Below are positions 1-64,000 of a stretch of 64,000 nucleotides of DNA, piece after piece. The translations under genes and the position numbers were made by a program. This DNA is from a virus, in IMG/VR virus record IMGVR_UViG_3300027833_001738, positions 1-64,000 of that record. One strand, written 5' to 3'. Under the pieces are notes generated by a model. The model was not told where the DNA came from, made no database searches, and saw only the letters and a list, made by a program, of their open reading frames with translations. The stretch's first letter is position 1; each line of letters starts with the position of its first letter.

Positions 1-324
1 GTGGAAGAGTTCGATAGAATTAACCAAGAGAATTGGTTCATTCCTGATGAATATAAAACGTTAGATATCAAATCTTATGTTTTAGAGAGAACTCCCGCTC
101 ATGCAATTGATAGGGTTAACGAAGAACTAAATTTGTATGATAAATACAATATAATAGACGTACTTAAAGTGTGCGTCTATATTATAGATACCCTAAGAAA
201 AAATAATATCGTATGGGGTGTTGGTCGAGGTAGTAGTGTAGCAAGTTATGTGCTATATTTAATTGGTGTGCATAAGGTCGATAGCATTAAATACGAGTTG
301 GATATAAATGAGTTTTTGAGATAA
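1..324 (+). CDS. DnaE-like (Pol III alpha) C-terminal fragment, 5' end outside window
   Basis: The reading frame is open from the first base, so the true start probably lies upstream. The C-terminal part carries GVGRGSSVASYVLYLIG followed by a spaced KYELDINEFLR. This matches the GRGSGAGSLVAYALGI...FDLLFERFLN segment that joins the PHP and polymerase regions of bacterial DnaE. The protein stops straight after this segment, before the catalytic aspartates of DnaE, so it cannot be a complete polymerase. Short DnaE-like proteins accompany a family-B polymerase in some T4-like phages, and this window has one (35286-38093). The role of the fragment is unknown. An unrelated protein with convergent similarity is possible but less likely. 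Confidence 0.6.
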   Translation: MEEFDRINQENWFIPDEYKTLDIKSYVLERTPAHAIDRVNEELNLYDKYNIIDVLKVCVYIIDTLRKNNIVWGVGRGSSVASYVLYLIGVHKVDSIKYELDINEFLR

Positions 325-325
325 T

Positions 326-520
326 ATGAATAAGAATATAATCAAATTTCCAAATAGTAAAAGAAAACTGAGTGATGAAGAAGAAAAAATCATTCGTGTT
401 TCTGCTAATTTGATTCATAATACATATGTTAATAATAACCCATATATAAAGCCAAAAGAAATGACCGAAGAAACACTAAAAGAACTTATTCAAAATATTT
501 TTGAATTAAATGAGGAGTAA
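326..520 (+). CDS. Small hypothetical protein
   Basis: A 64-residue protein starting one base after the upstream stop, so it is probably translationally coupled. It is Lys/Asn-rich at the N-terminus and acidic at the C-terminus, with a probable helix (LKELIQNIFELNEE). No family is recognised. Confidence 0.6.
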   Translation: MNKNIIKFPNSKRKLSDEEEKIIRVSANLIHNTYVNNNPYIKPKEMTEETLKELIQNIFELNEE

Positions 521-522
521 AA

Positions 523-993
523 ATGGCAAACCGTAGAAGTATGCGTGGTGCATCGATTGATTTAGCAAAGTTGATGGCTCGCCAAGAAAAAAATATTACT
601 GTCGGCAATACTAAAACAAATGCACGTGGTGACCAGTTGGGTAAAGGTGGCAGAATTGTAAAAACTGCTGATGAACTCGCAAGAGAACACTATAACCGAA
701 ATGACCCAAAAGCGGTTGTTCAAGGCGGCATTAAGATAGATGATGATACTCCTGAAATTCAAAACACTAGAGTACAGGAAGTAGAAAAGCCAATGGAAGA
801 TGATTGGGTAGAACCAACGCCACCACCGGCACAATCTAAACCCAAAGCAAAGATAGTCGAAGAAGATGACCCTTGGGTAGAAGACAAAGATGGAAATTTT
901 GTTAGACAAAGTGAATTAAAGCAGGAGCAAGATGAACCAGTTTCAAAACCTAAAGCAAAGCAACAAGCAACCCCAACAAAAAAGAACAAATAA
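523..993 (+). CDS. Hypothetical low-complexity acidic protein
   Basis: A 156-residue protein preceded by GAGGAG. The N-terminal third is basic (MANRRSMRGASIDLAKLMAR), and the remainder is disordered-looking with Pro-rich (EPTPPPAQSKPKAK) and acidic stretches and two related DDxWVE motifs. The composition suits a flexible scaffold-like or tether protein. It lies immediately before the GroES gene (one-base gap), so the two are probably cotranscribed. No family is recognised. Confidence 0.6.
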   Translation: MANRRSMRGASIDLAKLMARQEKNITVGNTKTNARGDQLGKGGRIVKTADELAREHYNRNDPKAVVQGGIKIDDDTPEIQNTRVQEVEKPMEDDWVEPTPPPAQSKPKAKIVEEDDPWVEDKDGNFVRQSELKQEQDEPVSKPKAKQQATPTKKNK

Positions 994-994
994 T

Positions 995-1342
995 ATGACA
1001 GAATCATTACGACCTCTACACGATACTATTATCTTAACGAACCTAGAAGTAGGTGAAAGAAAGAGTGCAGGTGGTATCATAATTGCTGACGATGATGGCA
1101 AAGAACATGGTATCAGAAGCAGATGGGCACAAATTTATGCAGTTGGACCAGAACAAAAAGATGTAAAAGTCGGTGAATGGGTACTGATGCAACATGGCAG
1201 ATGGACTCGTGGTCAAGACTTTGCACTCAAAGGTCAAAAGCCTTTTCGTTTTTGGAAAGCAGACCCTAAAGGTATTCTTGGTATCAGCACAGTTGGTAAA
1301 CCAAAGAATATTGAAGTTCAAACTATTGTTGATGAGGAATGA
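995..1342 (+). CDS. GroES-like cochaperonin (T4 gp31 functional class)
   Basis: A 115-residue Cpn10 fold. RPLHDTIIL matches the GroES N-terminal strand. ERKSAGGIIIADDDGK is the mobile loop, with a hydrophobic III where GroES has IVL to dock on GroEL. VGEWVLMQHG matches the conserved VGDxVLF region. The ATG at 995 sits just after the upstream stop; an earlier in-frame start at 932 would overlap the previous gene and adds nothing conserved. T4 gp31 and related phage cochaperonins replace GroES so that the host GroEL chamber can fold the major capsid protein. The same job is inferred here. Confidence 0.88.
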   Translation: MTESLRPLHDTIILTNLEVGERKSAGGIIIADDDGKEHGIRSRWAQIYAVGPEQKDVKVGEWVLMQHGRWTRGQDFALKGQKPFRFWKADPKGILGISTVGKPKNIEVQTIVDEE

Positions 1343-1344
1343 CA

Positions 1345-1479
1345 ATGTTTAGAAGATTTCTAAAAGCGATGGAATACAGAAGTTATTGTAAAAGTATCAA
1401 ACAACTCAGAGATATGGGTATGTTTGAGAAAGCCAATGAAATCTCTGAATTCAAGCACAATCTTTATCCTACACACTAG
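1345..1479 (+). CDS. Small basic hypothetical protein (44 aa)
   Basis: A short frame directly after the GroES stop, with GAGG upstream of ATG. The product is basic (MFRRFLKAMEYRSYCKSIKQ) and ends YPTH. It is followed by an early promoter, so it is the last gene of the upstream transcription unit. Coding is supported only by spacing and ribosome-binding site. Confidence 0.5.
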   Translation: MFRRFLKAMEYRSYCKSIKQLRDMGMFEKANEISEFKHNLYPTH

Positions 1480-1496
1480 AAAAAACACCTAAAAAC

Positions 1497-1535
1497 TTGA
1501 CAAAACCTCGAATCAGTGTATACTATAAGTATAGT
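1497..1535 (+). promoter_or_regulatory. Early sigma-70-type promoter with dyad
   Basis: TTGACA (1497-1502), 16-nt spacer, TATACT (1519-1524). It is followed by a dyad ACTATA-AG-TATAGT (1522-1535) over the predicted start site. The same module recurs at 45758 and 53858. It drives the gene at 1559. Confidence 0.75.
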
Positions 1536-1558
1536 TAATCAATGATAGAGGTTTAAAT

Positions 1559-1819
1559 ATGTTTAGAATTCCTAGTTTTTACGAAGATACTCCAACTTTT
1601 AAAGATGCGTGGAAAACAATCGCTTTTTGCGGTAATGACGATGCATTAGCAGGCATGGAATTTATGAATTCCAAGTGGGAAGAGCATTGTGCGTCAGAGG
1701 ATGACGATGATGATTTCTTTGATAATTGGTCATATGAAGCAAATGCTTATAATGTAGTGTTCGAAAACATGGGCAAACTTTTTGGTTCTGCCACAGTATC
1801 AGTATCGAAAGTAAACTAA
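1559..1819 (+). CDS. Small acidic hypothetical protein
   Basis: An 86-residue early protein with GAGG before the ATG. It has an acidic run (SEDDDDDFFDNW) in the middle and is rich in aromatic residues. It overlaps the next gene by one base (TAATG), so the pair is probably coupled. It is first behind a strong early promoter, which suits a host-takeover protein. No family is recognised. Confidence 0.7.
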   Translation: MFRIPSFYEDTPTFKDAWKTIAFCGNDDALAGMEFMNSKWEEHCASEDDDDDFFDNWSYEANAYNVVFENMGKLFGSATVSVSKVN

Positions 1820-2016
1820 TGATTAGAATTTTTAATAGTGCGTATTATAGCGATACTGGTGAGGAACGTCTAATACCTTTAGAAGAAGCCAGTATTATAG
1901 AACAGAAAATAGATGCAAAGGGTCGTCCTTTTATATTTTTTGAACATACAGATTATCCATTGGGTGGTCTTCGTGCCTGGTATGACGGAACTTATTGGCA
2001 ATGTGATTTAGATTAA
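1819..2016 (+). CDS. Small hypothetical protein
   Basis: A 65-residue protein overlapping the upstream stop by one base. It looks like a compact beta-rich fold (RPFIFFEHTDYPLGGLRAWY). It ends just before a second early promoter. No family is recognised. Confidence 0.65.
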   Translation: MIRIFNSAYYSDTGEERLIPLEEASIIEQKIDAKGRPFIFFEHTDYPLGGLRAWYDGTYWQCDLD

Positions 2017-2020
2017 AAAC

Positions 2021-2048
2021 TTGACAACCACGCCAAATGTGTTATATT
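2021..2048 (+). promoter_or_regulatory. Early sigma-70-type promoter
   Basis: TTGACA (2021-2026), 16-nt spacer, TATATT (2043-2048). The gene start follows about 30 nt downstream at 2079. Confidence 0.65.
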
Positions 2049-2078
2049 AATTAAGTAATCAGAGAGAAAGAGAATCAC

Positions 2079-2387
2079 ATGTCAAAATTAAGCAATGAAA
2101 CAAGAATGGTCTTCGATTGTGAAACAACAAAAGCAATGGGTATTGCAGATGGCGAATACGAATTGCGTACTAACATGGCGGATTATCGTTCAGAAAGTGA
2201 TGAATTCATTACGTTGCAATGGGCAACAGATAACAAAGTTAACGTAATCCAAGGAAATTGGGATGTTGATTCTGTTCTTAAAGCATCAGAACATCTTATG
2301 GATGCTTGTGGATATCATGGCGTATATGTTGAGCAACTAGATTATGATGTAAAAAATAACTTCATTGAGTTGACTGTAGGTTCATAA
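2079..2387 (+). CDS. Hypothetical early protein
   Basis: A 102-residue acidic protein expressed from its own early promoter. It carries FDCETTKAMG near the N-terminus, superficially like an exonuclease DxE motif, but nothing else supports a nuclease. No family is recognised. Confidence 0.65.
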   Translation: MSKLSNETRMVFDCETTKAMGIADGEYELRTNMADYRSESDEFITLQWATDNKVNVIQGNWDVDSVLKASEHLMDACGYHGVYVEQLDYDVKNNFIELTVGS

Positions 2388-2391
2388 AAAC

Positions 2392-2419
2392 TTGACAAAA
2401 CCTAGAATCATGCTATAAT
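2392..2419 (+). promoter_or_regulatory. Early sigma-70-type promoter
   Basis: TTGACA (2392-2397), 16-nt spacer, TATAAT (2414-2419), followed by GTATAC. The predicted start near 2426 makes the ATG at 2430 an unlikely translation start and favours the TTG at 2454. Confidence 0.75.
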
Positions 2420-2453
2420 GTATACATAAATGAGAAAAATAAGAGAGGTTAAA

Positions 2454-3035
2454 TTGAAAGACGAAAAGATTATATTGACAGATTGTGACGGAGTTCTTCT
2501 CGCTTGGGAAGATGCATTCCACGATTGGATGAAGACTAAGGGCTTCACTAAAAAAGCAGAAGCGACTTATGATATTTCTACTACATTCGGTATTCCTAAG
2601 ACTTTAGGTAAGAAGTTAGTTAAAGAATTTAATGAAAGTGCTTGGATGGGCTTCCTTCCTGCGTACAAAGATGCAAGAAGTGGTGTTGCCAAACTAGTTG
2701 AACATGGCTGGAAATTCATTGTGATTACTAGTTTAAGTTTAGATGTGAAAGCACAGATGCTACGAATTAGCAACTTGAAAAACATATTCGGCAAGAATGT
2801 CTTTATTGATGTTATCTGTTTAGACACAGGTGCTGACAAAGACGAAGAACTTGTAAAGTTTAAAGATTCTGGGTTGTACTGGATTGAAGACAAGCCAGAG
2901 AATGCAGAAGCAGGACTAAAATACGGATTGAAGCCTATTGTTATTGAACATGAACATAACAAAGACCACGAAGCAGATGGTATTGAATATGCTTATGACT
3001 GGGAAGAAATCTACAACATTATAGAAAGAGGTTAA
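2454..3035 (+). CDS. HAD-superfamily phosphatase-like protein
   Basis: A 193-residue HAD-like fold. Motif I is TDCDGVLLAW (nucleophile Asp followed by the D of DxDGV). A central VITSLS supplies the motif II Ser/Thr, and YWIEDKPENAEAG is the acidic motif IV region. These match 5'(3')-deoxyribonucleotidase-type HAD enzymes, so a role in nucleotide turnover is inferred; other phosphatase substrates are possible. The start is set to TTG at 2454 because AGAGAGG lies 5 nt upstream; the ATG at 2430 is nearly at the predicted transcription start and has no ribosome-binding site. Confidence 0.7.
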   Translation: MKDEKIILTDCDGVLLAWEDAFHDWMKTKGFTKKAEATYDISTTFGIPKTLGKKLVKEFNESAWMGFLPAYKDARSGVAKLVEHGWKFIVITSLSLDVKAQMLRISNLKNIFGKNVFIDVICLDTGADKDEELVKFKDSGLYWIEDKPENAEAGLKYGLKPIVIEHEHNKDHEADGIEYAYDWEEIYNIIERG

Positions 3036-3038
3036 AAA

Positions 3039-3227
3039 ATGAGTGATTTATATTTTGTGCAAGTAATTGCAGAAGACGGTGCCGTCTCACGTTGGGAAGC
3101 ATTGGATAAAACTCAAGCAGACTTTGTTTACAATGAACAAGTTATCATTTATGGTGCTGAAAATTGCACTATCGGAAAATCTATGGACGTTTATAAACCA
3201 TTGAACGTACTTAAACGAGTTCTATAG
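3039..3227 (+). CDS. Small hypothetical protein
   Basis: A 62-residue protein beginning three bases after the HAD stop (GAGG then ATG), in the same operon. It ends just before the tRNA cluster. No family is recognised. Confidence 0.6.
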   Translation: MSDLYFVQVIAEDGAVSRWEALDKTQADFVYNEQVIIYGAENCTIGKSMDVYKPLNVLKRVL

Positions 3228-3237
3228 AAATCATATT

Positions 3238-3324
3238 GCTCTCGTGGTGGAATTGGTATACACAACAGACTTAAAATCTGTCGCCTTTTAAGGCTTGGCG
3301 GTTCGAGTCCGCCCGAGAGTACCA
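3238..3324 (+). tRNA. tRNA-Leu (UAA), CCA encoded
   Basis: The acceptor stem GCTCTCG pairs with CGAGAGT (one G-U). Anticodon stem ACAGA/TCTGT encloses CTTAAAA, giving anticodon UAA. A long variable arm typical of tRNA-Leu is present (CGCC...GGCG), with a standard T-loop (GGTTCGAGTCC) and encoded CCA. Confidence 0.93.
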
Positions 3325-3350
3325 AAATTAAACTTTAAAAGGAGTATGCG

Positions 3351-3524
3351 GTGCATATGTTATTCAGAGATATTGAAATCTTAGAAAGTGCCATCATTTC
3401 TTTCACCGAAGGTGCAAGTGATGAAAAGCGAATGTCAATAAGTTCACTTGAGGGTTTGATTGCTGAAAAGAAAGCAATTATCAAAAGTTTCGAAGATACT
3501 TATAACAAAGAATTGGATTTATAG
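3351..3524 (+). CDS. Small hypothetical helical protein between tRNAs
   Basis: A frame of about 57 residues, reading IEILESAIISFTEG...SSLEGLIAEKKAIIKSFEDTY, predicted all-helical. AAGGAG lies 6 nt before GTG 3351; an ATG at 3357 is the alternative start. Length and pattern resemble the small protein at 53139 (both have LE...I, S-x-(K/S), then a Lys-rich helix), so the two may be distant paralogues. No family is recognised. Confidence 0.5.
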   Translation: MHMLFRDIEILESAIISFTEGASDEKRMSISSLEGLIAEKKAIIKSFEDTYNKELDL

Positions 3525-3755
3525 AGGACACGTTAGGTTGCTCCTAACTAGTATGCGGATTATCAAGTTCCCATATGAATGAAGTGATATTAGCAGTCAC
3601 AAACAAAAGGGTCGATGAAAGTATTCCGGCATGTGTATGTCGTTAGTGTGAGTGAGGTGGAGCGTGTTGCTGAAATATTGCAACGTCAGTCACAAGGAAG
3701 AATTCCCTTGATTGACTTGTAAGCCTTGAAACCTACCACACATACACACTAATTT
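3525..3755 (+). ncRNA. Candidate structured non-coding RNA in the tRNA cluster
   Basis: A 231-nt stretch without a credible gene. It holds several helices: GTTAGG/CCTAAC (3532-3537 with 3543-3548), GTGA/TCAC (3584-3587 with 3597-3600), GTTGC/GCAAC (3666-3670 with 3680-3684), and CAAGG/CCTTG (3693-3697 with 3706-3710) with an outer GTCA/TGAC extension. A closing long-range pair TGTGTATG/CATACACA joins 3632-3639 with 3741-3748. It directly abuts tRNA-Arg, so it is probably on the same precursor. The class is unknown. Confidence 0.45.
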
Positions 3756-3832
3756 CTGCTCGTAGTTCAGTTGGATAGAACAACTGCCTTCTAAGCAGTA
3801 GGTCGCAGGTTCGAATCCTGCCGAGCAGGCCA
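3756..3832 (+). tRNA. tRNA-Arg (UCU), CCA encoded
   Basis: The acceptor stem CTGCTCG pairs fully with CGAGCAG. Anticodon stem ACTGC/GCAGT encloses CTTCTAA, giving anticodon UCU, which reads AGA/AGG; AGA is a frequent Arg codon in this genome. D-loop GG and T-loop TTCGAAT are canonical. Confidence 0.95.
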
Positions 3833-3837
3833 ACATA

Positions 3838-3914
3838 CGGAGTATAGGCTAGTCTGGTAAGTCGCTACGTTTGGGACGTAGAAATCGTAGGTTCAAATCC
3901 TACTACTCCGACCA
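3838..3914 (+). tRNA. tRNA-Pro (UGG), CCA encoded
   Basis: The acceptor stem CGGAGTA pairs fully with TACTCCG. Anticodon stem CTACG/CGTAG encloses TTTGGGA, giving anticodon UGG. T-arm GTAGGTTCAAATCCTAC is canonical, and CCA is encoded. Confidence 0.94.
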
Positions 3915-3928
3915 TTAACAACCAGGTT

Positions 3929-4003
3929 GGAAGATTGGTGTAATAGTAGCACAAAGCACTCATAATGCTTCAGGCGAAGGAGCGTAACCTTCATCTTCTA
4001 CCA
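3929..4003 (+). tRNA. Atypical tRNA with CAU anticodon (Met-like)
   Basis: The cloverleaf geometry is intact: acceptor GGAAGAT/ATCTTCT (first pair G-U), D-stem GTGT/GCAC, anticodon stem AAGCA/TGCTT enclosing CTCATAA (anticodon CAU), T-stem GAAGG/CCTTC, and encoded CCA. However the D-loop is AATAGTA without the G18-G19 pair, and the T-loop is AGCGTAA rather than TTCRANY. Both halves of the normal elbow contact are therefore missing. It could be a divergent elongator Met, an Ile (lysidine) tRNA, or a degenerate copy. Confidence 0.7.
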
Positions 4004-4010
4004 TAAGTAA

Positions 4011-4039
4011 AAAAGGGAGCAAATAACATGCTCCCTTTT
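4011..4039 (+). terminator. Bidirectional rho-independent terminator
   Basis: Stem GGGAGCA/TGCTCCC (4015-4021 with 4029-4035), 7-nt loop, TTTT on the right and AAAA on the left. It ends the plus-strand tRNA unit and the minus-strand phoH unit. Confidence 0.88.
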
Positions 4040-4049
4040 GTCATCCCGT

Positions 4050-4796
4050 TTATTCGTCTTCGCCGTAAATTTCTAATATTTCTATCACCGCTGGATGCCT
4101 TTCTACATCTTGCATATCAAATTGTGAGATTGAAATGTGTGATAAATTCTTTTCATCTTTTTCGAAATGGTCAACTAATTGAATGAAGTCAGAAAGCCCG
4201 TTTTCTGAAAATCCGCGGTCATGTTGTTTTAAATCTCCCGTGACTATCATTTTTGTGTTGTTGCCTATTCTCGTTAATAACATCTTCATTTGTGACTTCG
4301 TTGCATTTTGCATTTCATCTGCAATAATCCAAGAATCTTCAAATGTTCTGCCTCTCATGTAGGCTAAAGGTGCTATTTCTATGATATTCTCTAATAACAT
4401 GTTTTCGATTTGAACCATCGTAAAATGTTTTTCGAATATATCAAATATTGGTCTTGTCCATGGCGCCATCTTTTCATTCAAGTCGCCTGGCAAAAAACCG
4501 TGTTGCTCATCAACCGACACTGCCGGTCTTGTTATTACTATTTTGGAGACCTCCCGTTCCATGTATGCTTTAATACCCATTTGTGTACACAACAGAGTTT
4601 TACCGGTACCAGCAGGACCAATCGCAAATACGATATTTGTACTTGGGTCGGCTAACTGATAAAGATAATCTTCCTGTGCAACATTTCTAGGTAAAATTGT
4701 AGGTGTTTTTTTACTATAAAGTGGTACGATATCATTGCTGTTATTGTATACTTTATGATTGTTATTCTGTCTCTCAACACGTTTTTTTCGTGCCAT
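4050..4796 (-). CDS. phoH: PhoH-like P-loop ATPase
   Basis: A 248-residue protein with Walker A GPAGTGKT (residues 60-67), VITRPAVSVDEQHGFLPGDL (the PhoH substrate/nucleotide loop), Walker B-like IIADEMQN and the downstream VTGDLKQHD. All are hallmarks of the PhoH family. AGGAGG lies upstream of the ATG. It is the only minus-strand gene in the first 61 kb. PhoH-like genes are very common in marine phages and are linked to phosphate stress or RNA metabolism, but the exact activity is unsettled. A PiT-like phosphate permease occurs later in the window. Confidence 0.92.
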   Translation of the reverse strand: MARKKRVERQNNNHKVYNNSNDIVPLYSKKTPTILPRNVAQEDYLYQLADPSTNIVFAIGPAGTGKTLLCTQMGIKAYMEREVSKIVITRPAVSVDEQHGFLPGDLNEKMAPWTRPIFDIFEKHFTMVQIENMLLENIIEIAPLAYMRGRTFEDSWIIADEMQNATKSQMKMLLTRIGNNTKMIVTGDLKQHDRGFSENGLSDFIQLVDHFEKDEKNLSHISISQFDMQDVERHPAVIEILEIYGEDE

Positions 4797-4923
4797 ATTG
4801 TTCCTCCTGATGAGGGATTTTCAGAAAGTAAACATCTCTGCTTACAAAGGTATTTAGTCAACAATCAATAAGATATACATAATATATAATTAAACGAGAT
4901 AAAAATATTTCCGTTCTGGAAAT

Positions 4924-4931
4924 GATAAATA
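4924..4931 (+). promoter_or_regulatory. T4-type late promoter
   Basis: GATAAATA, matching the T4 late -10 box, lies 27 nt before the start of the gene at 4959. The 160-bp gap after phoH holds no gene. Confidence 0.65.
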
Positions 4932-4958
4932 CATTTATAATTGTGGAGAAAAACAAAT

Positions 4959-5465
4959 ATGGACGATATTAAGCAAAATGACATCATTGATAACCTAAGA
5001 GGTATCGATGGAAATGCAACTTTATTAGACATTCTATTAGAATTCGAAAATATGCTCGAAGAACAGGGTATGTACGGTTATGAGAATTGGAAAGAAGGCG
5101 AAGTCGCTCAAGGTCCTAAATTGTCCAGATATTGGCTAAATGTTACTTTAATGTATCCATACCTAAAAATGCCTAATCCAAAAGCGAAAGCAAGATTAGA
5201 AAATATTGGTTGTGATGTTAAATTTAAGAAAGCAACATTAAAAACTCCAAGAACAGTTAAAAAACAAGAAGATTTAGATACAAACAGAAAACCAAAGTTA
5301 GATTCAGAGGATGTTTGGTTAGTTGACGTTTGGATGCCACGTAAATTTGTTGATGAAGCACTAACTGGTAAAGATGTAGTTGATGGCAACATCAATCAAT
5401 CAGAATTATCTAATGCTTATGAAACTGGGTTAGATGATGAAACTAAACTTGGACAGGATACATAA
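4959..5465 (+). CDS. Conserved-looking hypothetical protein, late
   Basis: A 168-residue acidic protein behind a late promoter, with GGAG before ATG 4959 (an upstream in-frame start would precede the ribosome-binding site). The centre has GPKLSRYWLNVTLMYPYLKMPNP, and the middle is Lys-rich, followed by VWLVDVWMPRKFVDEAL. It overlaps the next gene by one base. Position and promoter suggest a virion or assembly function. No family is recognised. Confidence 0.65.
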   Translation: MDDIKQNDIIDNLRGIDGNATLLDILLEFENMLEEQGMYGYENWKEGEVAQGPKLSRYWLNVTLMYPYLKMPNPKAKARLENIGCDVKFKKATLKTPRTVKKQEDLDTNRKPKLDSEDVWLVDVWMPRKFVDEALTGKDVVDGNINQSELSNAYETGLDDETKLGQDT

Positions 5466-5875
5466 TGAAATACGAAGAATTTAATGAAGGTGTAGAATAC
5501 GGCGATTTAGTATCTTTAGTAGATAAGACTATATCAGTTGGTGAGTTTAAACCTAAAACGGGTACAGAAGAAGATGTTATTGTTGTAGGATTTTATATTA
5601 AAGATGAAGCACCAGCACTAGACTTAGCAAAGTTTATTGAAAGAGGTGTAACATCTATATTAGATACTGAAGTTTCTCCAAATCCAAACGATGTTGGTAT
5701 GTATATTGTATTTGTTGAAGTTGAGAACGAAGATTTAATGAACGTTACTATGAGTTTGATAAACGACATTCATGGATTAGTAAAAAATGATGAATGGGAA
5801 ATCAAGTTCTATAAACGTCCAGCAATAAAAGTAAAGGCAGAAGAAATCAAAGAATGGCTAAAGAAGAACCGTTAA
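5465..5875 (+). CDS. Hypothetical late protein
   Basis: A 136-residue protein coupled to the previous gene by a TAATG overlap. It looks like an alpha/beta fold with alternating hydrophobic strands (DVIVVGFYIKDEAPAL, GMYIVFVEVENEDL) and a basic C-terminal helix. It overlaps the IF-1 gene by 22 bp in another frame. No family is recognised. Confidence 0.65.
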   Translation: MKYEEFNEGVEYGDLVSLVDKTISVGEFKPKTGTEEDVIVVGFYIKDEAPALDLAKFIERGVTSILDTEVSPNPNDVGMYIVFVEVENEDLMNVTMSLINDIHGLVKNDEWEIKFYKRPAIKVKAEEIKEWLKKNR

Positions 5876-6078
5876 AGTTCGAAGGTAAGGTAATTAAGAT
5901 TCTTCCTGGCGACAAATTCGAGGTAGTACTCGATGGTGAAACCGAACATATGGTAAAATGTACATTGTCCGGCAAAATGCGTAAAAATAGCATCAAAGTT
6001 ATCCTATGGGATAAAGTCTCTGTTGAAATGACCCCATATGATTTGAGCATGGGTAGAATCACTTTCCGACACAAATAA
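5854..6078 (+). CDS. infA: Translation initiation factor IF-1
   Basis: A 74-residue OB-fold protein close to bacterial IF-1 (about 72 residues) along its whole length. The start MAKEE, the strands FEGKVIKILPGDKFEVVL, the loop SGKMRKNSIKV (IF-1: SGKMRKNYIRI) and the end VEMTPYDLSMGRITFRHK (IF-1: VELTPYDLSKGRIVFR) are all conserved. IF-1 binds the 30S A site during initiation. A phage copy could tune initiation on phage mRNAs. It sits in a late operon between an unknown gene and the spanins; the start lies inside the upstream gene. Confidence 0.93.
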   Translation: MAKEEPLKFEGKVIKILPGDKFEVVLDGETEHMVKCTLSGKMRKNSIKVILWDKVSVEMTPYDLSMGRITFRHK

Positions 6079-6093
6079 AAAAGAAAGAAAGTT

Positions 6094-6573
6094 ATGATAT
6101 TAGGTAAAATAAAATTGATAATCATTATGGCCGCTATTACAGGAGTAGTAGGATTTGGTGCATGGAAATATTATCAATATACACAAGAACAAATTGGCAT
6201 CTATAGAGAAAATGCGGCAAAGGCAGAATTGGCACAACAAGCCTCTGAAGCGGCTGTCAAGGCTATACAAAAAGACTTAGTAGAAGTACAAGCACAGTAT
6301 ACTAGAGTGTCTGATGACTTTAAAGTTGCAAATTCAAGGGTAGATAAATTAGAAACTAAACTAAGTGAACATGAACTTGGAGACTTAGCACAAGCAAAAC
6401 CAAAATTAATCGAAAGAATAGTTGACAAAGGTACCAAAGATGTGTTAAGATGTTATGAGATACTAACTGGTTCTCCACTAACTGAAAAAGAGATTGCGGC
6501 GACCAAGAAGTCACAAGTGAACACAACTTGTTCAGATGTGGCAAATCCTAACTATACGGGGCCAAGACCATGA
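6094..6573 (+). CDS. Inner-membrane spanin (Rz-like)
   Basis: A 159-residue protein with an N-terminal transmembrane segment (about residues 5-25, IKLIIIMAAITGVVGFGAW). A long Ala/Gln/Glu-rich coiled coil spans about residues 35-105, and the C-terminus contains EILTGSPLTEKEI and Cys residues. This is the i-spanin layout. It overlaps the lipoprotein gene by ATGA, the usual Rz/Rz1 arrangement. Spanins fuse inner and outer membranes in the last lysis step, which requires a Gram-negative host. Confidence 0.82.
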   Translation: MILGKIKLIIIMAAITGVVGFGAWKYYQYTQEQIGIYRENAAKAELAQQASEAAVKAIQKDLVEVQAQYTRVSDDFKVANSRVDKLETKLSEHELGDLAQAKPKLIERIVDKGTKDVLRCYEILTGSPLTEKEIAATKKSQVNTTCSDVANPNYTGPRP

Positions 6574-7022
6574 TTAAAACAACATTACTAGCAGGAGCAT
6601 TAGCAGTAACACTTAGTGGATGTTCATCTATGCTACCAAAAACAGTTGACTATTCAGCAAAACCCGTAGAACGACCATTACTCGTTCTACCAGAATCTGA
6701 GATAACGAATATGAAAGAAGTAGATTATCTTGTGGTCACAGAAGAAAATATAAATGATGTTTGGAGAGAATTAGAAGCGGCAGGCAAACCTGTTGTATTA
6801 TTTTCACTCACACACGAAGGTTATGAAGCGTTAGCATTAAACAATGCTGAAGTGATTAGATATCTTTCCGAACAAAAAGCAATTCTGATTGCATACAAAG
6901 AATATTACGAAAAAGCCGACAAGGCGATTGAAGATGCGAATGTTATTGCTACTGCGGAAGATGCACTTGAGTCTAAACCAAGTTCACTTTCAAAAATCAA
7001 ATCATTCCTTAAATCAGATTAA
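6570..7022 (+). CDS. Outer-membrane lipoprotein spanin (Rz1-like)
   Basis: A 150-residue protein with a lipoprotein signal: basic start, hydrophobic core, lipobox L-S-G-C with Cys18. The mature part begins with a Pro-containing stretch (KPVERPLLVLPESE) and then a folded region (VDYLVVTEENINDVWRELEA, FSLTHEGYEALALNNAEV). It is longer than classical Rz1 but lies directly behind the i-spanin gene with a four-base overlap. Its role is to bridge to the i-spanin from the outer membrane. Confidence 0.78.
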   Translation: MIKTTLLAGALAVTLSGCSSMLPKTVDYSAKPVERPLLVLPESEITNMKEVDYLVVTEENINDVWRELEAAGKPVVLFSLTHEGYEALALNNAEVIRYLSEQKAILIAYKEYYEKADKAIEDANVIATAEDALESKPSSLSKIKSFLKSD

Positions 7023-7024
7023 TC

Positions 7025-7411
7025 ATGTCACCTTTTAAGGTTCTAGGCATAACCAAATACTCCAGCGAAGATGAAATAAGAATTGCATATAAGCGATTAT
7101 TAATGAAACATCATCCAGACACAGGTGATGGTGATAGACAGAAACTTGATGATATTAGACAAGCATTTACAGATATTAAAAAGATACAATCAGACAGTGG
7201 CAGTATTATTACAGTAACATTGAATGTAAAAATAAGTGAAGAAGAACTAGACGCAATGAGAGGGACTAAGTCTGGATTTAGAGATGATATATCTCCAGAT
7301 ATTCATTACATTGTTACAGTACCAAAGACCACTAGAATAGGTGACACAATTTTAGTAAAAAACATTATAAATAATACGAACTTGAAGATTAATTTTCTAA
7401 AGAGGACATAG
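7025..7411 (+). CDS. J-domain (DnaJ-like) protein
   Basis: A 128-residue protein with an N-terminal J domain of about 55 residues. FKVLGITKYSSEDEIRIAYK is helix I-II, HPD (His30-Pro31-Asp32) is the DnaK-stimulating loop, and FTDIKKIQ follows in helix IV. The C-terminal half (TVTLNVKISEEELDAM...VPKTTRIGDTI) resembles one DnaJ substrate-binding beta domain. There is no zinc-finger region. The intact HPD suggests it can recruit host DnaK. It is adjacent to the ClpA-like gene with no gap, so the two probably act in one remodelling pathway. Confidence 0.85.
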   Translation: MSPFKVLGITKYSSEDEIRIAYKRLLMKHHPDTGDGDRQKLDDIRQAFTDIKKIQSDSGSIITVTLNVKISEEELDAMRGTKSGFRDDISPDIHYIVTVPKTTRIGDTILVKNIINNTNLKINFLKRT

Positions 7412-9649
7412 ATGGCAGAACAAGAACGAGATGGAAGTGTAGACAGAATTAGTATTACATTAGAGAGAGCAGTTCAATTTGCCAATTCTCTAACACATGA
7501 ATACGTCACATTAGAACATTTATTATTTTCTATTTTAGAAGAATCAGACGTTAGCGATTTGTTAACCGATATGCAAGTAAAAGGTGGTGCTATTGCAGAA
7601 GACGTTGAGAAGTATCTGAAAGATAGAGAAGACATTACTGATATGGCACCGGCAATGGATAGACGAGGGCCTCGTAAGACTGCGGCTTTGAGTAGAGTAT
7701 TCAATCGTGCAATCACTCAAGTTATCTTTAGCGGCAGAACTAAACTATTTTGTAGAGACGTATTAATTTCACTACTAAGTGAAACAGATTCATATGCATA
7801 TTTCTTCTTAGCCAAACATGGAGTAACAAGAGAAGGTGCTATCACAATTATTCAAAAAGAATTCTACACGGCTAAACCTGCTCAAACAGGTGACCCATCA
7901 CAGGCTGTCAAATTTGAAGACTTCTGTACAAATCTAAATGAAACTGCTAGTGAAGGTTTAATTGACCCGGTTATTGGCAGAGAAGAAGAACTAATCGAAA
8001 TTACAGAAGTTCTAGCCAGACGTAAGAAGAACAATGTGATTATTGTGGGCGAACCAGGTGTTGGTAAAACTGCTATCGCAGAAGGTCTTGCATTAATGAT
8101 TTCAGAAGGCAAAGTTCCTAATATACTTGAAGAGAAAACTGTATATTCACTAGATGTAACTAGTCTTGTTGCTGGTACAAAGTATCGTGGTGAATTTGAA
8201 GAACGTGCGAAACTTGTATTTGACCAACTTTCTAAGAAAGATAATGTTATTCTGTTCATTGATGAAATTCATATGATTATGGGTGCGGGTTCAGCCGGTG
8301 GTTCAAATATCGATATCGCAAACTTATTGAAACCATTATTAGCGAGTGGTAAACTATTTTGTGTCGGTGCAACAACAAGCGAAGAGTATAGAGAAAATTT
8401 CGAAAAAGACAGAGCCTTACAAAGACGTTTTCAGAAAGTAGTAGTAGACCAACCAAGCAAAGAAACTACCAAACTAATTGTTAAAGGTCTTAAACAATAT
8501 TATGAAGCATTCCATGAACTTGAGTATACAGACGATTCACTTGATATGGCAGTTGAATTAGCAGAACGCTATATGCATGGCAAATATAATCCAGATAGAG
8601 TTATTGACGTAATCGATATTGCAGGTGCAAGAGGCAAACTTCATGGTCACAAAGGTCCTATTACAAACAAAGAAATAGAACAAGCAATTTCTAAGATAAC
8701 TCGTATTCCGATGGACATGATTGATGCAAAAGAAAATAATAATTTTATTCATTTAGAAGACAACATTAAGAAAAAGTTATTTGGTCAAGATGGCGCAGTT
8801 GGTACATTAGTTGAAAGTATTCTAGTAAGTAAATCAGGAATGAGAGAACGTAATAAACCTGTTGGTTCATTCTTGTTTGTTGGTCCAACTGGTACTGGTA
8901 AAACAGAACTATGTAGACAACTTGCAGATAACTTATCAATAAAACTTCGCAAGTATGATATGTCAGAATATATGGAACAACATTCAGTATCAAAACTTAT
9001 CGGTGCTCCTCCAGGATATGTAGGGCATGCAGAAGGTGGTGCTGGTGCAGGACAACTTATCAATGATGTTGACGAAACTCCAAACTGCATTGTTCTATTA
9101 GATGAAGTAGAGAAAGCACATCCAAGTGTAATGAATTTATTACTTCAAGTTATGGACGATGGTCGCTTGACTAGTTCAACTGGTAAAACAGCAGACTTCA
9201 GTAATGTAATTCTTATTATGACATCAAACTTAGGCGCGGCACAAAAGAATAAGAAAGCAATTGGTTTTAGTAACGACCATGATGATGCAAGTATGGTAGC
9301 AGTAAACAAGTTTTTCTCACCAGAATTTAGAAACAGACTAGATGCGACAGTTGAGTTCGTATCACTTGAAAGGCATCATATTGATATGATTGTTGATAAG
9401 ACTATCAATGAGATTAATGAAATGTTGAAAGATAAGAATGTAACTATTACACTGTCTGATTCAGCCAGAACGTGGCTAAGAAATAGAGGATATGTGCCAG
9501 AGATGGGTGCTAGACCTTTACAGAGAGTAGTCAATGATTACATCAAAAAGCCAATATCAAAAGAAATTCTTTTTGGTAAACTAAAAGATGGCGGTAATTG
9601 TAAAATTTTAATTAACGAGAAAGATAACGTTGAGTTTATATATACATAA
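7412..9649 (+). CDS. clpA: ClpA-like AAA+ unfoldase
   Basis: A 745-residue protein (E. coli ClpA is 758). A Clp N-domain (HEYVTLEHLLFSILEES) is followed by the D1 AAA+ module (Walker A GEPGVGKT 213-220; Walker B ILFIDEIHMI) and the D2 module (Walker A GPTGTGKT 491-498; LDEVEKAH; GARPLQRV). There is no ClpB-type coiled-coil middle insert, so it is ClpA- rather than ClpB-like. The ClpP-docking loop is kept as Ile617-Gly618-Phe619 (IGL in ClpA, IGF in ClpX). It probably feeds substrates to host ClpP. It follows the J-domain gene directly. Confidence 0.93.
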   Translation: MAEQERDGSVDRISITLERAVQFANSLTHEYVTLEHLLFSILEESDVSDLLTDMQVKGGAIAEDVEKYLKDREDITDMAPAMDRRGPRKTAALSRVFNRAITQVIFSGRTKLFCRDVLISLLSETDSYAYFFLAKHGVTREGAITIIQKEFYTAKPAQTGDPSQAVKFEDFCTNLNETASEGLIDPVIGREEELIEITEVLARRKKNNVIIVGEPGVGKTAIAEGLALMISEGKVPNILEEKTVYSLDVTSLVAGTKYRGEFEERAKLVFDQLSKKDNVILFIDEIHMIMGAGSAGGSNIDIANLLKPLLASGKLFCVGATTSEEYRENFEKDRALQRRFQKVVVDQPSKETTKLIVKGLKQYYEAFHELEYTDDSLDMAVELAERYMHGKYNPDRVIDVIDIAGARGKLHGHKGPITNKEIEQAISKITRIPMDMIDAKENNNFIHLEDNIKKKLFGQDGAVGTLVESILVSKSGMRERNKPVGSFLFVGPTGTGKTELCRQLADNLSIKLRKYDMSEYMEQHSVSKLIGAPPGYVGHAEGGAGAGQLINDVDETPNCIVLLDEVEKAHPSVMNLLLQVMDDGRLTSSTGKTADFSNVILIMTSNLGAAQKNKKAIGFSNDHDDASMVAVNKFFSPEFRNRLDATVEFVSLERHHIDMIVDKTINEINEMLKDKNVTITLSDSARTWLRNRGYVPEMGARPLQRVVNDYIKKPISKEILFGKLKDGGNCKILINEKDNVEFIYT

Positions 9650-10275
9650 TGTACACTGAAACTGTAACAAAACTATTCTATAATATATACCCTTATAGAA
9701 TAACTTATCCTAGATTAGGAAATCTTCCAAAGTTTTATTATCGAACAGAGAAGCCAAGTGAACACTCTTGGATGATTAGACAACAATGTCATCAATATCT
9801 AAAGAAAGAGTTCAAAGGTAGAATTAAGTTCAATAATGGATATCACACTCATGCTTATTTTCTAAAAAAAGAAGACTATTTAAAAGCAAAAGAAGAGTTT
9901 ACAGAGTTACACGTCAGATATACCGAACCATTATTCCCAGACTTAAAAGATATACTTGATAAGTTTGATTCCAATGTTGATTTACGAAAATCATTATATC
10001 TTAAGAAACACAGATACAAAGTAGAACTATTATACACAATGGGCACTTTTGTAGATGTATGTGACAGCATCACAGAAACATTCAAAGACAACCCTAACTA
10101 TGCAATATCTGGAAACGTAAAGTCAGTGACTAGACGTTTTGGTTACTATGGTTCATGGGCAACATATAGTATGTATTGTAAAGAACAAATCGATGTAGAA
10201 TATTTCACATTTATGTTTGGTGAGAACATAAAATCAATTTCCAAGGCCGTCCTAATAAGTGAATTAGATAAATAA
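9649..10275 (+). CDS. Hypothetical protein after clpA
   Basis: A 208-residue basic, Tyr-rich protein whose ATG overlaps the clpA stop by one base. No motif is recognised. It has a mixed alpha/beta look (FKGRIKFNNGYHTHAYFLKK, VKSVTRRFGYYGSWATYS). Its last codons contain the late promoter for the downstream virion genes. Confidence 0.65.
   Translation: MYTETVTKLFYNIYPYRITYPRLGNLPKFYYRTEKPSEHSWMIRQQCHQYLKKEFKGRIKFNNGYHTHAYFLKKEDYLKAKEEFTELHVRYTEPLFPDLKDILDKFDSNVDLRKSLYLKKHRYKVELLYTMGTFVDVCDSITETFKDNPNYAISGNVKSVTRRFGYYGSWATYSMYCKEQIDVEYFTFMFGENIKSISKAVLISELDK
10267..10274 (+). promoter_or_regulatory. T4-type late promoter
   Basis: GATAAATA overlaps the end of the previous gene. A hairpin AAGAAC/GTTCTT (10279-10284 with 10289-10294) lies at the expected transcript 5' end. 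Confidence 0.65.
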
Positions 10276-10326
10276 GAGAAGAACTACAGTTCTTTAACTA
10301 CTAATACAACTTAAGAGGAATGGCAT

Positions 10327-10698
10327 ATGGCTCGTAAAACAACTACTCTATTACCACTAACAGGCGCTACTTCACTAGACACAACAGGTGATGCAGTTCC
10401 AGGTGATTCATATTATGGTTACACAGATGGTGTTCATACAGTAGCAGTCTATGGCAATAACCTAAAAGGTCGCATCAAAATCCAAGGAACATTAGCAACT
10501 ACACCAACAGAAGATGATTGGTTTGACATTCTTCTTGCCGGTTTACCATACAAAGACTATGATGGATTTACTGGAGTAGATGGCTTTACTTTTGTTGCTA
10601 ACTTAGTATATTTAAGAGCAAAACTAGACAGAACATCATTGGGTATAACAGACTATACTACAGCAGGATTTGTAGGGAAGATTTACCTGAATTACTAA
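10327..10698 (+). CDS. Probable virion protein upstream of the tail fibre
   Basis: A 123-residue Thr/Gly-rich beta protein (TTTLLPLTGATSLDTTGDAV, GRIKIQGTLATTPTEDDW) preceded by AGAGGAA. It reads like a small virion or tail component; similar compact beta proteins precede fibre genes in marine T4-like phages. It is cotranscribed with the tail fibre gene from the late promoter at 10267. No family is assigned. Confidence 0.65.
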   Translation: MARKTTTLLPLTGATSLDTTGDAVPGDSYYGYTDGVHTVAVYGNNLKGRIKIQGTLATTPTEDDWFDILLAGLPYKDYDGFTGVDGFTFVANLVYLRAKLDRTSLGITDYTTAGFVGKIYLNY

Positions 10699-10710
10699 TA
10701 GGGAATAGAC

Positions 10711-13700
10711 ATGAGTATAAACGCACAACCATTTCAGCCACAGTTCAAACTTATTGGCAATTTAGCAGAAGACCAAGTACTAGTATATGACACAAGTGAA
10801 GGCGCATTTGTCAACTCGGCAGGTTCAGGTGGTGGTGGAGCCGCTGGCTTTACAGCGATTGAAAATGTCGGCTCAACAGGAACTGCGATACATTACGGTG
10901 AAGCGGGAACAACACTTCAACTTAAAAAATTAATTGGTGGCGATAATCTTACTATTACTGATAACGGTACTGGCGGATTAATATTAGCGGCTACAAATAC
11001 AGACACGATACAAGATGGTACCAATGTAGGCACAGGTACTGGATTATTTCATTCTAAAGATAACACAACCCATGCTCTAAAATTTAAGAGTTTGGCAGTA
11101 GGTGCAGGTCTTACATTAACAGATGACGGCAATGGAACAATTACACTTGTTAACACAGTATCAGGTGGTGGTTCAGCAGGTGCTGATGGTACATTAAGCA
11201 ACTTATCAAATGTTGCAACAGCAAGAACAAATTTAGATGTATTTTCTAAAGCAGAAGGTGATGCAAGATACCACGATAAATTCTCAAACTTCTTACCTTC
11301 AGCAAATAACGTATATGACGTAGGTTCACCATCATTCAAATTTAATGATATATATGCTGAAACATTTCAAGGTACTGCCGTATTAGCAGAAAACTTAGCA
11401 ATAAGTGGTACTGCCGGTCAAGTATTAACATATAACGGTTCAGCATGGGTAGCCGCAGACAACGCCGGTGGTGGCGGTGGTGGTGGCGGTGGCAGTGTCC
11501 CACAATCATTATCAATATCTGGTTCTGATTTAACAATTTCAAGTGGCAACACAGTAGACTTATCTACTCTGCCAGGTTTAGGTTTTAATGGGACGTTTAC
11601 TGCATTAACTGGCAAGCCAACAACATTAGCAGGTTATGGCATTACAGATGCACTAGCATTGGGTACAACTAGTACAACTGCACTTGCTGGTAACACTGTA
11701 ATACCAACAGCAGTAAGTCAATTAACTAATGACTCAAACTACTTATCTTCTGTTCCTGCACAATTATTCAGTTCATTAGTAGGTAAACCTACAACATTAG
11801 CAGGATATGGAATTACTGATGGCGGTGGTTCATATGCAAATAGTAATGTTGATACACATTTAAATGTAAGTAGTGCAACTGCTAACCAAGTATTAAAATG
11901 GACTGGCACAGATTACGCATGGGTTACATCAACTGATAGCGACACAACATATACTGCCGGTACTGGACTTACATTATCAGGCACAGAATTCTCATTGACA
12001 TCCGGTCACTTTGATGGAGACTATAACAGTCTATCAAACAAACCAAATCTATTTGATGGAACATACTCATCATTAAGTGGTAAGCCAACATTATTCTCTG
12101 GCTCATATAATGACTTGTCAGCGAAGCCGACATTATTTGATGGTGCATACTCATCATTGTCTGGCAGACCAACATTATTTGATGGAGCATATTCATCACT
12201 AACAAGTAAACCTACAACACTCGCTGGTTATGGAATTACAGATTCATTTGATAATGCCGATATTGACACACATTTAAATACAGGTACTGCAACAGCAAAC
12301 CAAGTATTAAAATGGACAGGTACCGATTACGATTGGGTCACATCAACTGATAGCGATACGACATACACAGCAGGAACTGGACTTACATTATCAGGCACAG
12401 AATTCTCATTAACTGGTGGTCATTATAATGACAGTGCGGTTGATACACACTTAAATATAAGTGGTGCAACTGCCAATCAGATGCTAAAATGGACAGGTAC
12501 TGATTATGCATGGGTTACATCTACAGACAGTGACACAACTTATACTGCTGGTTCAGGACTTACATTATCAGGCACAGAATTCTCATTAACTGGTGGTGCA
12601 GTAACGCCATCAAGTGCAACAGCATTCACAAATAAGACTGGTAACATTAGTCAATGGACTAACGATGCGGGATATTTAACATCAGAAACAGACTCACAAA
12701 CATTATCACTTTCTGGCACAACATTATCAATTTCAACTGGTAATAATGTTGACTTAGGTGCATTAACACTTGACGATTTCGCAGATGTGGCAATCTCATC
12801 AGTTTCAGATGGACAATTTTTAACATACGACAATGGTACTGGTGATTGGACTAACTCAACAGTTTCTATTCCAACACTTACAAGTCAATTAACAAACGAT
12901 GCTGGTTTCATAACTTCAGCAAGTACATATGATAACAGTGATGTAGATTCACACTTAAATCAATCTAACCCAACAAGTGGTTATGTACTAAGTTGGAACG
13001 GTTCAGATTACGCATGGGTTTCGAATGGTGCCTCAGGTGCCCATTATACAGATTCAGATGCAAGGGCTGCCTTCTCAGCAACTACAGGATTATCATATAA
13101 TAGTGGAACAGGTGTATTCTCACTGAATTCACAACTAGAGAATTTGTCAGATGTAAGTTCTACAACACCTTCAACAGGTCAAGTTCTAAAATGGAACGGT
13201 TCTACATGGACACCAAGTGCTGATGAAAATGATGATACAATTTATACATCATTCAATACAGATTTTGATACAAGACTTTCAGGAAAATCAACAACTAATC
13301 TAAGTGAAGGTACAAACAAATACTTCACAGATACAAGAGTTAGAAATGCAATTAGCGTCACAGGCGACTTATCATATAATGCTTCGACTGGTGTTATATC
13401 TTTCACAGAAACTGATAACTATGCTAATGCCGATGTTGACACACACTTAAACTCAGGTTCAGCAACAACTGGACAAATATTAAGTTGGAATGGTTCAGAC
13501 TATGACTGGATTGCAAACTCAGGAACACCGGCGTGGTCAGCAGTAACAAACAAGCCTACAACTATTGCAGGGTTTGGTATCACAGATGCATTTGATGGAG
13601 CATATTCATCACTATCTGGCAAGCCAACATTACCTACAAACGTAAGTGATTTAACTAACGACAGTGGTTTCTTAACATCAGTTCCAGCACAGACTTTCGC

Positions 13701-15195
13701 TTCATTGACTAGTAAGCCAACGACAATCGCTGGATACGGAATTACAGATTCTGTAACACCAACTAGTTCACATACATTTACAAATAAATCTGGTAACATT
13801 AGTCAATGGACTAACAACGCAGGTTACTTAACAAGTGTTCCAGCACAGTCGTTTGCTTCATTAACAGGTAAACCGACATCAATCGCTGGATATGGAATTA
13901 CAGATAGTTTCTTCTCTGGTGCATACGCAGACTTATCAGGCAAACCAACATTATTTGATGGAGCATATTCATCATTGTCTGGTGCTCCTACAATGTATGC
14001 AAATAGTAATGTAGACGCACACCTAAATCAAAGTAATCCAACAAGTGGATATGTTCTTTCTTGGAACGGTTCAGATTATGCTTGGGTTGCCCAGTCTGGT
14101 GGCGGTGCAGGTGGTGATAAGATTGAAGAAGGCAACTCTAGTGTAGAAGTAATAGATGGCGGTGCAGATGGTCGTGTTGTATTTGAAACTAACGGCACTG
14201 ACAGATGGCAAATTTCTAATTCTGGACATATTTTACCAGAATCAAATGCAACATATGATTTAGGCAGTAACGCTAATCGTGCCAGAAATGTATATTTAAA
14301 TACTTCATTGTATATTGGCACAGATATAGTTGCAGTAAGTGGTGGCAAATTAACATTCAATGGCAGTGATGTACAAGATTATAATAATCTTTCAAACAAA
14401 CCAGATGCCATATCAGCAGGTTCAGGAATTCAACTTAACTCAGGAACTTTATCATTAAGTTCAGCATTAAGTGGATTGACAGATGTTTCATCATCAGCAC
14501 CAAGCACAGGACAAGTTCTAAAATGGAATGGTTCAGCATGGGCACCGGGAACTGATGTAGCATCGGGTACTGCCGCAATGAATGACTTAACTGACGTTAG
14601 TACTTCAGGCATATCAAGTGGACAATACTTATCATGGAATGGTTCATCATTTGTAGCAACAACTCCATCAAGTGGTGGTGCTTCTGCAATAAACGATTTA
14701 TCAGATGTAGACACATCCACTAGTGCGCCTTCTAACGGTGATGTTCTAACTTGGGTACAAGCAGATAGTGAATGGGCTCCAGCCGCACCTTCAGGTGGTG
14801 GTGGTGGTTCTGGTGCTACAATTGAATACTTCAAATTGAACTATGCAACAAACGGAAACTTATCATCAATCACAAATGCTACATCGGGAGTTAGTGCAAC
14901 TATCCTGTCAGCAACTGGTGGTGACGTAGAAGTATCATTCAGTTCAACAAATTATCCACCATCAGGTATAATTATTTACGGTTATGCATATTCTACTAAT
15001 GAGTATAATATTAAAAACGCACATGCCGATATGAATACAAGAAAAATGTCAGGTGGCGGTTCAGCAGGCTCACCGATAGCATTCGGTAGTATGGGGTCAG
15101 TAGACTTGACGTTAGACCTTAGAGAAGCATCAACTGGTGCAGGACGAAGTTTCGGAACAACTACACATGCTTGGGTGATGTTTACAACAGTTTAA
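10711..15195 (+). CDS. Long tail fibre protein with repeats
   Basis: A 1494-residue Ser/Thr/Gly/Asn-rich protein built of repeats. Units of type SLSGKPTLFDGAYSS, KPTTLAGYGITD and ATANQVLKWTGTDYAWV recur throughout, interrupted by Gly-rich linkers (a run of nine Gly near residue 256). Repeats of the AGYGITD type are typical of phage tail fibres. The C-terminal about 130 residues are non-repetitive and may be the host-binding tip. Several units are nearly identical at DNA level (near 11965, 12379 and 12556). It is followed by a second virion protein with a 13-bp gap. Confidence 0.9.
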   Translation: MSINAQPFQPQFKLIGNLAEDQVLVYDTSEGAFVNSAGSGGGGAAGFTAIENVGSTGTAIHYGEAGTTLQLKKLIGGDNLTITDNGTGGLILAATNTDTIQDGTNVGTGTGLFHSKDNTTHALKFKSLAVGAGLTLTDDGNGTITLVNTVSGGGSAGADGTLSNLSNVATARTNLDVFSKAEGDARYHDKFSNFLPSANNVYDVGSPSFKFNDIYAETFQGTAVLAENLAISGTAGQVLTYNGSAWVAADNAGGGGGGGGGSVPQSLSISGSDLTISSGNTVDLSTLPGLGFNGTFTALTGKPTTLAGYGITDALALGTTSTTALAGNTVIPTAVSQLTNDSNYLSSVPAQLFSSLVGKPTTLAGYGITDGGGSYANSNVDTHLNVSSATANQVLKWTGTDYAWVTSTDSDTTYTAGTGLTLSGTEFSLTSGHFDGDYNSLSNKPNLFDGTYSSLSGKPTLFSGSYNDLSAKPTLFDGAYSSLSGRPTLFDGAYSSLTSKPTTLAGYGITDSFDNADIDTHLNTGTATANQVLKWTGTDYDWVTSTDSDTTYTAGTGLTLSGTEFSLTGGHYNDSAVDTHLNISGATANQMLKWTGTDYAWVTSTDSDTTYTAGSGLTLSGTEFSLTGGAVTPSSATAFTNKTGNISQWTNDAGYLTSETDSQTLSLSGTTLSISTGNNVDLGALTLDDFADVAISSVSDGQFLTYDNGTGDWTNSTVSIPTLTSQLTNDAGFITSASTYDNSDVDSHLNQSNPTSGYVLSWNGSDYAWVSNGASGAHYTDSDARAAFSATTGLSYNSGTGVFSLNSQLENLSDVSSTTPSTGQVLKWNGSTWTPSADENDDTIYTSFNTDFDTRLSGKSTTNLSEGTNKYFTDTRVRNAISVTGDLSYNASTGVISFTETDNYANADVDTHLNSGSATTGQILSWNGSDYDWIANSGTPAWSAVTNKPTTIAGFGITDAFDGAYSSLSGKPTLPTNVSDLTNDSGFLTSVPAQTFASLTSKPTTIAGYGITDSVTPTSSHTFTNKSGNISQWTNNAGYLTSVPAQSFASLTGKPTSIAGYGITDSFFSGAYADLSGKPTLFDGAYSSLSGAPTMYANSNVDAHLNQSNPTSGYVLSWNGSDYAWVAQSGGGAGGDKIEEGNSSVEVIDGGADGRVVFETNGTDRWQISNSGHILPESNATYDLGSNANRARNVYLNTSLYIGTDIVAVSGGKLTFNGSDVQDYNNLSNKPDAISAGSGIQLNSGTLSLSSALSGLTDVSSSAPSTGQVLKWNGSAWAPGTDVASGTAAMNDLTDVSTSGISSGQYLSWNGSSFVATTPSSGGASAINDLSDVDTSTSAPSNGDVLTWVQADSEWAPAAPSGGGGGSGATIEYFKLNYATNGNLSSITNATSGVSATILSATGGDVEVSFSSTNYPPSGIIIYGYAYSTNEYNIKNAHADMNTRKMSGGGSAGSPIAFGSMGSVDLTLDLREASTGAGRSFGTTTHAWVMFTTV

Positions 15196-15208
15196 AAGGT
15201 AAGATTAA

Positions 15209-17236
15209 ATGGCAATCAATAAGACAAGTGCGATAGATTTAAATGTTCCAGCAAAAGTAATACCTGTTACTGTGTCTGCAAAGATAACAGATGCGAATTG
15301 GGACTACGATGATGGACTTGGCGACTTATGGTGGTCAGGTGGCACTCAGCCAAAAGCATATAGATGGCAACTAACTATGACTGTTACAACTGTTAATCAC
15401 GGTTCACACTTAACGAGAACACCTAAGAAATTTGATGGATTTGATATCGTAGTAGGTGATTATATTGCAGGTGCTACTGATGGTCGTGCATTACAGATTG
15501 TTAGTATTACATCAAAATCAGCAACAACTTGTGTATGTCTAGTCGAAGACAGATTAAGATATAACACATTTAGAAGTTCCGCTGGTAATGGTATCTTTAC
15601 AGTTCCGGGCAACGCAGTTATATTCCAAATTAACGAAAATGGTCATCCTATGATTGACCCGTTACCAGTTGGTATCGTATCAAGTGACTTTTATGCAAAC
15701 GTAAACTCTCGTTTTCAGTATCTAAATCCACAAATGAACTATATGTTAGACCAAGTAGCACATGGTTTTGAACAAGGTGACGTAGTTGCAATTGACCATA
15801 ATACTAACGTTTTTGAATTAGCCGATGCGGCTAACATTGAAAGATTAGTTGGTACAGTTACACACGCTGGACCAGGTCCAAATAAATTCTTAGTAAGACC
15901 AGCAAATGGTATCGTTGATTTCGTTCCAGGTTTGCCAGGAAATCCAGGTGATTTTGTTTATCCAAAAACAGACAACTCTGGTGATTTAACACTAACAGAT
16001 ACTGGTGTTGCAATATTCTTAAAACTAACAAATGCTATTCCTAGTGTATCCAGAGGTACGGTTACAGATGGTACTTCTAGTGCAGCCGATAAATTGGAAA
16101 TAAATGAATACGATGTTTTGTTCACAACGAATTCTGGTGGTACTGTTTCGATAAACAATGCGGTAACTGATATCAATACTTCAACGTCTTCACATGGCGT
16201 AGTAGCATCTTCAACTCCAGCACCAAATACAATTACAAGTGATTCAGGGACTCACGGCTCTGCTTACGGTCTTGTCGGTGGTTTCCCACCATTTAGTGCA
16301 AGTATTAACGGAACAACAGTAAACTTTTCAACTACAACGGCAGGTCAAGCCGCATACTCTATGGCTGTTGCTATTGCAGAAGATATGGCAAATGATATTA
16401 ATGCGGCAGGTATTGCTAATGTCACTGCATCAGATTCGAGTGGTAATCTAGTAATTACACATTCACAAGGTAATGCATTTGCTATTGTAAACGGAACATC
16501 AGATAGCAACGGTAATGATTTTGCAGGCACTGGTTCAATCGCATCACTAGGAACATCGTACACCGCGGCATCAGGTGCAACTCTTAAGTTAACACGTTCT
16601 GACGGTGGTGAAATTATTCTTACTGATAAAGTTGGCACACCTACAGTAGATTTCGGTATCATGTCAGGTCACTCTGGTTCATATGCACTAGGTCTAAATG
16701 TTGAAAAAGGTATTCGAAGTGGTGGTGGTATTACAGTTGTAGCCAACATGGCTGCCAGAAATGCAATGAATCCTCTCACAGGTGACCAAGCACACGTACT
16801 AGACACAGGCGAAGGTGAATGGGCATTATATCTATATTCAGGTTCTTCTTGGACATTAATTGCTAACGAAGATAGTGCGGCAACAGATGCCAACTCATTA
16901 TCACACACATTTACTACTCCAGTCGGTGGATTTGGTAACACATCAACAATCACACTTGGTAGAGTTAGTAGCAACTCAAGGATATTGAGTGTTCTAGTAG
17001 AATGTACTACTGCTATAGCAGGTTACACAGGCGGTACACCATCATTAATCGTTGGTGTACAATCAGACCAAGATAGATTTATGGCTGATTATGAAAATGA
17101 CATCGAAACAACTGGTTCGTACATAACAAATCCAGATTATCATTATGCTGGTGCGGCTGAACTAGAAATCAAATGTGCCTTTGCACACTACGGTGCTACA
17201 TCTGGCGATTTGAAAGTCACAGTAACCTACGTTTAA
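15209..17236 (+). CDS. Virion/tail-associated protein
   Basis: A 675-residue protein in the tail-fibre operon. The N-terminal third (WDYDDGLGDLWWSGG, YRWQLTMTVTTVNHGSHLTR) is distinct. The middle is Ser/Thr/Ala-rich and repetitive-looking, and residues near 510-560 (GGGITVVANMAARNAMNPL, LDTGEGEWALYLYSGSSW) form a domain often found in phage fibre/baseplate proteins. The C-terminus is a beta domain (TSTITLGRVSSNSRILSVLV). It is probably a tail fibre or baseplate component. A terminator follows at 17256. Confidence 0.75.
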   Translation: MAINKTSAIDLNVPAKVIPVTVSAKITDANWDYDDGLGDLWWSGGTQPKAYRWQLTMTVTTVNHGSHLTRTPKKFDGFDIVVGDYIAGATDGRALQIVSITSKSATTCVCLVEDRLRYNTFRSSAGNGIFTVPGNAVIFQINENGHPMIDPLPVGIVSSDFYANVNSRFQYLNPQMNYMLDQVAHGFEQGDVVAIDHNTNVFELADAANIERLVGTVTHAGPGPNKFLVRPANGIVDFVPGLPGNPGDFVYPKTDNSGDLTLTDTGVAIFLKLTNAIPSVSRGTVTDGTSSAADKLEINEYDVLFTTNSGGTVSINNAVTDINTSTSSHGVVASSTPAPNTITSDSGTHGSAYGLVGGFPPFSASINGTTVNFSTTTAGQAAYSMAVAIAEDMANDINAAGIANVTASDSSGNLVITHSQGNAFAIVNGTSDSNGNDFAGTGSIASLGTSYTAASGATLKLTRSDGGEIILTDKVGTPTVDFGIMSGHSGSYALGLNVEKGIRSGGGITVVANMAARNAMNPLTGDQAHVLDTGEGEWALYLYSGSSWTLIANEDSAATDANSLSHTFTTPVGGFGNTSTITLGRVSSNSRILSVLVECTTAIAGYTGGTPSLIVGVQSDQDRFMADYENDIETTGSYITNPDYHYAGAAELEIKCAFAHYGATSGDLKVTVTYV

Positions 17237-17255
17237 CTCTTTTACAATTTATCAC

Positions 17256-17282
17256 AATGCGAACCAAACTATTCGCATTTTT
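17256..17282 (+). terminator. Rho-independent terminator
   Basis: Stem AATGCGAA/TTCGCATT (17256-17263 with 17272-17279) followed by Ts. It ends the tail-fibre operon. Confidence 0.85.
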
Positions 17283-17286
17283 AAAA

Positions 17287-17294
17287 GATAAATA
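17287..17294 (+). promoter_or_regulatory. T4-type late promoter
   Basis: GATAAATA immediately after the terminator and 28 nt before the holin-like gene. Confidence 0.65.
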
Positions 17295-17322
17295 CATATA
17301 GAAAAGTAATCGAGTATTAGAC

Positions 17323-17619
17323 ATGAAATCAAAAACAGCACACTGGCTTCACATAGCACCAGAATATTTTAGCAGATGGAGACTCTTTCCTAGAGCATTT
17401 ATCTCTATGTACATCTATCTTTTATATGATGTAGTTCAATGGTTTATGCTATTACCAGAGCCAAACTCCCAACAAGCAGGTTTAGTATCAGTCCTAGTAG
17501 GTTCTGGTGCGGCATGGTTTGGTTTGTATGTAAATTCTAGTTCAACTAAGTACGAAGAACTTCAAGTTACAAGCACAACTATGAAAACTTCAGATAAGCG
17601 AGAAAACCAAGTACAGTAA
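17323..17619 (+). CDS. Holin-like membrane protein
   Basis: A 98-residue protein with two probable membrane segments (FISMYIYLLYDVVQWFMLL and LVSVLVGSGAAWFGLYV), a short polar N-terminus and a charged C-terminal tail. Size and topology fit a class II holin, and it is first behind a late promoter. Similar proteins in marine T4-like phages are annotated as holins or membrane proteins. A second candidate lies at 25516. No endolysin is recognised in this window. Confidence 0.6.
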   Translation: MKSKTAHWLHIAPEYFSRWRLFPRAFISMYIYLLYDVVQWFMLLPEPNSQQAGLVSVLVGSGAAWFGLYVNSSSTKYEELQVTSTTMKTSDKRENQVQ

Positions 17620-17620
17620 G

Positions 17621-18103
17621 ATGAATAAAAGTAATTTTAAATATCATATTAGACTGAAAATGACAGAAGAGTTACCAAAGGCAGATGTCCGAGGTATCAT
17701 AACTGTTCTTAAAAAAGCAGTAGTAAACATTTTTCAGCCATTAGAAGATGGTACAGCCGTGATTTATCATTTAGGTAATGAAGCCCTGTATGAACACATA
17801 TATGATTTTAGATTAAATCGAGGTGTATCAGAAGAAGAAGCAGAGGTCATTCTTGGTCTTATAACAGACTGGACAGAAGAAGACTTTATAATGGAAATCA
17901 CAACTACAGACACTTACGAATTGCCAGAAGGTGAATCAGAAGTCGATTTAACTGCTATGAAACATAACAGATGGATGACAGAAAAAGTAGACAATGGTTG
18001 GAGATATGGCTTACAATTCAATGAAGAAGATAAAACAGACCCACGATTACGCCCTTACGACCAACTAACAGATAAATTGAAAAATATATCAGAAAAAGGT
18101 TGA
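17621..18103 (+). CDS. RyR-domain protein
   Basis: A 160-residue protein. The C-terminal 50 residues read HNRWMTEKVDNGWRYG followed by EDKTDPRLRPYDQLTDKLKN. This is the RyR repeat signature (H-x-W-x6-GW-x-YG ... K-x-x-P-x-L-x-P-y-x-x-L). RyR domains occur in ryanodine receptors and scattered bacterial and phage proteins, where their ligand is mostly unknown. The N-terminal about 100 residues (KADVRGIITVLKKAVVNIFQ) are unrecognised. Expressed late with the holin-like gene. Confidence 0.68.
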   Translation: MNKSNFKYHIRLKMTEELPKADVRGIITVLKKAVVNIFQPLEDGTAVIYHLGNEALYEHIYDFRLNRGVSEEEAEVILGLITDWTEEDFIMEITTTDTYELPEGESEVDLTAMKHNRWMTEKVDNGWRYGLQFNEEDKTDPRLRPYDQLTDKLKNISEKG

Positions 18104-18128
18104 CTTCTCGGTACAAACACTGTATTAT
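18100..18128 (+). promoter_or_regulatory. Early sigma-70-type promoter
   Basis: TTGACT (18100-18105), 17-nt spacer, TATTAT (18123-18128). It overlaps the end of the RyR gene and drives the hscB-iscA-acpP-like unit. Confidence 0.6.
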
Positions 18129-18152
18129 GTAAGAACAAATAGGTAGAAATTT

Positions 18153-18692
18153 ATGTCAGGAACAAAAAGATTATATAATTTAGATGAAAAGAACTATTTC
18201 AAGTTCTTTGGTGTCGAAGAAAAGCAAGGAACTAGTATCCGAAGTCTTTCTACGCACTACAAAAAGATTCTAAACTTATTAAAAGACGATAATTCATTTA
18301 TCGGGAGAGACCATAAAGAGTTCGCACACCGAGCCTTTAATACATTGGTCGACCCTATCTTACGTGCAAGATACATTTTAGAAACCAATGGACACGAATG
18401 GGATTTTAGAGACGGTACAACTCCAGAAGACTTGAGTTTTATCTCTGATTTGAGAGTTCAACTTACTAGAGCAAACTTACAATATGAACTTGAGAATTTT
18501 ATTTTTGAACTGAAAGGACATACCAACTTTATCATAGAACAGATTGAAGAAAGTATTGATATTTACAGTAATTACAAGACAGCCATTGGGCTGATTAATC
18601 GATTTTACGAGATATCTCATCTACATGAAGAGGCATCAGGTAAGAAATATGAAGTAGAACAAGGAATACACCACGGTGTGTTCGACCACTAG
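18153..18692 (+). CDS. HscB-like Fe-S cochaperone with degenerate J-domain
   Basis: A 179-residue protein of HscB length and order: an N-terminal J-like region (YFKFFGVEE, RAFNTLVDPILRARYIL) and a C-terminal helical region with Glu/Leu-rich helices. The segment FNTLVDPILRARYILETNGH matches HscB [20 protein letters not shown]. HscB normally has His-Pro-Asp to stimulate HscA; here the equivalent stretch is LLKDDNS, so HPD is lost. The protein may bind the IscU scaffold without activating HscA. It is followed by an IscA-like gene, which strengthens the Fe-S assignment. Confidence 0.75.
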   Translation: MSGTKRLYNLDEKNYFKFFGVEEKQGTSIRSLSTHYKKILNLLKDDNSFIGRDHKEFAHRAFNTLVDPILRARYILETNGHEWDFRDGTTPEDLSFISDLRVQLTRANLQYELENFIFELKGHTNFIIEQIEESIDIYSNYKTAIGLINRFYEISHLHEEASGKKYEVEQGIHHGVFDH

Positions 18693-18704
18693 AGAGGAAG
18701 TAAA

Positions 18705-19025
18705 ATGATTTTTACAGAGAATGCGGCTGAACGTGTTAAGGAAATTATTTCAGAAGACCAAGAAGAAGTACAAGCACTTAGAGTATTTGTACAAGGTGGT
18801 GGATGCCACGGTTTTAGTTATGGATTTGGTTTTGAAAATGATATCGCAGATGATGATACTGTTATTGAAACCAGTGAAGTGAAATTAGTAGTTGATAGCA
18901 TGAGCATCATGTATCTTTCAGAAGCAACTATTGATTTTGTTAGAAGCCTAGAAGGCGAACGTTTTACAATCGACAACCCATCAGCAAGAACATCTTGTGG
19001 ATGTGGTTCAAGTTTTTCAGCATAG
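18705..19025 (+). CDS. A-type Fe-S carrier (IscA/ErpA/HesB family)
   Basis: A 106-residue protein with the three conserved cysteines of A-type carriers: Cys34 (GGGCHGFSYGF), Cys98 and Cys100 (TSCGCGSSFS). Length and spacing match IscA. The family carries or hands over Fe-S clusters or iron to apo-proteins. hesB-like genes are known in marine T4-like phages. With the neighbouring HscB-like gene it forms a small Fe-S module. Two radical-SAM proteins in this window would be Fe-S clients, but a direct link is inferred only. Confidence 0.93.
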   Translation: MIFTENAAERVKEIISEDQEEVQALRVFVQGGGCHGFSYGFGFENDIADDDTVIETSEVKLVVDSMSIMYLSEATIDFVRSLEGERFTIDNPSARTSCGCGSSFSA

Positions 19026-19032
19026 GAGCAAC

Positions 19033-19269
19033 ATGTCAATTGAACAAGAAATAATGGAAGTCGTAGCGAAGCGATTAAAGTGGAATGAAAACGACTTGTC
19101 ATTAGAATCAAATCTGAAAGAAGATTTAAAAGCAGATAGCATCGATTCAGTAGAGGTGCTATTTGAAATCGAAGAAATGTACGACATTGTAATAGAAGAT
19201 GAACTAGCAGAAGATATTAATACTGTTGGTGACATCGTAAATGTTGTAAATTCTCTACAAAACGTGTAA
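19033..19269 (+). CDS. acpP: Acyl carrier protein
   Basis: A 78-residue acidic protein with the phosphopantetheine site D-S-I-D-S-V-E (Ser36, the same position as in E. coli ACP) and the flanking helices typical of ACP (LKEDLKADSIDS, FEIEEMYDIVIEDELAEDI). The ATG at 19033 follows AGGAGC; earlier in-frame codons overlap the IscA gene. ACP carries acyl chains as thioesters on a host-attached pantetheine arm. A phage ligase and ketosynthase at 47409-52212 are likely partners. Bacterial IscS-Isd11-type links between ACP and Fe-S assembly are another possibility given its neighbours. Confidence 0.92.
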   Translation: MSIEQEIMEVVAKRLKWNENDLSLESNLKEDLKADSIDSVEVLFEIEEMYDIVIEDELAEDINTVGDIVNVVNSLQNV

Positions 19270-19306
19270 ATAACCCATTTTTTTACTAAAATAAACAAAA
19301 TATAGG

Positions 19307-19336
19307 TTGACATTTACATAAATAACATGTTATAAT
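19307..19336 (+). promoter_or_regulatory. Early sigma-70-type promoter for the exported protein gene
   Basis: TTGACA (19307-19312), 18-nt spacer, TATAAT (19331-19336). The 125-nt leader that follows holds a possible 12-codon leader peptide (ATG 19360 behind GAGG, stop 19398). Confidence 0.7.
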
Positions 19337-19463
19337 TAATAATATTGATTGAGGTTATCATGCACTTGTGCGTGGTATACTCGGTCTATTGTCTATGAGA
19401 ATGATTCCTCTCATATAAAAAAAGGAATCAAACTAATGTATTTCAAATAACTATAGGAGAATT

Positions 19464-20291
19464 ATGAATACTTTATTGAGAACCGCAATTGTGGGTACGG
19501 CATTGTTAGCAACGCCATTCGCCGCATTTGCCGAAGCAGAAGCAGAAACGCAATCAGGCGTCTCAGTTTCTGGTACATACGAGGGTACTGCTACAGATTC
19601 AGGTACATACACACAAGAACTTGAAGTTGTGGTTGGTATGAACTCTGAGGCTGGTTCAGTTACAGCGAAAGTTGATGAAACTGGAACTGTAGGTGATTTG
19701 TACCTTGACACATCAATTTCTTCAATTGACCTTAGACTTGGTAAAGTAGATGGTGAAATGGGAATGAAAGCGTCTACTACAGTCGCTGGTGTCACAGTTT
19801 CAGCATACAGCCCATCTGGCGCAGGCAAATCTACAGAGATTGGCGCTAGTACAGATATTGGTCCTTTGAACGTAGCAGGCGAAGACATCTTAGATTCTGA
19901 TAGACTTCTAAGTGCAGGCATGAACGTAGCAGGTGTTGACTTAGGTGGTTCATACCAAAAGACAACAACTGGAACTAACCAAATCATGGATGCTGGTTTA
20001 GATGTTATGGATATTACTGTATCAGTAGCAAACGCATCAATCGGTGATGCAAGTGTTACTAAAACTGGTGATAACAAACATGCGTTGTTAGGTACAATGA
20101 CAGGTGCTACAAACGGCACAGATGTTAGAGGTATCAAAGTTGCGTATGGTGACCTTTCTGCAAAAGTAGTTGAACTAAATGCTACTAACACATATACTGT
20201 TGCTTTAGAGCGTGGTATTATGACTTATCAATATGATAAGATTGAAAATGGTGCAGATGAAGTCTCAGTAGGACTTAAACTTACTTTCTAA
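19464..20291 (+). CDS. Exported outer-membrane beta-barrel (porin-like) protein
   Basis: A 275-residue protein with a clear signal peptide (cleavage about 23/24, PFAAFA-EAE). The mature part is Gly/Thr/Ser-rich with alternating strands (VSVSGTYEGTATDSGTYTQE, DLRLGKVDGEMGMKASTTVA) and ends in VSVGLKLTF. A terminal Phe is the BAM recognition signature of outer-membrane barrels. It is expressed from an early promoter with a long leader and ends at a strong terminator, so it is a self-contained unit. It could change outer-membrane permeability or mask receptors. A virion location is less likely because of the signal peptide. Confidence 0.68.
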   Translation: MNTLLRTAIVGTALLATPFAAFAEAEAETQSGVSVSGTYEGTATDSGTYTQELEVVVGMNSEAGSVTAKVDETGTVGDLYLDTSISSIDLRLGKVDGEMGMKASTTVAGVTVSAYSPSGAGKSTEIGASTDIGPLNVAGEDILDSDRLLSAGMNVAGVDLGGSYQKTTTGTNQIMDAGLDVMDITVSVANASIGDASVTKTGDNKHALLGTMTGATNGTDVRGIKVAYGDLSAKVVELNATNTYTVALERGIMTYQYDKIENGADEVSVGLKLTF

Positions 20292-20321
20292 TGTTTAATC
20301 TTTAAACAGTAATGTACTACT

Positions 20322-20349
20322 AAAAGCCCGTCTTAATGACGGGCTTTTT
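20322..20349 (+). terminator. Rho-independent terminator
   Basis: Stem GCCCGTC/GACGGGC (20326-20332 with 20338-20344), loop TTAAT, then TTTTT. Confidence 0.93.
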
Positions 20350-20365
20350 CTTTATGTCTACTATT

Positions 20366-20373
20366 GATAAATA
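20366..20373 (+). promoter_or_regulatory. T4-type late promoter
   Basis: GATAAATA 42 nt before the ExbB-like gene; it drives the envelope operon 20415-23439. Confidence 0.65.
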
Positions 20374-20414
20374 TAGTTAGATAGAACAAATTAAAATAAA
20401 AGTGGGAGAGAACC

Positions 20415-20855
20415 ATGAGTAAATCATTTCTACAATGGTGGTTATTTTTTGTGTTACAAGTAATCATATTGGCAGCCGCATACGTGTATGAATTGCATTT
20501 ATATATCCTTAACAATGACCAAACCTACATTTCCTTTGTATTACTAGGAATCTGGTTACTAACGAGTTGTCGAATTGGTTATAAGATGGGTAAAAATATG
20601 AAATCATCGAATGAAAAGTTTTGGTTTGTTGCTGAAACTTGTATGGCTATCGGTATGATGGGTACAGTGTTAGGCTTTATTCTTATGTTAGGTGGTTCAA
20701 ACTTAGCATCTATCGACCCGTCAGATGTAGAAGGTATGAAAGGCGTGATTGGTCAGTTAGCCAGTGGTATGGCAACTGCACTATTAACAACTCTAACCGG
20801 TCTAATTGTTTCTGTATCTTTGAGAACACAGTTAATGATTGGAGAGGGTGAGTAA
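20415..20855 (+). CDS. MotA/TolQ/ExbB-family proton channel subunit
   Basis: A 146-residue protein with three probable membrane helices (about 8-28, 37-55 and 75-140 region). The signature of the family is present: AIGMMGTVLGFILML followed by ASGMATALLTTLTGLIVSV, the G-x-x-G-T-V-x-G and A-L-x-T-T-x-x-G-L motifs of TolQ/ExbB. It is shorter than TolQ (230). It is immediately followed by a TolR/ExbD-topology protein, overlapping by one base, so the two should form a proton-driven complex. Confidence 0.78.
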   Translation: MSKSFLQWWLFFVLQVIILAAAYVYELHLYILNNDQTYISFVLLGIWLLTSCRIGYKMGKNMKSSNEKFWFVAETCMAIGMMGTVLGFILMLGGSNLASIDPSDVEGMKGVIGQLASGMATALLTTLTGLIVSVSLRTQLMIGEGE

Positions 20856-21553
20856 TGTCTAAAAACCGATACGGTTCTAACCTATCGTTCAATGATGTAT
20901 TGTTTAACGCACTTTTAGGTTTTGTAGTTTTATTCGTATTAGCACTTCTGCTAATCAATCCAATTACAAAGAAATCAGATATTCCAGCGAAAGCAGAAAT
21001 ACTTATCACATTAGAATGGGATGATGAGTCTGCTGATGATATTGATATATGGGTTCAAGGTCCTATGATGGGCGCACCTATTAGTTTCCAAAACAAACAT
21101 AGTGGATATATGCACCTAGACAGAGATGATTTAGGTAGAACATCTGATTTTATGTGGATAGATGGTGACAGAATAGTTATTAAAATAAACCGTGAAGTTG
21201 TGAGTATGCGTGGTATTGCACCTGGTGATTACTTTATTAATATTCACGTTTATAATAAAGCGACCAATTCAGAGCCAACTAAATACACATTAACACTATT
21301 AGATGTTAATCCGTATAGAGAGGTTTATGTCATGCAAGGAGAACTAAGTGAACGCGGACAGATTATTAAACTTCCTGGATTTACATTAAACGAAGAGGGC
21401 GAAGTAACCGATGTTTGGACGAGTGACAAGATAGTTGTAGGTGCTAGAAACCTAAACAACGCTTCACAGTTTACACCAGTACCTGATAACACAGAAGATA
21501 CAGGTAATGAAGCACTTGAACGCCAACGCCAAGCACAAGAAGACGATATTTAA
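20855..21553 (+). CDS. ExbD/TolR-topology partner with large periplasmic domain
   Basis: A 232-residue protein: short cytoplasmic start, one membrane helix (about residues 14-35, LFNALLGFVVLFVLALLLIN) preceded by SFNDV, then a long soluble domain with strands (ILITLEWDDESADDIDIWVQ, YFINIHVYNKA). ExbD/TolR proteins have this topology with an Asp in the helix; here the Asp is at the helix N-terminal end (FNDVLF). The periplasmic domain is not a standard ExbD domain. It overlaps the ExbB-like gene, so pairing is likely. Assignment rests on topology and context. Confidence 0.6.
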   Translation: MSKNRYGSNLSFNDVLFNALLGFVVLFVLALLLINPITKKSDIPAKAEILITLEWDDESADDIDIWVQGPMMGAPISFQNKHSGYMHLDRDDLGRTSDFMWIDGDRIVIKINREVVSMRGIAPGDYFINIHVYNKATNSEPTKYTLTLLDVNPYREVYVMQGELSERGQIIKLPGFTLNEEGEVTDVWTSDKIVVGARNLNNASQFTPVPDNTEDTGNEALERQRQAQEDDI

Positions 21554-21564
21554 GGAGAATACAA

Positions 21565-22242
21565 ATGTTTTGGAATCAAATGACAGTAGATACAATGATA
21601 CTGCTTTATATCGCAGGCTTGTTTGTGTTGATTCTTGTGTGTTTATATGCTCTCATTGAAAGTAAAGCAAACAAACTTTACACATTCATCATAATTCCAT
21701 TAGCATTAATTATGGCAAGTATGACTTGGCAAGGTATCAAACTTCTACAAGGTATGCCAGTTTATGGTCTACCAGAAAACCAAGAAGTAGAAGTCATGTG
21801 GGTCAATGACAATAAGCCATGGATATATGCGGTACTAAAAATAGATAAAGAACCAGTTCTTTTTAAGATTGATTGGTCAGAAGAAAATAAAAAGAAGATG
21901 AAAGAACTTAAACAAGCAATCGGTTCATCTTTGGCACAAGGTAAGTTTAAAATAAAGACAAACAAAGGAGAATCTGAATCTTATCATTTCACTCCTATGC
22001 AAGATTTGTCAGAGCCTGAAGAAAAACGCAGAGACGATGGTGTTACTTTTCAACCAGCAGAGACTAATAACTCATCTGTATTAGATTACGTAGGCGAAGA
22101 AACAAGAATTGAAAGACCAGGAGATTTCAGACCAAGTTTAAGAACAACAGTTACAGTAGTAGATGGAGACCCAGTTATATTTGAGAGACCACCAGTGCGT
22201 GAACTCTATACGGGTAGTGAACACAACGCAGGAGGAAAATGA
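21565..22242 (+). CDS. Membrane protein of the ExbB/ExbD-like operon
   Basis: A 225-residue protein with two N-terminal membrane helices (MILLYIAGLFVLILVCLYAL and YTFIIIPLALIMASM) and a hydrophilic C-terminal domain of about 150 residues rich in Glu/Lys and Pro/Arg. It starts 11 nt after the ExbD-like gene behind AAGGAG. Its function is unknown; it is probably a further subunit of the envelope complex. Confidence 0.7.
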   Translation: MFWNQMTVDTMILLYIAGLFVLILVCLYALIESKANKLYTFIIIPLALIMASMTWQGIKLLQGMPVYGLPENQEVEVMWVNDNKPWIYAVLKIDKEPVLFKIDWSEENKKKMKELKQAIGSSLAQGKFKIKTNKGESESYHFTPMQDLSEPEEKRRDDGVTFQPAETNNSSVLDYVGEETRIERPGDFRPSLRTTVTVVDGDPVIFERPPVRELYTGSEHNAGGK

Positions 22243-22511
22243 TGGAAGGTATAGGAGCAGTATTAGTAATAGGGCATTTTATAGTGTCGATATTTCAGGT
22301 ACAACTAGGAGGACCAGTTATTTACTCGTTGCCCTTTTCAGATATGAAAACATGTGAGCAATATGCACAGTATTTGCCAAAAGACCCAATTAAATTGGAT
22401 ATAGAATGGAATCATTCAACTAGAAGTCAATGTATGACCACTGACCAATTTAAAAAGATGATGGAAGCAAGGGGAGTTCAAAAGCCAGCAACAGGTACGC
22501 CTGAGGAATAA
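22242..22511 (+). CDS. Small membrane-anchored protein
   Basis: An 89-residue protein with one N-terminal hydrophobic segment (IGAVLVIGHFIVSIFQVQL) and a soluble tail with two Cys (KTCEQYAQYL, SQCMTTDQF) that could form a periplasmic disulfide. GGAGG lies 6 nt before ATG 22242; the ATG at 22239 is closer than usual. Unknown function, same operon. Confidence 0.65.
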   Translation: MEGIGAVLVIGHFIVSIFQVQLGGPVIYSLPFSDMKTCEQYAQYLPKDPIKLDIEWNHSTRSQCMTTDQFKKMMEARGVQKPATGTPEE

Positions 22512-22519
22512 GGATTATT

Positions 22520-23368
22520 ATGAGAAAACTAATAGATTACATAAAAGAGACATTCATTGGAAGAACAATACGTTGGATATTTAGAAATCCTTATTTTATT
22601 GTAGTCATAGTTTTGCTTGGGGTAGTAGGACAAGATAAAGGCGTTCAGTGGTATGATGAGTACATGGTATTGTACCAAGAAGCAAATAACAAAATTGAAG
22701 AAGAAGAGAACACAGGCGGATTAGAATTAAAAAAGATTGATGATGCGTTATACACATTAATGGGTACAGTAAAAGAAGGTGACTGTGGAAAGATTGCAAA
22801 AAAAATGCCAGACCAAGGCTATTTCACTGTGATATTAGAAAGTCCAGGTGGCAATCTTGCAGATGGTTCTTGTCTTGCGGCACATATGAAACTTCGTAAT
22901 GTTGTTACTGTTGTTAGAAGTACACCAGTTATGAATCAACTAGGTGAAATGATTTATACACCAGGAACAAATGTTGACGAAAACACACCAGACTTTATGA
23001 AAGGTAAATCAGTTTGTGCATCAGCATGTGGATTGATGTTTTTAGCAGGCGACAAAAGATACCTAATAGGTGATGTATATTTTGGTATTCATGGTCCGGG
23101 AACTCCTCCAGGTAGTATGAATGGTGCAAATCCTGCGGCTATTGAAAGTTCTGCATTTAGAACAGCATCATCATTGTTGCAGTTGTTGAAATCTTTAGGT
23201 GTTGAAGACGAAGGTTTAAGAATGTTATTCATTCAAATTCCAAACGCAACGATGTATTGGTTGCATCCACGAGACTTTGAAGTTAAACCAGGACTAGTTA
23301 GAATAGCAACAGACTATAGAGATTTCTTTGGCACTACAGGTAGTGACCCAGAAGGTGGTATGAGATGA
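22520..23368 (+). CDS. Membrane-anchored ClpP/crotonase-fold protease-like protein
   Basis: A 282-residue protein with an N-terminal membrane helix (about 25-40, PYFIVVIVLLGVVG). The soluble domain has LESPGGNLADGSCLAAHMKL (the SPGG loop) and VCASACGLMFLAGDKRYL, where Ser168 in C-A-S-A-C is at the ClpP-fold nucleophile position, then FGIHGPG with a candidate His. This is the periplasmic ClpP-like family with C-x-S-A-C. Topology places the protease outside the inner membrane. It lies in the ExbB/ExbD-like operon, so it may cleave or activate an envelope target. Confidence 0.78.
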   Translation: MRKLIDYIKETFIGRTIRWIFRNPYFIVVIVLLGVVGQDKGVQWYDEYMVLYQEANNKIEEEENTGGLELKKIDDALYTLMGTVKEGDCGKIAKKMPDQGYFTVILESPGGNLADGSCLAAHMKLRNVVTVVRSTPVMNQLGEMIYTPGTNVDENTPDFMKGKSVCASACGLMFLAGDKRYLIGDVYFGIHGPGTPPGSMNGANPAAIESSAFRTASSLLQLLKSLGVEDEGLRMLFIQIPNATMYWLHPRDFEVKPGLVRIATDYRDFFGTTGSDPEGGMR

Positions 23369-23439
23369 CTACAAAAGACAAATTATTGATGACACTCGTT
23401 GCAATAGTAATTTCAGGATACATAGTATTTCTTAATTAA
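23365..23439 (+). CDS. Tiny membrane protein (24 aa)
   Basis: ATGA overlap with the preceding stop. It is almost entirely one hydrophobic helix (LLMTLVAIVISGYIVFLN). It is the last gene of the operon. Coding is supported by coupling and composition only. Confidence 0.5.
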   Translation: MTTKDKLLMTLVAIVISGYIVFLN

Positions 23440-23456
23440 GCATAACTTCTAATTTG

Positions 23457-23464
23457 TATAAATA
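23457..23464 (+). promoter_or_regulatory. T4-type late promoter (perfect consensus)
   Basis: TATAAATA, the exact T4 late -10 box, followed at the expected start by a hairpin TATACGA/TCGTATA (23468-23474 with 23481-23487). It drives the SbmA-like gene. Confidence 0.75.
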
Positions 23465-23513
23465 CAGTATACGATTAAATTCGTATATAAATTTAATCAA
23501 TTAGAGGTGACAT

Positions 23514-24539
23514 ATGTTAAAATCATTTTTTCTAACAAAAGAATACGGAGCATATGCATGGCTAATGTTAGCGTTTCTTTTAAGTATGATTTGGTACAAC
23601 GTAGAGATATTAGTTTTCTACAATAGTTGGAACAAAGAAATCTATGACGTAATTCAATCACTACAAGAAGAAAGATTCTGGGAACTGTTTCTGGGATGGG
23701 ACGCTGGTAGATTTTTGAATTTCATTACTTTGACTGAGGGCGTACAACCATCCTTTGTCGAAATCATAGTCCTATATACTCCAATCGCAGTATACGCCAC
23801 ATGGCAAACACAACGATACTGTTTTAGATGGCGTGAAGCGAATACTAAACACTATATGACACGTTGGGAAAACTCAACAGCACAAATAGAAGGTGGCTCA
23901 CAGCGTATACAAGAAGACTTAATGATTTTTGGTAAGACACTTCAAGGACTGTTCACTGGTTTCTTCAGTGCGATACTTATTCTTTTTGCGTTTCTTCCAA
24001 TTCTATGGAATCTATCAGAGAGTTTGCCAGTTTGGAATGGACAAATTATTCCTGGTTTCTTAGTATGGGTAGCATTATCTGTATCAATTGGTGGTACATT
24101 GATATCACTTCTATTAGGTTGGAAACTACCTAAACTTGAATATAACAATCAGGTAGTAGAAGCCAAGATGAGAAAGCAATTAGTATACTCTGAAGATGAT
24201 TTTAGTGCAAGAGCAACATCAACACTATTTCCAATGTTCTATTCAGTTCGTAGAAACTACTATAGACTATTCAATTGGTACATGGGATTTGGTGTATGGC
24301 AAACAGCATTCGGATTATGTGTAGGTAACTTAGCACTAGTTGTATTAGCACCAGCATATTTTGACCAGTTAATTACACTTGGTGTATTATTCCAAGTTCT
24401 AAACGCATTTGGTCGAGTTGAAAGTTCAATGGGCTATTTCATCGATAGATGGACAACAATTGTTGACTTCTTATCAGTCATTAGACGTTTGAGAGAATTC
24501 AACAAAGCACTTGATGATGCAGAAGTAGTAACTACATAA
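23514..24539 (+). CDS. SbmA/BacA-like peptide transporter
   Basis: A 341-residue protein with about six to seven membrane helices. The SbmA/BacA signature is clear: IEGGSQRIQEDLMIFGKTL (family: IEGASQRVQEDTMRF), VVEAKMRKQLVYSEDDF (VEA-x-R-K-E-L-V-Y-x-E-D), VRRNYYRLFNWYM and SSMGYFIDRWTTIVDFLSV (family: W-T-T-I-V-E-L-x-S). SbmA/BacA are proton-driven inner-membrane importers of peptides such as microcins and Pro-rich peptides. The protein is somewhat shorter than SbmA (406). It is expressed from a perfect late promoter, so it acts late or is packaged into progeny hosts' envelopes only briefly; its role is unknown. Confidence 0.87.
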   Translation: MLKSFFLTKEYGAYAWLMLAFLLSMIWYNVEILVFYNSWNKEIYDVIQSLQEERFWELFLGWDAGRFLNFITLTEGVQPSFVEIIVLYTPIAVYATWQTQRYCFRWREANTKHYMTRWENSTAQIEGGSQRIQEDLMIFGKTLQGLFTGFFSAILILFAFLPILWNLSESLPVWNGQIIPGFLVWVALSVSIGGTLISLLLGWKLPKLEYNNQVVEAKMRKQLVYSEDDFSARATSTLFPMFYSVRRNYYRLFNWYMGFGVWQTAFGLCVGNLALVVLAPAYFDQLITLGVLFQVLNAFGRVESSMGYFIDRWTTIVDFLSVIRRLREFNKALDDAEVVTT

Positions 24540-24586
24540 ATGTAAAACTAAGTAGTTAATTATAAACTACGAACAAGTAAATACTA

Positions 24587-24622
24587 GTCGTACAGAGAAT
24601 GTCTCTTTGTACGACTTTTTTA
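24587..24622 (+). terminator. Rho-independent terminator
   Basis: Stem GTCGTACA/TGTACGAC (24587-24594 with 24608-24615) with inner GAGA/TCTC, then TTTTTT. A weak late-like box GTAAATAC lies just upstream at 24577. Confidence 0.88.
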
Positions 24623-24634
24623 TTGGAGAGGATT

Positions 24635-25087
24635 ATGAAATTATCAGCAACACTTGGTGGAATAGGTTTAGCAATTCCTCTAATAGCAGGACTATACGGA
24701 AGTTTAAGTTACGTAACTGGATTACAGAATACAATAGAGACAAATGAAAAGCAGATTGCATCTATGCAAATGTCAACTGAAAATGATTTCAAATCATTAG
24801 ACACAATGATGAATAGTGAAATAGAAAAACTAGACATTCGTTTGAAGGCTGTTAATGAACTTTATAAGCAAGGACGTGAAGAAATGCTTATTGAGATGAC
24901 TAACTTTGCTACACAGATTGCAAGAATACAAGTATTAGCCGAATCACTAAGAGATGCACAGTATAAACTGGCAAGTGATGCTGAACTACAAGCAATGGAA
25001 CAAAGTTATTATAAGTTGAGTGATGCTCTCAATCAAATGAAATATGACTTGAAAGAGATGCAAAGACAACTCAATGGAGGATACTAA
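24635..25087 (+). CDS. Membrane-anchored coiled-coil protein
   Basis: A 150-residue protein with an N-terminal hydrophobic segment (LGGIGLAIPLIAGLYGSLSY) followed by about 110 residues of heptad-like helix (EKLDIRLKAVNELYKQGREE, LRDAQYKLASDAELQAME). The ATG at 24635 follows GGAGAGG; an upstream in-frame start lies inside the terminator. The function is unknown; it resembles an additional envelope or spanin-like anchor. Confidence 0.68.
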   Translation: MKLSATLGGIGLAIPLIAGLYGSLSYVTGLQNTIETNEKQIASMQMSTENDFKSLDTMMNSEIEKLDIRLKAVNELYKQGREEMLIEMTNFATQIARIQVLAESLRDAQYKLASDAELQAMEQSYYKLSDALNQMKYDLKEMQRQLNGGY

Positions 25088-25088
25088 G

Positions 25089-25529
25089 ATGGAAAAACAA
25101 CATCTATTCCAACTTTGGGTGTTAGTAATCATAATAGCCGTACTGGCATTATGGACTAAACCTGCAAAGGCAGCCAATGAATATTTAAATAGTGGCGGTA
25201 GTCATTGTGAAACTGCTACACTAGAACCATATATCGAACTAACTGATGAAGATGGAAACTCAGTTAATAGCGATAACAGTTACAACAACACATCAAATAG
25301 AGACTCAGTTAGAGTTGGTATCAGATTAAGAATTGCACTTGGTTCAACTTGTACTAAAAAATTCAAAGAAACAATGATGAGAAATGAATTATTAAAACAA
25401 CAGTTAGAAATGTTGAAACTATGTGCTAGATATAAAGGACTTGAATTAGGTCCTGAATTTGGTGAAGTAAAGAAGATGTGTTCACAAGTTAATAAAAAGA
25501 CCGGAGAAGAAAGCAATGGTGATGGGTAA
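25089..25529 (+). CDS. Exported hypothetical protein
   Basis: A 146-residue protein with a signal peptide (hydrophobic core LWVLVIIIAVLALW, likely cleavage after AKA at about residue 28). The mature part has paired Cys (HCETATLEPYIEL, TCTKKF, LCARYKG, MCSQVN) suggesting periplasmic disulfides, and a strand SVRVGIRLRIALGS. It begins two bases after the previous stop. The family is unrecognised. Confidence 0.65.
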   Translation: MEKQHLFQLWVLVIIIAVLALWTKPAKAANEYLNSGGSHCETATLEPYIELTDEDGNSVNSDNSYNNTSNRDSVRVGIRLRIALGSTCTKKFKETMMRNELLKQQLEMLKLCARYKGLELGPEFGEVKKMCSQVNKKTGEESNGDG

Positions 25530-25821
25530 TAAAGCAGTCATAGTTTGGAGATGGTCCGCATTGGTTGTGTACTTGACTATCTGTCTGTATGACTTTGTTC
25601 TCGTTCCTGTTTATATGTCAATGCAAGTTCCATACCTAGAAGTGTTTGTTGATATCATTAACAGATTGCCTGACGACCCATTAGTTAGATTAGATATGAT
25701 GAAAATTATGACTGGCACACACTCACCATATACATTGATGGGTGGTGGAATATTCCACTTGGCATTTGGTGCATTGCTAACAGGTACTGCAATGGGCATC
25801 AACAAAGACGAAAAGAAGTAA
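25516..25821 (+). CDS. Small two-helix membrane protein, holin-like
   Basis: A 101-residue protein with membrane segments (SALVVYLTICLYDFVLVPVY and GGGIFHLAFGALLTGTAMG). The pattern VWRW...YLTICLYDFVLVPV...GGGIFHLAFGALL resembles phage holins of the three-helix gene-transfer-agent type. It overlaps the preceding gene by 14 bp. GGAG lies 9 nt before the ATG. With the protein at 17323 this gives two holin candidates. Confidence 0.55.
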   Translation: MVMGNKAVIVWRWSALVVYLTICLYDFVLVPVYMSMQVPYLEVFVDIINRLPDDPLVRLDMMKIMTGTHSPYTLMGGGIFHLAFGALLTGTAMGINKDEKK

Positions 25822-25867
25822 AGTACTAATAAAACTTAACTACACACTATATATAGTACGGTTTTCT

Positions 25868-25890
25868 CTTAAATACTACTAGAGAGTAGT
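25868..25890 (+). promoter_or_regulatory. Possible late promoter with 5' hairpin
   Basis: CTTAAATA (25868-25875), a weak late box, is followed by the hairpin ACTACT-AGAG-AGTAGT (25875-25890) and AAGGAG before the gene at 25909. Confidence 0.4.
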
Positions 25891-25908
25891 GTTTTAAGGA
25901 GAATAGGT

Positions 25909-26142
25909 ATGAAATTCTTATACGTTGATGTTGACAATCGAAAGGTTGTTGGCTTATTCAGAAATAGCAACGAGGAAATTATAAAACTCAATATAAGAGA
26001 GTTACAGATATTAACACAGAAAGAGCGTTATATTCTTAATTCAAATATATTACCAGAGTTATTAGAAGCACTCAAGGCTATGGGTCAATACCAAAAGGCA
26101 AGGCGTCCTCGATGGATGAAACTATTTTGGTTTTTAAAATGA
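25909..26142 (+). CDS. Small hypothetical protein
   Basis: A 77-residue protein behind AAGGAG. The C-terminus is basic and aromatic (KARRPRWMKLFWFLK). A terminator follows directly. No family is recognised. Confidence 0.6.
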   Translation: MKFLYVDVDNRKVVGLFRNSNEEIIKLNIRELQILTQKERYILNSNILPELLEALKAMGQYQKARRPRWMKLFWFLK

Positions 26143-26148
26143 CTTTCT

Positions 26149-26173
26149 AATCCCGCTTTATGCGGGATTTTTT
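26149..26173 (+). terminator. Rho-independent terminator
   Basis: Stem AATCCCGC/GCGGGATT (26149-26156 with 26162-26169), loop TTTAT, then Ts. Confidence 0.92.
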
Positions 26174-26178
26174 ATTGC

Positions 26179-26215
26179 TTGACTTTTATATCTACATACT
26201 TTAAAATGATAAATA
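26179..26215 (+). promoter_or_regulatory. Tandem early and late promoter
   Basis: TTGACT (26179-26184), 17-nt spacer, TAAAAT (26202-26207) abutting the late box GATAAATA (26208-26215). A hairpin arm TACAATTA (26214-26221) can pair with TAATTGTA (26243-26250) at the start codon of the next gene. Confidence 0.55.
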
Positions 26216-26249
26216 CAATTAGAAATAATTTATTTGTAGAGATAATTGT

Positions 26250-28727
26250 ATGAATTTAAATGATATACTAGAAGCAGAAGGCAAACAACTGGTTATTATA
26301 TATCCAGGTCGTTTTCATCCATTCCACATAGGACATGGTAAAGTATACAAATACTTAAAGCAGAAGTATAGCAATGCAAAAGTATTCATTGCTACCTCTG
26401 GTAAAGTAGATGGCGACAGGTCACCTTTCACTTTCGATGAAAAGAAAAAGATGATGATGTTGGCTGGCGTTGATGCTAGTGCTATCGTTCAAACAAAATC
26501 TCCATACCAATCTATAGAAATCATGGAAAGATTTGATAAAGACACTACAGTTATGGTGTTTGCAGTATCAGAAAAAGACATGGCAGAAGACCCGAGATTT
26601 GATTTCTCTAATGGTCTCAAGTTAAAGAAGAATGGCGAACCAGCATACTTACAGAAGTGGACTAATCTCAATGATGCTGAAACATTCGGAACTCGTGGTT
26701 ACATAGCAACGACTCCTACATTCCCATTTGAAGTTCTAGGACAAAAAATTAATAGTGCATCACAAATCAGAAATATGATTTCAAAAAGTGATGATACTAA
26801 ACTAACTCAATTGCTACAAGACTTGTATAGTGTTACAGATGTACCACAAGATGTAATAGAGTTATTCAAAAATAAAATAGGCAATACAGAAACCATGAAT
26901 GAAAACTGGGACGAACACTCGTTTTCTGAATACTTAAAAGAGAACGTTATCGAGGACAATATTATGAAAGACAATATACTACAAGCACTAACAGAAGGCA
27001 AAAGCCCACACAAAAAGGGAACTAAAAAGTATAAAGCCCATATGGCAGCCATGCATGCCGAGTCAATCGAAGAAGAGTTCGACAGAAAAGTTAAAGAAAC
27101 AAAGATAGGAATTGCGGCAGACATAAAAGATTATGTTGATGACCACAAAGCACACTTCGATGCGTATCCTATGGATGTAGAAGTCAATGGCAAAGTATAT
27201 GATTTTGATGAGTACTGGGAGATACTAGATAAAGTTTTTCCAGATGCGTATGACAAACAGTCTGCAAATGAGGGGAGAGGTGAATATCATAACGAACAAC
27301 ACGAGAAACTAGAATACATTCATCACGTAATACAAGAAACAGGTGAAGATGGTCATAACGATGAGTTGATGATACAACAAGCACTAGAATATGTTGACGA
27401 TATCAAAGTTAGAGATGAAGAAGATGAAATGAAATTATCTTACGTTTCAAAGGCATTAAGTGCATCGGTAGACGAAGACAGATACTTTGACCAAAATATG
27501 GCAGACCAAGCACTAGAATATGTTGAAGATATTAGAGAGCAACATTTCAATGCTGATGGTTCTACAAAATCAGAAAGTGTAAACGAATCATCTAACCACG
27601 ATATAAAATTACTTAAAGCAGTTGCAAGACAAATGGAAGAAGATGCACACAAAGGTGACTATACTGCTATTGAAGAATTATTACAAGATGTTACAGAAGA
27701 AGAAATGAAAGCGTTTCTTTCTGACCACAGAAGTTCTAATGAATGGCCTGAAGAATCAGTAAACGAAGCAGATGTTGATTTAAAACCAATAGAAGGAAGT
27801 TTTGATTGGGTAAACTCAATGTCAGATGGAACACTTAAAACTCTTAAACATGCGATGAATAATGATTGGGATATGCTGGATGGTATTAAAGACCTGGCAG
27901 ACTTTAAAAGAACTATTGATATTTTCTTTACCAACGAAGAAACACCAGTACCAGAAGATATCGCTAAAATATTTAATAAATTATTAGCAAGGGATGAGAA
28001 GAATATTGCTAAATTTAATGAGTTTATACGCCGTGCTTTTATAGATGCGGGAGAAGAACTTGAAGAACTGGAGACGATGTATGAAACAACTGACCACGAA
28101 GTAAGTATGGCTAGAAAAGATGTTAGCAGACTAGCAAAGTATTCTTCAGAGTTAGAACAAATGCTTAGTAATGTTTCTGAAGAAGAAGGATTACAAGGTT
28201 GGGTTCAAGCAAAGATTACTAAAGCGGCTGATTATATCTCAAGTGTAAAACATTACATGGAAGGTGATGTTTCAGAAGTAAATGAAAACTGGAAAGATGT
28301 TACACCAGCAGGTTACGGACCAGATGATTATGACGAGAAAGATGTTGCACCTGAAGCCCATGGTGGTGACTTGAAAAAGATGCAAGATTCATACAAGCAT
28401 AATGAAGACAGAAACAATCATTCAGAAAACATTCTTATGTTAGCACAAGCATTTGGTGATAGAGGTGAAATTAAAGCAGTTGAAGGTCTTTTAAAGATAA
28501 TTAAACGTCAAGGTTATACAACACCTGAACAATCAGATATGATGTATAAAGCAATTCATAAAAAATACTACAAGCAATTGTTTCCAGAAACAGAGGCAGA
28601 AGGTAATAAATTCTCAGGCGAATTAGAAAAAGCAAAGATTGACGGCAAAAAGTCATTTGATGTTGATGGTAAAACTTACAAAGTTAAAGAAGCACTAAGT
28701 AAACTAATAGACAAGCAAAAGATTTAA
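26250..28727 (+). CDS. Large multidomain protein with N-terminal HxGH nucleotidyltransferase; candidate capsid-internal protein
   Basis: An 825-residue acidic protein. After a short leader MNLNDILE-A comes a cytidylyltransferase-like domain (about 14-210): YPGRFHPFHIGH with His26-x-Gly-His29, and SPFTFDEKKKMMML. This superfamily transfers nucleotides, e.g. NMN adenylyltransferase. The rest is modular and helical. Modules are separated by repeated sites: ETMNE (214-218), ESVNE (442-446 and 502-506), SEVNE (675-679), each resembling T4 gp21-type prohead protease sites ((L/I/V)-x-E). A basic segment KSPHKKGTKKYKAHMAAMHA lies near residue 250. It has a late promoter. It is probably packaged in the capsid. 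Confidence 0.72.
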   Translation: MNLNDILEAEGKQLVIIYPGRFHPFHIGHGKVYKYLKQKYSNAKVFIATSGKVDGDRSPFTFDEKKKMMMLAGVDASAIVQTKSPYQSIEIMERFDKDTTVMVFAVSEKDMAEDPRFDFSNGLKLKKNGEPAYLQKWTNLNDAETFGTRGYIATTPTFPFEVLGQKINSASQIRNMISKSDDTKLTQLLQDLYSVTDVPQDVIELFKNKIGNTETMNENWDEHSFSEYLKENVIEDNIMKDNILQALTEGKSPHKKGTKKYKAHMAAMHAESIEEEFDRKVKETKIGIAADIKDYVDDHKAHFDAYPMDVEVNGKVYDFDEYWEILDKVFPDAYDKQSANEGRGEYHNEQHEKLEYIHHVIQETGEDGHNDELMIQQALEYVDDIKVRDEEDEMKLSYVSKALSASVDEDRYFDQNMADQALEYVEDIREQHFNADGSTKSESVNESSNHDIKLLKAVARQMEEDAHKGDYTAIEELLQDVTEEEMKAFLSDHRSSNEWPEESVNEADVDLKPIEGSFDWVNSMSDGTLKTLKHAMNNDWDMLDGIKDLADFKRTIDIFFTNEETPVPEDIAKIFNKLLARDEKNIAKFNEFIRRAFIDAGEELEELETMYETTDHEVSMARKDVSRLAKYSSELEQMLSNVSEEEGLQGWVQAKITKAADYISSVKHYMEGDVSEVNENWKDVTPAGYGPDDYDEKDVAPEAHGGDLKKMQDSYKHNEDRNNHSENILMLAQAFGDRGEIKAVEGLLKIIKRQGYTTPEQSDMMYKAIHKKYYKQLFPETEAEGNKFSGELEKAKIDGKKSFDVDGKTYKVKEALSKLIDKQKI

Positions 28728-28731
28728 TACA

Positions 28732-29598
28732 ATGAACTTATTTGAATTGACACAATCTAAAGCCGCACAATCAGAAGTTATTTCTGAGGGTGGTTCTATG
28801 CCAGGTGTTGGTGCTATTCATATTGATGAAATCAATCCAACTCTTATACCATTAGAGAAAGAGTTAGGCATTGATTTAAGAAACAATGCATTAGGTAGTG
28901 TTGGTAAAAGAGAATTCAGTGGTGATATTGATGTTGCATTAAAGATTGATACTGATAAAATACCAGAATTCGTAGAAAGACTTAAGAAAAGTAGCCAAAT
29001 AATGGACATTGCAAAGTCAAGTGTGATTATGACTAAGGTTAAAATCATGGACTTTGATGAGACTAAAGAAGATGGTAGACCAAGAACCGGATATGTTCAA
29101 GTAGATTTCATGCCAGGTGACCCAGATTGGCTAAAGACTTATTATCATTCACCTAACGAAAAAGATAGTCAATACAAAGGTGTATATCGCAATCTAATGA
29201 TTGCCTCAATTGCTGGTAATTTAGATATAGAAAACAGTGAAGAAACAATCGAAGACGGTAGACCATTACAGTCAAAAAGATTTATGTTTAGTCCAAGAGA
29301 TGGACTAGTAAGAGTTTTACGTAGACCAGTTCCAAAAGCATCAGGCAATGGATATACTAAAAAGAATAACAATAAGATTATTGGCGGTCCATGGAAAACA
29401 GCAGATTCAATTGCAAAGAATTTAAAACTAGATAATGGCGAAGACCTATATAGTTACGAGACATTAGTTAAAGTGATTAAGAAGAACCTATCTCCTGAAG
29501 AGCAGAAAGAAATCTTCACAGCATTCACTAACAACAATACAATAAAAAGCATGGGTATCCCACCAGATATCCAAGAGTATTCAAAAGGTGAATTATAA
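28732..29598 (+). CDS. Pol-beta-fold nucleotidyltransferase; candidate capsid-internal protein
   Basis: A 288-residue protein. The nucleotidyltransferase motif LGSVGKREFSGDIDVAL has Gly55-Ser56 and Asp65-x-Asp67; a third acidic residue is likely in YVQVDFMPGD. This is the minimal catalytic core of the DNA polymerase beta/protein adenylyltransferase superfamily. The N-terminal MNLFELTQSKAAQSEVISE-GG looks like a leader ending in a VxSE/G site. The substrate is unknown: nucleic acid, tRNA, small molecule or protein. It sits between the other two candidate internal proteins with almost no gaps. Confidence 0.75.
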   Translation: MNLFELTQSKAAQSEVISEGGSMPGVGAIHIDEINPTLIPLEKELGIDLRNNALGSVGKREFSGDIDVALKIDTDKIPEFVERLKKSSQIMDIAKSSVIMTKVKIMDFDETKEDGRPRTGYVQVDFMPGDPDWLKTYYHSPNEKDSQYKGVYRNLMIASIAGNLDIENSEETIEDGRPLQSKRFMFSPRDGLVRVLRRPVPKASGNGYTKKNNNKIIGGPWKTADSIAKNLKLDNGEDLYSYETLVKVIKKNLSPEEQKEIFTAFTNNNTIKSMGIPPDIQEYSKGEL

Positions 29599-30812
29599 TG
29601 AGATTAGATGAATTAGATAAGAAAATCACACAATCTGATATAGATGCATTAGAAACTTTTGCCGATAGAATATTTGGTAAAGTTGGTATTGATGTAGAAT
29701 TTACACGTCACTTCTTAGACAGAGTAAACGATGACCGTAATGGTGAGCAAATTACTGGTAGCGAACTAACACGCCTATTCAAACAAGAATACAAACGTTG
29801 GGGTAAGCCAATCGCACAGATGGGTCCAGACCAAGAAGCAGTAATGAAAGATTTACAGACAGATATCAATATGCCATTTGCACTACGTTGGGATAAAGAT
29901 AACAATGAATTAGATTTGATTGTTAAAACTGTTATGCGTAAGAAAGACTTTAAAACATCTAACAAAGAATTCCCAGTAGAATCAATAGAAGAAAGTCCTT
30001 CAGTAATGTCATCACAACAAATGTTGACAAAACTATCAAAAGAAATGCAAGGCACACATACAGGTACATCTAACCCAAACTCTGATTGGTCAAAGTTTGT
30101 TCTATCTCATAAAGGGTTTACACTTAAAGATGTACAAGTTGACCAGATACCAACAGCCGTTAACAGTGACGGAATGAGTCAGGCTAATATTGAAAAATAT
30201 AAACAAGCAGATTTATCAAAATTCCCACCAATGGTAATAGGCAACGATGGATATATATTAGATGGTAATCATAGACTTCAAGCATATAAGGCACAAGGTA
30301 TTAAAACAGTCAAAGCCTACATAGGCGAAGAATCTGAGATTTACCAGTGGAACAAAGAAGACCCTAACAATCCTGAAGTATATATTCATGGATATGGCAG
30401 ACTTATGCTTAATCAAATAGAAGATAGTATAGTTCGTAAACTTGAAGAACTGACTAAGATGGCAAAACGAGGGGACTTTGAGCAAATACAACATCTATTA
30501 GACAGAGATGTAATGCAGTCAATGATGAAAGCAGTTGTTGACACAAGAGCAGAACTACAAGCAACTCGCAAAAGAGGTGGACCAAAGTCACGTGGTATCA
30601 ACAAAGAATCTATACTTAGTAATACACTAGAAGACGAACTAGCAGACAAGTTTGATGAAGTTAAAAAGAGTGTAACAGAGTATGGTGTAGGTAAAATCGT
30701 ACCAGGTATTAACACTACTGTTGATGTAGGTCCTAACGAGATTAAGAAACAAGCGGCGAAGTTTGGCAATAAAGTTAGTAAAGACGGATTACCTAAGAAA
30801 AATCTACGATAA
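29598..30812 (+). CDS. ParB-like-domain protein; candidate virion protein
   Basis: A 404-residue protein beginning MRLDELDKK. Residues about 1-120 (VEFTRHFLDRVNDDRNGEQI, TDINMPFALRWDKDNNELDL) form a domain common in marine T4-like virion proteins. Residues about 165-245 contain PPMVIGNDGYILDGNHRLQA with Gly223-Asn224-His225-Arg226, the ParB/sulfiredoxin-fold G-x-x-R motif that binds or hydrolyses nucleotides. The C-terminus is helical and basic. It overlaps the upstream gene by one base. It could be a nuclease/CTPase-like effector or a structural protein. Confidence 0.68.
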   Translation: MRLDELDKKITQSDIDALETFADRIFGKVGIDVEFTRHFLDRVNDDRNGEQITGSELTRLFKQEYKRWGKPIAQMGPDQEAVMKDLQTDINMPFALRWDKDNNELDLIVKTVMRKKDFKTSNKEFPVESIEESPSVMSSQQMLTKLSKEMQGTHTGTSNPNSDWSKFVLSHKGFTLKDVQVDQIPTAVNSDGMSQANIEKYKQADLSKFPPMVIGNDGYILDGNHRLQAYKAQGIKTVKAYIGEESEIYQWNKEDPNNPEVYIHGYGRLMLNQIEDSIVRKLEELTKMAKRGDFEQIQHLLDRDVMQSMMKAVVDTRAELQATRKRGGPKSRGINKESILSNTLEDELADKFDEVKKSVTEYGVGKIVPGINTTVDVGPNEIKKQAAKFGNKVSKDGLPKKNLR

Positions 30813-30822
30813 AGGCATTCAA

Positions 30823-32052
30823 GTGTATAACAAAGATACCATGTGTTATAAAACTTGGAATGATATTATCATATCGTTACCCAAGAAAACAGTTAGTTGG
30901 TGTTGTAAGACAAACTTAACTGAACAACAAACAAAAGAAACTACATTTGATTTAGATATCTTAAACAATAAAGGTATAGATTTTCTTTTCAATCATCCAA
31001 TTCTTCAAAAGAGAAAAAAAGAACTAGCAACTGGTATAAGATGTGCAGATTGTCACGTATGTTGGGAATCAGAAGATAGGTCTGGAGAAAGTCATAGAAC
31101 ATTATATACTAATCATTCTGTTGAATTTGATTATGATACGCCTGCTACCTTTATTGAACTTGAACTGACAAACAAGTGTAATCTAGCCTGTGTATACTGT
31201 GGACCACAACTTAGTTCGAGGTGGCAAAAAGAATTAAAACAACGACATCCTGATACTGAAGATGAAATATTTCATAAAGTAATGGATTTACTGGCTGAGT
31301 ATTTCAATACCAAACTAACAAATAAACCATATATCAATATCAGTCTATTAGGTGGTGAGCCTTTCTTTACTGACCACATGTATGTATTCCTAGAATACCT
31401 TTCAAAATTCCATGTAAAATCTGAACAAGAAGTAACAGTTACAATCACAACTGGCATGGCTTTTCCTGAAAAGAAATTTACGAAATTTATTGAGTTAATT
31501 GAACGTACTCCTAACATAATATATATTATGCAGTTATCTGGAGAAGCAATTGATAAGAGAGCAGAACTAATTCGATGGGGTCTAAACTTTGAAACGTGGG
31601 ACAATAACTTAGATATGTTCTTAACAGAGTCAGCAAGATTGAAGAATTTAGTTATAGGATTTGGTTGTGCCCATAATGCCTTATCTCTGCCGTATTTCAA
31701 AGACTTTCTTGTATACATTAATAAAAAACTGGCAAAACATGAATACAAATCTGTTGTGTGGTTTTTAATCAACTATATAGAAGACCCACAGCACTTATCC
31801 ATATCAATGCTAAATAATTATCATGCAGATGCTGTAACAGAGCAGATAGAATATATGGAGAATGAAATGACCAATCTTTATAAGAAAGATGAGTATATTA
31901 CTATGCTGAGGTCACTCAGAAATCAAATTTTGAATGCGAATGTCACTACAGAGATGAAGCAAAATGCTTCAGATGAATTTAAAAGATTAGAAAATAGACG
32001 AAATATATCATTCAAATCTGAATTCCCGCACTTCGATGAACTAGTTAAATGA
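30823..32052 (+). CDS. Radical-SAM (Twitch/SPASM-like) enzyme
   Basis: A 409-residue protein from the GTG at 30823, which has AAAGG 7 nt upstream; the frame extends further upstream with a TTG, but that would overlap the previous gene by 50 bp. The radical-SAM motif CX3CX2C is Cys119, Cys123, Cys126 (CNLACVYC), followed by SLLGGEPFF, the conserved GGEP. An upstream Cys cluster (IRCADCHVCWE) and the early WCCKTNL may hold an extra cluster. Such enzymes modify peptides, tRNA or small molecules. The target is unknown. It is embedded in the virion-protein block. Confidence 0.85.
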   Translation: MYNKDTMCYKTWNDIIISLPKKTVSWCCKTNLTEQQTKETTFDLDILNNKGIDFLFNHPILQKRKKELATGIRCADCHVCWESEDRSGESHRTLYTNHSVEFDYDTPATFIELELTNKCNLACVYCGPQLSSRWQKELKQRHPDTEDEIFHKVMDLLAEYFNTKLTNKPYINISLLGGEPFFTDHMYVFLEYLSKFHVKSEQEVTVTITTGMAFPEKKFTKFIELIERTPNIIYIMQLSGEAIDKRAELIRWGLNFETWDNNLDMFLTESARLKNLVIGFGCAHNALSLPYFKDFLVYINKKLAKHEYKSVVWFLINYIEDPQHLSISMLNNYHADAVTEQIEYMENEMTNLYKKDEYITMLRSLRNQILNANVTTEMKQNASDEFKRLENRRNISFKSEFPHFDELVK

Positions 32053-32059
32053 CAATTTA

Positions 32060-32067
32060 GATAAATA
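32060..32067 (+). promoter_or_regulatory. T4-type late promoter, adjacent to start codon
   Basis: GATAAATA ends 6 nt before ATG 32073, so a transcript from it would be almost leaderless. Confidence 0.6.
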
Positions 32068-32072
32068 CTATT

Positions 32073-32276
32073 ATGAAAATATATGAAGTTATAGGCGAAA
32101 CAACAGCAGGTGCAATCGCAACTGTGGCATCTCCATTAGGTGGCGGTGACCCTTCGGCTAGTGTATATAGTAAAAAGAAAAAGAGCAAGAAAAAGAAGGC
32201 TAAGATGGGATATAGTGCTGATGTGGGCAATTTATCATACAAGCATCCAGTCAAAACTCCAATGATTAAAAGGTAG
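32073..32276 (+). CDS. Lys-rich small protein; candidate capsid-internal protein
   Basis: A 67-residue protein: MKIYEVIGE-TTAGAIATVASPLG, then a run of Lys (SKKKKSKKKKAKMGYSADVG) and LSYKHPVKTPMIKR. A short leader ending in IGE/T precedes a strongly basic body, a pattern like T4 internal proteins, which bind DNA in the capsid. A late promoter overlaps the start. Confidence 0.6.
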   Translation: MKIYEVIGETTAGAIATVASPLGGGDPSASVYSKKKKSKKKKAKMGYSADVGNLSYKHPVKTPMIKR

Positions 32277-32283
32277 AAGACTT

Positions 32284-34932
32284 ATGAAATTGACACAACT
32301 TACAGAACAAAAAGAACGTCCTTATGTGGTCTTTCACACTAAAAAAGGCAAATACGAAACTCATGCAGTATCATCTTATGATGCGGCAAAGAATGCGGCT
32401 AAACATTGGGGATTAAAATCAACTGCTGGTATTACACCAAAGTTGGCTGATGTAGAGCATGTTGCTGAAGATTCAGATAAGAACTGTGGTTGCGGTCAAG
32501 ACCCATGTGTAACATACGGTAATAAGTCACATCAAGCAGAATCTTATGACGACTATCATGGTGATATGTCTAAAGAAGAATATGACAAAACAGTAAAAGG
32601 TTCTGAAATGGAATATTCTGTTTGGGTTGGTGGTACTGAAGTCAATGATAATTATTTACCATATGACGAAGCAGTCAGATTATACGACAAATATAAAGCA
32701 CAAGGCTATGATGATGTTCAGTTAGATGCTCGTATTAAAGAATCTGTAAATGAAGATGATTCTTTCAGAGATAGAGATAACTTTGTTACTGCATATATTG
32801 CCGCGGCAGAAGAATTAGCAGGTGAAGAATTCGAAGATGGTGACGTTGACTGGAGTCCTGAAGCAATGGAACAGATGGAACAAGATGCAGAAGATTTCTT
32901 TGCTAAAGCAGAAGACTTATTAGCCCAGACAGGTGTTGAAGACTCAAGACAACATGGTTATGATTTTTGGTTAACACGTAACGGACATGGTGTAGGCTTC
33001 TGGGATAGAGGTTACGGAGAAGTTGGTGATAAACTAACTGCATTAGCAGACAAGTACGGCTCTTCAGATATGTACAAAGGTGATGACGGCAAAGCATATG
33101 TTGAATCTATTAACGAAGCAGAAAAGCGTTGGAAACAAACTAGTATGTCTCCAGAAGAAGCAATTGAGAAATACGGCAAAGAAAACGTAAAAGTTAAAAA
33201 AGGTGCATTGCGTAATGGCGATGACATGGTAGAAGTATTTGTTGAATCATATTCACCAGGTGATGAGTATACTGATTCAGAAGGCATGGTAAGTAATTGC
33301 TGTGGTGCTCCTATGATGGACTATAACGATGGACACGGTAGATGCGGTGATTGTAAAGAAATGGCAGCCGGTGAGTCAGAAGAAGAATTTTATGAAAGTT
33401 ATAGTAACGATGGAAAAACAATTACGATATCAGATTACCAACCTGAAGGTGAGGCAAACGCACATAAGAAATTTAACTTGAGAAAGCAGATACACAGAGG
33501 CGAAGATGGTAAAGCAATAAAATCACCTTATGGCGGATATAAAGTTTCATTTCATGGAAGTGCAGAAGACGTAAAAGCATATGCTAACAACCATTTAGGT
33601 GAATCAATGAATGAAGATGAAGAAGCAATTGCGGCTAGAGACGAATTCTTAAAAGTTATGGATATGAAACCAAAGAGTAGCCACAAAGCAATCGACACAA
33701 TTAAGAAGATTGTAGCAGACAAACAAAACATGCAAGTCAAATTTGACGATGGCAAAATGAAAGTAGATTTATATACAGCATCAGCCGTTGCGGCAGTATA
33801 CAATGCTGTAAACGATGTTAACAAAGAAAAAATTGATAATATGCTAAGAACTAAAGAAGGCATGCTTAGAATGTCAAACTTTGCATTTAGCAAACTTAAA
33901 GAAGGTATTGCAGAAGGCAAACGTATTGATGAGATTTTACCATTAGTCGGTGCGATAGCAGGTGCTATCGGTAGAAAAGTTGCCGGCTCGGCAGTTAAAA
34001 ACGTTGCTAAAAAGGCAGCCGGTGTGGCAGCAATGGGTACAGCAAACGCGGCAGGTAGTGCGGTTGGCAATGCGGCACAAAGTTCAGGCATGAATGCTTC
34101 AGCAAAAGCAAAAGGTAAAAAACTTAATGCAGTTAAAGAAGCAGGCGGATATTATACACAACCTGTATACGATATGATTAAACAACACGGTTATCCAAAA
34201 GTAATGCATAGATTACTATCTGCCTTAGATGCAGATGTGATACAAGACTTTATAAGCCGAGAGCCAGATTTAGATGAATCAGTAAATGAAGCCGACATAG
34301 TAGGCGATAATTATGCTAATGTATATTATGATTACAGTGAAAGTTTTTATATGATTGATGTATATAAAGATGGCAAAAAAGTAGAAGAATATGATGATTA
34401 CATCGGCGCAAATGAAGAAGGTGACCCAATCAAAGATAAGTTCTTAGAACTTGTTAAGAAAGCCGGTTTAGAACCAGAAGGACTTAATCTTATATCAACA
34501 GGTGGCGATGAACCTGATGAATACGGTGTATTTAAGAATGGTAAATTCAACTGGGATAAGAGTGAGGCGTTGCCTGCAGTAGGAACAGCAGTTGCTGGTG
34601 GTCTTAAGAAGGCCGCAGGTGCAGTTGGAAAATTAGCAAACAAGGCAGACACAGCGGCGTTTGGTTTAAAAAGCAAAGACGGAGTTAAGTACAACGCAAA
34701 TAGTCCACAAGGCAAAATGATTAGAAACATGGCTAAAAATGGTAAAACTCAAGGTGCTAGAAGCGATGCAAAGAAAGATTTAGTTAAAGGCATAGTTCCT
34801 GGTTTGAAAAAGAAAGTTGGTGGCATTAGCGGTATAATGAAAACTGCGGCAGCCTCATCTGGTTTCTTACCAGCATCTAAGCAATTTGCAAAAGATATGG
34901 TAGAAAAAGCCATGAAGGACGCAGACAAATAA
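32284..34932 (+). CDS. Large multidomain protein with repeated ESxNE sites; candidate capsid-internal polyprotein
   Basis: An 882-residue protein starting MKLTQLTE-Q. Four similar sites, ESVNE (153-157), ESINE (274-278), ESMNE (440-444) and ESVNE (665-669), divide it into modules of about 115-225 residues. One module has a Cys cluster (NCCGAPM...GRCGDCKE), a likely zinc ribbon; another has a hydrophobic Ala/Gly stretch (LPLVGAIAGAIGRKVAGSAV) that could insert in membranes; another reads YYTQPVYDMIKQHGYPKVMH. The C-terminus repeats an Ala/Gly-Lys region. It is probably processed by the prohead protease, inferred from the sites. Confidence 0.7.
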   Translation: MKLTQLTEQKERPYVVFHTKKGKYETHAVSSYDAAKNAAKHWGLKSTAGITPKLADVEHVAEDSDKNCGCGQDPCVTYGNKSHQAESYDDYHGDMSKEEYDKTVKGSEMEYSVWVGGTEVNDNYLPYDEAVRLYDKYKAQGYDDVQLDARIKESVNEDDSFRDRDNFVTAYIAAAEELAGEEFEDGDVDWSPEAMEQMEQDAEDFFAKAEDLLAQTGVEDSRQHGYDFWLTRNGHGVGFWDRGYGEVGDKLTALADKYGSSDMYKGDDGKAYVESINEAEKRWKQTSMSPEEAIEKYGKENVKVKKGALRNGDDMVEVFVESYSPGDEYTDSEGMVSNCCGAPMMDYNDGHGRCGDCKEMAAGESEEEFYESYSNDGKTITISDYQPEGEANAHKKFNLRKQIHRGEDGKAIKSPYGGYKVSFHGSAEDVKAYANNHLGESMNEDEEAIAARDEFLKVMDMKPKSSHKAIDTIKKIVADKQNMQVKFDDGKMKVDLYTASAVAAVYNAVNDVNKEKIDNMLRTKEGMLRMSNFAFSKLKEGIAEGKRIDEILPLVGAIAGAIGRKVAGSAVKNVAKKAAGVAAMGTANAAGSAVGNAAQSSGMNASAKAKGKKLNAVKEAGGYYTQPVYDMIKQHGYPKVMHRLLSALDADVIQDFISREPDLDESVNEADIVGDNYANVYYDYSESFYMIDVYKDGKKVEEYDDYIGANEEGDPIKDKFLELVKKAGLEPEGLNLISTGGDEPDEYGVFKNGKFNWDKSEALPAVGTAVAGGLKKAAGAVGKLANKADTAAFGLKSKDGVKYNANSPQGKMIRNMAKNGKTQGARSDAKKDLVKGIVPGLKKKVGGISGIMKTAAASSGFLPASKQFAKDMVEKAMKDADK

Positions 34933-34945
34933 TCATAAAAACCTA

Positions 34946-34974
34946 TTGACTTTGTAAGTCACTTATGTTAATAT
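34946..34974 (+). promoter_or_regulatory. Early sigma-70-type promoter
   Basis: TTGACT (34946-34951), 17-nt spacer, TAATAT (34969-34974). The predicted start lies at the foot of the hairpin at 34977. Confidence 0.65.
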
Positions 34975-34976
34975 AT

Positions 34977-35003
34977 AAAGAGTGTGTAAAAGCACTCTTT
35001 TTT
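34977..35003 (+). promoter_or_regulatory. 5'-leader hairpin followed by T-run
   Basis: AAAGAGTG/CACTCTTT (34977-34984 with 34993-35000) then TTT. It begins at the predicted transcript 5' end, so it may be an attenuator or an mRNA-protecting hairpin. A near copy lies at 55818. Confidence 0.55.
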
Positions 35004-35028
35004 ATTGTCCAACTTATAGGAGATTTAT

Positions 35029-35289
35029 ATGTCAATTGATGCAATTAACGAAGAAGAAAAAGCAAAACTCATTCAATTAGTGAACGAAGGTTGCTTAGTT
35101 CTACAAGAATGTGAAGACCTGAAAGGCGGATTACGTGATACTGTGAGAGCAATTGCTGAAGAAATCGATGTTAAACCAGCGGTTTTAAACAAAGCAATCT
35201 CTGTGGCACATAAGGCAAAACTTGCTGAAACTCGCCAAGACTTTGAAGATATGGAAACTATCTTAGAAACAGTAGGTCGCACTCTTTGA
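35029..35289 (+). CDS. dsbA: DsbA-like dsDNA-binding late-transcription protein
   Basis: An 86-residue helical protein (T4 DsbA is 89). LKGGLRDTVRAIAEEIDVKP and NKAISVAHKAKLAETRQDFE, ending ETVGRTL, align in pattern with T4 DsbA (IKDIRIRAKDELGVDG...MFNRLLALYHKDN...EAETEEVVELYDTVF). T4 DsbA binds double-stranded DNA at late promoters and stimulates late transcription, which fits the late promoters seen here. It overlaps the DNA polymerase start by four bases, as in a coupled pair. The alignment is by eye and moderate. Confidence 0.7.
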   Translation: MSIDAINEEEKAKLIQLVNEGCLVLQECEDLKGGLRDTVRAIAEEIDVKPAVLNKAISVAHKAKLAETRQDFEDMETILETVGRTL

Positions 35290-38093
35290 GTTATGTAGAT
35301 GCTTTCTACAACAAAGACAAAGATATTGTTCAAGTTGTAGAACGAATTAAAGGTAAACGAGTTTACAGTGATTATCCAGCGTGGCGTACTTTCTATGTGA
35401 AAGACCCACGTGGTGACCATCTAAGTATTAATGGTGAAAAAGTTCGTCAAATCAAATGTAAACGTCTCAAAGACCTCCATAAAGAACGAAAGATAAACGT
35501 AGGCAAAACATTTTACGAAAGTGATATGAAACCTGAAGTTAAGTGTTTGAGTGAGAACTACAACGGTGTAGAATCACCAACACTTAATACTGCTTTCTTC
35601 GATATTGAGACTGACTTTGATGCGACTAAAGGCTTCGCTGACCCTAGTGACCCGTTCATGGCAATCACAGCCATTACGGTTCATTTACAATGGCTTGACT
35701 TACTTGTCACACTTGTAATCCCACCAAAAGGTATGCGTGAAGGCGAAGGTCTTGCTGAGGCTCAAAGAATCTGTGAGCAATTTCCGAATACAGAACTATA
35801 CCTAAGTGAAGCAGACATGCTCAATGACTTCTTAGATGTGATTGAAGATGCTGATGTGTTAACTGGTTGGAACTCTGAAGGTTATGATATTCCATATACT
35901 GTTAATCGAATTACTAGAATACTAAGCAAGTCACATACACGCAAGATGTGTTTGTGGGATTTAGTACCACAGAAGCGTAAGATAGTAAAGTATGGTAAAG
36001 AACAAGAAACGTTTGACTTGTTTGGCAGAATTCACCTTGACTACTTAGAACTATATCGCAAGTATACCTACCACGAAATGCATTCATATGCACTTGATAC
36101 GATTGGCGAACATGAAGTAGGTGAACAAAAAGTTGCATATGATGGCACATTAGACCAGTTATATAACAACGACTTCTACAAGTTCGTGGCATACAACAGA
36201 CAAGACGTTGCACTACTTGATAAGATTGATAAGAAACTAAGATTTATTGAACTGGCAAACGAGATTGCACACGATAATACAGTGAATATCAAAACAACAA
36301 TGGGTGCAGTTGCAGTTACAGAACAAGCAATTATTAATGAAGCACACAGAAGAGGCATGGTTGTTCCTGACAGAAAGAGACGTGAATGGTCAGATGATGA
36401 TGTTGAATTAACAGATGAAGATTTACACGACTTAGAAATGCAGAAGGCCGCTGGTGCTTTTGTGGCAGTTCCTAAGAAAGGTTTACAGAAGTGGGTAGCA
36501 GGTATTGATATCAACTCTCTTTATCCATCAGTTATTCGTGCTATGAATATGTCACCTGAAACTATTGCGGGACAACTTCGACCAGACTTAACCGACAAAC
36601 TAATCGGTGACAGAATATCTGAAGGTAGAAAGACTGGTGCTAAAACATATGGTTCTTCTCAAGCATGGGATGAAACATTTAGTTCAGAAGAATTTCGTGT
36701 TCTAAACGAGAAAGACAAAGCAAGTAGAGTTACTTTAGTCCTAGAAGATAGTCCATATGAAGATATGAAAACTACCCAAACAGTGTCTGGTGCAGAAGCA
36801 TACGAATTGATATTCAATAGCGGCTTGAACTGGACTGTGACTGCAAATGGCACTATCTTCAAACAAGATGTTCAAGGTATCATTCCAAGTTTACTAGAAC
36901 GATGGTATGCAGAACGACAAGTCATGCAACAAAGCAAGAAACAGGCTATTGCAGATGGTGATAAAGAACAGATTGCATATTGGGACAAACGACAGTTAGT
37001 TAAAAAGATTAACTTGAACTCTCTATACGGTGCGTTGTTGAACCAAGGGTGTCGTTTTTATGATAAACGTATTGGTCAGAGTACAACACTTACAGGCCGT
37101 TGTATTACTCGACATATGGGTGCTAAGACAAATGAAGTTATTGCAGGACATTATGACTATAAAGGTCCAGCAGTTATCTATGGTGATACAGACTCCATTT
37201 ACTATTCAATGTATCCTGTTTACAAACAAGAGATTGATGATGGGACTATAGAATGGACTAAAGATAAAGTCTTAGAGTTATATGATGAAGTTGCCAACCA
37301 AGTTAACACTAGTTTTCCAGACTTTATGAAAACATTCTTTAATGTTCCTAGAAAAGAAGGTGAGATTATTGTTGCTGGTCGTGAAAACTGTGCTACACAA
37401 GGTATCTTTATCAAAAAGAAACGCTATGCGATGCTTATATATGATGATGATGGCGAACGTAGAGATGTTGATGGTAAACCTGGCAAGATTAAAGCGATGG
37501 GTCTTGACCTTAAACGTTCTGATACACCGAAGTATATGCAAAACTTCTTAAGTGAAGTACTTTTGAAGGTGTTGCTTGATGGTAGCAGAGAAGATGTTAT
37601 CGATATGGTGAAAGAATTTAAGAAAGAGTTTAGGGCAAAGCCAGGTTGGGAAAAAGGTTCTCAGTCCCGTGTGAACAATTTGACTTCATACAAGAACCGA
37701 GTGAACGCCGCCAAGAAGGCAATGGCAAGAGATGTGAGCGTAGGTGGTGATACATCTAAGAAAGACAAAGTACATCTTCCTGGTCATGTATCAGCCGCCT
37801 TGAACTGGAATATGTTACGTGAACTCAACCAAGACAGGTATGCGGTAGAGATTGTAGATGGTATGAAGTGCATCATTTGTAAACTGAAACCAAATACATT
37901 CAAGTTAAAGAGTGTAGCATATCCAATTGATGCTACAAAGATACCACAATGGTTTCAGGATTTGCCATTTGACCACGAGTTAATGGAACAAACGATTGTT
38001 GATAAGAAGTTAGACAACTTGATTGGCGTTTTGAATTGGGATATGAGTGATGCAAATGCATCCGAAACTTTTGACAACTTGTTTGATTTATAA
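35286..38093 (+). CDS. Family-B DNA polymerase (T4 gp43-like)
   Basis: A 935-residue polymerase. Exo I motif FFDIETDF (Asp106, Glu108), then the 3'-5' exonuclease region (LTGWNSEGYDIPYTVNRI), motif A DINSLYPSVIRAMNMSP, motif B KINLNSLYGALLN, and motif C YGDTDSIYY (Asp634, Asp636). All catalytic residues are present, so it should be active in both polymerisation and proofreading. Translation starts with TTG at 35286 overlapping the DsbA stop; the next ATG would cut conserved N-terminal sequence. It works with the clamp at 38689. Confidence 0.96.
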   Translation: MSYVDAFYNKDKDIVQVVERIKGKRVYSDYPAWRTFYVKDPRGDHLSINGEKVRQIKCKRLKDLHKERKINVGKTFYESDMKPEVKCLSENYNGVESPTLNTAFFDIETDFDATKGFADPSDPFMAITAITVHLQWLDLLVTLVIPPKGMREGEGLAEAQRICEQFPNTELYLSEADMLNDFLDVIEDADVLTGWNSEGYDIPYTVNRITRILSKSHTRKMCLWDLVPQKRKIVKYGKEQETFDLFGRIHLDYLELYRKYTYHEMHSYALDTIGEHEVGEQKVAYDGTLDQLYNNDFYKFVAYNRQDVALLDKIDKKLRFIELANEIAHDNTVNIKTTMGAVAVTEQAIINEAHRRGMVVPDRKRREWSDDDVELTDEDLHDLEMQKAAGAFVAVPKKGLQKWVAGIDINSLYPSVIRAMNMSPETIAGQLRPDLTDKLIGDRISEGRKTGAKTYGSSQAWDETFSSEEFRVLNEKDKASRVTLVLEDSPYEDMKTTQTVSGAEAYELIFNSGLNWTVTANGTIFKQDVQGIIPSLLERWYAERQVMQQSKKQAIADGDKEQIAYWDKRQLVKKINLNSLYGALLNQGCRFYDKRIGQSTTLTGRCITRHMGAKTNEVIAGHYDYKGPAVIYGDTDSIYYSMYPVYKQEIDDGTIEWTKDKVLELYDEVANQVNTSFPDFMKTFFNVPRKEGEIIVAGRENCATQGIFIKKKRYAMLIYDDDGERRDVDGKPGKIKAMGLDLKRSDTPKYMQNFLSEVLLKVLLDGSREDVIDMVKEFKKEFRAKPGWEKGSQSRVNNLTSYKNRVNAAKKAMARDVSVGGDTSKKDKVHLPGHVSAALNWNMLRELNQDRYAVEIVDGMKCIICKLKPNTFKLKSVAYPIDATKIPQWFQDLPFDHELMEQTIVDKKLDNLIGVLNWDMSDANASETFDNLFDL

Positions 38094-38635
38094 TGAGCAA
38101 TACTTACACAGACTTAATTCAGAGACGGGCGAGAAACAAAGAGTCAGATGAATGTTATACACCATCTGACCAAGTTCAGCCACTTCTGGAATATATCGAT
38201 AAGGATAAAACTTATTATGAAGCGACTAGTGGTACATCTAATCTAATCGTAGATGGCTTTAATAACAATGGATATAAGATAATACCAAGTGAAGGTAAAG
38301 ACTTTTTCGATTGTGAGCCAGATGATGTATATGATGGCATTATAACTAATCCGCCATATAGTATCAAAGATAAGTTTATAGAACACTGTTATGCTCTAGG
38401 TAAACCATTTGCGTTGTTATTGCCAGTAACAAGTTTTCAAGGTGGAAAACGAGGCAGAATGTTTATAGAGCATGGCATGTCTACACTTGTATATAATAAT
38501 CGTGTAGACTTTACAGGAAAGGGTAATCCAACATTCGGTAATGCTTGGTTTATGCATGGGTTTTTACCCCCTAATACGATTTATTGGGTAGATAATCCTA
38601 AACAAAGTAAGAAAACCAAGTCAATTATAGGTTGA
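38093..38635 (+). CDS. DNA adenine/cytosine methyltransferase-like protein
   Basis: A 180-residue protein with NPPY (86-89, IITNPPYSIKDKF), the catalytic motif IV of N6-adenine/N4-cytosine methyltransferases, and YYEATSGTSNLIVDGF at the S-adenosylmethionine-binding position, which is a variant of D-x-F-x-G-x-G. It is short and has no clear target-recognition domain. It overlaps the polymerase stop by one base. A phage S-adenosylmethionine synthetase at 40262 could supply the cofactor. Confidence 0.72.
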   Translation: MSNTYTDLIQRRARNKESDECYTPSDQVQPLLEYIDKDKTYYEATSGTSNLIVDGFNNNGYKIIPSEGKDFFDCEPDDVYDGIITNPPYSIKDKFIEHCYALGKPFALLLPVTSFQGGKRGRMFIEHGMSTLVYNNRVDFTGKGNPTFGNAWFMHGFLPPNTIYWVDNPKQSKKTKSIIG

Positions 38636-38661
38636 CAAATGGTAATGGAATATGTTATAAT
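38632..38661 (+). promoter_or_regulatory. Early sigma-70-type promoter
   Basis: TTGACA (38632-38637), 18-nt spacer, TATAAT (38656-38661). It drives the sliding-clamp gene. Confidence 0.75.
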
Positions 38662-38688
38662 TAATGAAATCAATCAGGAGAACTAAAC

Positions 38689-39444
38689 ATGCGTGATATT
38701 TTAAAAGATATTGTAAAACATACACACTCACTTGGAATTATCCAAGCGGCTAAAGTGACAACAGATACTGAAGGAACTACAATCGATGCAATGGACGATG
38801 ACCGTACTGTTGTTTTGCGTGGTAAACTGCATTCACCTGTTGCTGAATTCGAAGGTAAGTTTGGTCTAGGTAGACTAGGCGTACTTAACGGACTACTTAG
38901 TTATAGCAGTGAAGACAAAGAAGGCAACATGGCACAATCTGAAGTCAAGGTTGGTACAGAAACACGTAATGGCGAAGATGTAACCACTGAACTGAACTTC
39001 TCAATGCCGGGTGGCTTCGATAGTTCGTATCGTGTAATCGTATCAGAACTAGTAGACGCACAAATCAAAACTGCAAGTTTTCGTGGTGCGGCATGGAATG
39101 TAGAGATTATGCCTACACAAAAAGCAATCAAAGACCTACAATACTTTGCAGGTATTCTTGGTGCATTTGACCCGTTACTTACTGCAAGAACAGTCAACGG
39201 TAATCTAGTATTTTACATTGGCGACAGTTCAACCGATAAAGTAGAACTTCCATTCGCTAATAACGTAGAAGGTGAACTAAAGACAGGTTGGTCTTTTCCG
39301 TTATCAACAGTTCTAACTATTCTTAAACTAAGTGACACAAGCACAATGAACATGAAGATTTCAGACCAAGGTGCTATGATGATTGCAGTTGATAGTGGTT
39401 TAGGTATGTATGAATACATTTTACCAGCAAAAGCAGGTAACTAA
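38689..39444 (+). CDS. Sliding clamp (T4 gp45-like)
   Basis: A 251-residue protein (T4 gp45 is 228). The body is a duplicated PCNA-like fold: AEFEGKFGLGRLGVLNGLLS corresponds to the gp45 loop around FLGILSLV, and the C-terminus SGLGMYEYILPAKAG to the gp45 terminal strands. It would encircle DNA, hold the polymerase, and, in T4, activate late transcription with gp33 and gp55. It has its own early promoter. No clamp-loader genes are in the window. Confidence 0.78.
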   Translation: MRDILKDIVKHTHSLGIIQAAKVTTDTEGTTIDAMDDDRTVVLRGKLHSPVAEFEGKFGLGRLGVLNGLLSYSSEDKEGNMAQSEVKVGTETRNGEDVTTELNFSMPGGFDSSYRVIVSELVDAQIKTASFRGAAWNVEIMPTQKAIKDLQYFAGILGAFDPLLTARTVNGNLVFYIGDSSTDKVELPFANNVEGELKTGWSFPLSTVLTILKLSDTSTMNMKISDQGAMMIAVDSGLGMYEYILPAKAGN

Positions 39445-39446
39445 TA

Positions 39447-39454
39447 TATAAATA
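39447..39454 (+). promoter_or_regulatory. T4-type late promoter (perfect consensus)
   Basis: TATAAATA just after the clamp gene; the next start codon follows at 39485 with AGGAG. Confidence 0.72.
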
Positions 39455-39484
39455 CACCAGAGAGGTCTAATATAGGAGAAGTAA

Positions 39485-39694
39485 ATGACTACACCCGTAA
39501 GACCAGACGTTGATGAAAAGAAACGTACACGGCTCATATATCTAAAAAAACAACACAGAGACCTAGACAATGGTATCACTACTGCATATAAAATGCGTAC
39601 TGAAGACTTAATAGTTTCTAAACTCAAGTTGAAGAAGTTACATCTAAAAGAAGAAATTCTAAAATTAGAAGAAGAGTTAGCAGAGAACTTGTGA
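39485..39694 (+). CDS. YdcH/DUF465-like small helical protein
   Basis: A 69-residue basic helical protein. LKKQHRDLDNGITTAYK followed by KLKLKKLHLKEEILKLEEEL matches the DUF465/YdcH pattern (H-x-x-L-D-x-x-I ... L-K-K-x-K-L-x-L-K-D-E-I). The function of the family is unknown. It overlaps the Apt start by four bases. Confidence 0.6.
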   Translation: MTTPVRPDVDEKKRTRLIYLKKQHRDLDNGITTAYKMRTEDLIVSKLKLKKLHLKEEILKLEEELAENL

Positions 39695-40242
39695 CTATTA
39701 TAAAACCAACTCCAAAGACTATACAAAATCTGATTAGAGTAATACCAGACCATCCTAGGCCTGGTGTTCTCTATCAGGATATGGCTAGTATATTTAATGC
39801 ACCTCAAGGTCTACAACATGTAATGACTTTGTTTTCGGACTATATTGAAACAAACAATATTGAGTTTAACAAAATCATTGGGCTAGATGCTCGTGGATTT
39901 CCTATGGCAGGTGCATTAAGTTCACAAACTGGTATACCATTTTCTATGGCTAGAAAGAAAGGTAAACTACCAGGTGAAACTATCTTTACACAATATGAAC
40001 TAGAATATGGAACTGATGAATTACATCTACAGAAAGATGCAATACAAAGAGGTGACAAAGTTCTGGTCATAGATGATGTTATTGCAACTGGTGGGACACT
40101 AGGTGCTGTGATTACATTAACTGATAGATTTGGTGCTGATATTAGTAGTATACTAAGTATAATGGAACTAGAGTTTTTAGGTGGTGGTGCTAAGTTACGA
40201 GACGACGGCTACGATGTATACTCTATACTCCAAGAACAATAA
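39691..40242 (+). CDS. apt: Adenine phosphoribosyltransferase
   Basis: A 183-residue PRTase. IRVIPDHPRPGVLYQDM is the APRT N-terminal strand region, DARGFPMAGALSSQTGIPF and RKKGKLPG form the flexible/substrate loop, and VLVIDDVIATGGTL is the PRPP-binding motif. All family elements are there. The start is GTG overlapping the previous stop. It salvages adenine to AMP, feeding nucleotide synthesis in replication, and could also clear adenine released from S-adenosylmethionine metabolism. Confidence 0.93.
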   Translation: MTIIKPTPKTIQNLIRVIPDHPRPGVLYQDMASIFNAPQGLQHVMTLFSDYIETNNIEFNKIIGLDARGFPMAGALSSQTGIPFSMARKKGKLPGETIFTQYELEYGTDELHLQKDAIQRGDKVLVIDDVIATGGTLGAVITLTDRFGADISSILSIMELEFLGGGAKLRDDGYDVYSILQEQ

Positions 40243-40261
40243 CATAAATTAAAGGGTTTAA

Positions 40262-41344
40262 ATGAACAACTATATTTTTACAAGCGAAAGTGTAAGCGAT
40301 GGACATCCAGATAAAGTTTCTGACCAGATTAGTGATGCATTAGTTGATGCAGGACTAAAGAATGGTGATGAAACTACTCGTGTTGCTATCGAAACACTTG
40401 TAACCACTAACCATGTAACAGTAGCGGGTGAAGTAAAGAACTTTAACGTAGATAATGTAAAAGATATCATACGAGATAAAGTTAAAGAAATTGGATACGA
40501 ACAAGATGGATTCCATTGGGATAATCTAAACATCTATGACGAGATTCATGCACAGTCAGGTGACATTGGATTGGGAACAGATAACTTCGGTGCAGGTGAC
40601 CAAGGTATTATGTTTGGCTATGCAACTAATGAGAATGATGCAATGCTACCAGCACCAATTCATTACTCACATGAAATTCTAAAGAAACTAAAAGAACTTC
40701 GATTAGATGGGTATGAATTCTTACTACCAGATGCAAAATCACAAGTAAGTATTCAATATGTTGGCGGTCGTGTTCAACGTGCAGACCAAATCGTAGTAAG
40801 TACGCAACATAAAAAGGGCTTTGAGCATAGTCTCAGGTCACCTGTCAAAGATGCAGTCAACAGTGTAATGGGAGATTTAATAGACAATGAAACTACTTGG
40901 CATATCAATCCTACAGGCAATTTTGTCATTGGTGGTCCTGATGGCGATACAGGACTCACCGGGCGTAAGATTATCGTTGATACTTATGGTGGCTATGCTC
41001 CCCATGGTGGTGGTGCCTTTTCTGGAAAAGACCCCACAAAAGTCGACCGAAGTGCCGCCTACATGGCAAGGTGGTTAGCAAAAAATGTTGTAGCAGATAA
41101 TATGGCAGATTGGTGTCAAATTCAATTGTCATATGCTATTGGCGTTAAAGAGCCTACAAGCATTTATATAGATAGCAATGGACACAACAGAACTATTCAA
41201 AAGTTTATCGAAGAAAACATTGACCTAACACCAAAGGGTATCATTGATAGATTTGATTTATTCAAGTTTTATGGTTATAGTGAAAACTGTACATATGGAC
41301 ATTTTGGTGATAAAGATGTTCCGTGGGAAAAGATTGGATGGTAA
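40262..41344 (+). CDS. metK: S-adenosylmethionine synthetase
   Basis: A 360-residue protein (E. coli MetK 384). SVSDGHPDKVSDQISDALVD at the N-terminus, GAGDQGIMFGYA for ATP binding, GGGAFSGKDPTKVDRSAAYM for phosphate binding, and ARWLAKNVVADNMA near the C-terminus are all hallmarks. It makes S-adenosylmethionine from methionine and ATP. The phage encodes at least one methyltransferase and two radical-SAM enzymes that use it. It follows Apt after 19 bp. Confidence 0.96.
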   Translation: MNNYIFTSESVSDGHPDKVSDQISDALVDAGLKNGDETTRVAIETLVTTNHVTVAGEVKNFNVDNVKDIIRDKVKEIGYEQDGFHWDNLNIYDEIHAQSGDIGLGTDNFGAGDQGIMFGYATNENDAMLPAPIHYSHEILKKLKELRLDGYEFLLPDAKSQVSIQYVGGRVQRADQIVVSTQHKKGFEHSLRSPVKDAVNSVMGDLIDNETTWHINPTGNFVIGGPDGDTGLTGRKIIVDTYGGYAPHGGGAFSGKDPTKVDRSAAYMARWLAKNVVADNMADWCQIQLSYAIGVKEPTSIYIDSNGHNRTIQKFIEENIDLTPKGIIDRFDLFKFYGYSENCTYGHFGDKDVPWEKIGW

Positions 41345-41365
41345 CAATTGAAAAGGAGAAATATA

Positions 41366-41833
41366 ATGGCAAAAACACTTAATCCAAGTTCATGGTTTGG
41401 CACACCAGAAGAAAAAGAACGAGCAGTTGCTAGGCGAATTACAGATGAAAAAGAACAAGCAATTGCACTAGAAGAAATCAATTTCAAGTATGGTCACACA
41501 GACCAACATACTTATGATAAGAATATGGCAACACACAAAGGTGAAGAATATGTTCGTGTTGTTGGTATGGAACTAGACAATGATAAACCAGGACAAGGTT
41601 TTTTTGAATTAGATTTCAATGACCACTTTGTAGAATATCTAGCAAAGGCTGGTTATGATGGATTAGAGCCAGAACAAATTGTTGATAATTGGTTCAGTGA
41701 CTTATGTAAGAACATTGTACTAAATGATTTAGAAGATGAAGAAGGCATTAGAAGAAGTGTAATGGCTGATAGCAAGGATGGACTAATCATTAGTAAAGTC
41801 AAAACTGACAAGGATACTTCAGAATATTATTAA
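41366..41833 (+). CDS. Hypothetical protein common in T4-like marine phages
   Basis: A 155-residue protein; the ATG at 41366 follows AAAAGGAG. It contains GEEYVRVVGMELDNDKPGQG followed by FFELDFNDHFVEYLAKAGYD and IVDNWFSDLCKNIVLNDLED. Similar proteins sit near replication genes in marine T4-like phages, but the function is unknown to me. Confidence 0.65.
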   Translation: MAKTLNPSSWFGTPEEKERAVARRITDEKEQAIALEEINFKYGHTDQHTYDKNMATHKGEEYVRVVGMELDNDKPGQGFFELDFNDHFVEYLAKAGYDGLEPEQIVDNWFSDLCKNIVLNDLEDEEGIRRSVMADSKDGLIISKVKTDKDTSEYY

Positions 41834-41835
41834 AC

Positions 41836-41864
41836 TTGACCATTTTAGCAAGTTGTGTTATAAT
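41836..41864 (+). promoter_or_regulatory. Early sigma-70-type promoter
   Basis: TTGACC (41836-41841), 17-nt spacer, TATAAT (41859-41864), before the exonuclease gene. Confidence 0.72.
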
Positions 41865-41896
41865 AGTAGTAACTTTAATACAGTAGTGAGGAATAC

Positions 41897-42895
41897 ATGA
41901 GTACCTACATCTTAGTTGATTCGTTTAATATGTATCATAGAGCCAAACACGTAGCAATGCGTGGTGCTAATATTGATATGAAAATTGGTATGGCATATCA
42001 TATTATGCTTAGTAGTGTAAAACTATGTTATAACAAATTCAATGCAGACCATGCCGTGTTCTGTTTAGAAGGTCGTAGTTGGCGTAAAGACTTCTATGAA
42101 CCATATAAGAAGAATAGACAAGTCGCCCGTATGGCTAAGAGTGTCAGAGAACAAGAAGAAGACCAAATCATGTTCGATGCATATGCAGATATGGTAGAGT
42201 TTTTAGATACAAAAACTAATGTAACTATGTTACGAAATCCAGAAGCAGAAGCAGACGATATGATTGCTTTATTTATTGAGGCGCATCCAAATGATAATCA
42301 TATTATCATATCAAGCGATAGTGATTACTTTCAACTTATCACCGACAATGTAACTATGTATGATGGTGTACAAAATCGTATCATTACTAAAGATGGTTTC
42401 TTTAAAGATGATAAGAATATGACTCCTATCAAAGAGAAGAAGACTGGTGAAATCAAAGAGAAAGTAGACCCAGAGTGGGCATTATTTGAGAAATGTGTCC
42501 GTGGTGATACATCAGATAATATATTTTCAGCATATCCTGGTTGTCGTAAGAAAGGTACTAAGAACAAGATTGGTATGTTAGAAGCATTCGCAGATAAAGA
42601 TGCTGGTGGTTTCAACTGGAATAACTTTATGTTACAACGTTGGACTGACCATAATGGTGAAGAACATACAGTACGTGAAGACTATGAACGTAATGTCAAA
42701 CTGGTAGACTTAAAGGCTCAACCACACGAACTTAAAGTAAAGTTTATTGAAACTATTGCAGAGAATAGTATTCCTAAGACTAATGCTGGTGTTGGTATGA
42801 ACTTCTTAAAGTTCTGTGGCATACACGATTTACAAAATCTTGCTAAGTCACCTGACGAACTTGCTAAAATACTTAACAATCCATATCCGTCCTAA
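41897..42895 (+). CDS. FEN/5'-3' exonuclease (T4 RNase H-like)
   Basis: A 332-residue protein. The N-terminal Asp motif is YILVDSFNMYHRAKH; further acidic positions are NPEAEADDMIALFI and HIIISSDSDYFQLI, as in FEN-family nucleases. RGDTSDNIF is the helix-3-turn region. The C-terminus is helical. In T4 the equivalent removes RNA primers and flaps on the lagging strand. It is transcribed from an early promoter and overlaps the next gene by one base. Confidence 0.85.
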   Translation: MSTYILVDSFNMYHRAKHVAMRGANIDMKIGMAYHIMLSSVKLCYNKFNADHAVFCLEGRSWRKDFYEPYKKNRQVARMAKSVREQEEDQIMFDAYADMVEFLDTKTNVTMLRNPEAEADDMIALFIEAHPNDNHIIISSDSDYFQLITDNVTMYDGVQNRIITKDGFFKDDKNMTPIKEKKTGEIKEKVDPEWALFEKCVRGDTSDNIFSAYPGCRKKGTKNKIGMLEAFADKDAGGFNWNNFMLQRWTDHNGEEHTVREDYERNVKLVDLKAQPHELKVKFIETIAENSIPKTNAGVGMNFLKFCGIHDLQNLAKSPDELAKILNNPYPS

Positions 42896-43614
42896 TGCAT
42901 TTTATATTTGATGTAGACGGTACTCTAACTCCAAGTAGAGATAGAATAGATGAAGACTTTAGACTATGGTTCTTAGAGTTCATCAAGTGGAATAATGTAC
43001 ACTTAGTTACAGGAAGTGATAGAAGTAAAACAGAAGAACAAGTTGGTTTAGAAGTATTTGAAAAGGTAGAATGTGTATACAATTCTTCGGGTAATACAAA
43101 ACATAAGAATGGTGTATGCGTATTCAATACTAAAGATTTAGAACTACCACGTGATGCACATGCGTTCTTACTAAAAAAATCTATTAGTAGTGATTTTGAT
43201 ATTGCCACTGGTAATCATTTTGAATCAAGACCAGGATTGTTAAACTTTAGTATCGTTGGCAGAAATGCTAACAGAGTACAACGAAAGAAATACGTTAAGT
43301 TTGATACTGCAACTAACGAAAGACAACTTATTTCTGATGAATTTAATAAAAAATTTACTGGCAAGTTTGGTCTAATATCACAGGTTGCAGGTGAAACAGG
43401 ATTAGATATTATTGAGATAGGTAAAGACAAAGCACAAATATTAAAGGATTTTACATTCCAAGATAAGTTGATATTCTTTGGTGACAACATACAATGGGGC
43501 GGAAACGATTATGGTATTGCACAAGCAATTGAATATGGTCCATATGCATATAGTGAATGTCACAATGTAAAGAATTGGAAAGAAACTTGGAAGATACTAA
43601 AAAGATTTAAATGA
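42895..43614 (+). CDS. Phosphomannomutase-like HAD phosphatase (eukaryotic PMM type)
   Basis: A 239-residue HAD protein. FDVDGTLTPSRDRIDEDF matches motif I of eukaryotic-type phosphomannomutase, LLNFSIVGRNANRVQRKK the substrate loop, and IFFGDNIQWGGNDYGIAQ the motif (FFGDKTYPGGND in PMM2). Typical alpha-PMM1/2 are about 246 residues. PMM isomerises mannose-6- and mannose-1-phosphate, but the family can also act as phosphatases. The GDNxxxGGND motif and length fit PMM well. A sugar-modification role or nucleotide-sugar supply is possible. Confidence 0.75.
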   Translation: MHFIFDVDGTLTPSRDRIDEDFRLWFLEFIKWNNVHLVTGSDRSKTEEQVGLEVFEKVECVYNSSGNTKHKNGVCVFNTKDLELPRDAHAFLLKKSISSDFDIATGNHFESRPGLLNFSIVGRNANRVQRKKYVKFDTATNERQLISDEFNKKFTGKFGLISQVAGETGLDIIEIGKDKAQILKDFTFQDKLIFFGDNIQWGGNDYGIAQAIEYGPYAYSECHNVKNWKETWKILKRFK

Positions 43615-44144
43615 TATATACGAAAGAAATAGTTAAAGATAAGTTTTGGATTGTAGAGAATTCAGGAGTCAAAATAGGAACAATACGTTTCTGTTCGTCT
43701 GATGATTTTGAATTGAATTTGAGAGACGATGAACTATCAACTAACGAGCATATATCATTATCTGAACTCACCTCACGTTTTGGTGAAAAGATACTAGAAG
43801 CAAAAGAAACTACTGTAAAGATTGTTGATGAAAACAAAGTAGGACCTCGTGGTGGATGGAATACTTCGCCAGCCGATATCGATGGCTATCCCTCTAAACA
43901 TGTAGTATATAATACTGAAACAGTTGAACTAAAAGACAAACAAATTCCAACTTATACCAAGAGTGCGACAAGCAAAGTAAGATATGCCGCTGGATATTAT
44001 GGAGTAAGATTTCCAAGTGACTGGCGATGGTTTTATGGTGGCAAACTAGAAACACTAAATACATGTGATTTCATAGGACCTTTTAAAACGAAATCAGAAA
44101 TGCAAACTGAAACATTATTGGCGAACAAACGAGATGGATTATAA
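43611..44144 (+). CDS. Hypothetical protein
   Basis: A 177-residue protein overlapping the previous gene by four bases (ATGATA). N-terminal part acidic (SSDDFELNLRDDEL); the middle has GPRGGWNTSPADIDGYPSKH and then YAAGYYGVRFPSDWRWFYGG. No family is recognised. Confidence 0.6.
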   Translation: MIYTKEIVKDKFWIVENSGVKIGTIRFCSSDDFELNLRDDELSTNEHISLSELTSRFGEKILEAKETTVKIVDENKVGPRGGWNTSPADIDGYPSKHVVYNTETVELKDKQIPTYTKSATSKVRYAAGYYGVRFPSDWRWFYGGKLETLNTCDFIGPFKTKSEMQTETLLANKRDGL

Positions 44145-44325
44145 AAGTTTAAAAGATTTTCTAGCAACAATCAAACGTATAAATCTAAGAGGCGATAACA
44201 AGATAGTATTGCCAATGAAAGATGCAATAGATATTCAAAATGATATTGCTTTACTATTACTAGAACTAAAAGACAAGGACTCAGGAACAACTAAAGTTTT
44301 TGATGGTGGGACCTTTGATAATTGA
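44134..44325 (+). CDS. Small hypothetical protein
   Basis: A 63-residue helical protein overlapping its neighbour by 11 bp. The sequence LKDFLATIKRINLRGDNKIV is followed by DAIDIQNDIALLLLELKDKD. No family is recognised. Confidence 0.55.
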   Translation: MDYKSLKDFLATIKRINLRGDNKIVLPMKDAIDIQNDIALLLLELKDKDSGTTKVFDGGTFDN

Positions 44326-45001
44326 TGTAAAAACATGGATATTTGGTACTACATCAGACTTGAGTAAAAAGATTATAAGCAATGTAGAAGAACCTATTCT
44401 ATTTGGTAGGCATAATGTAGATTATAGTAACCCAGATAAGTTCATAAAAGAACACGTAGTTGATGATATGCCAATTGAAATGATTGTTAATATTCATCTT
44501 CCACATATATCAAGTTCTACCCCTTTAACTAACATCAACGAATTTAATAATCTTTTTGTAGAACAGAATAGTAATATATTCTTCTTTTATAAACTACTTA
44601 CTGCTACTGCTGATATGAAGAAACCAGTAAAGGTTTGCTTTATAACAAGTACTTTTCCTAATACATCTTGTGTGAAAATGAAGAAAGATATAATATCACA
44701 AGACCACATAGAAAGTGTTATTGGGTTTCAAAATTACTTTACTTATGCCAGTGCTAGAGCCATTCAACAGTTTGCATTCTTTTCTAGGACTAATGAATAT
44801 ACAAAATCTATAGGTGTTAGTCCGTCAGGTATAAATGAGAGTAACATAGACGAATACGCAAAAAGAATAACAAATATAGTTAAAGAAGACCGAACAGATA
44901 AACAATGGGGTTGCGTATACGATTTAAGTAGACCAGAAGGTTGGTCAGAAACATGGCCAGATGCTGATATGTGTAACGGTTTCTGGTTTTTCTATGACTA
45001 A
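44303..45001 (+). CDS. Short-chain dehydrogenase-like (Rossmann) protein
   Basis: A 232-residue protein; the start ATG at 44303 is chosen over the TTG at 44300. The strand-loop IIDVKTWIFGTTSDLSKKI resembles the Rossmann nucleotide-binding loop of SDRs (G-x-x-S-D-x-G), and FTYASARAIQQFAFFSR is at the place of Y-x-x-x-K, but the Lys is replaced (YASAR). An SDR fold is plausible but a normal active site is not shown. A fatty-acid-type reductase partner for the phage ketosynthase is a speculative idea. Confidence 0.45.
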   Translation: MVGPLIIDVKTWIFGTTSDLSKKIISNVEEPILFGRHNVDYSNPDKFIKEHVVDDMPIEMIVNIHLPHISSSTPLTNINEFNNLFVEQNSNIFFFYKLLTATADMKKPVKVCFITSTFPNTSCVKMKKDIISQDHIESVIGFQNYFTYASARAIQQFAFFSRTNEYTKSIGVSPSGINESNIDEYAKRITNIVKEDRTDKQWGCVYDLSRPEGWSETWPDADMCNGFWFFYD

Positions 45002-45037
45002 AATAACTATTATATACGTATGTTATAGAGGAAATTA

Positions 45038-45045
45038 GATAAATA
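45038..45045 (+). promoter_or_regulatory. T4-type late promoter
   Basis: GATAAATA; a hairpin GAGTAT/ATACTC (45047-45052 with 45066-45071) follows and holds the GAGG ribosome-binding site in its loop. Confidence 0.65.
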
Positions 45046-45046
45046 A

Positions 45047-45071
45047 GAGTATAATCAATACGAGGATACTC
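45047..45071 (+). promoter_or_regulatory. Hairpin that can sequester the ribosome-binding site
   Basis: GAGTAT (45047-45052) pairs with ATACTC (45066-45071); GAGG 45062-45065 lies in the loop, two bases before ATATG. A late transcript starting near 45051 would lose the 5' arm and free the start. Confidence 0.5.
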
Positions 45072-45073
45072 AT

Positions 45074-45361
45074 ATGGCTAGACCTAAACCAACGATAATC
45101 TTAGAGCATACAGATAATCAAACATATCGCAGTGAGCAAGTACTCAAAGCAACCGCTGTCTACTCCGTCTTTTATAAAGGGGTAGCCATTAACTTACGTA
45201 GCCTAAATTCATTGGTTAATTTTCCTGGTCCAAAATACAAGAAAGTATCATTCAGTAACCCTGGACACGCAATCAACTTAGCACAACGATTAAATAAATT
45301 GTTTAGATGTGATGATTTCGAGGTATACATACTTACTAAGGGTGACAAACTAGAGTTGTAA
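45074..45361 (+). CDS. Small hypothetical protein, late
   Basis: A 95-residue protein with strands (TAVYSVFYKGVAINLRSL, KKVSFSNPGHAINLAQRL). Its start may be controlled by a hairpin and an internal late promoter. No family is recognised. Confidence 0.65.
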   Translation: MARPKPTIILEHTDNQTYRSEQVLKATAVYSVFYKGVAINLRSLNSLVNFPGPKYKKVSFSNPGHAINLAQRLNKLFRCDDFEVYILTKGDKLEL

Positions 45362-45363
45362 AA

Positions 45364-45753
45364 GTGAATAAGAGAGAGTTAATAAACTATATTAACAAAC
45401 ACACAACTGGAAAAACAGCAGGCAGAAAAGAAATTACTATTAGTGATATCTTTATCAGCGCCCGTCCTGATGCCGGCTTTAGAGTTTCGCCACTAGGCAG
45501 AGATATTCTTGCTAAACATTTCACTAGATATAACATAGAACTAAAGTTGAATTCAACTACCTTACATAAGCATAGACAAAATGCAATAGGAACAGGCAAC
45601 CAAATACTTACACTTGATAAGTATCTTAAAACACCATATTATCTAAACAGGTCTAAACTAGTTCTATTTGAAGAAGTTGCCGCGGCTGAACTCTCAATGA
45701 TTGATGGTGACATAGAACTATGGCTACGAAATAAAACTTTTTATTCTGATTAA
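45364..45753 (+). CDS. Hypothetical basic protein
   Basis: A 129-residue basic protein beginning GTG directly after the previous stop. It contains GRKEITISDIFISARPDAG, HRQNAIGTGNQILTLDKYL and FEEVAAAELSMIDGDIELWL. No family is recognised. Confidence 0.6.
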   Translation: MNKRELINYINKHTTGKTAGRKEITISDIFISARPDAGFRVSPLGRDILAKHFTRYNIELKLNSTTLHKHRQNAIGTGNQILTLDKYLKTPYYLNRSKLVLFEEVAAAELSMIDGDIELWLRNKTFYSD

Positions 45754-45757
45754 GAAC

Positions 45758-45798
45758 TTGACAAATCCTCGAATCGATGTATACTATAAGTATAGTTA
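45758..45798 (+). promoter_or_regulatory. Early sigma-70-type promoter with dyad
   Basis: TTGACA (45758-45763), 16-nt spacer, TATACT (45780-45785), with the same ACTATA-AG-TATAGT dyad as 1497 and 53858. Confidence 0.75.
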
Positions 45799-45820
45799 AT
45801 CATTAAGAGGACAATAAGTA

Positions 45821-46072
45821 ATGACTAATCCGTACAAATTCGAAGTTCTTGTTCGCCATTTCAACGAATCAGTAAATCTACAAGAAAATAAAATGTCAGA
45901 TGGCACTATCAACTGGAATTTTGTTGATGCCGACCTGTGTTTGCGTGGATGGGATGTTGCCTTCGGTCGTGATGAATGGGATTCTATTTTCTGTAAAATG
46001 GCAGATGATTTCATCCTTAATGATGCGGCCTCGAAATTAGAGGTTCTTAAAAAAGAATATTTGGGTCAATAA
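45821..46072 (+). CDS. Small hypothetical early protein
   Basis: An 83-residue protein behind a strong early promoter. It contains MSDGTINWNFVDADLCLRGW and a helical C-terminus (DAASKLEVLKKEYLGQ). Another early promoter follows. No family is recognised. Confidence 0.65.
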   Translation: MTNPYKFEVLVRHFNESVNLQENKMSDGTINWNFVDADLCLRGWDVAFGRDEWDSIFCKMADDFILNDAASKLEVLKKEYLGQ

Positions 46073-46081
46073 GTGAAAAAC

Positions 46082-46109
46082 TTGACAAATCCCCGAATCG
46101 TGTTACAAT
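46082..46109 (+). promoter_or_regulatory. Early sigma-70-type promoter
   Basis: TTGACA (46082-46087), 16-nt spacer, TACAAT (46104-46109), before the MoxR-like gene. Confidence 0.68.
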
Positions 46110-46138
46110 AATAGTATATTAAATAGAGAGGTTAAGTT

Positions 46139-47263
46139 ATGAAAGTATCAACAAACGATTTAGATGTGAGAGTAGTTCGTCCTAGTGATGTACGTGCCGA
46201 GATTAATTACGCTATGAACCGAAAGCGTCCTGTATTCATATGGGGACCTCCTGGTGTTGGTAAATCAGAAATTGTAGATAGTATTACACAAGAACGTTCT
46301 GGTTATATGATTGACCTTCGTCTCGCTCTTATGGAGCCTACAGATTTACGAGGTATTCCATACTTCAACGAGAAGAATGGTACTATGGAATGGGCCACAC
46401 CTTCAGATTTGCCTAGCCAAGAACTTGCTGACCAATATGAAAGTGTTGTTCTTTTCTTAGATGAAATGAACCAAGCACCACAATCAGTTCAAGCCGCGGC
46501 TTATCAGTTAATTCTAAACCGTCGTTTAGGTTCTTATGTGCTACCAGATAACGTGTTAATCGTTGCGGCTGGTAACCGTGAAAGTGACCGAGGTGTTGCA
46601 TATCGTATGCCTTCACCACTTGCTAACCGTTTTGTTCACCTTGAAATGGGTGTTGACTTCGAAGATTGGCAGACTTGGGCATTAGAGAACAAAATCAGTG
46701 CCGATGTGGTTGGTTTCTTAACGTCTAACAAGATGGACTTATTCAACTTTGACCCACGTCAGGCGAGCCGAGCCTTTGCTACTCCTCGTTCATGGACTTT
46801 TGTTTCTGAAATGTTACCACAAGAAGGTGAAGAAATTTCACAAAGTCGTTTACATGATTTGATTGCTGGTACAGTTGGCGATGGTGTTGCTACTAAGTTT
46901 ATGGCTCACAGAGCCTTGTCAAGTAAGTTGCCTGTTCCTTCTGATATCTTAGATGGTAAAGTTACAACTCTTTCACCAGAAGCACGTGAGATTTCAGCGA
47001 TGTTCTCGTTAACAACTTCGCTATGTTATGAGTTAAAAGACTTTGTTGACCGTAACGGTAAAGATAAGATGGATGAGTTATACAGCATGGCTAATAACTT
47101 CTTCAAGTTTATGATGGAAAACTTTGATACTGAAATGACAGTATTAGGTGGTAGAACTGCTCTTAAAGTTTACAAACTTCCATTAGAGCCTCGTAAAGTG
47201 CCTTGCATTGAAGACTTCTTCAAAAAGCATGGTAAACTTATCATCGAGGCCCATAACGCCTAA
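46139..47263 (+). CDS. MoxR-family AAA+ ATPase
   Basis: A 374-residue protein with Walker A GPPGVGKS (36-43), Walker B VVLFLDEMNQAP, sensor AAGNRESDRG and ANRFVHLEM, as in MoxR ATPases. MoxR proteins activate partner VWA-domain proteins or metal enzymes. A VWA protein with a metallopeptidase-like region is encoded 6.6 kb away (53919) behind a similar early promoter, so the two may form a chaperone/protease pair, inferred from the known MoxR-VWA association. Confidence 0.87.
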   Translation: MKVSTNDLDVRVVRPSDVRAEINYAMNRKRPVFIWGPPGVGKSEIVDSITQERSGYMIDLRLALMEPTDLRGIPYFNEKNGTMEWATPSDLPSQELADQYESVVLFLDEMNQAPQSVQAAAYQLILNRRLGSYVLPDNVLIVAAGNRESDRGVAYRMPSPLANRFVHLEMGVDFEDWQTWALENKISADVVGFLTSNKMDLFNFDPRQASRAFATPRSWTFVSEMLPQEGEEISQSRLHDLIAGTVGDGVATKFMAHRALSSKLPVPSDILDGKVTTLSPEAREISAMFSLTTSLCYELKDFVDRNGKDKMDELYSMANNFFKFMMENFDTEMTVLGGRTALKVYKLPLEPRKVPCIEDFFKKHGKLIIEAHNA

Positions 47264-47269
47264 AAGAAT

Positions 47270-47359
47270 AGCCCACTAGGGGGCTGCCGGGATACGTAAG
47301 GTATCAGGTAATCCTAGACTACAGGAGACGGGAGGCTAGCAGAAATGTTAGTCTCCTTT
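47270..47359 (+). ncRNA. Structured region with pseudoknot and terminator-like hairpin
   Basis: Hairpin AGCCC/GGGCT (47270-47274 with 47281-47285) whose loop CTAGG (47276-47280) can pair with CCTAG (47313-47317). A second hairpin is GATAC/GTATC (47291-47295 with 47301-47305). A third is GGAGGCTAGCA-GAAA-TGTTAGTCTCC (47331-47356), then TTTA. GGAGAC (47324-47329) can alternatively pair with GTCTCC (47351-47356). It lies after the MoxR stop and before the ligase promoter: terminator, sRNA or regulatory leader. Confidence 0.5.
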
Positions 47360-47373
47360 ACTGTATGTCCCTA

Positions 47374-47402
47374 TTGACTTTCCTTGATTTCTATGGTATA
47401 CT
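47374..47402 (+). promoter_or_regulatory. Early sigma-70-type promoter, leaderless for the ligase
   Basis: TTGACT (47374-47379), 17-nt spacer, TATACT (47397-47402). The expected start is about 47409, the A of the ligase ATG, so the transcript would be leaderless. Confidence 0.6.
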
Positions 47403-47408
47403 GGTGTA

Positions 47409-48794
47409 ATGATATTTGAAACTATAAAAAACCAATCACAATTACATCGGCATAAAACCGCAGTAATTTGTGGTGATAAACAATATACCTACACTGAACT
47501 TATTGAGAGTGTAGAAAAACTGGCTGCCGTTATGTCTACTGCATTTCGTCCAGGTGACAGATTGTTATTTGCTAGTGGCAAAGAATATCATTATATTAGA
47601 ATGGTATTGGCATGTGATATTCTCGGTGTAACATTCATGCCTACATTTCCAAATCTGCCAAAAGATGTAGTAAGTGGAATAGTAGAAGCAAGTTCACCAG
47701 ACCATATTATACTAACTGAGGCTGATGCTTTAGCCTTAGAACCGCACAACAAAGCATTGATATATTCTAAGAAAACAGACCACACATATACAGTATTATT
47801 CACAAGTGGTACAACCGGTAAACCTAAAGCAGTTGCACATACGAGTGCAGGATGTTTGATGGCTTGTTTCAATAGTATTAGTGTGTATCAAATGAGTTCA
47901 AATGATGTAATACTATCTCAATTACCACCATCAACCGTAGGAGGCTTGTATCTATTCGCACTTCCAGGACTAATCAAAGGTTGTACAGTTGTAATCGAAC
48001 AGTTCAATCCTAGACGATTTGTGAAGTTATGTGAAGAATTTAAACCAACAATAGGCATAATTGTTCCAGCAATGATACTTGCTATGCAGAATTTAAAGAC
48101 ATGGAATGAATTAGATATGTCTCATTGGAGAGAACTAAGTGTTGGTAGCACAATTATACCAGAAGAAATGTTAGACATTCTATTCAGTAAAGGTGTCCCT
48201 ACCATCAGAGATTTATATGGGTGTACTGAAACTCAAGTTCCAGCATTCACATTCTTAATTGAACCAGATACTGAACACAAATTACAACTTGAATGTAATG
48301 ACCAATATGAATACAAATTAGATAGGCATGACCAGTTATGGTTAAAAAGTCCCCTACTAATGAGTAACTATCTGAATGTAGATGCAGAACTAGACAGTGA
48401 TGGTTTTTGGTGTACGGGTGATGTATTTGAACGTAAGTATAATAAACTATTTTACAAGTCTCGTAGAAAAGATTTAATGAAAATCAACAGCCACAATGTA
48501 TCACCAATTGGCATAGAAAATGCTATATTAGTATTAGACGGTGTTGATGAAGTATGCGTGATATCTAAAGAACGAGGTTTAGGTGAAAAATATATCGTAG
48601 CAATTATAAGTAGTCAGGACCCACAGATAAATAAATCGTTAGTAATGAACGCTATAGAAAGTAAACTCATGCCGTATGAACTTCCTAAAGATATAATCGT
48701 TACTAAAGAAACTCTGCCTAGAAATCAGATGGGCAAAATACAGAGACATGTTATACAAGGCATATATGGAGAAGTCAATGAAGACCAAAGTTAA
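47409..48794 (+). CDS. Acyl-adenylate-forming ligase (ANL superfamily)
   Basis: A 461-residue protein with the adenylation motifs in order: LFTSGTTGKPKA (A3 P-loop, 130-141), LYGCTET (A5), CTGDVF (A7), RRKDLMKINSHNVSPIGIEN (A8 hinge region) and the A10 catalytic Lys443 (NQMGKIQRH). The set is complete, so it should activate a carboxylic acid with ATP and pass it to a thiol (CoA or ACP). The substrate cannot be read. It is the first gene of an operon with the halogenase, an acyltransferase-like protein and a ketosynthase; the phage ACP (19033) is a likely acceptor. Confidence 0.92.
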   Translation: MIFETIKNQSQLHRHKTAVICGDKQYTYTELIESVEKLAAVMSTAFRPGDRLLFASGKEYHYIRMVLACDILGVTFMPTFPNLPKDVVSGIVEASSPDHIILTEADALALEPHNKALIYSKKTDHTYTVLFTSGTTGKPKAVAHTSAGCLMACFNSISVYQMSSNDVILSQLPPSTVGGLYLFALPGLIKGCTVVIEQFNPRRFVKLCEEFKPTIGIIVPAMILAMQNLKTWNELDMSHWRELSVGSTIIPEEMLDILFSKGVPTIRDLYGCTETQVPAFTFLIEPDTEHKLQLECNDQYEYKLDRHDQLWLKSPLLMSNYLNVDAELDSDGFWCTGDVFERKYNKLFYKSRRKDLMKINSHNVSPIGIENAILVLDGVDEVCVISKERGLGEKYIVAIISSQDPQINKSLVMNAIESKLMPYELPKDIIVTKETLPRNQMGKIQRHVIQGIYGEVNEDQS

Positions 48795-50466
48795 AAAGAT
48801 AGTTGTTGTTGGTGGTGGCGTAGGCGGTTGGCTATCTGCATCTTGGCTAAAGACAAAACATCCAGAACTAGACATAACTCTTATTGAAAGTGATAGAGTA
48901 GGAACTATTGGAATTGGTGAAAGTGTTTTACCACGCCTAGGAACTATGTTAAGCGATATAGGGCTAGAAGAACGTGAGTGGATGTCTTATACACATTCAA
49001 TATACAAACTTGGTAATAAATTTATTGGCTGGAATATTCCAGGTAAAAGAGACCATGTTACTAATCATTGGTGGCCTTCTAAGTTTGATGAATCATATTA
49101 TGGATTTTCTTATGCTCTACCTGAAGAACACTTAGCATCCAGTTATTACAATCAATTGAAGACTAATGATTTGTTTCACAACTCTAAAGGTAAAGAAGGT
49201 GTTGATGATAAATGGAATGATTATTGGTTACAACTAGCACGTGACGGTAGAAAGAACTTATGGGAGATTGCACAAGATACACAAGAAGCAACTTACTTGA
49301 TGGACTATTGTAAGTCTCCTTACGATATGAATGACAATTTGATGTTGGGTTCATGGGAAAGTCTAACATATCATATCGATGCAAATAGATTTCCGAAACT
49401 AATTAAAGATAGAGTTGCAATACCAAAAGGTGTTAAGCACATACATGCACATATATCTGAGGTTAAAAAAGACAATGACGGTTACATATCATCTGTAGTA
49501 ACAGACACAGGCAAAGAATACAGTGGTGATTTATTTTTAGATTGCACAGGCTTTCATAGAGTTCTTACAAAAGAAATGGATGTCGAATGGAAACCTTATG
49601 ATGAAATTACCACGGACAATTTAATCTTTGCACCAATAAAATACAACGACCCAGTAAAAGAAATGCGTCCATATACTATGAGCAACGCAATGGATGAAGG
49701 TTGGTTGTTTATCATTTCATTATATAATAGAATGGGTTCAGGTTATATATTTGATGCTAGTGAGATATCTCCAGAAGATGCAATGAAGAAGTATAAAAAG
49801 TATTGGGAAGGTCACGAGTTTATAAGAGAACCTAGACATATAAAATGGGATGCTGGTAAATACGATACACAATGGAATAACAATGTAGTATCAATCGGAA
49901 TGACTGGTGGAATGATTGAACCTATGGAAGCAAACGTGTTAGCACTAGCACAGGCTGGTATGAAAATGGTTGAGCGAATTATTTCACGTGCAGACGAAAA
50001 TGATGAAGTGATTGGCAAAGCATCAATCAAGGCATATAATAGTAATCTAAATTGGCTGTTCGATAACATAACAAAATTTGTAGACTATCACTATACTTTA
50101 AGTGACAGAACTGACACACCTTTCTGGGCTAAAAAACACCAAAGAGGCATTGATGAAAACCATAAAGAAGAAATATGGAAACAGTATAGAAATCCTAGAT
50201 GCACACCAGAATCAGGTGTACCAGATTATATGTGGGCACAAGTAGCCGTTTCTATGGACAAGTTCGATGATGATGTTGAACTTCATATTCGTCCAGACTT
50301 ATTAGAGAAAGCAAACGAATCATTTGAATGGTTAAGAAAGTCTAGTAAACGAAATGGAATATATGCACCAAACGCCTATGAATGGAATAAGAAAATGCTA
50401 TTCGGTGACCGAACTCATAGTGAAGTACTAGAAGAAAGTTTAAAACCACAAGATGAAAATAGTTAA
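48778..50466 (+). CDS. Flavin-dependent halogenase-like protein (tryptophan halogenase family)
   Basis: A 562-residue protein; GGAG lies 6 nt before ATG 48778. Residues 12-17 form the FAD site (GGGVGG). GIGESVLPRLGTML is the family GESVLP region. The catalytic Lys aligns as Lys77 (SIYKLGNKFIGW; K79 in PrnA/RebH). GSGYIFDASEISPEDAM and MIEPMEANVLALA (Glu381/Glu384) are further family segments. The usual W-x-W-x-I-P motif is changed to WLFIIS (309-314), so substrate or activity may differ. Viral halogenases such as VirX1 of a cyanophage are known. It overlaps the ligase by 17 bp. Confidence 0.83.
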   Translation: MKTKVKKIVVVGGGVGGWLSASWLKTKHPELDITLIESDRVGTIGIGESVLPRLGTMLSDIGLEEREWMSYTHSIYKLGNKFIGWNIPGKRDHVTNHWWPSKFDESYYGFSYALPEEHLASSYYNQLKTNDLFHNSKGKEGVDDKWNDYWLQLARDGRKNLWEIAQDTQEATYLMDYCKSPYDMNDNLMLGSWESLTYHIDANRFPKLIKDRVAIPKGVKHIHAHISEVKKDNDGYISSVVTDTGKEYSGDLFLDCTGFHRVLTKEMDVEWKPYDEITTDNLIFAPIKYNDPVKEMRPYTMSNAMDEGWLFIISLYNRMGSGYIFDASEISPEDAMKKYKKYWEGHEFIREPRHIKWDAGKYDTQWNNNVVSIGMTGGMIEPMEANVLALAQAGMKMVERIISRADENDEVIGKASIKAYNSNLNWLFDNITKFVDYHYTLSDRTDTPFWAKKHQRGIDENHKEEIWKQYRNPRCTPESGVPDYMWAQVAVSMDKFDDDVELHIRPDLLEKANESFEWLRKSSKRNGIYAPNAYEWNKKMLFGDRTHSEVLEESLKPQDENS

Positions 50467-51064
50467 AACATTTATAGGTAAGAATAGTTTTGAATTCAAT
50501 CTTGTAGAATATGACCAAAGTCTACAGAGTGATTTAGAAGATTTCTGTAAGCGATGCGACCAAGAAGGTTACAGTAACAACGCAAGTTTGAAAGCGTTAA
50601 AACTTGGCAAATGGGGTGACTTAGAAAAGTGGTGGGTTGTATATCATAAAGATAAGATTATCAGCATGAGTGGTGCCCATTATTTTCCACACTTACATTC
50701 TAAATGTTTTATTATATTGAGTAGAATGGCTACAATGAAGGCATACAATGGAATGGCATCACCTTCTGTATCGGCTAGAAAGATGCAACATAACTTTGCA
50801 TTTGGAGTTTTCATGCCAGTTCAAATAGACTGGTGTTTAGAAATGGGTGCTACTGATATTATTGGAACTACTAACTCGCCAGAAAATGATACAGATAATA
50901 GTGGCACCATGTTTAAAGTCCATGAATATGCGAATAAGTTTTTTAAGATAGGCGATAAAGCAACTAGAATACATAAAGACTTTCCAAGTTACAATACACT
51001 ACAAGATATTTGGAGATTTAATGTAAGAGACTTTGCGACAATGGAAAAGATAAAATACAAATGA
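50453..51064 (+). CDS. GNAT/acyltransferase-fold-like protein
   Basis: A 203-residue protein. Elements such as KWWVVYHKDKIISMSGAHYF, ILSRMATMKAYNGM and DIIGTTNSPENDTDNSGTMF give a GNAT-like beta-alpha pattern, but a clear acetyl-CoA loop (R/Q-x-x-G-x-G/A) is not obvious. It overlaps the halogenase by 14 bp and the ketosynthase by four, so it is cotranslated with them. Acyl-ACP or acyl-CoA dependent acylation is plausible, inferred from context. Confidence 0.5.
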   Translation: MKIVKTFIGKNSFEFNLVEYDQSLQSDLEDFCKRCDQEGYSNNASLKALKLGKWGDLEKWWVVYHKDKIISMSGAHYFPHLHSKCFIILSRMATMKAYNGMASPSVSARKMQHNFAFGVFMPVQIDWCLEMGATDIIGTTNSPENDTDNSGTMFKVHEYANKFFKIGDKATRIHKDFPSYNTLQDIWRFNVRDFATMEKIKYK

Positions 51065-52212
51065 CAGTATATATTAACGCAATTAGCGGTCTAACTCCTT
51101 TTGGTGACCTAGAAGACACATGGAAGGCAATAACAAATGATGAAGTTTGTTACGGTCCTCTTACTAAATTTCCACATGATAAGAGCATCAGGTCTAAGGT
51201 TTCAGGTGAGGTTAAGTTTAATGCTGAAAACCATCCTATCATAACTGAAAGAGAACAAGATAAAATGCCATCGTATATGCAATGGGCATTATCATCAGCA
51301 GATAAATTATTACACAAACAAGATTTAGAAAAAGACAGAACTGGTGTTCTTGTATCAACTGCCCTTAGTATGTATAACGAATCTCTACGAGCAAGTGAAA
51401 ATAAGAATGTCAACACTTATACATTCACCCCAAATCTTATATCAAACAATATCAATATTAAATATGGTTTTACAGGACCAAGTACAATGTTGTCTAGTGC
51501 GTGTTCTACAGGACTGTACAGTATCATTATGGGTTGTATGATGATTGAAACAGGGCAAGCCGATAACATAATTGCTGGTGCATTTGATGATTCGATTTAT
51601 AAAGATGCATATAAACAGTTCGGTAAACTAAGAGCATTGTCAACAAAGTACAATGAAACTCCTGAAATAGCAAGTCGTCCATGGGATAAAGATAGAGACG
51701 GACTAGTTCTCAGTGAGGGTGGTGCATTATTCTTATTATCAAAAACTAAGACAGAAGATACAATAGCAGAGATATCTGGATATGCAATGAATAACGATGC
51801 ATATCAGCCTGTTGCTCCGCATCCAGACGGGACTATGATAGAAAAATGTATGAAAGATGCACTGTTTTATCGCACACCAGACTTAATCAATGCACATGCA
51901 ACATCTACCCCTAAGGGCGATTATATTGAGGTGGATGCAATCAATAGATTAGGACTAGAAGATGTATGGGTAACAGCAAATAAGTCGCAAATTGGTCACT
52001 TAATGGGGGCTGCCGGTGCAATAGAGACTGCTTTAAGCGTACTTTCACTAGAAAATGACATTATTACACCATCTTTAAACATAAATGAACTAGAAGATGG
52101 TTATAATATAAAATACACACCAACAACCATATCACACGAAGTTAATTCAGTACTGTGTAACAGTTTTGGATTTGGTGGTACAAATGCATGTATTTTGTTA
52201 TCAAAAACTTGA
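51061..52212 (+). CDS. Beta-ketoacyl-ACP synthase (KAS II/FabF-like)
   Basis: A 383-residue protein (FabF 413). The catalytic triad is complete: Cys148 (SSACSTGLYS), His279 (NAHATSTPKGD) and His313 (IGHLMGAAGAIE), with the C-terminal SFGFGGTNAC. It should condense malonyl-ACP with an acyl starter. It overlaps the GNAT-like gene, and an early promoter lies just after it. Together with the ligase, ACP and halogenase it suggests synthesis of a short, possibly halogenated, acyl product. It could instead substitute for host FabF in membrane lipid making. Confidence 0.93.
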   Translation: MTVYINAISGLTPFGDLEDTWKAITNDEVCYGPLTKFPHDKSIRSKVSGEVKFNAENHPIITEREQDKMPSYMQWALSSADKLLHKQDLEKDRTGVLVSTALSMYNESLRASENKNVNTYTFTPNLISNNINIKYGFTGPSTMLSSACSTGLYSIIMGCMMIETGQADNIIAGAFDDSIYKDAYKQFGKLRALSTKYNETPEIASRPWDKDRDGLVLSEGGALFLLSKTKTEDTIAEISGYAMNNDAYQPVAPHPDGTMIEKCMKDALFYRTPDLINAHATSTPKGDYIEVDAINRLGLEDVWVTANKSQIGHLMGAAGAIETALSVLSLENDIITPSLNINELEDGYNIKYTPTTISHEVNSVLCNSFGFGGTNACILLSKT

Positions 52213-52236
52213 CAAGATTGCAAAACGTGTTATACT
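52209..52236 (+). promoter_or_regulatory. Early sigma-70-type promoter
   Basis: TTGACA (52209-52214), 16-nt spacer, TATACT (52231-52236), overlapping the ketosynthase stop. Confidence 0.72.
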
Positions 52237-52267
52237 CTTTATATAAGTTAATAAAGAAGTAGGGATT

Positions 52268-53080
52268 ATGATAGACACATCAAACAAACATAGTTACACC
52301 CTTGAAAGAGAATCAAAAGTTGTTGTTTACTTTGGTAAATATGACTTCACCAATGGTGCTGAGATTATACATAATATAAAATCAATGGATAGTCCATATT
52401 CATTTTCTAAAGATGAACTTCTTACGGCAGCCGTAGTGGCAAATAAATTCAATTCGAAGTATGTTAAAGCCGGCGGGACTTTTGACATAGTTGAGGGTGA
52501 ATTTGTAAAGACCGCATTCAGTAATAAAGACATTCTTGCTTCAATTTTGGTGAGTTATCCTCATTTGATACTTGACGAAGACCGACAAAAATCATCAGAC
52601 ATAATGAGATACTTAGAAGGTGAGTTTTCTTTTAAGATACTTGCTGATACTTTAACTGAATTTGAAAGTAGTATTGCTACCTTCTTAGGTGCAGATAGTG
52701 ATTCATTAGCACAGATAATAGGTGTTGCGGCGTATCTTCCTACTTACTATGATAATGCAGTAAAAAATGATGAACTCCGTGAGAGAAGTTTTCATACTGG
52801 ACATCTCGGTGAAGTTGGCGAGAAGGTAATAACAGAGATTGAAATACTTAGGTCAAAATACTTGGCAGAGACCGCATTTGGTGGGTCAGGTTACATGGTG
52901 AGTGCTATTACTAATGACGACCATAGACTTAGTTTCTTCACTACTAACGATGATTTAGCAAACAGTAAAAAGAATGTTAAGGTTTCATGTAAAGTGAAAT
53001 CACTGGGTACTGCTTGGAAAGAAGACACGATTAACGAAACTAGAGTTAATTATGTTAGAATTATAGAAACAAAAACTTGA
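52268..53080 (+). CDS. Hypothetical protein with C-terminal OB-like region
   Basis: A 270-residue early protein. The N-terminal two thirds are helical. The C-terminal about 100 residues (GHLGEVGEKVITEIEILRSK, SGYMVSAITNDDHRLSFFTT, KVSCKVKSLGTAWKEDTINE) have the strand order of an OB fold often seen in phage proteins, with G-E-V-G-E at the start. DNA or RNA binding is possible but unproven. No family is assigned. Confidence 0.5.
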   Translation: MIDTSNKHSYTLERESKVVVYFGKYDFTNGAEIIHNIKSMDSPYSFSKDELLTAAVVANKFNSKYVKAGGTFDIVEGEFVKTAFSNKDILASILVSYPHLILDEDRQKSSDIMRYLEGEFSFKILADTLTEFESSIATFLGADSDSLAQIIGVAAYLPTYYDNAVKNDELRERSFHTGHLGEVGEKVITEIEILRSKYLAETAFGGSGYMVSAITNDDHRLSFFTTNDDLANSKKNVKVSCKVKSLGTAWKEDTINETRVNYVRIIETKT

Positions 53081-53104
53081 CAAACCACAGAATCATGTTA
53101 TATT
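53077..53104 (+). promoter_or_regulatory. Early sigma-70-type promoter
   Basis: TTGACA (53077-53082), 16-nt spacer, TATATT (53099-53104), overlapping the end of the previous gene. Confidence 0.7.
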
Positions 53105-53138
53105 ATATACATAATCAGAAATAAGAGAGGTTACTTCA

Positions 53139-53300
53139 ATGTTAGAACAGTATGAAAATGAAATTAAAAAGTTAGAAATATTTCTTAAGACTTTTTCTGG
53201 TAACACTTCATCAGTAAAAATGAAGAAGTATGCTATTGAGAAAAAGATTGCAGTATATAAAGACATTGTTAATGAAATGAAATTAATACTTGCTATATAA
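53139..53300 (+). CDS. Small helical hypothetical protein (53 aa)
   Basis: A 53-residue Lys/Glu-rich helical protein with AGAGAGG before ATG 53139. The pattern resembles the protein at 3351 (LE...KLEIFL...S-x-x-K-x-x-x-I-E-K-K). It ends 12 nt before the ppGpp-hydrolase-like gene. No family is recognised. Confidence 0.6.
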   Translation: MLEQYENEIKKLEIFLKTFSGNTSSVKMKKYAIEKKIAVYKDIVNEMKLILAI

Positions 53301-53312
53301 AGGATATAAATT

Positions 53313-53843
53313 ATGAGTGAAATAGATATAAAATCAGTATTCCATTTTGCCAATCTAGCACACAAGGGCCAGAAGCGGAAATACACTGGTGAGGACTATA
53401 TAGTCCATCCAATGGCTGTTGCTAGGTTAGTAGAGAAGCATGGTGGGTCGTTGGACCAGCAGGCAGCCGCTTTATTACACGATGTAGTAGAAGATACACC
53501 ACATACTTTGGCTGATATCAATGCTTTATTTGGGCATGATATTGCTGAACTAGTTCGATGGTTAACTGATACATCTAAGCCAGAAGATGGCAATAGGGCT
53601 GTTCGAAAAGGCATAGATAGAGACCGATTAGCACAAGCACCAGCAGAAGCACAGTTCATCAAGTTGGCTGATATGATAGATAACTCTGTTACTATTCAGA
53701 TATTTGATAAACCATTTGCTAAGTTGTTTATGGCTGAAATGAAACAGTTAATAGATGCCATGGATAAAGTTGTTGGTAGTTCATTATGGATAGATGCAAA
53801 TGATGTAGTAACTAGATATTACAATCGCCCACAATGGGACTAG
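53313..53843 (+). CDS. (p)ppGpp hydrolase-like HD protein (RelA/SpoT/MESH1 type)
   Basis: A 176-residue protein of MESH1 size. The HD hydrolase residues are in the RelA/SpoT pattern: AHKGQKRKYTGEDYIVHPMA (His32), LLHDVVEDTPHT (His56-Asp57, then EDT), and IKLADMIDNS (Asp120). It has no synthetase domain. Such small hydrolases remove the 3' pyrophosphate of ppGpp. It is expressed early, which fits preventing or reversing the stringent response in the infected cell. Other nucleotide substrates are possible. Confidence 0.82.
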   Translation: MSEIDIKSVFHFANLAHKGQKRKYTGEDYIVHPMAVARLVEKHGGSLDQQAAALLHDVVEDTPHTLADINALFGHDIAELVRWLTDTSKPEDGNRAVRKGIDRDRLAQAPAEAQFIKLADMIDNSVTIQIFDKPFAKLFMAEMKQLIDAMDKVVGSSLWIDANDVVTRYYNRPQWD

Positions 53844-53857
53844 GTATACATCAAAAC

Positions 53858-53898
53858 TTGACAAATACTCGTTTTGGTGTATACTATAAGTATAGTTA
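53858..53898 (+). promoter_or_regulatory. Early sigma-70-type promoter with dyad
   Basis: TTGACA (53858-53863), 16-nt spacer, TATACT (53880-53885), with the ACTATA-AG-TATAGT dyad as at 1497 and 45758. Confidence 0.75.
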
Positions 53899-53918
53899 AA
53901 GAATAAAGAGGAATTAAT

Positions 53919-55226
53919 ATGCCAACAGTTTCAAATGAACAAGAATTAAATAGTGCGTTAGACGATGTTCTAGCCGCTAACGGTATTGAAGTAGATGATA
54001 CTCTACCTGAACCTGTAGTATTCGACTACACGGATTTACAAGTTAAAGAAATGATTGTGAGTAGTCGTGTTCGCCTTCTTATTCGTCACCCATTTTTCGG
54101 TACACTTGCTACTCGGTTAAAATTAGTCGAGGCAGAATGGTGTCCTACAGCCGCTACTGACGGCAGACATTTTTATTACAACTGTGATTTCTTCCGAACT
54201 ATGACACCAGAAGAAATTGATTTCGTTGTTGGTCACGAGGTTCTTCACTGTGTATACGAACACTGTGGCGAGTATGGTCGTTTGATGGACATGGAAGAAA
54301 ATTCACGTGATATGAAACTTTGGAATATTGCGGCTGACTATAAAGTTAACCAAGCATTAGTTGAATCACGTGTCGGTGTTATGCCAAAGATGGCATTACA
54401 TGACCGAAAGTATTACAGGAGTTACACCGAAGAGATTTATGAACACCTTAAAGAAACTGGCGAGGGCGATGATAAAGAAACATTAGACCAGCACATGTTT
54501 GGTGATGGTAACGGTGACGGCAAAAACGACCCTACTGGTCGTGGTGCTCCTATCAAAGTTTCTAAACAAGAAGCACAAGCAATTAAAGACCAGATGAAAC
54601 AGGCTGTAATACAAGCGGCACAATCAACTGATGCTGGTACTCTTCCTGGTGATGTTAAAAGAATTATAAACGGCATGACTAATCCTAAAATGGATTGGCG
54701 TGAACTTCTTAACATTTCAATTCAAAGTCTTTTGAAAAGTGATTTCACATTTATGAGACAATCTCGTAAATCACAATCAATGGGTGTTTACCTTCCTGGT
54801 TCAAAGAATGAAGAAAAGATTGATGTTGCTATTGCACTTGATGTTTCTGGTTCTATTTCATCTACTATGATTGAAGAGTTTCTTGGTGAGATGTCTGGCA
54901 TTATGCAACAATTCCAAGACTTCAAAATTCGTGTTTGGACTTTTGACACCGAAGTAAACGGTGAGGGTTATAAAGAGTTTGACCCATACAATGCTGATGA
55001 ACTTAAAGAGTATGAGATTATCGGTGGCGGTGGTACTGACTTTGATATCAACTACCAGTTTATGAAAGACAATGATATTGAGCCTGATAAGTTTATCATG
55101 TTTACTGATGGTTTACCTTGGGATAGTTGGGGTGACGAAAGTTATTGTGATAGTTTGTTTATCATTCACGGTTCTGAAAGTATTGTCCCACCTTTCGGTG
55201 AACATGCATACTATAGCGAGGGCTGA
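53919..55226 (+). CDS. VWA-domain protein with N-terminal metallopeptidase-like region
   Basis: A 435-residue protein. The N-terminal half contains the zinc-protease motif H-E-V-L-H (His106-Glu107...His110) in VVGHEVLHCVYEHCGEY, part of the putative metallopeptidase domain often linked to VWA. The C-terminal half is a VWA-like domain with MIDAS DVSGSIS (Asp308), GGGGTDFDI and FTDGLPWDSWG. This is the partner type of MoxR ATPases; a MoxR is at 46139. Expressed early. The target is unknown. Confidence 0.85.
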   Translation: MPTVSNEQELNSALDDVLAANGIEVDDTLPEPVVFDYTDLQVKEMIVSSRVRLLIRHPFFGTLATRLKLVEAEWCPTAATDGRHFYYNCDFFRTMTPEEIDFVVGHEVLHCVYEHCGEYGRLMDMEENSRDMKLWNIAADYKVNQALVESRVGVMPKMALHDRKYYRSYTEEIYEHLKETGEGDDKETLDQHMFGDGNGDGKNDPTGRGAPIKVSKQEAQAIKDQMKQAVIQAAQSTDAGTLPGDVKRIINGMTNPKMDWRELLNISIQSLLKSDFTFMRQSRKSQSMGVYLPGSKNEEKIDVAIALDVSGSISSTMIEEFLGEMSGIMQQFQDFKIRVWTFDTEVNGEGYKEFDPYNADELKEYEIIGGGGTDFDINYQFMKDNDIEPDKFIMFTDGLPWDSWGDESYCDSLFIIHGSESIVPPFGEHAYYSEG

Positions 55227-55227
55227 T

Positions 55228-55455
55228 ATGAACGTATGGGTTGCAACAATTTTAGTATTACTATTGCTTATTACTGTATTCGCACTCTTTGGCTTTCATG
55301 GCTTATTTTGGGTGGTAACGGTGCCTATCCTTTATATGTGGGCAACAGAAAAAGACTATCCAAAAAAGGTATGTCAGGCTTGTGTAGAAGAAATACATAT
55401 AGAAGCAACTAAATGTAAACATTGTGGTGAACCACAACCAACAGAGGAACTATGA
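55228..55455 (+). CDS. Small membrane protein with zinc ribbon
   Basis: A 75-residue protein: two hydrophobic segments (ATILVLLLLITVFALFGFHG and LFWVVTVPILYMWA), then a zinc-ribbon tail with Cys pairs (VCQACVEEIHIEATKCKHCG). The ATG at 55228 is two bases after the VWA stop; longer in-frame reading upstream overlaps that gene. Unknown function; a membrane-tethered zinc ribbon. Confidence 0.65.
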   Translation: MNVWVATILVLLLLITVFALFGFHGLFWVVTVPILYMWATEKDYPKKVCQACVEEIHIEATKCKHCGEPQPTEEL

Positions 55456-55769
55456 AAAAAATTATAATCTTAATCAGTCTAATCTTAACAACCAGTTCGG
55501 CACTTGCTGAATCAGAATTTGGTCCAGAGTTTGACCTGTATTCATCTGGTTATACTGATGATGGTTGGTGGTTTGCTCCGTCTGGATTTACATATAAAAA
55601 TATTGATGAACCCATAGACTATGGTATTTGTATGGACTACAAAGTATATGAATGGACTTTATGTAAGGAAATTCTTAAGTCACGTGGATATAGATTTCAT
55701 AATACTCTCAATGATATAGATGTATCAGAAATCTATGAAGATGATTTTGAACTAGCAAAACTTCAATAA
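55452..55769 (+). CDS. Exported small protein
   Basis: A 105-residue protein with a signal peptide (IIILISLILTTSSALA, cleavage about 19) overlapping the preceding gene by ATGA. The mature part is acidic and aromatic (DGWWFAPSGFTYKNIDEPID) with Cys (GICMDYKVYEWTLCKE) possibly forming a disulfide. No family is recognised. Confidence 0.6.
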   Translation: MKKIIILISLILTTSSALAESEFGPEFDLYSSGYTDDGWWFAPSGFTYKNIDEPIDYGICMDYKVYEWTLCKEILKSRGYRFHNTLNDIDVSEIYEDDFELAKLQ

Positions 55770-55785
55770 AAAATCTAAACAACTA

Positions 55786-55814
55786 TTGACCTGATAGTTC
55801 AAATATGTTATTAT
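55786..55814 (+). promoter_or_regulatory. Early sigma-70-type promoter
   Basis: TTGACC (55786-55791), 17-nt spacer, TATTAT (55809-55814). Confidence 0.65.
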
Positions 55815-55817
55815 AAT

Positions 55818-55845
55818 AAAGAGTGCAATTAAGCACTCTTTTTTA
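55818..55845 (+). promoter_or_regulatory. 5'-leader hairpin followed by T-run
   Basis: AAAGAGTGC/GCACTCTTT (55818-55826 with 55833-55841) then TTT, at the predicted transcript 5' end. It is a near copy of the hairpin at 34977. Confidence 0.55.
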
Positions 55846-55865
55846 TTAACTATAAGAGGAAGATT

Positions 55866-56822
55866 ATGATGGAAATGACCTTATGGATGGCAATTGGTTT
55901 TTTATTTGCCGCCTATTCTGTTATTGCAAACGATTCCGTACAAACACTCGGAACGTGGATTGCATCAAACAATGAGAAATTTAAGTGGACTACTATGTGG
56001 TTCGCGGCCAGTGCCGTGTTATTGTGGGCATTATGGTATGGCTGGTATATGTATGGTGGTGATATTAGTTACGGAAGACTAAATCGGATTCCATTTGTAG
56101 AAGTACAATGGTATCACGCAATGGCTCCAGGATTACTATTACTATTAACAAGAGTTGGTGTTCCAGTGAGTACATCATTCTTGGTATTATCAGCATTCGC
56201 TTCAACCTTCGTACTAGAAAAGATGCTTATGAAAAGTATGATGGGATATGCAGTAGCGGCCGTAGCCGCATATGGTATCTGGATGGTTGTAAGTAGATTA
56301 TTAGACGAAGCATCACCAGTTAAAGAATCACATAAGAAGTGGTGGCGTGTTGGACAATGGGCAACTACAGGATTCTTGTGGTGGACTTGGTTGTCACACG
56401 ATATGGCAAACATTGCCGTATTTTTACCGAGAGTTATACCTTGGGATATAATGATACTAATCAGTGTAGTATTTGTTGGCGGTCTTGGGTTTATGTTCCG
56501 TGAAGGCGGTGGTAAAATTCAACAGATTGTTGTTGAAAAGCATAACACAAAGTATGTAAGAAGTGCTACAATTATTGATGGTGTTTATTGGTTAATCTTG
56601 TTCTTCTTTAAAGAACTGAATGATATTCCAATGTCAACTACATGGGTATTTGTTGGACTACTTTGTGGACGTGAACTTGCAATCGCATCATTCACAGGTA
56701 AAAAAGTAAAATCTGTTTTCCCTCTTATCGGAAAAGACTTTTTGAAAATGATGGTTGGCTTAGCCGCATCATTAGGAGTAGTATTAATGATTCATTATGT
56801 AATCGTTCCAGCAGGTTTGTAA
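55866..56822 (+). CDS. PiT-family inorganic phosphate permease-like protein
   Basis: A 318-residue protein with about eight to ten membrane helices. The PiT signature appears twice: AAYSVIANDSVQTLGTWIA near the N-terminus and WLSHDMANIAVFLPRVIP in the second half, equivalent to the duplicated G-A-N-D-x-A-N-x-x-G elements. PiT proteins import phosphate with H+ or Na+. An early promoter precedes the gene, so phosphate uptake would start early in infection. With PhoH this suggests adaptation to phosphate limitation. Confidence 0.78.
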   Translation: MMEMTLWMAIGFLFAAYSVIANDSVQTLGTWIASNNEKFKWTTMWFAASAVLLWALWYGWYMYGGDISYGRLNRIPFVEVQWYHAMAPGLLLLLTRVGVPVSTSFLVLSAFASTFVLEKMLMKSMMGYAVAAVAAYGIWMVVSRLLDEASPVKESHKKWWRVGQWATTGFLWWTWLSHDMANIAVFLPRVIPWDIMILISVVFVGGLGFMFREGGGKIQQIVVEKHNTKYVRSATIIDGVYWLILFFFKELNDIPMSTTWVFVGLLCGRELAIASFTGKKVKSVFPLIGKDFLKMMVGLAASLGVVLMIHYVIVPAGL

Positions 56823-56831
56823 ATAAAACCA

Positions 56832-56874
56832 AGGGTATCTCTATTTGATAAATATTCTTTATGAGAGATACCCT
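56832..56874 (+). promoter_or_regulatory. Inverted repeat enclosing a late promoter and the HNH start codon
   Basis: AGGGTATCTCT (56832-56842) is a perfect 11-bp inverted match to AGAGATACCCT (56864-56874). The 21-nt loop holds the late box GATAAATA (56847-56854) and ATG (56861-56863). Read-through RNA can fold over the start codon; late RNA starting near 56860 lacks the 5' arm. Confidence 0.7.
56847..56854 (+). promoter_or_regulatory. T4-type late promoter inside a hairpin loop
   Basis: GATAAATA, 6 nt before the HNH ATG, inside the loop of the 56832-56874 inverted repeat. Confidence 0.65.
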
Positions 56875-57397
56875 CCTTCTAAATGCAGACGGCAATCCTT
56901 TAAGTGTCGCACCCCTTTCAACACTAACTTGGCAAGAGAGTGTAAAACTCGTTTGGCTTGACCGTATTAACGTCCTGGAATGGCACGAGGACTGGCAGGT
57001 ACATAGTCCCACACTTACAATGACTGTACCGAGTGTTATAATGACCAGAGATTTTGTTAGACAACGGACTAATACTTCATTCAGTCGAAGCAATGTCTAT
57101 CTAAGAGATAATTATATTTGCCAATACTGTAAACAAATGTTTAGTTATAAAGAATTAACACTCGACCATGTTCTTCCAAAATCACTTGGCGGTAAATTAA
57201 CATGGACTAATACTGTGACTGCGTGTAAAAAATGCAATAATCAAAAAGGTAGTCACACTCACATAAAACCTTATAGAGAACCTAAACAACCAGACTTCTA
57301 TGAACTGGTAAGTGGTGTCAGTTTGAAACAAGTTGACCACGAAATATGGCTAAAATATCTAAATACTACAGAAGAGGTCAATATAGTCTACATTTAA
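56861..57397 (+). CDS. HNH endonuclease
   Basis: A 178-residue protein. MRDTLLLNADGNPLSVAPLS and TWQESVKLVWLDRINVLEWH form the family N-terminal domain. The HNH core is VYLRDNYICQYCKQMF, TLDHVLPKSLGGKLTWTNTV and TACKKCNNQKG: Cys-x-x-Cys, Asp-His, Asn, and the second Cys-x-x-Cys of a bba-Me finger. Such genes are often homing-type or DNA-processing nucleases. The ATG at 56861 has no ribosome-binding site but starts the conserved N-terminus. Expression looks controlled by the hairpin at 56832. Confidence 0.87.
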   Translation: MRDTLLLNADGNPLSVAPLSTLTWQESVKLVWLDRINVLEWHEDWQVHSPTLTMTVPSVIMTRDFVRQRTNTSFSRSNVYLRDNYICQYCKQMFSYKELTLDHVLPKSLGGKLTWTNTVTACKKCNNQKGSHTHIKPYREPKQPDFYELVSGVSLKQVDHEIWLKYLNTTEEVNIVYI

Positions 57398-57407
57398 GGA
57401 AGTTCTA

Positions 57408-58484
57408 ATGAAAAAGAAATCTATTCAATTAGAAGAAATTTCTAATCTAAAAACAATGTCCGAAAAGAACATGGACTATTTGGAAGAGTTTGACTTATTC
57501 GAAAAAGGCGGTGCTAATAACACTATTCTAGTTGACTGGGTACTAGGAAATACCTGTGATTATACATGTACATATTGTGATTCAAATAATTATGATGGTA
57601 GTGCGCCATGGCCAGACCTCGAAGTTTTTAAAAACTGTGTTACTGCTGTAACCCATTATTATAATTACCATAACAAAATAGTTAAATGGAATTTATTGGG
57701 TGGTGAAGTAACAGTATGGAAAGATTTTGATAAAGCATTAGAGATAATAAACAACGCTGGTTCATTAAATAACACGGTCAGTATACAAACAAATGGTTCT
57801 CGTACTGTAAGATGGTGGGAAAAGAATGCACACCTGATGTCTGAAGTTCTATTTAGTTATCATCCCGAACAAGCAGATTATAAACATATGACTAAAGTTG
57901 TAAATGCTTTATATGATGCGGGTGTATATAATATTTCTATGATGGTATGTTTTTATCCAAAACTAGAAGAATTATGTTTTGAAGCAGCCGAATATTTCTT
58001 AGAAAATCTACGTTGTGGAGGCAGAGTAGCAATGAAGCCTTTACAAAAGAAATTAGGAACGGGTGAAACCTTTGTATACGAAGAGCGTGTTAAAAACAGA
58101 ATGAATCAACTCAATAGTATAGATTTGCCAGGAAGAGTACCAGGAGATGGCGAACTAACTCCTTCTATTATGTATTGGACAAACACTACTACAGGAAAAA
58201 GAGTGTTAGCAGATGCAAATAATTTATCACATGAAAGAAGAAATCATTGGAAGGGTTGGGATTGTAATATAGGTATTGAGAAAATAAATATTACTGATGA
58301 CGGTTGGTTTATCAGTGGAAGTTACTGTGGTGATAGTATATACAATTTTGGTCATATTACAAGGCCCGAGGCTATTAAATTTCCAACTAAAAGTATCACC
58401 TGTAGATGGGATTGGTGTCCATGTGGGTCTGATATATGCACTACAAAATCTAAGAAACGTATCAGATGGATAAGAAATGAGTGA
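57408..58484 (+). CDS. Radical-SAM enzyme
   Basis: A 358-residue protein. CX3CX2C is Cys50, Cys54, Cys57 (CDYTCTYC), followed by NLLGGEVTVW (GGE) and a SPASM-like Cys cluster near the end (CRWDWCPCGSDIC). The family generally matures peptides or modifies small molecules. It overlaps the next small gene by eight bases; the product of that gene could be its substrate or partner. It is unrelated in detail to the other radical-SAM gene (30823). Confidence 0.85.
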   Translation: MKKKSIQLEEISNLKTMSEKNMDYLEEFDLFEKGGANNTILVDWVLGNTCDYTCTYCDSNNYDGSAPWPDLEVFKNCVTAVTHYYNYHNKIVKWNLLGGEVTVWKDFDKALEIINNAGSLNNTVSIQTNGSRTVRWWEKNAHLMSEVLFSYHPEQADYKHMTKVVNALYDAGVYNISMMVCFYPKLEELCFEAAEYFLENLRCGGRVAMKPLQKKLGTGETFVYEERVKNRMNQLNSIDLPGRVPGDGELTPSIMYWTNTTTGKRVLADANNLSHERRNHWKGWDCNIGIEKINITDDGWFISGSYCGDSIYNFGHITRPEAIKFPTKSITCRWDWCPCGSDICTTKSKKRIRWIRNE

Positions 58485-58932
58485 AGTACACGACACAGAG
58501 GTATGTATATACGATTTTGAATATGGTATGCAGGAATGTATGGGCAATATTATAAATGTTCCTTATTTTTCTGGGTCATGGACTAAGGGTGGACCTAAAT
58601 GTACTTATAACATAATCTTACTAAGTAAACCTTTCGATTGTCTCGCAAGAAAACTAGAAGATATTACCAATCATTCGAAGACTACGAAACTAAAGAAAGA
58701 ACACGAAGTAGAGTGGCATTCGTTAAATGGAAGTAATAGATTATATACAGAGATAAATAATTACATAGATACGATTAATAATAAGTTTATTATACATCCT
58801 AGAAATTTGTTATTTGATTATAATGTTATTTTACCAAGGTTACAATCATTTCTCAACTTACCAGATGGAACTATTCAATTTAATCCAGACGATTATTGGT
58901 CATGGTATCAAAAAAATGTTAACATAGGATAA
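58477..58932 (+). CDS. Hypothetical protein coupled to the radical-SAM gene
   Basis: A 151-residue protein overlapping the radical-SAM gene by eight bases. It has three Cys (EVCIYDFEYGMQECMGNI, KCTYNI, FDCLARKLEDI). No family is recognised. The tight coupling suggests that it acts with the radical-SAM protein. Confidence 0.6.
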   Translation: MSEVHDTEVCIYDFEYGMQECMGNIINVPYFSGSWTKGGPKCTYNIILLSKPFDCLARKLEDITNHSKTTKLKKEHEVEWHSLNGSNRLYTEINNYIDTINNKFIIHPRNLLFDYNVILPRLQSFLNLPDGTIQFNPDDYWSWYQKNVNIG

Positions 58933-58962
58933 CAAATAATTCAAAAATATACAAAAAAATAC

Positions 58963-59019
58963 TTGACTTCGTGGTGTAAACCATGTAGAATAGAATAGTG
59001 AATTGAGTAAATTAATTCA
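58963..59019 (+). promoter_or_regulatory. Early promoter with 5' hairpin
   Basis: TTGACT (58963-58968), 17-nt spacer, TAGAAT (58986-58991); the hairpin TGAATT/AATTCA (58999-59004 with 59014-59019) begins at the predicted start. Confidence 0.55.
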
Positions 59020-59063
59020 TATTATATATAATATCAATTAACAATGACAATAAGGAGCAATTT

Positions 59064-59324
59064 ATGTCAGAACAAGAAACAACAGCGGCACCAGAAGCAC
59101 AGGCACAAACATCGCCAAGTGTGACAGTGAATGACTTGGTCAATATTTACAACATTATCGACTTAGCATCTAAGCGTGGCGCATTTCAGGCTAACGAACT
59201 ATCGTCAGTCGGTGCAGTAGCAAATAAAGTCAAAGAATTTGTAGACCATGTTCAAGCGGCACAAGAAGCGGCTGCGGCTGAGCAGGGTGGAGAAAATGCA
59301 GAAGTTACTGAAGGCGGTGCGTAA
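59064..59324 (+). CDS. Small acidic Ala/Gln-rich protein
   Basis: An 86-residue protein: low-complexity N-terminus (TTAAPEAQAQTSPS), a core VNDLVNIYNIIDLASKRGAF with QANELSSVGAVANKVKEFVD, and an acidic tail. Similar small proteins occur in marine T4-like phages. It overlaps the next gene (TAATG). Function unknown. Confidence 0.65.
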   Translation: MSEQETTAAPEAQAQTSPSVTVNDLVNIYNIIDLASKRGAFQANELSSVGAVANKVKEFVDHVQAAQEAAAAEQGGENAEVTEGGA

Positions 59325-59974
59325 TGGCAGCCTTCATTAAACATGTAGGTAAGCATAAAGGGACTGGTACTCGTTTGAGTGTCGTCTTTATGCAACTACC
59401 TGAAGAACCAGAGAATGCATTGGTAGTATACAGTGATTCTTTGCCAGACAAATATCATCAATCTTTTATGGATGCTATCGAATCTAAAGAAGGTCAATCT
59501 TCAAAAGAGTTATATGAAGTTCTAACTCGTAAAGTATTTCAAAACGGCCAAGGCATGTTAGATACACTACACAAAGAAGGTTATCTAGGAAAAGTAGCGG
59601 CAGACCAAATTGTTATGACACCTAACTCTGCTACCGTTATACCTTTACCTCAGTTGTTATCGGAAATGTCAAAGATTGTTGGTGAAGATGCAGTTGGTGT
59701 GAAAGAAGAAAAAGGTCAATCTTTTACTGAAAATGTACAAGAGCAGATTGATACAGATGCGGCTGGTGATAACAAAAAGATTGCACAGAACTTACTAATT
59801 CAAGCAATGCTTTTGGAAAAAGAAGCAGAAAAGAAACGTGCTGAAGCGGTAAGATTTGACCCGTCTCTAACTGAGAAGGCTGAGAAACCTGCTAAAAAAG
59901 GTAGAGGTAGACCTGCAGGAACTACAGCAAAAGCAATGGCGGCAAGAGCAAAAGCAACTGTGCCAACAGAATAA
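59324..59974 (+). CDS. Hypothetical protein with AT-hook-like tail
   Basis: A 216-residue protein. The N-terminal half is folded (KHKGTGTRLSVVFMQLPEEP, SKELYEVLTRKVFQNGQGM). The C-terminus is Lys/Ala-rich, with AKKGRGRPAGTTAKAMAARA; GRGRP is an AT-hook core that binds AT-rich minor grooves. DNA association is plausible. It is coupled to the small upstream gene. Confidence 0.6.
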   Translation: MAAFIKHVGKHKGTGTRLSVVFMQLPEEPENALVVYSDSLPDKYHQSFMDAIESKEGQSSKELYEVLTRKVFQNGQGMLDTLHKEGYLGKVAADQIVMTPNSATVIPLPQLLSEMSKIVGEDAVGVKEEKGQSFTENVQEQIDTDAAGDNKKIAQNLLIQAMLLEKEAEKKRAEAVRFDPSLTEKAEKPAKKGRGRPAGTTAKAMAARAKATVPTE

Positions 59975-60006
59975 GTATACTTACAACTTAGAGAGGCATC
60001 AAAATA

Positions 60007-60366
60007 ATGGACGACCCAGACTTTGATAAGTTAATGGATGAAATATTTCCAATGAGTATTCCTACAGAATATGTAGAAAGTATACTAGTAACATTAGCAA
60101 GTGGACAAGAGATTGAAATGTCAGGTGATGAATTATTACATCCACTGCCACTTGCTGATGATTTAAACTGGGAAAGTCTTGTGCATCGATTTGATAAAAT
60201 TGCTGATGTTCAAGTAAAGATTGACGTAGAAAAGATTAAACATGATGTAGCCATCAATGTAAAAACAATCTTTGATAATCACTTTGATGATGATGATGTA
60301 GATACTGGAACGATTGATGGTGAAATCGAAGATGAGAATAAGGACACATTGATAGACAATGATTAA
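60007..60366 (+). CDS. Acidic hypothetical protein
   Basis: A 119-residue protein with an acidic C-terminus (DDDDVDTGTIDGEIEDENKD). It has GQEIEMSGDELLHPLPLADD in the middle. AGAGAGG lies upstream. It overlaps the DHFR start by eight bases. No family is recognised. Confidence 0.6.
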   Translation: MDDPDFDKLMDEIFPMSIPTEYVESILVTLASGQEIEMSGDELLHPLPLADDLNWESLVHRFDKIADVQVKIDVEKIKHDVAINVKTIFDNHFDDDDVDTGTIDGEIEDENKDTLIDND

Positions 60367-60925
60367 TATGATATTGGCTGCCGATGAGGTTGGTGGTATT
60401 GGATTTAAAAACGGACTACCATGGCCAAAAATCAAAGAAGATTTAAACTGGTTTAGACAACTAACTGAAGAAAATGTAATAGTTATGGGGTCTACCACTT
60501 GGAAAAGTCTTGGTATTCATGCACCATTAAAGCACAGACATAACTATGTAATCAGTTCAACTCATAGTAAAAATGATTTTCCTGGTTGTTTTGCAGTTCG
60601 TAATCCAAAGATAGATTCAGTTGAAGTAATTCTTAAAGAATTAGATTTTTCATATCCAGAACAAGATATATTTGTAATTGGTGGTAAAACTCTCTATGAT
60701 GAAGCAATACGATACTGTGATGCTTTATTTCTTACTAGAGTCCACGACTTATATCACACAGACACAGTAGTAGACTTAGATTACTACACTAAGGACTTTG
60801 TTATATTAAATCAGATGTATGCTCAAGGCAACCAAAATACACCAGATATAACCTTTGAAACATACCTAAGACAAGAAGAATATCAGCAATTAGAGTTCGA
60901 TTGGGATGATGATATCCCGTTCTAA
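60359..60925 (+). CDS. folA: Dihydrofolate reductase
   Basis: A 188-residue protein with the DHFR fold: MILAADEVGGIGFKNGLPWP (with the WP after the Met20-type loop), VIVMGSTTWKSLG (NADPH-binding), and FVIGGKTLYDEAIRYCDALF. The C-terminal extension is acidic (DWDDDIPF). DHFR keeps reduced folate for dTMP synthesis. ATG 60359 overlaps the previous stop. Confidence 0.93.
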   Translation: MINMILAADEVGGIGFKNGLPWPKIKEDLNWFRQLTEENVIVMGSTTWKSLGIHAPLKHRHNYVISSTHSKNDFPGCFAVRNPKIDSVEVILKELDFSYPEQDIFVIGGKTLYDEAIRYCDALFLTRVHDLYHTDTVVDLDYYTKDFVILNQMYAQGNQNTPDITFETYLRQEEYQQLEFDWDDDIPF

Positions 60926-60937
60926 CTGGCAAAATAT

Positions 60938-60945
60938 GATAAATA
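60938..60945 (+). promoter_or_regulatory. T4-type late promoter
   Basis: GATAAATA just after the DHFR gene; the next start is at 60993. Confidence 0.6.
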
Positions 60946-60992
60946 AGAGTAGTAATAACTAATTAACTTTATCGATACCTAGGAGTAATAAT

Positions 60993-61310
60993 ATGATAAA
61001 AGAGAGCGTAATAATCACACCACATACTGATAAAGCATATGATTCAGTTGACGCATTTTATAGTGAAAATGACTATGATAGTTATAGAGACCACTTTAGA
61101 ACATTCTTGGCAGACAAGGGCGTTGACATTACTGATGAAGCAGTATATATGACTGCATTAGTTGATGGTGATTCTAAAGTGAAAATTACAATAGCATTCG
61201 CAGACGAGGCCCAACAAACTGAGTGTAATGGCGATGACTATCAAAGTATGTTAGCAATGGAACACACAATGCCAGCATCAGAAGATTTATCTTCTGACCA
61301 CTTATTCTAA
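60993..61310 (+). CDS. Small acidic hypothetical protein
   Basis: A 105-residue acidic protein with AGGAG upstream. It has VDAFYSENDYDSYRDHFRTF and MTALVDGDSKVKITIAFADE. It ends one base before the convergent minus-strand operon. No family is recognised. Confidence 0.6.
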   Translation: MIKESVIITPHTDKAYDSVDAFYSENDYDSYRDHFRTFLADKGVDITDEAVYMTALVDGDSKVKITIAFADEAQQTECNGDDYQSMLAMEHTMPASEDLSSDHLF

Positions 61311-61311
61311 A

Positions 61312-61932
61312 TCAAACAGTATTATGCCTATTCCAGGTATGATATGATTTCTTTGTACTACCGTCTTTAGGCGGTAGACAAAACACCATGTGAAATCTAA
61401 GATGCTCACCTGCATTTAAGGCAGTATGTCTCTTGGTTGTATCTACCAAATAGGTAGTACTCTCATGTAACTTTTCAGTCTTATCATCTATTATCATAAA
61501 ACATCCATCATTTGTCACTAATGGCAAATGAATTCTGGGTGTTTCATCATAGTGATATGTTAAGCATGATTTCCAGTTCATCATCATATATCTACCACGA
61601 ACTGCTCCATACTCTTTAAAAATAGTATTGATTACTTCTTCCGTGTATGTGCCTTTTAAGTAATCACAAACTTCTGAAAAATCTTCTTCTTGTAATATTA
61701 CATCTCGTACTTTAGGTTTTGAATTTGGGTCAGTGGAATCATGGTTGTCATAGTCTACGTATAAACTAAGAGTTCCTTTTAGTCTTTGTTCTTCTTCTGG
61801 TGTACCTGACATAGTTTGAAGCATCATCTGACCATTGTTCTTAATCAAAAATTTCTCAATATCCATATCATTGAATTCTTTTCTAAGTTTATCATAGTCG
61901 ATATTTAATTCTAGTTCAGTAACATTACTCAT
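61312..61932 (-). CDS. Aspartyl/asparaginyl beta-hydroxylase-like 2OG-Fe(II) oxygenase
   Basis: A 206-residue protein. The C-terminal half has CLTYHYDETPRIHLPLVTND (H-x-D iron ligands, then R-I-H-L), GCFMIIDDKTEKLHEST, and VDTTKRHTALNAGEHLRFHM (distal His and the Arg-x-His for 2-oxoglutarate). These match the Asp/Asn hydroxylase/cupin group. The target is unknown. It is the last gene of the minus-strand operon, five bases from the PLP enzyme gene. Confidence 0.75.
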   Translation of the reverse strand: MSNVTELELNIDYDKLRKEFNDMDIEKFLIKNNGQMMLQTMSGTPEEEQRLKGTLSLYVDYDNHDSTDPNSKPKVRDVILQEEDFSEVCDYLKGTYTEEVINTIFKEYGAVRGRYMMMNWKSCLTYHYDETPRIHLPLVTNDGCFMIIDDKTEKLHESTTYLVDTTKRHTALNAGEHLRFHMVFCLPPKDGSTKKSYHTWNRHNTV

Positions 61933-61936
61933 GTCA

Positions 61937-62842
61937 TTATTCCTTATCCAATTCTAATTGTATAGCATTCTGTATTTCATCTGTTATACAAATTTTGTTT
62001 CCCTTTTCATCATGGACCCACATCCATATTTCTAATGCAGTATATCCTGGATTATTGTTAACATATTCTTCTTGTATCATCTTTGCTGGTGCAGTTACGT
62101 ATAATGGTCCAAACTTTGGTAAGATTGCATTTGCCACAGTTACTGCATTGATATTATAATAGTTATAGTTCATTAGTTTACTTACGGGAATAGTCAAACT
62201 TGGTGCTATATCATTACCAAACAATATTCCTGCTCTTATACCACCCAATAGAAACGACTTACTAAGACTGAATGCGACACAATCTATAACAGGATTCTCA
62301 ACATTCATAGTCTCTAAAGACGTTCCATAGAATGCACAGTCCAAGAATATCTTACTATTTGTTCTTTCACATTGCTTTATTAGTTCAGGAAACCACGTTG
62401 AAATACTTCCTGTATGATTAGGTTGACTAATGATTATGTAACTGTTTTCTTCTATCGTCTCTAGGTCCGTATGGTGGATACACTCCACCGTATATGGAGA
62501 CAATAAAGCAGTATAAAACATATAGTCATCATTGAAGTAATAAAACTTGTTAACTGTTTTAGATTTGTATGCAACTTGATTGATAATAGCATCATGGATT
62601 CCATTACAAAATGCCCATTCACTAAACTTATCTACACCAGAAAATCTATATGTCCAATCTAACCAATTAGAATAGTAATCATCTAGTTCATCCGATGTAC
62701 CTTTGTTCTTCATATGCAAACTGTCTAATACTTTTCTGACCTGATTTGGACAAAAACTATGCACTGAACCTTCAGGCGAAAGTGTCGATGCTGGATACTT
62801 TCCTCTTTCTAATAAGTACATTGAGTATGAATTTGCTAACAT
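61937..62842 (-). CDS. PLP-dependent aminotransferase-like protein (short)
   Basis: A 301-residue protein. KIFLDCAFYG has the Asp168 of the PLP pyridine contact, and VAFSLSKSFLLGGIRAG contains the Schiff-base Lys195 in S-x-S-K-x-x-x-x-x-G. The order is that of aspartate-aminotransferase-fold enzymes, but it is about 80 residues shorter than typical. It overlaps the oxygenase-like gene by one base (62842). It may make or use an amino acid that the two oxygenase-like neighbours hydroxylate. Confidence 0.7.
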   Translation of the reverse strand: MLANSYSMYLLERGKYPASTLSPEGSVHSFCPNQVRKVLDSLHMKNKGTSDELDDYYSNWLDWTYRFSGVDKFSEWAFCNGIHDAIINQVAYKSKTVNKFYYFNDDYMFYTALLSPYTVECIHHTDLETIEENSYIIISQPNHTGSISTWFPELIKQCERTNSKIFLDCAFYGTSLETMNVENPVIDCVAFSLSKSFLLGGIRAGILFGNDIAPSLTIPVSKLMNYNYYNINAVTVANAILPKFGPLYVTAPAKMIQEEYVNNNPGYTALEIWMWVHDEKGNKICITDEIQNAIQLELDKE

Positions 62843-63435
62843 TAGTTCTTCTCAAAGATATGACAGTATACACTCAATCGTTGTTCGCTAGGACCTATGT
62901 ACATATCTGGGTTTCCATGTAATTGTGTTTTGTTATTAAGCATCATATATCCTGTGTTTTGAATACAATCAAATTGATGCCTAACTGGTGGGACTTCCGT
63001 GTCTTTATAATAGTATTTTTGAGATGTATCTTTTTCAATAATTTTACTTTCATCTACATTAAAAAATATAGTAGGAGAACTATCATTATTCGTTAGGTAA
63101 ACTTGTAGAACACGGTCAACTCTTGGATTATCAATATGTCTGTTCATAGAAAAACCCTCCAAGTCTAACCAAAACACACCCCATATTTCTGCAATTTCAA
63201 TTTCTAATAATTGTTCTACAATATCTTTTTTGGAATTTATGTGATTATTGATACGGTCAAAAACACTGTTGGGTTCAACTACAATACATCTTCTATTCTT
63301 ATCTGCCTGGCTTTTTTGAGGTTCATATGGCAAATCCATTAGATTTAATTGTGAAAGTTCATGTATTAATTCTTCTGATACTACATCTTTTATTGCAAAC
63401 AGATTATTTAAATCATCTATTGGTCTTATATTCAT
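62842..63435 (-). CDS. 2OG-Fe(II) oxygenase-like protein
   Basis: A 197-residue protein. SMNRHIDNPRVDRVLQVYLT has the H-x-D motif, and the distal His plus Arg lie in TQLHGNPDMYIGPSEQRLSV. This is the prolyl-hydroxylase-like 2OG oxygenase layout. It has AAGGAAAG before the ATG. It is the first gene of the minus-strand oxygenase/PLP operon, just downstream of bL33. The substrate is unknown. Confidence 0.7.
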   Translation of the reverse strand: MNIRPIDDLNNLFAIKDVVSEELIHELSQLNLMDLPYEPQKSQADKNRRCIVVEPNSVFDRINNHINSKKDIVEQLLEIEIAEIWGVFWLDLEGFSMNRHIDNPRVDRVLQVYLTNNDSSPTIFFNVDESKIIEKDTSQKYYYKDTEVPPVRHQFDCIQNTGYMMLNNKTQLHGNPDMYIGPSEQRLSVYCHIFEKN

Positions 63436-63468
63436 TTGTCTTTCCTTTCATAATGAATAATTTAATAG

Positions 63469-63624
63469 TCACTTCTTAATCTTCTGCTCTGTGTACTTAC
63501 AATGTTTACGTATATATGGGTCATACATATTCAACGCCATCTTTTCTGGATGTAATCTTTTATTCTTATGTCGTGTATAAAAATGTGCCGACTCTGTTGA
63601 TTGCATTCTTATTTTTTCTCGCAT
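63469..63624 (-). CDS. rpmG: Ribosomal protein bL33
   Basis: A 51-residue protein (E. coli L33 is 55). [20 protein letters not shown], then [20 protein letters not shown], and [11 protein letters not shown] align end to end with bL33 ([43 protein letters not shown]). It lacks the zinc-binding Cys pairs of the C+ type. The start ATG has AAAAAGGAAACT upstream; longer in-frame reading to 63696 would overlap the neighbouring gene and has no conserved residues. It would be assembled into the 50S near the E site. Phage-encoded ribosomal proteins are known but rare for bL33. Confidence 0.92.
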
Positions 63625-63646
63625 AGTTTCCTTTTTAGTTCCGTTA

Positions 63647-64000
63647 TTACCATGGTTTGTACCATTTCTTTTTCTTGCCCTTTGGAGTTGGCGCAAATGG
63701 TGCCGCTACTGCTTTTGTAACTGTTGCAACAGGTTTAACAATTACTGTGTCAACTGCTTTTGCAACTGGTCTTGTGTCAACTGTAACTTGTGGTGATAGT
63801 GTAACACCAACACCTAGTGCTAATTTAACATCTGCACCCACTGTTAGTTTACCATCATCAACTGTTGCACCGCCGCCTACTTTAGCACCAATTTGTGGTC
63901 CTACTGAAACTTTAGCACCAATTCCTGCATTGTTTCTATCACTACCTACTGTAGTAGATGCTCCAACTTCTGCACATGAACCTGCGATGGCTCCTGCGTG
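63647..64000 (-). CDS. Partial Gly/Ala/Val-rich beta-repeat protein (3' end)
   Basis: The frame runs off the window, so the N-terminus is missing. The visible 117 residues are repetitive ([40 protein letters not shown]) with a Lys-rich end ([10 protein letters not shown]). The strand-repeat pattern suggests a tail/adhesin or barrel-type structural protein. It lies 22 bp upstream of bL33, which it may be cotranscribed with. Confidence 0.65.

Follow-up and report, generated by a model that had tools for sequence, protein, structure and literature searches.

A linked trio of phage genes encodes a predicted proton-driven inner-membrane motor and recurs with periplasmic hydrolases

Three adjacent genes of a viral genome fragment (positions 20415-22242) form the conserved core of a module that would build a three-subunit, proton-driven inner-membrane motor of the MotA/TolQ/ExbB type. 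The case for a motor is strong, and the recurrence of the trio in many viruses, together with the fusion of one of its subunits to a lysozyme, suggests that the motor takes part in a late attack on the host envelope.

The window analyzed here, the whole 64,000-nt stretch of DNA, is part of a marine bacterial virus. Within it, positions 20366-23439 had been proposed, from a reading of the sequence alone, to hold a six-gene late operon, and all six ORFs are real and tightly packed (Table 1). The operon starts at 20366 with the T4-late-promoter-like site GATAAATA, downstream of an apparent intrinsic terminator (AAAAGCCCGTCTTAATGACGGGCTTTTT) that sits between the upstream outer-membrane-protein-like gene and the operon and separates the two. 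The promoter-like site lies at -45 to -49 of the ExbB-like gene in 7 of 7 close sequences, a conservation consistent with the operon's being labeled late. The neighborhood runs on past 23439, with a second such site, TATAAATA, at 23457 and an SbmA gene at 23514. A nucleotide search with the operon against cultured phages gave zero matches.

Table 1. Features of the predicted motor operon and its flanks in the 64,000-nt window
Feature	Position	Strand	Description
Secreted outer-membrane beta-barrel-like protein	19464..20291	+	ends in Phe; possible partner, in a separate upstream unit
Apparent intrinsic terminator AAAAGCCCGTCTTAATGACGGGCTTTTT	20322..20352	+	read directly from the sequence
T4-late-promoter-like site GATAAATA	20366..20373	+	~49 bp 5' of the ExbB-like gene
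ExbB/MotA-like proton-channel subunit	20415..20855	+	146 aa, 4 predicted TM segments
TolR-like subunit	20855..21553	+	232 aa, one TM helix plus periplasmic beta-sandwich
Third core subunit	21565..22242	+	225 aa, a pair of TM helices with N-out/C-out orientation predicted, C-terminal domain in the periplasm
Small Cys protein	22239..22511	+	90 aa, N-terminal hydrophobic segment, two Cys
Membrane-anchored ClpP/COG3904-like putative serine protease	22520..23368	+	282 aa, S168/H191/D252
24-aa hydrophobic ORF	23365..23439	+	present in 3 of 9 sequences
T4-late-promoter-like site TATAAATA	23457..23464	+	57 bp 5' of SbmA
SbmA/BacA-type transporter	23514..24539	+	341 aa, PF05992 1.2e-77

The first core subunit scores above the cutoff of the Pfam MotA_ExbB family (PF01618; 35.9 versus 22.9 bits, E 7.3e-9), and a search of PDB sequences with its profile gave a MotA chain as the best match (8gqy, 2.5e-6), with TolQ at 0.0013. 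In an alignment of 60 sequences D35, G80, G83, T126, and G129 are invariant and T125 is nearly so, and these residues include the conserved Thr and Gly of the MotA/TolQ/ExbB channel-lining helices. The family match and the conservation of proton-channel residues, seen in alignments of 67 and 60 sequences, bear out the sequence-only reading, which had called this a MotA/TolQ/ExbB channel protein. The Rhizobium and temperate-phage versions score at the PF01618 cutoff (22.5 to 23.2) or give no match. The stop codon of the ExbB-like gene shares one base with the start of the gene for the TolR-like subunit, in which Asp14 lies inside a single N-terminal helix (residues 8 to 34) and is invariant (67/67 aligned sequences). 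This Asp is also kept in 16-3-like phages; in p040 of phage 16-3 it is Asp5 of the alignment. A lone N-terminal TM helix that bears a protonatable Asp is the arrangement of ExbD/TolR. The rest of this subunit is modeled as a confident beta-sandwich (AF2 mean pLDDT 84.7), with DUF4425 beta-sandwiches as the nearest, weak, fold matches. The sandwich bears an acidic cluster (D62/D64/D91/D92/E114) that may bind Ca2+. An ExbD profile found nothing in the protein at E values up to 1, family-profile searches gave no match to the ExbD, MotB, or ZorB families, and a search of its own profile against PDB sequences returned nothing useful. As modeled, the periplasmic part is thus outside the recognized ExbD/TolR/MotB domains, in agreement with the earlier description of a TolR topology with an unusual periplasmic domain.

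The third subunit (alignment of 49 sequences) likewise yielded nothing useful when its profile was compared with PDB sequences. A positive loop between its two helices places the predicted C-terminus in the periplasm, and the protein carries a fused PF00959 Phage_lysozyme domain in 13 of 80 viral loci. Three of these fusions were tested and gave E values of 5e-42 to 3e-48; reading of the sequences showed the E-D-T catalytic motif in 12. A lysozyme must act in the periplasm, which fits the predicted position of the C-terminus. On the tree, the fusions all fall within a single viral sub-branch. That the operon might aid lysis, one option of the earlier reading, draws support from these fusions, and from such associations, the fusions and the neighboring M15 genes, we infer a probable role in lysis.

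The trio holds together across the viral diversity sampled: of 80 related IMG/VR loci, 69 have the TolR-like gene flanked by both partners and the other 11 have it flanked by one, with intergenic gaps of ≤30 bp in most viral loci and with variable outer neighbors. Linkage across all 80 loci answers the concern that the genes might prove unlinked in relatives, and the longer order ExbB-TolR-third subunit-Cys protein-ClpP-SbmA is collinear in eight IMG/VR contigs, the co-occurrence in related phages that had been sought. The genes taken earlier as one unit are indeed linked in relatives; the core, however, comprises only three of the six, and the ClpP-like gene is limited to one clade. The three-gene module also occurs in rhizobial phages, including the classic phage 16-3, and in bacteria, and it is widespread in both, with SbmA as part of the neighborhood; neither point was in the earlier reading. 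Bacterial copies differ in carrying a lipoprotein and in lying beside PQQ/methanol-dehydrogenase genes, a setting from which it follows that the core function of the trio need not be lysis. We do not favor a recent origin of the phage trio by copying from a host PQQ-linked set, because no PQQ-linked gene was found in the 80 viral loci and because most of the diversity sampled in a quick tree, midpoint-rooted only, is that of phage sequences.

Around the core, predicted periplasmic hydrolases recur: the lysozyme fusions, Peptidase_M15_3 genes two or three genes from the TolR-like gene in four loci, secreted Trypsin_2 protease genes (directly 5' of the trio in four temperate phages of rhizobia, 2 kb downstream of it in a fifth phage), and the ClpP-like protein in the window's clade. 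The tie to a periplasmic protease noted for this operon extends to periplasmic hydrolases elsewhere. Cytoplasmic ClpP genes lying 1 to 3 genes upstream in many T4-like loci were left unused as evidence, since they may reflect ordinary phage gene order. The window's ClpP-like protein is an accessory of its clade alone, outside the conserved core. It has one N-terminal TM segment and a C-A-S168-A-C motif; S168, H191, and D252 are invariant, as is an SPGG loop, in nine relatives, with the Asp assigned by inspection only, and S168 and H191 align with the catalytic Ser and His of ClpP at an hhalign probability of only 35%. It matched no Pfam family, CLP_protease included, and its AF2 model, built from nine sequences only, reached a pLDDT of 42. 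The proposed membrane ClpP-like protease thus keeps its anchor and its Ser-His-Asp motifs, but the model did not confirm the fold, which is putative and drawn from motifs and weak similarity. No such protein was found in cultured phages; a search of 142 alphaproteobacterial genomes gave only weak COG3904-like matches, and the profile picked out two alphaproteobacterial proteins that share the window protein's motifs. The Cys protein (cluster 31, eight viral loci) is found only with the ClpP-like gene, and an ATGA overlap joins its start (22239) to the end of the third-subunit gene (22242). On the flanks, SbmA scores 261.9 against a 24-bit PF05992 cutoff, and the upstream protein, conserved in six relatives and with no match among family profiles, is possibly a beta-barrel, judging by the appearance of its sequence.

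The trio resembles TolQ-TolR and ExbB-ExbD in its channel Pfam family, its invariant-Asp partner with one N-terminal TM helix, and its gene order, but it has a four-TM channel subunit, an extra third subunit, and a partner whose beta-sandwich is nearest to DUF4425/DUF2135-type domains. Neither TolA, TonB, TolB, nor Pal was found beside it; for the Tol-Pal components TolA, TolB, and Pal, this covers the operon and the flanking genes scanned. Like the MotA-MotB stator, it has a four-TM channel subunit, with MotA as the best PDB match, and an Asp close to where the partner's helix begins; in contrast, the phage channel proteins have no large cytoplasmic loop, and no OmpA-like wall-binding domain was recognized. 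Like the motor predicted here, Zorya (ZorA-ZorB) is a proton-driven envelope complex, one that serves in phage-host conflict, and among named anti-phage proteins ZorA is the nearest relative of the channel subunit (PADLOC 1.7e-6). We nevertheless reject membership in Zorya: the ZorA match reaches 22 bits against a cutoff of 100, and the TolR-like partner has no ZorB match. The trio is phage carried and has neither the long ZorA tail nor recognized cytosolic effector genes. The fused lysozyme shares the E-D-T active-site motif with GH24 phage endolysins (T4/R21-like); it differs in its attachment, through two TM helices, to a motor subunit, and it is found in relatives, not in the window. The ClpP-like protein shares with ClpP and COG3904-type periplasmic proteins the SPGG loop, the Ser in CASAC, and the His in a G-I-H motif and differs in its membrane anchor, its lack of a Pfam CLP_protease match, and its linkage to a phage trio. 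We found no phage-encoded ExbB/TolQ in papers, in a literature search without most subscription journals.

We tentatively propose, at close to an even call, that the phage trio is a motor that positions, powers, or gates periplasmic hydrolases late in infection and probably helps to open the host envelope. The ExbB-like subunit would form the channel, the TolR-like subunit would supply the essential Asp of the membrane helix and, in the periplasm, a new beta-sandwich, and the third subunit would put its C-terminal domain on that side as well; proton flow, assembly into a complex, and transfer of force would then act on a lysozyme, a trypsin-like protease, or, in the window, the membrane ClpP-like protein. 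The kept channel residues, the MotA/TolQ similarity, the linkage of the trio, the fusions, the predicted periplasmic C-terminus of the third subunit, the nearby M15 and Trypsin_2 peptidase genes, and the late-promoter-like site speak for this reading. Counting against a role in lysis, a lysozyme fusion is absent from most loci, among them that of the window, the fusions come from a single sub-branch, and in many T4-like relatives the trio lies among DNA-metabolism genes, outside any lysis cassette.

We think it unlikely that the module serves instead in superinfection exclusion, with the motor and its hydrolases or protease guarding the envelope by blocking DNA entry or destroying incoming phage proteins. 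The cassette does lie in a region of accessory-looking genes in temperate rhizobial phages, between the immX locus and attP/int in phage 16-3, where its genes lie within p036-p042, and the kinship with ZorA points the same way; however, T4 imm and other known exclusion genes are early genes, whereas the window's clade has a late-promoter-like site, the lysozyme-subunit fusion suits wall cutting better, and ZorB has no match. An uptake role, in which a Ton-like module, SbmA, and an outer-membrane barrel would import compounds across the envelope and feed the infected cell, seems to us similarly improbable. In 14 of 80 viral loci an SbmA/BacA gene, of one of two divergent types, lies 3' of the trio, the barrel-like protein is encoded directly upstream, and the bacterial trio adjoins quinoprotein-dehydrogenase genes and, in some loci, TonB-receptor-like genes; against this, no TonB or TolA was found beside the trio, the hydrolase fusions are hard to account for, and a new uptake system would bring little gain late in infection. 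Less probable still is a proton leak, in which the ExbB-like protein mainly dissipates the proton-motive force, acting either as a holin-like trigger or to shut down host systems driven by that force. Its short four-TM form, which lacks the long loop of bacterial members, would suit a pore, and collapse of the proton-motive force triggers known phage lysis systems, but conservation of the partner subunits and long retention of the beta-sandwich favor coupled work, and in bacteria the same trio is maintained on the chromosome as a gene set. That the trio serves counter-defense as a decoy of Zorya or of another motor complex of the host, as the weak ZorA similarity might hint, is very unlikely, since that similarity reflects shared MotA_ExbB ancestry and no more, our searches found nothing in Zorya that corresponds to the third subunit or the beta-sandwich, and the trio occurs in bacteria next to metabolic genes.

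Motors of the MotA/TolQ/ExbB family are known in motility, outer-membrane upkeep, nutrient uptake, and anti-phage defense. If the module acts on the envelope, as the motor-hydrolase reading has it, this would be a new phage use of the proton gradient, and a lysozyme fused to a motor subunit is a directly testable design, for which phage 16-3 offers a tractable laboratory system. It is conceivable, if rather doubtful, that the trio defines a new, widespread class of three-subunit, proton-driven envelope machines in phages and Proteobacteria that couple proton flow to periplasmic enzymes, machines that phages would employ, with hydrolase effectors that can be exchanged, for motor-gated lysis or breaching of the envelope and that bacteria would employ in PQQ/lanthanide-dependent alcohol oxidation. 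For the bacterial copies beside methanol-dehydrogenase genes, the trio provides a first structural hypothesis.

The operon is organized around a three-gene core: an ExbB-like channel protein, a TolR-like protein, and a two-helix membrane protein (the third subunit). Scans with a TolR-like alignment recovered candidate relatives, 189 of them viral and 394 genomic, and the best 80 of each were taken forward. Among the best 80 of 189 viral loci, 69 have the ExbB-like gene immediately upstream of the TolR-like gene and the third-subunit gene immediately downstream, and the remaining 11 have one of these two partners; gaps within the trio are mostly ≤30 bp, and the genes outside it vary widely. The linkage on which the sequence-only reading depended is thus present, for the trio, in relatives, and all six of its closely packed ORFs were confirmed. 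In cultured phages, TolR-like genes are restricted to 27 rhizobial records, and in those inspected they again adjoin ExbB-like and third-subunit genes, and bacterial loci have the same gene order, usually followed by a lipoprotein, which is present in 71 of the best 80 of 394. A quick, midpoint-rooted tree with long branches places viral sequences on several branches comprising most of the sampled diversity, bacterial sequences on two, and rhizobial phages on one; this tree does not support a recent host-to-phage capture of the trio by the window's phage.

The first subunit places the system in the MotA/TolQ/ExbB channel family by sequence: it exceeds the Pfam MotA_ExbB cut-off, and its profile matches MotA (2.5e-6) and TolQ (0.0013) among chains of known structure. 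Hydropathy indicates four transmembrane segments in 46 of 60 members, as in MotA, and bacterial members have a longer loop following the second helix. The residues expected of a proton channel, which the sequence-only reading had anticipated, are present: G80, G83, T126, and G129 do not vary across 60 ExbB-like sequences, and Asp14 of the TolR-like protein is invariant in 67 and also kept in the group of 16-3, a classic rhizobial temperate phage. TolR, ExbD, and MotB carry an Asp at the cytoplasmic end of the membrane helix, where Asp14 likewise lies. We infer that protons flow through the trio and that it works like a Tol/Exb-type motor; by partner domains and partner genes, it could not be assigned to Tol-Pal, Ton, or Zorya.

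The new features of the system are the TolR-like periplasmic domain and the third subunit. The window's TolR-like gene has no family match, and neither ExbD nor MotB profiles detect its periplasmic domain, rightly singled out at the outset as unusual on a TolR topology; in bacterial members, DUF2135 gives a match below threshold. A confident AF2 model from 67 homologues (mean pLDDT 84.7) has a helix at residues 8-34 followed by a beta-sandwich, for which Foldseek found weak matches only, the best being DUF4425 beta-sandwiches and the calcium-bound structure of a Bacteroidales protein. Because D62, D64, D91, D92, and E114 are among eleven invariant residues, one may speculate that the domain binds metal. 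The loop between the third subunit's two helices is net positive (charge sums of -12 N-terminal, +64 loop, and -17 C-terminal across 44 sequences), which predicts that both ends lie in the periplasm.

Periplasm-acting enzymes recur beside the trio, and the case for an envelope role tied to hydrolases rests mainly on this recurrence. In the best 80 of 189 viral loci, 13 have a GH24 phage lysozyme fused to the third-subunit C-terminus (E-D-T motif read in 12) and 4 have nearby Peptidase_M15_3 genes. The fusion is a special case, since many other marine phage contigs encode similar lysozymes as separate proteins, with the trio absent from the 3 kb examined. Four rhizobial temperate phages (16-3, NV1.1.1, RHph_TM3_3_14B, and RHph_X2_25) have a gene for a secreted trypsin-like protease just upstream of the trio genes, which are interspersed with homing endonuclease genes or other small ones; in RHph_N3_13 such a gene lies 2 kb downstream. 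In passages from a 2023 article describing AP-16-3, a phage resembling 16-3 (PMC10460002), the sole protease named is p004, which belongs to the structural block. The window's clade has a protein of the ClpP/COG3904 type as its protease-like partner. Its SPGG and C-A-S168-A-C motifs, H191, and D252 are invariant among nine relatives, and its profile found the same order of motifs in two proteins from alphaproteobacteria; the membrane ClpP-like protease originally proposed stands in its motifs, while its fold is suggested by a low-probability hhalign match (S168/H191 aligned with the ClpP catalytic Ser/His) and AF2 gave no usable model. One motor is thus paired with a different periplasm-acting enzyme from phage to phage. 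SbmA/BacA genes of two divergent types follow the trio in 14 viral loci (best 80 of 189), six without a ClpP-like gene.

The window spans 64 kb of a 66.9-kb IMG/VR virus record. Its DNA polymerase is of phage type (phrog_262); the nearest polymerases, with 47-48% identity, come from two jumbo phages, Sinorhizobium phage Phosso and Agrobacterium phage Atu_ph07, so the contig probably represents part of the genome of a T4-superfamily phage infecting an alphaproteobacterial host; a nucleotide search found no sequence similar to the operon in any cultured phage. The operon begins past an apparent terminator, at a GATAAATA site that seven sequences keep 45-49 bp upstream of the ExbB-like start, and each of the window's 10 NATAAATAY sites lies on the coding strand. 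Late timing, as in the original "late operon", is what this motif suggests.

Coordinates of additional features in the window and in rhizobial temperate phage loci
Feature	Position	Remark
Possible spanin-like pair	6094-7022	TM coiled-coil protein and overlapping lipoprotein-like ORF; without family confirmation
RyR domain protein	17621-18103	5.9e-11
HscB-like co-chaperone, ErpA-type iron-sulfur insertion protein	18153-19269	Just upstream of operon; weak match and 7.6e-44, respectively; acyl carrier protein adjoining
Acyl carrier protein	18997	See 47409-52212
Secreted protein	19464-20291	Outer-membrane barrel in appearance, C-terminal Phe; kept in six relatives; no family match
Possible Rz-like spanin	24599-25087	Weak match (0.0071)
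S-adenosylmethionine synthetase, phosphoribosyltransferase	39691-41344	Phage encoded
AMP-binding ligase, tryptophan halogenase, small protein, beta-ketoacyl synthase	47409-52212	Clustered; with the acyl carrier protein, looks like a phage-borne biosynthetic pathway
TATAAATA	7366, 23457, 39447	3 observed versus 8.8 expected (shuffling), i.e., rarer; 3/3 on + strand
Homing endonuclease-like gene, L202	5252-5989	Splits ExbB-like from TolR-like, or TolR-like from third subunit, in L202, L203, and L204
Homing endonuclease-like gene, L203	5243-6001	
Homing endonuclease-like gene, L204	6556-7098	

We propose a mechanism that builds on what is directly seen, namely, the genes, their linkage, the conserved residues, and the fusions. 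An ExbB-like oligomer would surround the TolR-like helices, and protons passing Asp14/Thr126 would move the beta-sandwich; the third subunit, with its C-terminus outside, would contact or carry the effector, and late in infection effectors would loosen the wall or envelope. SbmA, which is also driven by the proton motive force, may transfer peptides across or act within this assembly. The literature searched (titles, abstracts, and passages) on phage-encoded TolQ/ExbB, on rhizobial- or pelagic-phage ExbB, and on ExbB in lanthanide methanol oxidation does not describe this module, although absence there is not proof.

The bacterial copies have a distinct setting. Among genomic loci whose 6-kb flanks were complete, 37 of 49 hold a PQQ-linked gene, compared to none of the best 80 of 189 viral loci; these neighbors include PQQ methanol/ethanol dehydrogenase, PqqB, PqqC, MoxJ-type, PedC, and PQQ beta-propeller proteins. 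In the Burkholderiales, the TolR-like gene occurs in 6 of 250 genomes, and all five strong cases, one of which was the search center, encode a PQQ dehydrogenase above the cut-off (59 of 250 overall), about 1.5 to 25 kb from the TolR-like gene on the same contig. Because bacterial trios adjoin PQQ-linked genes, the function of the core may be broader than lysis.
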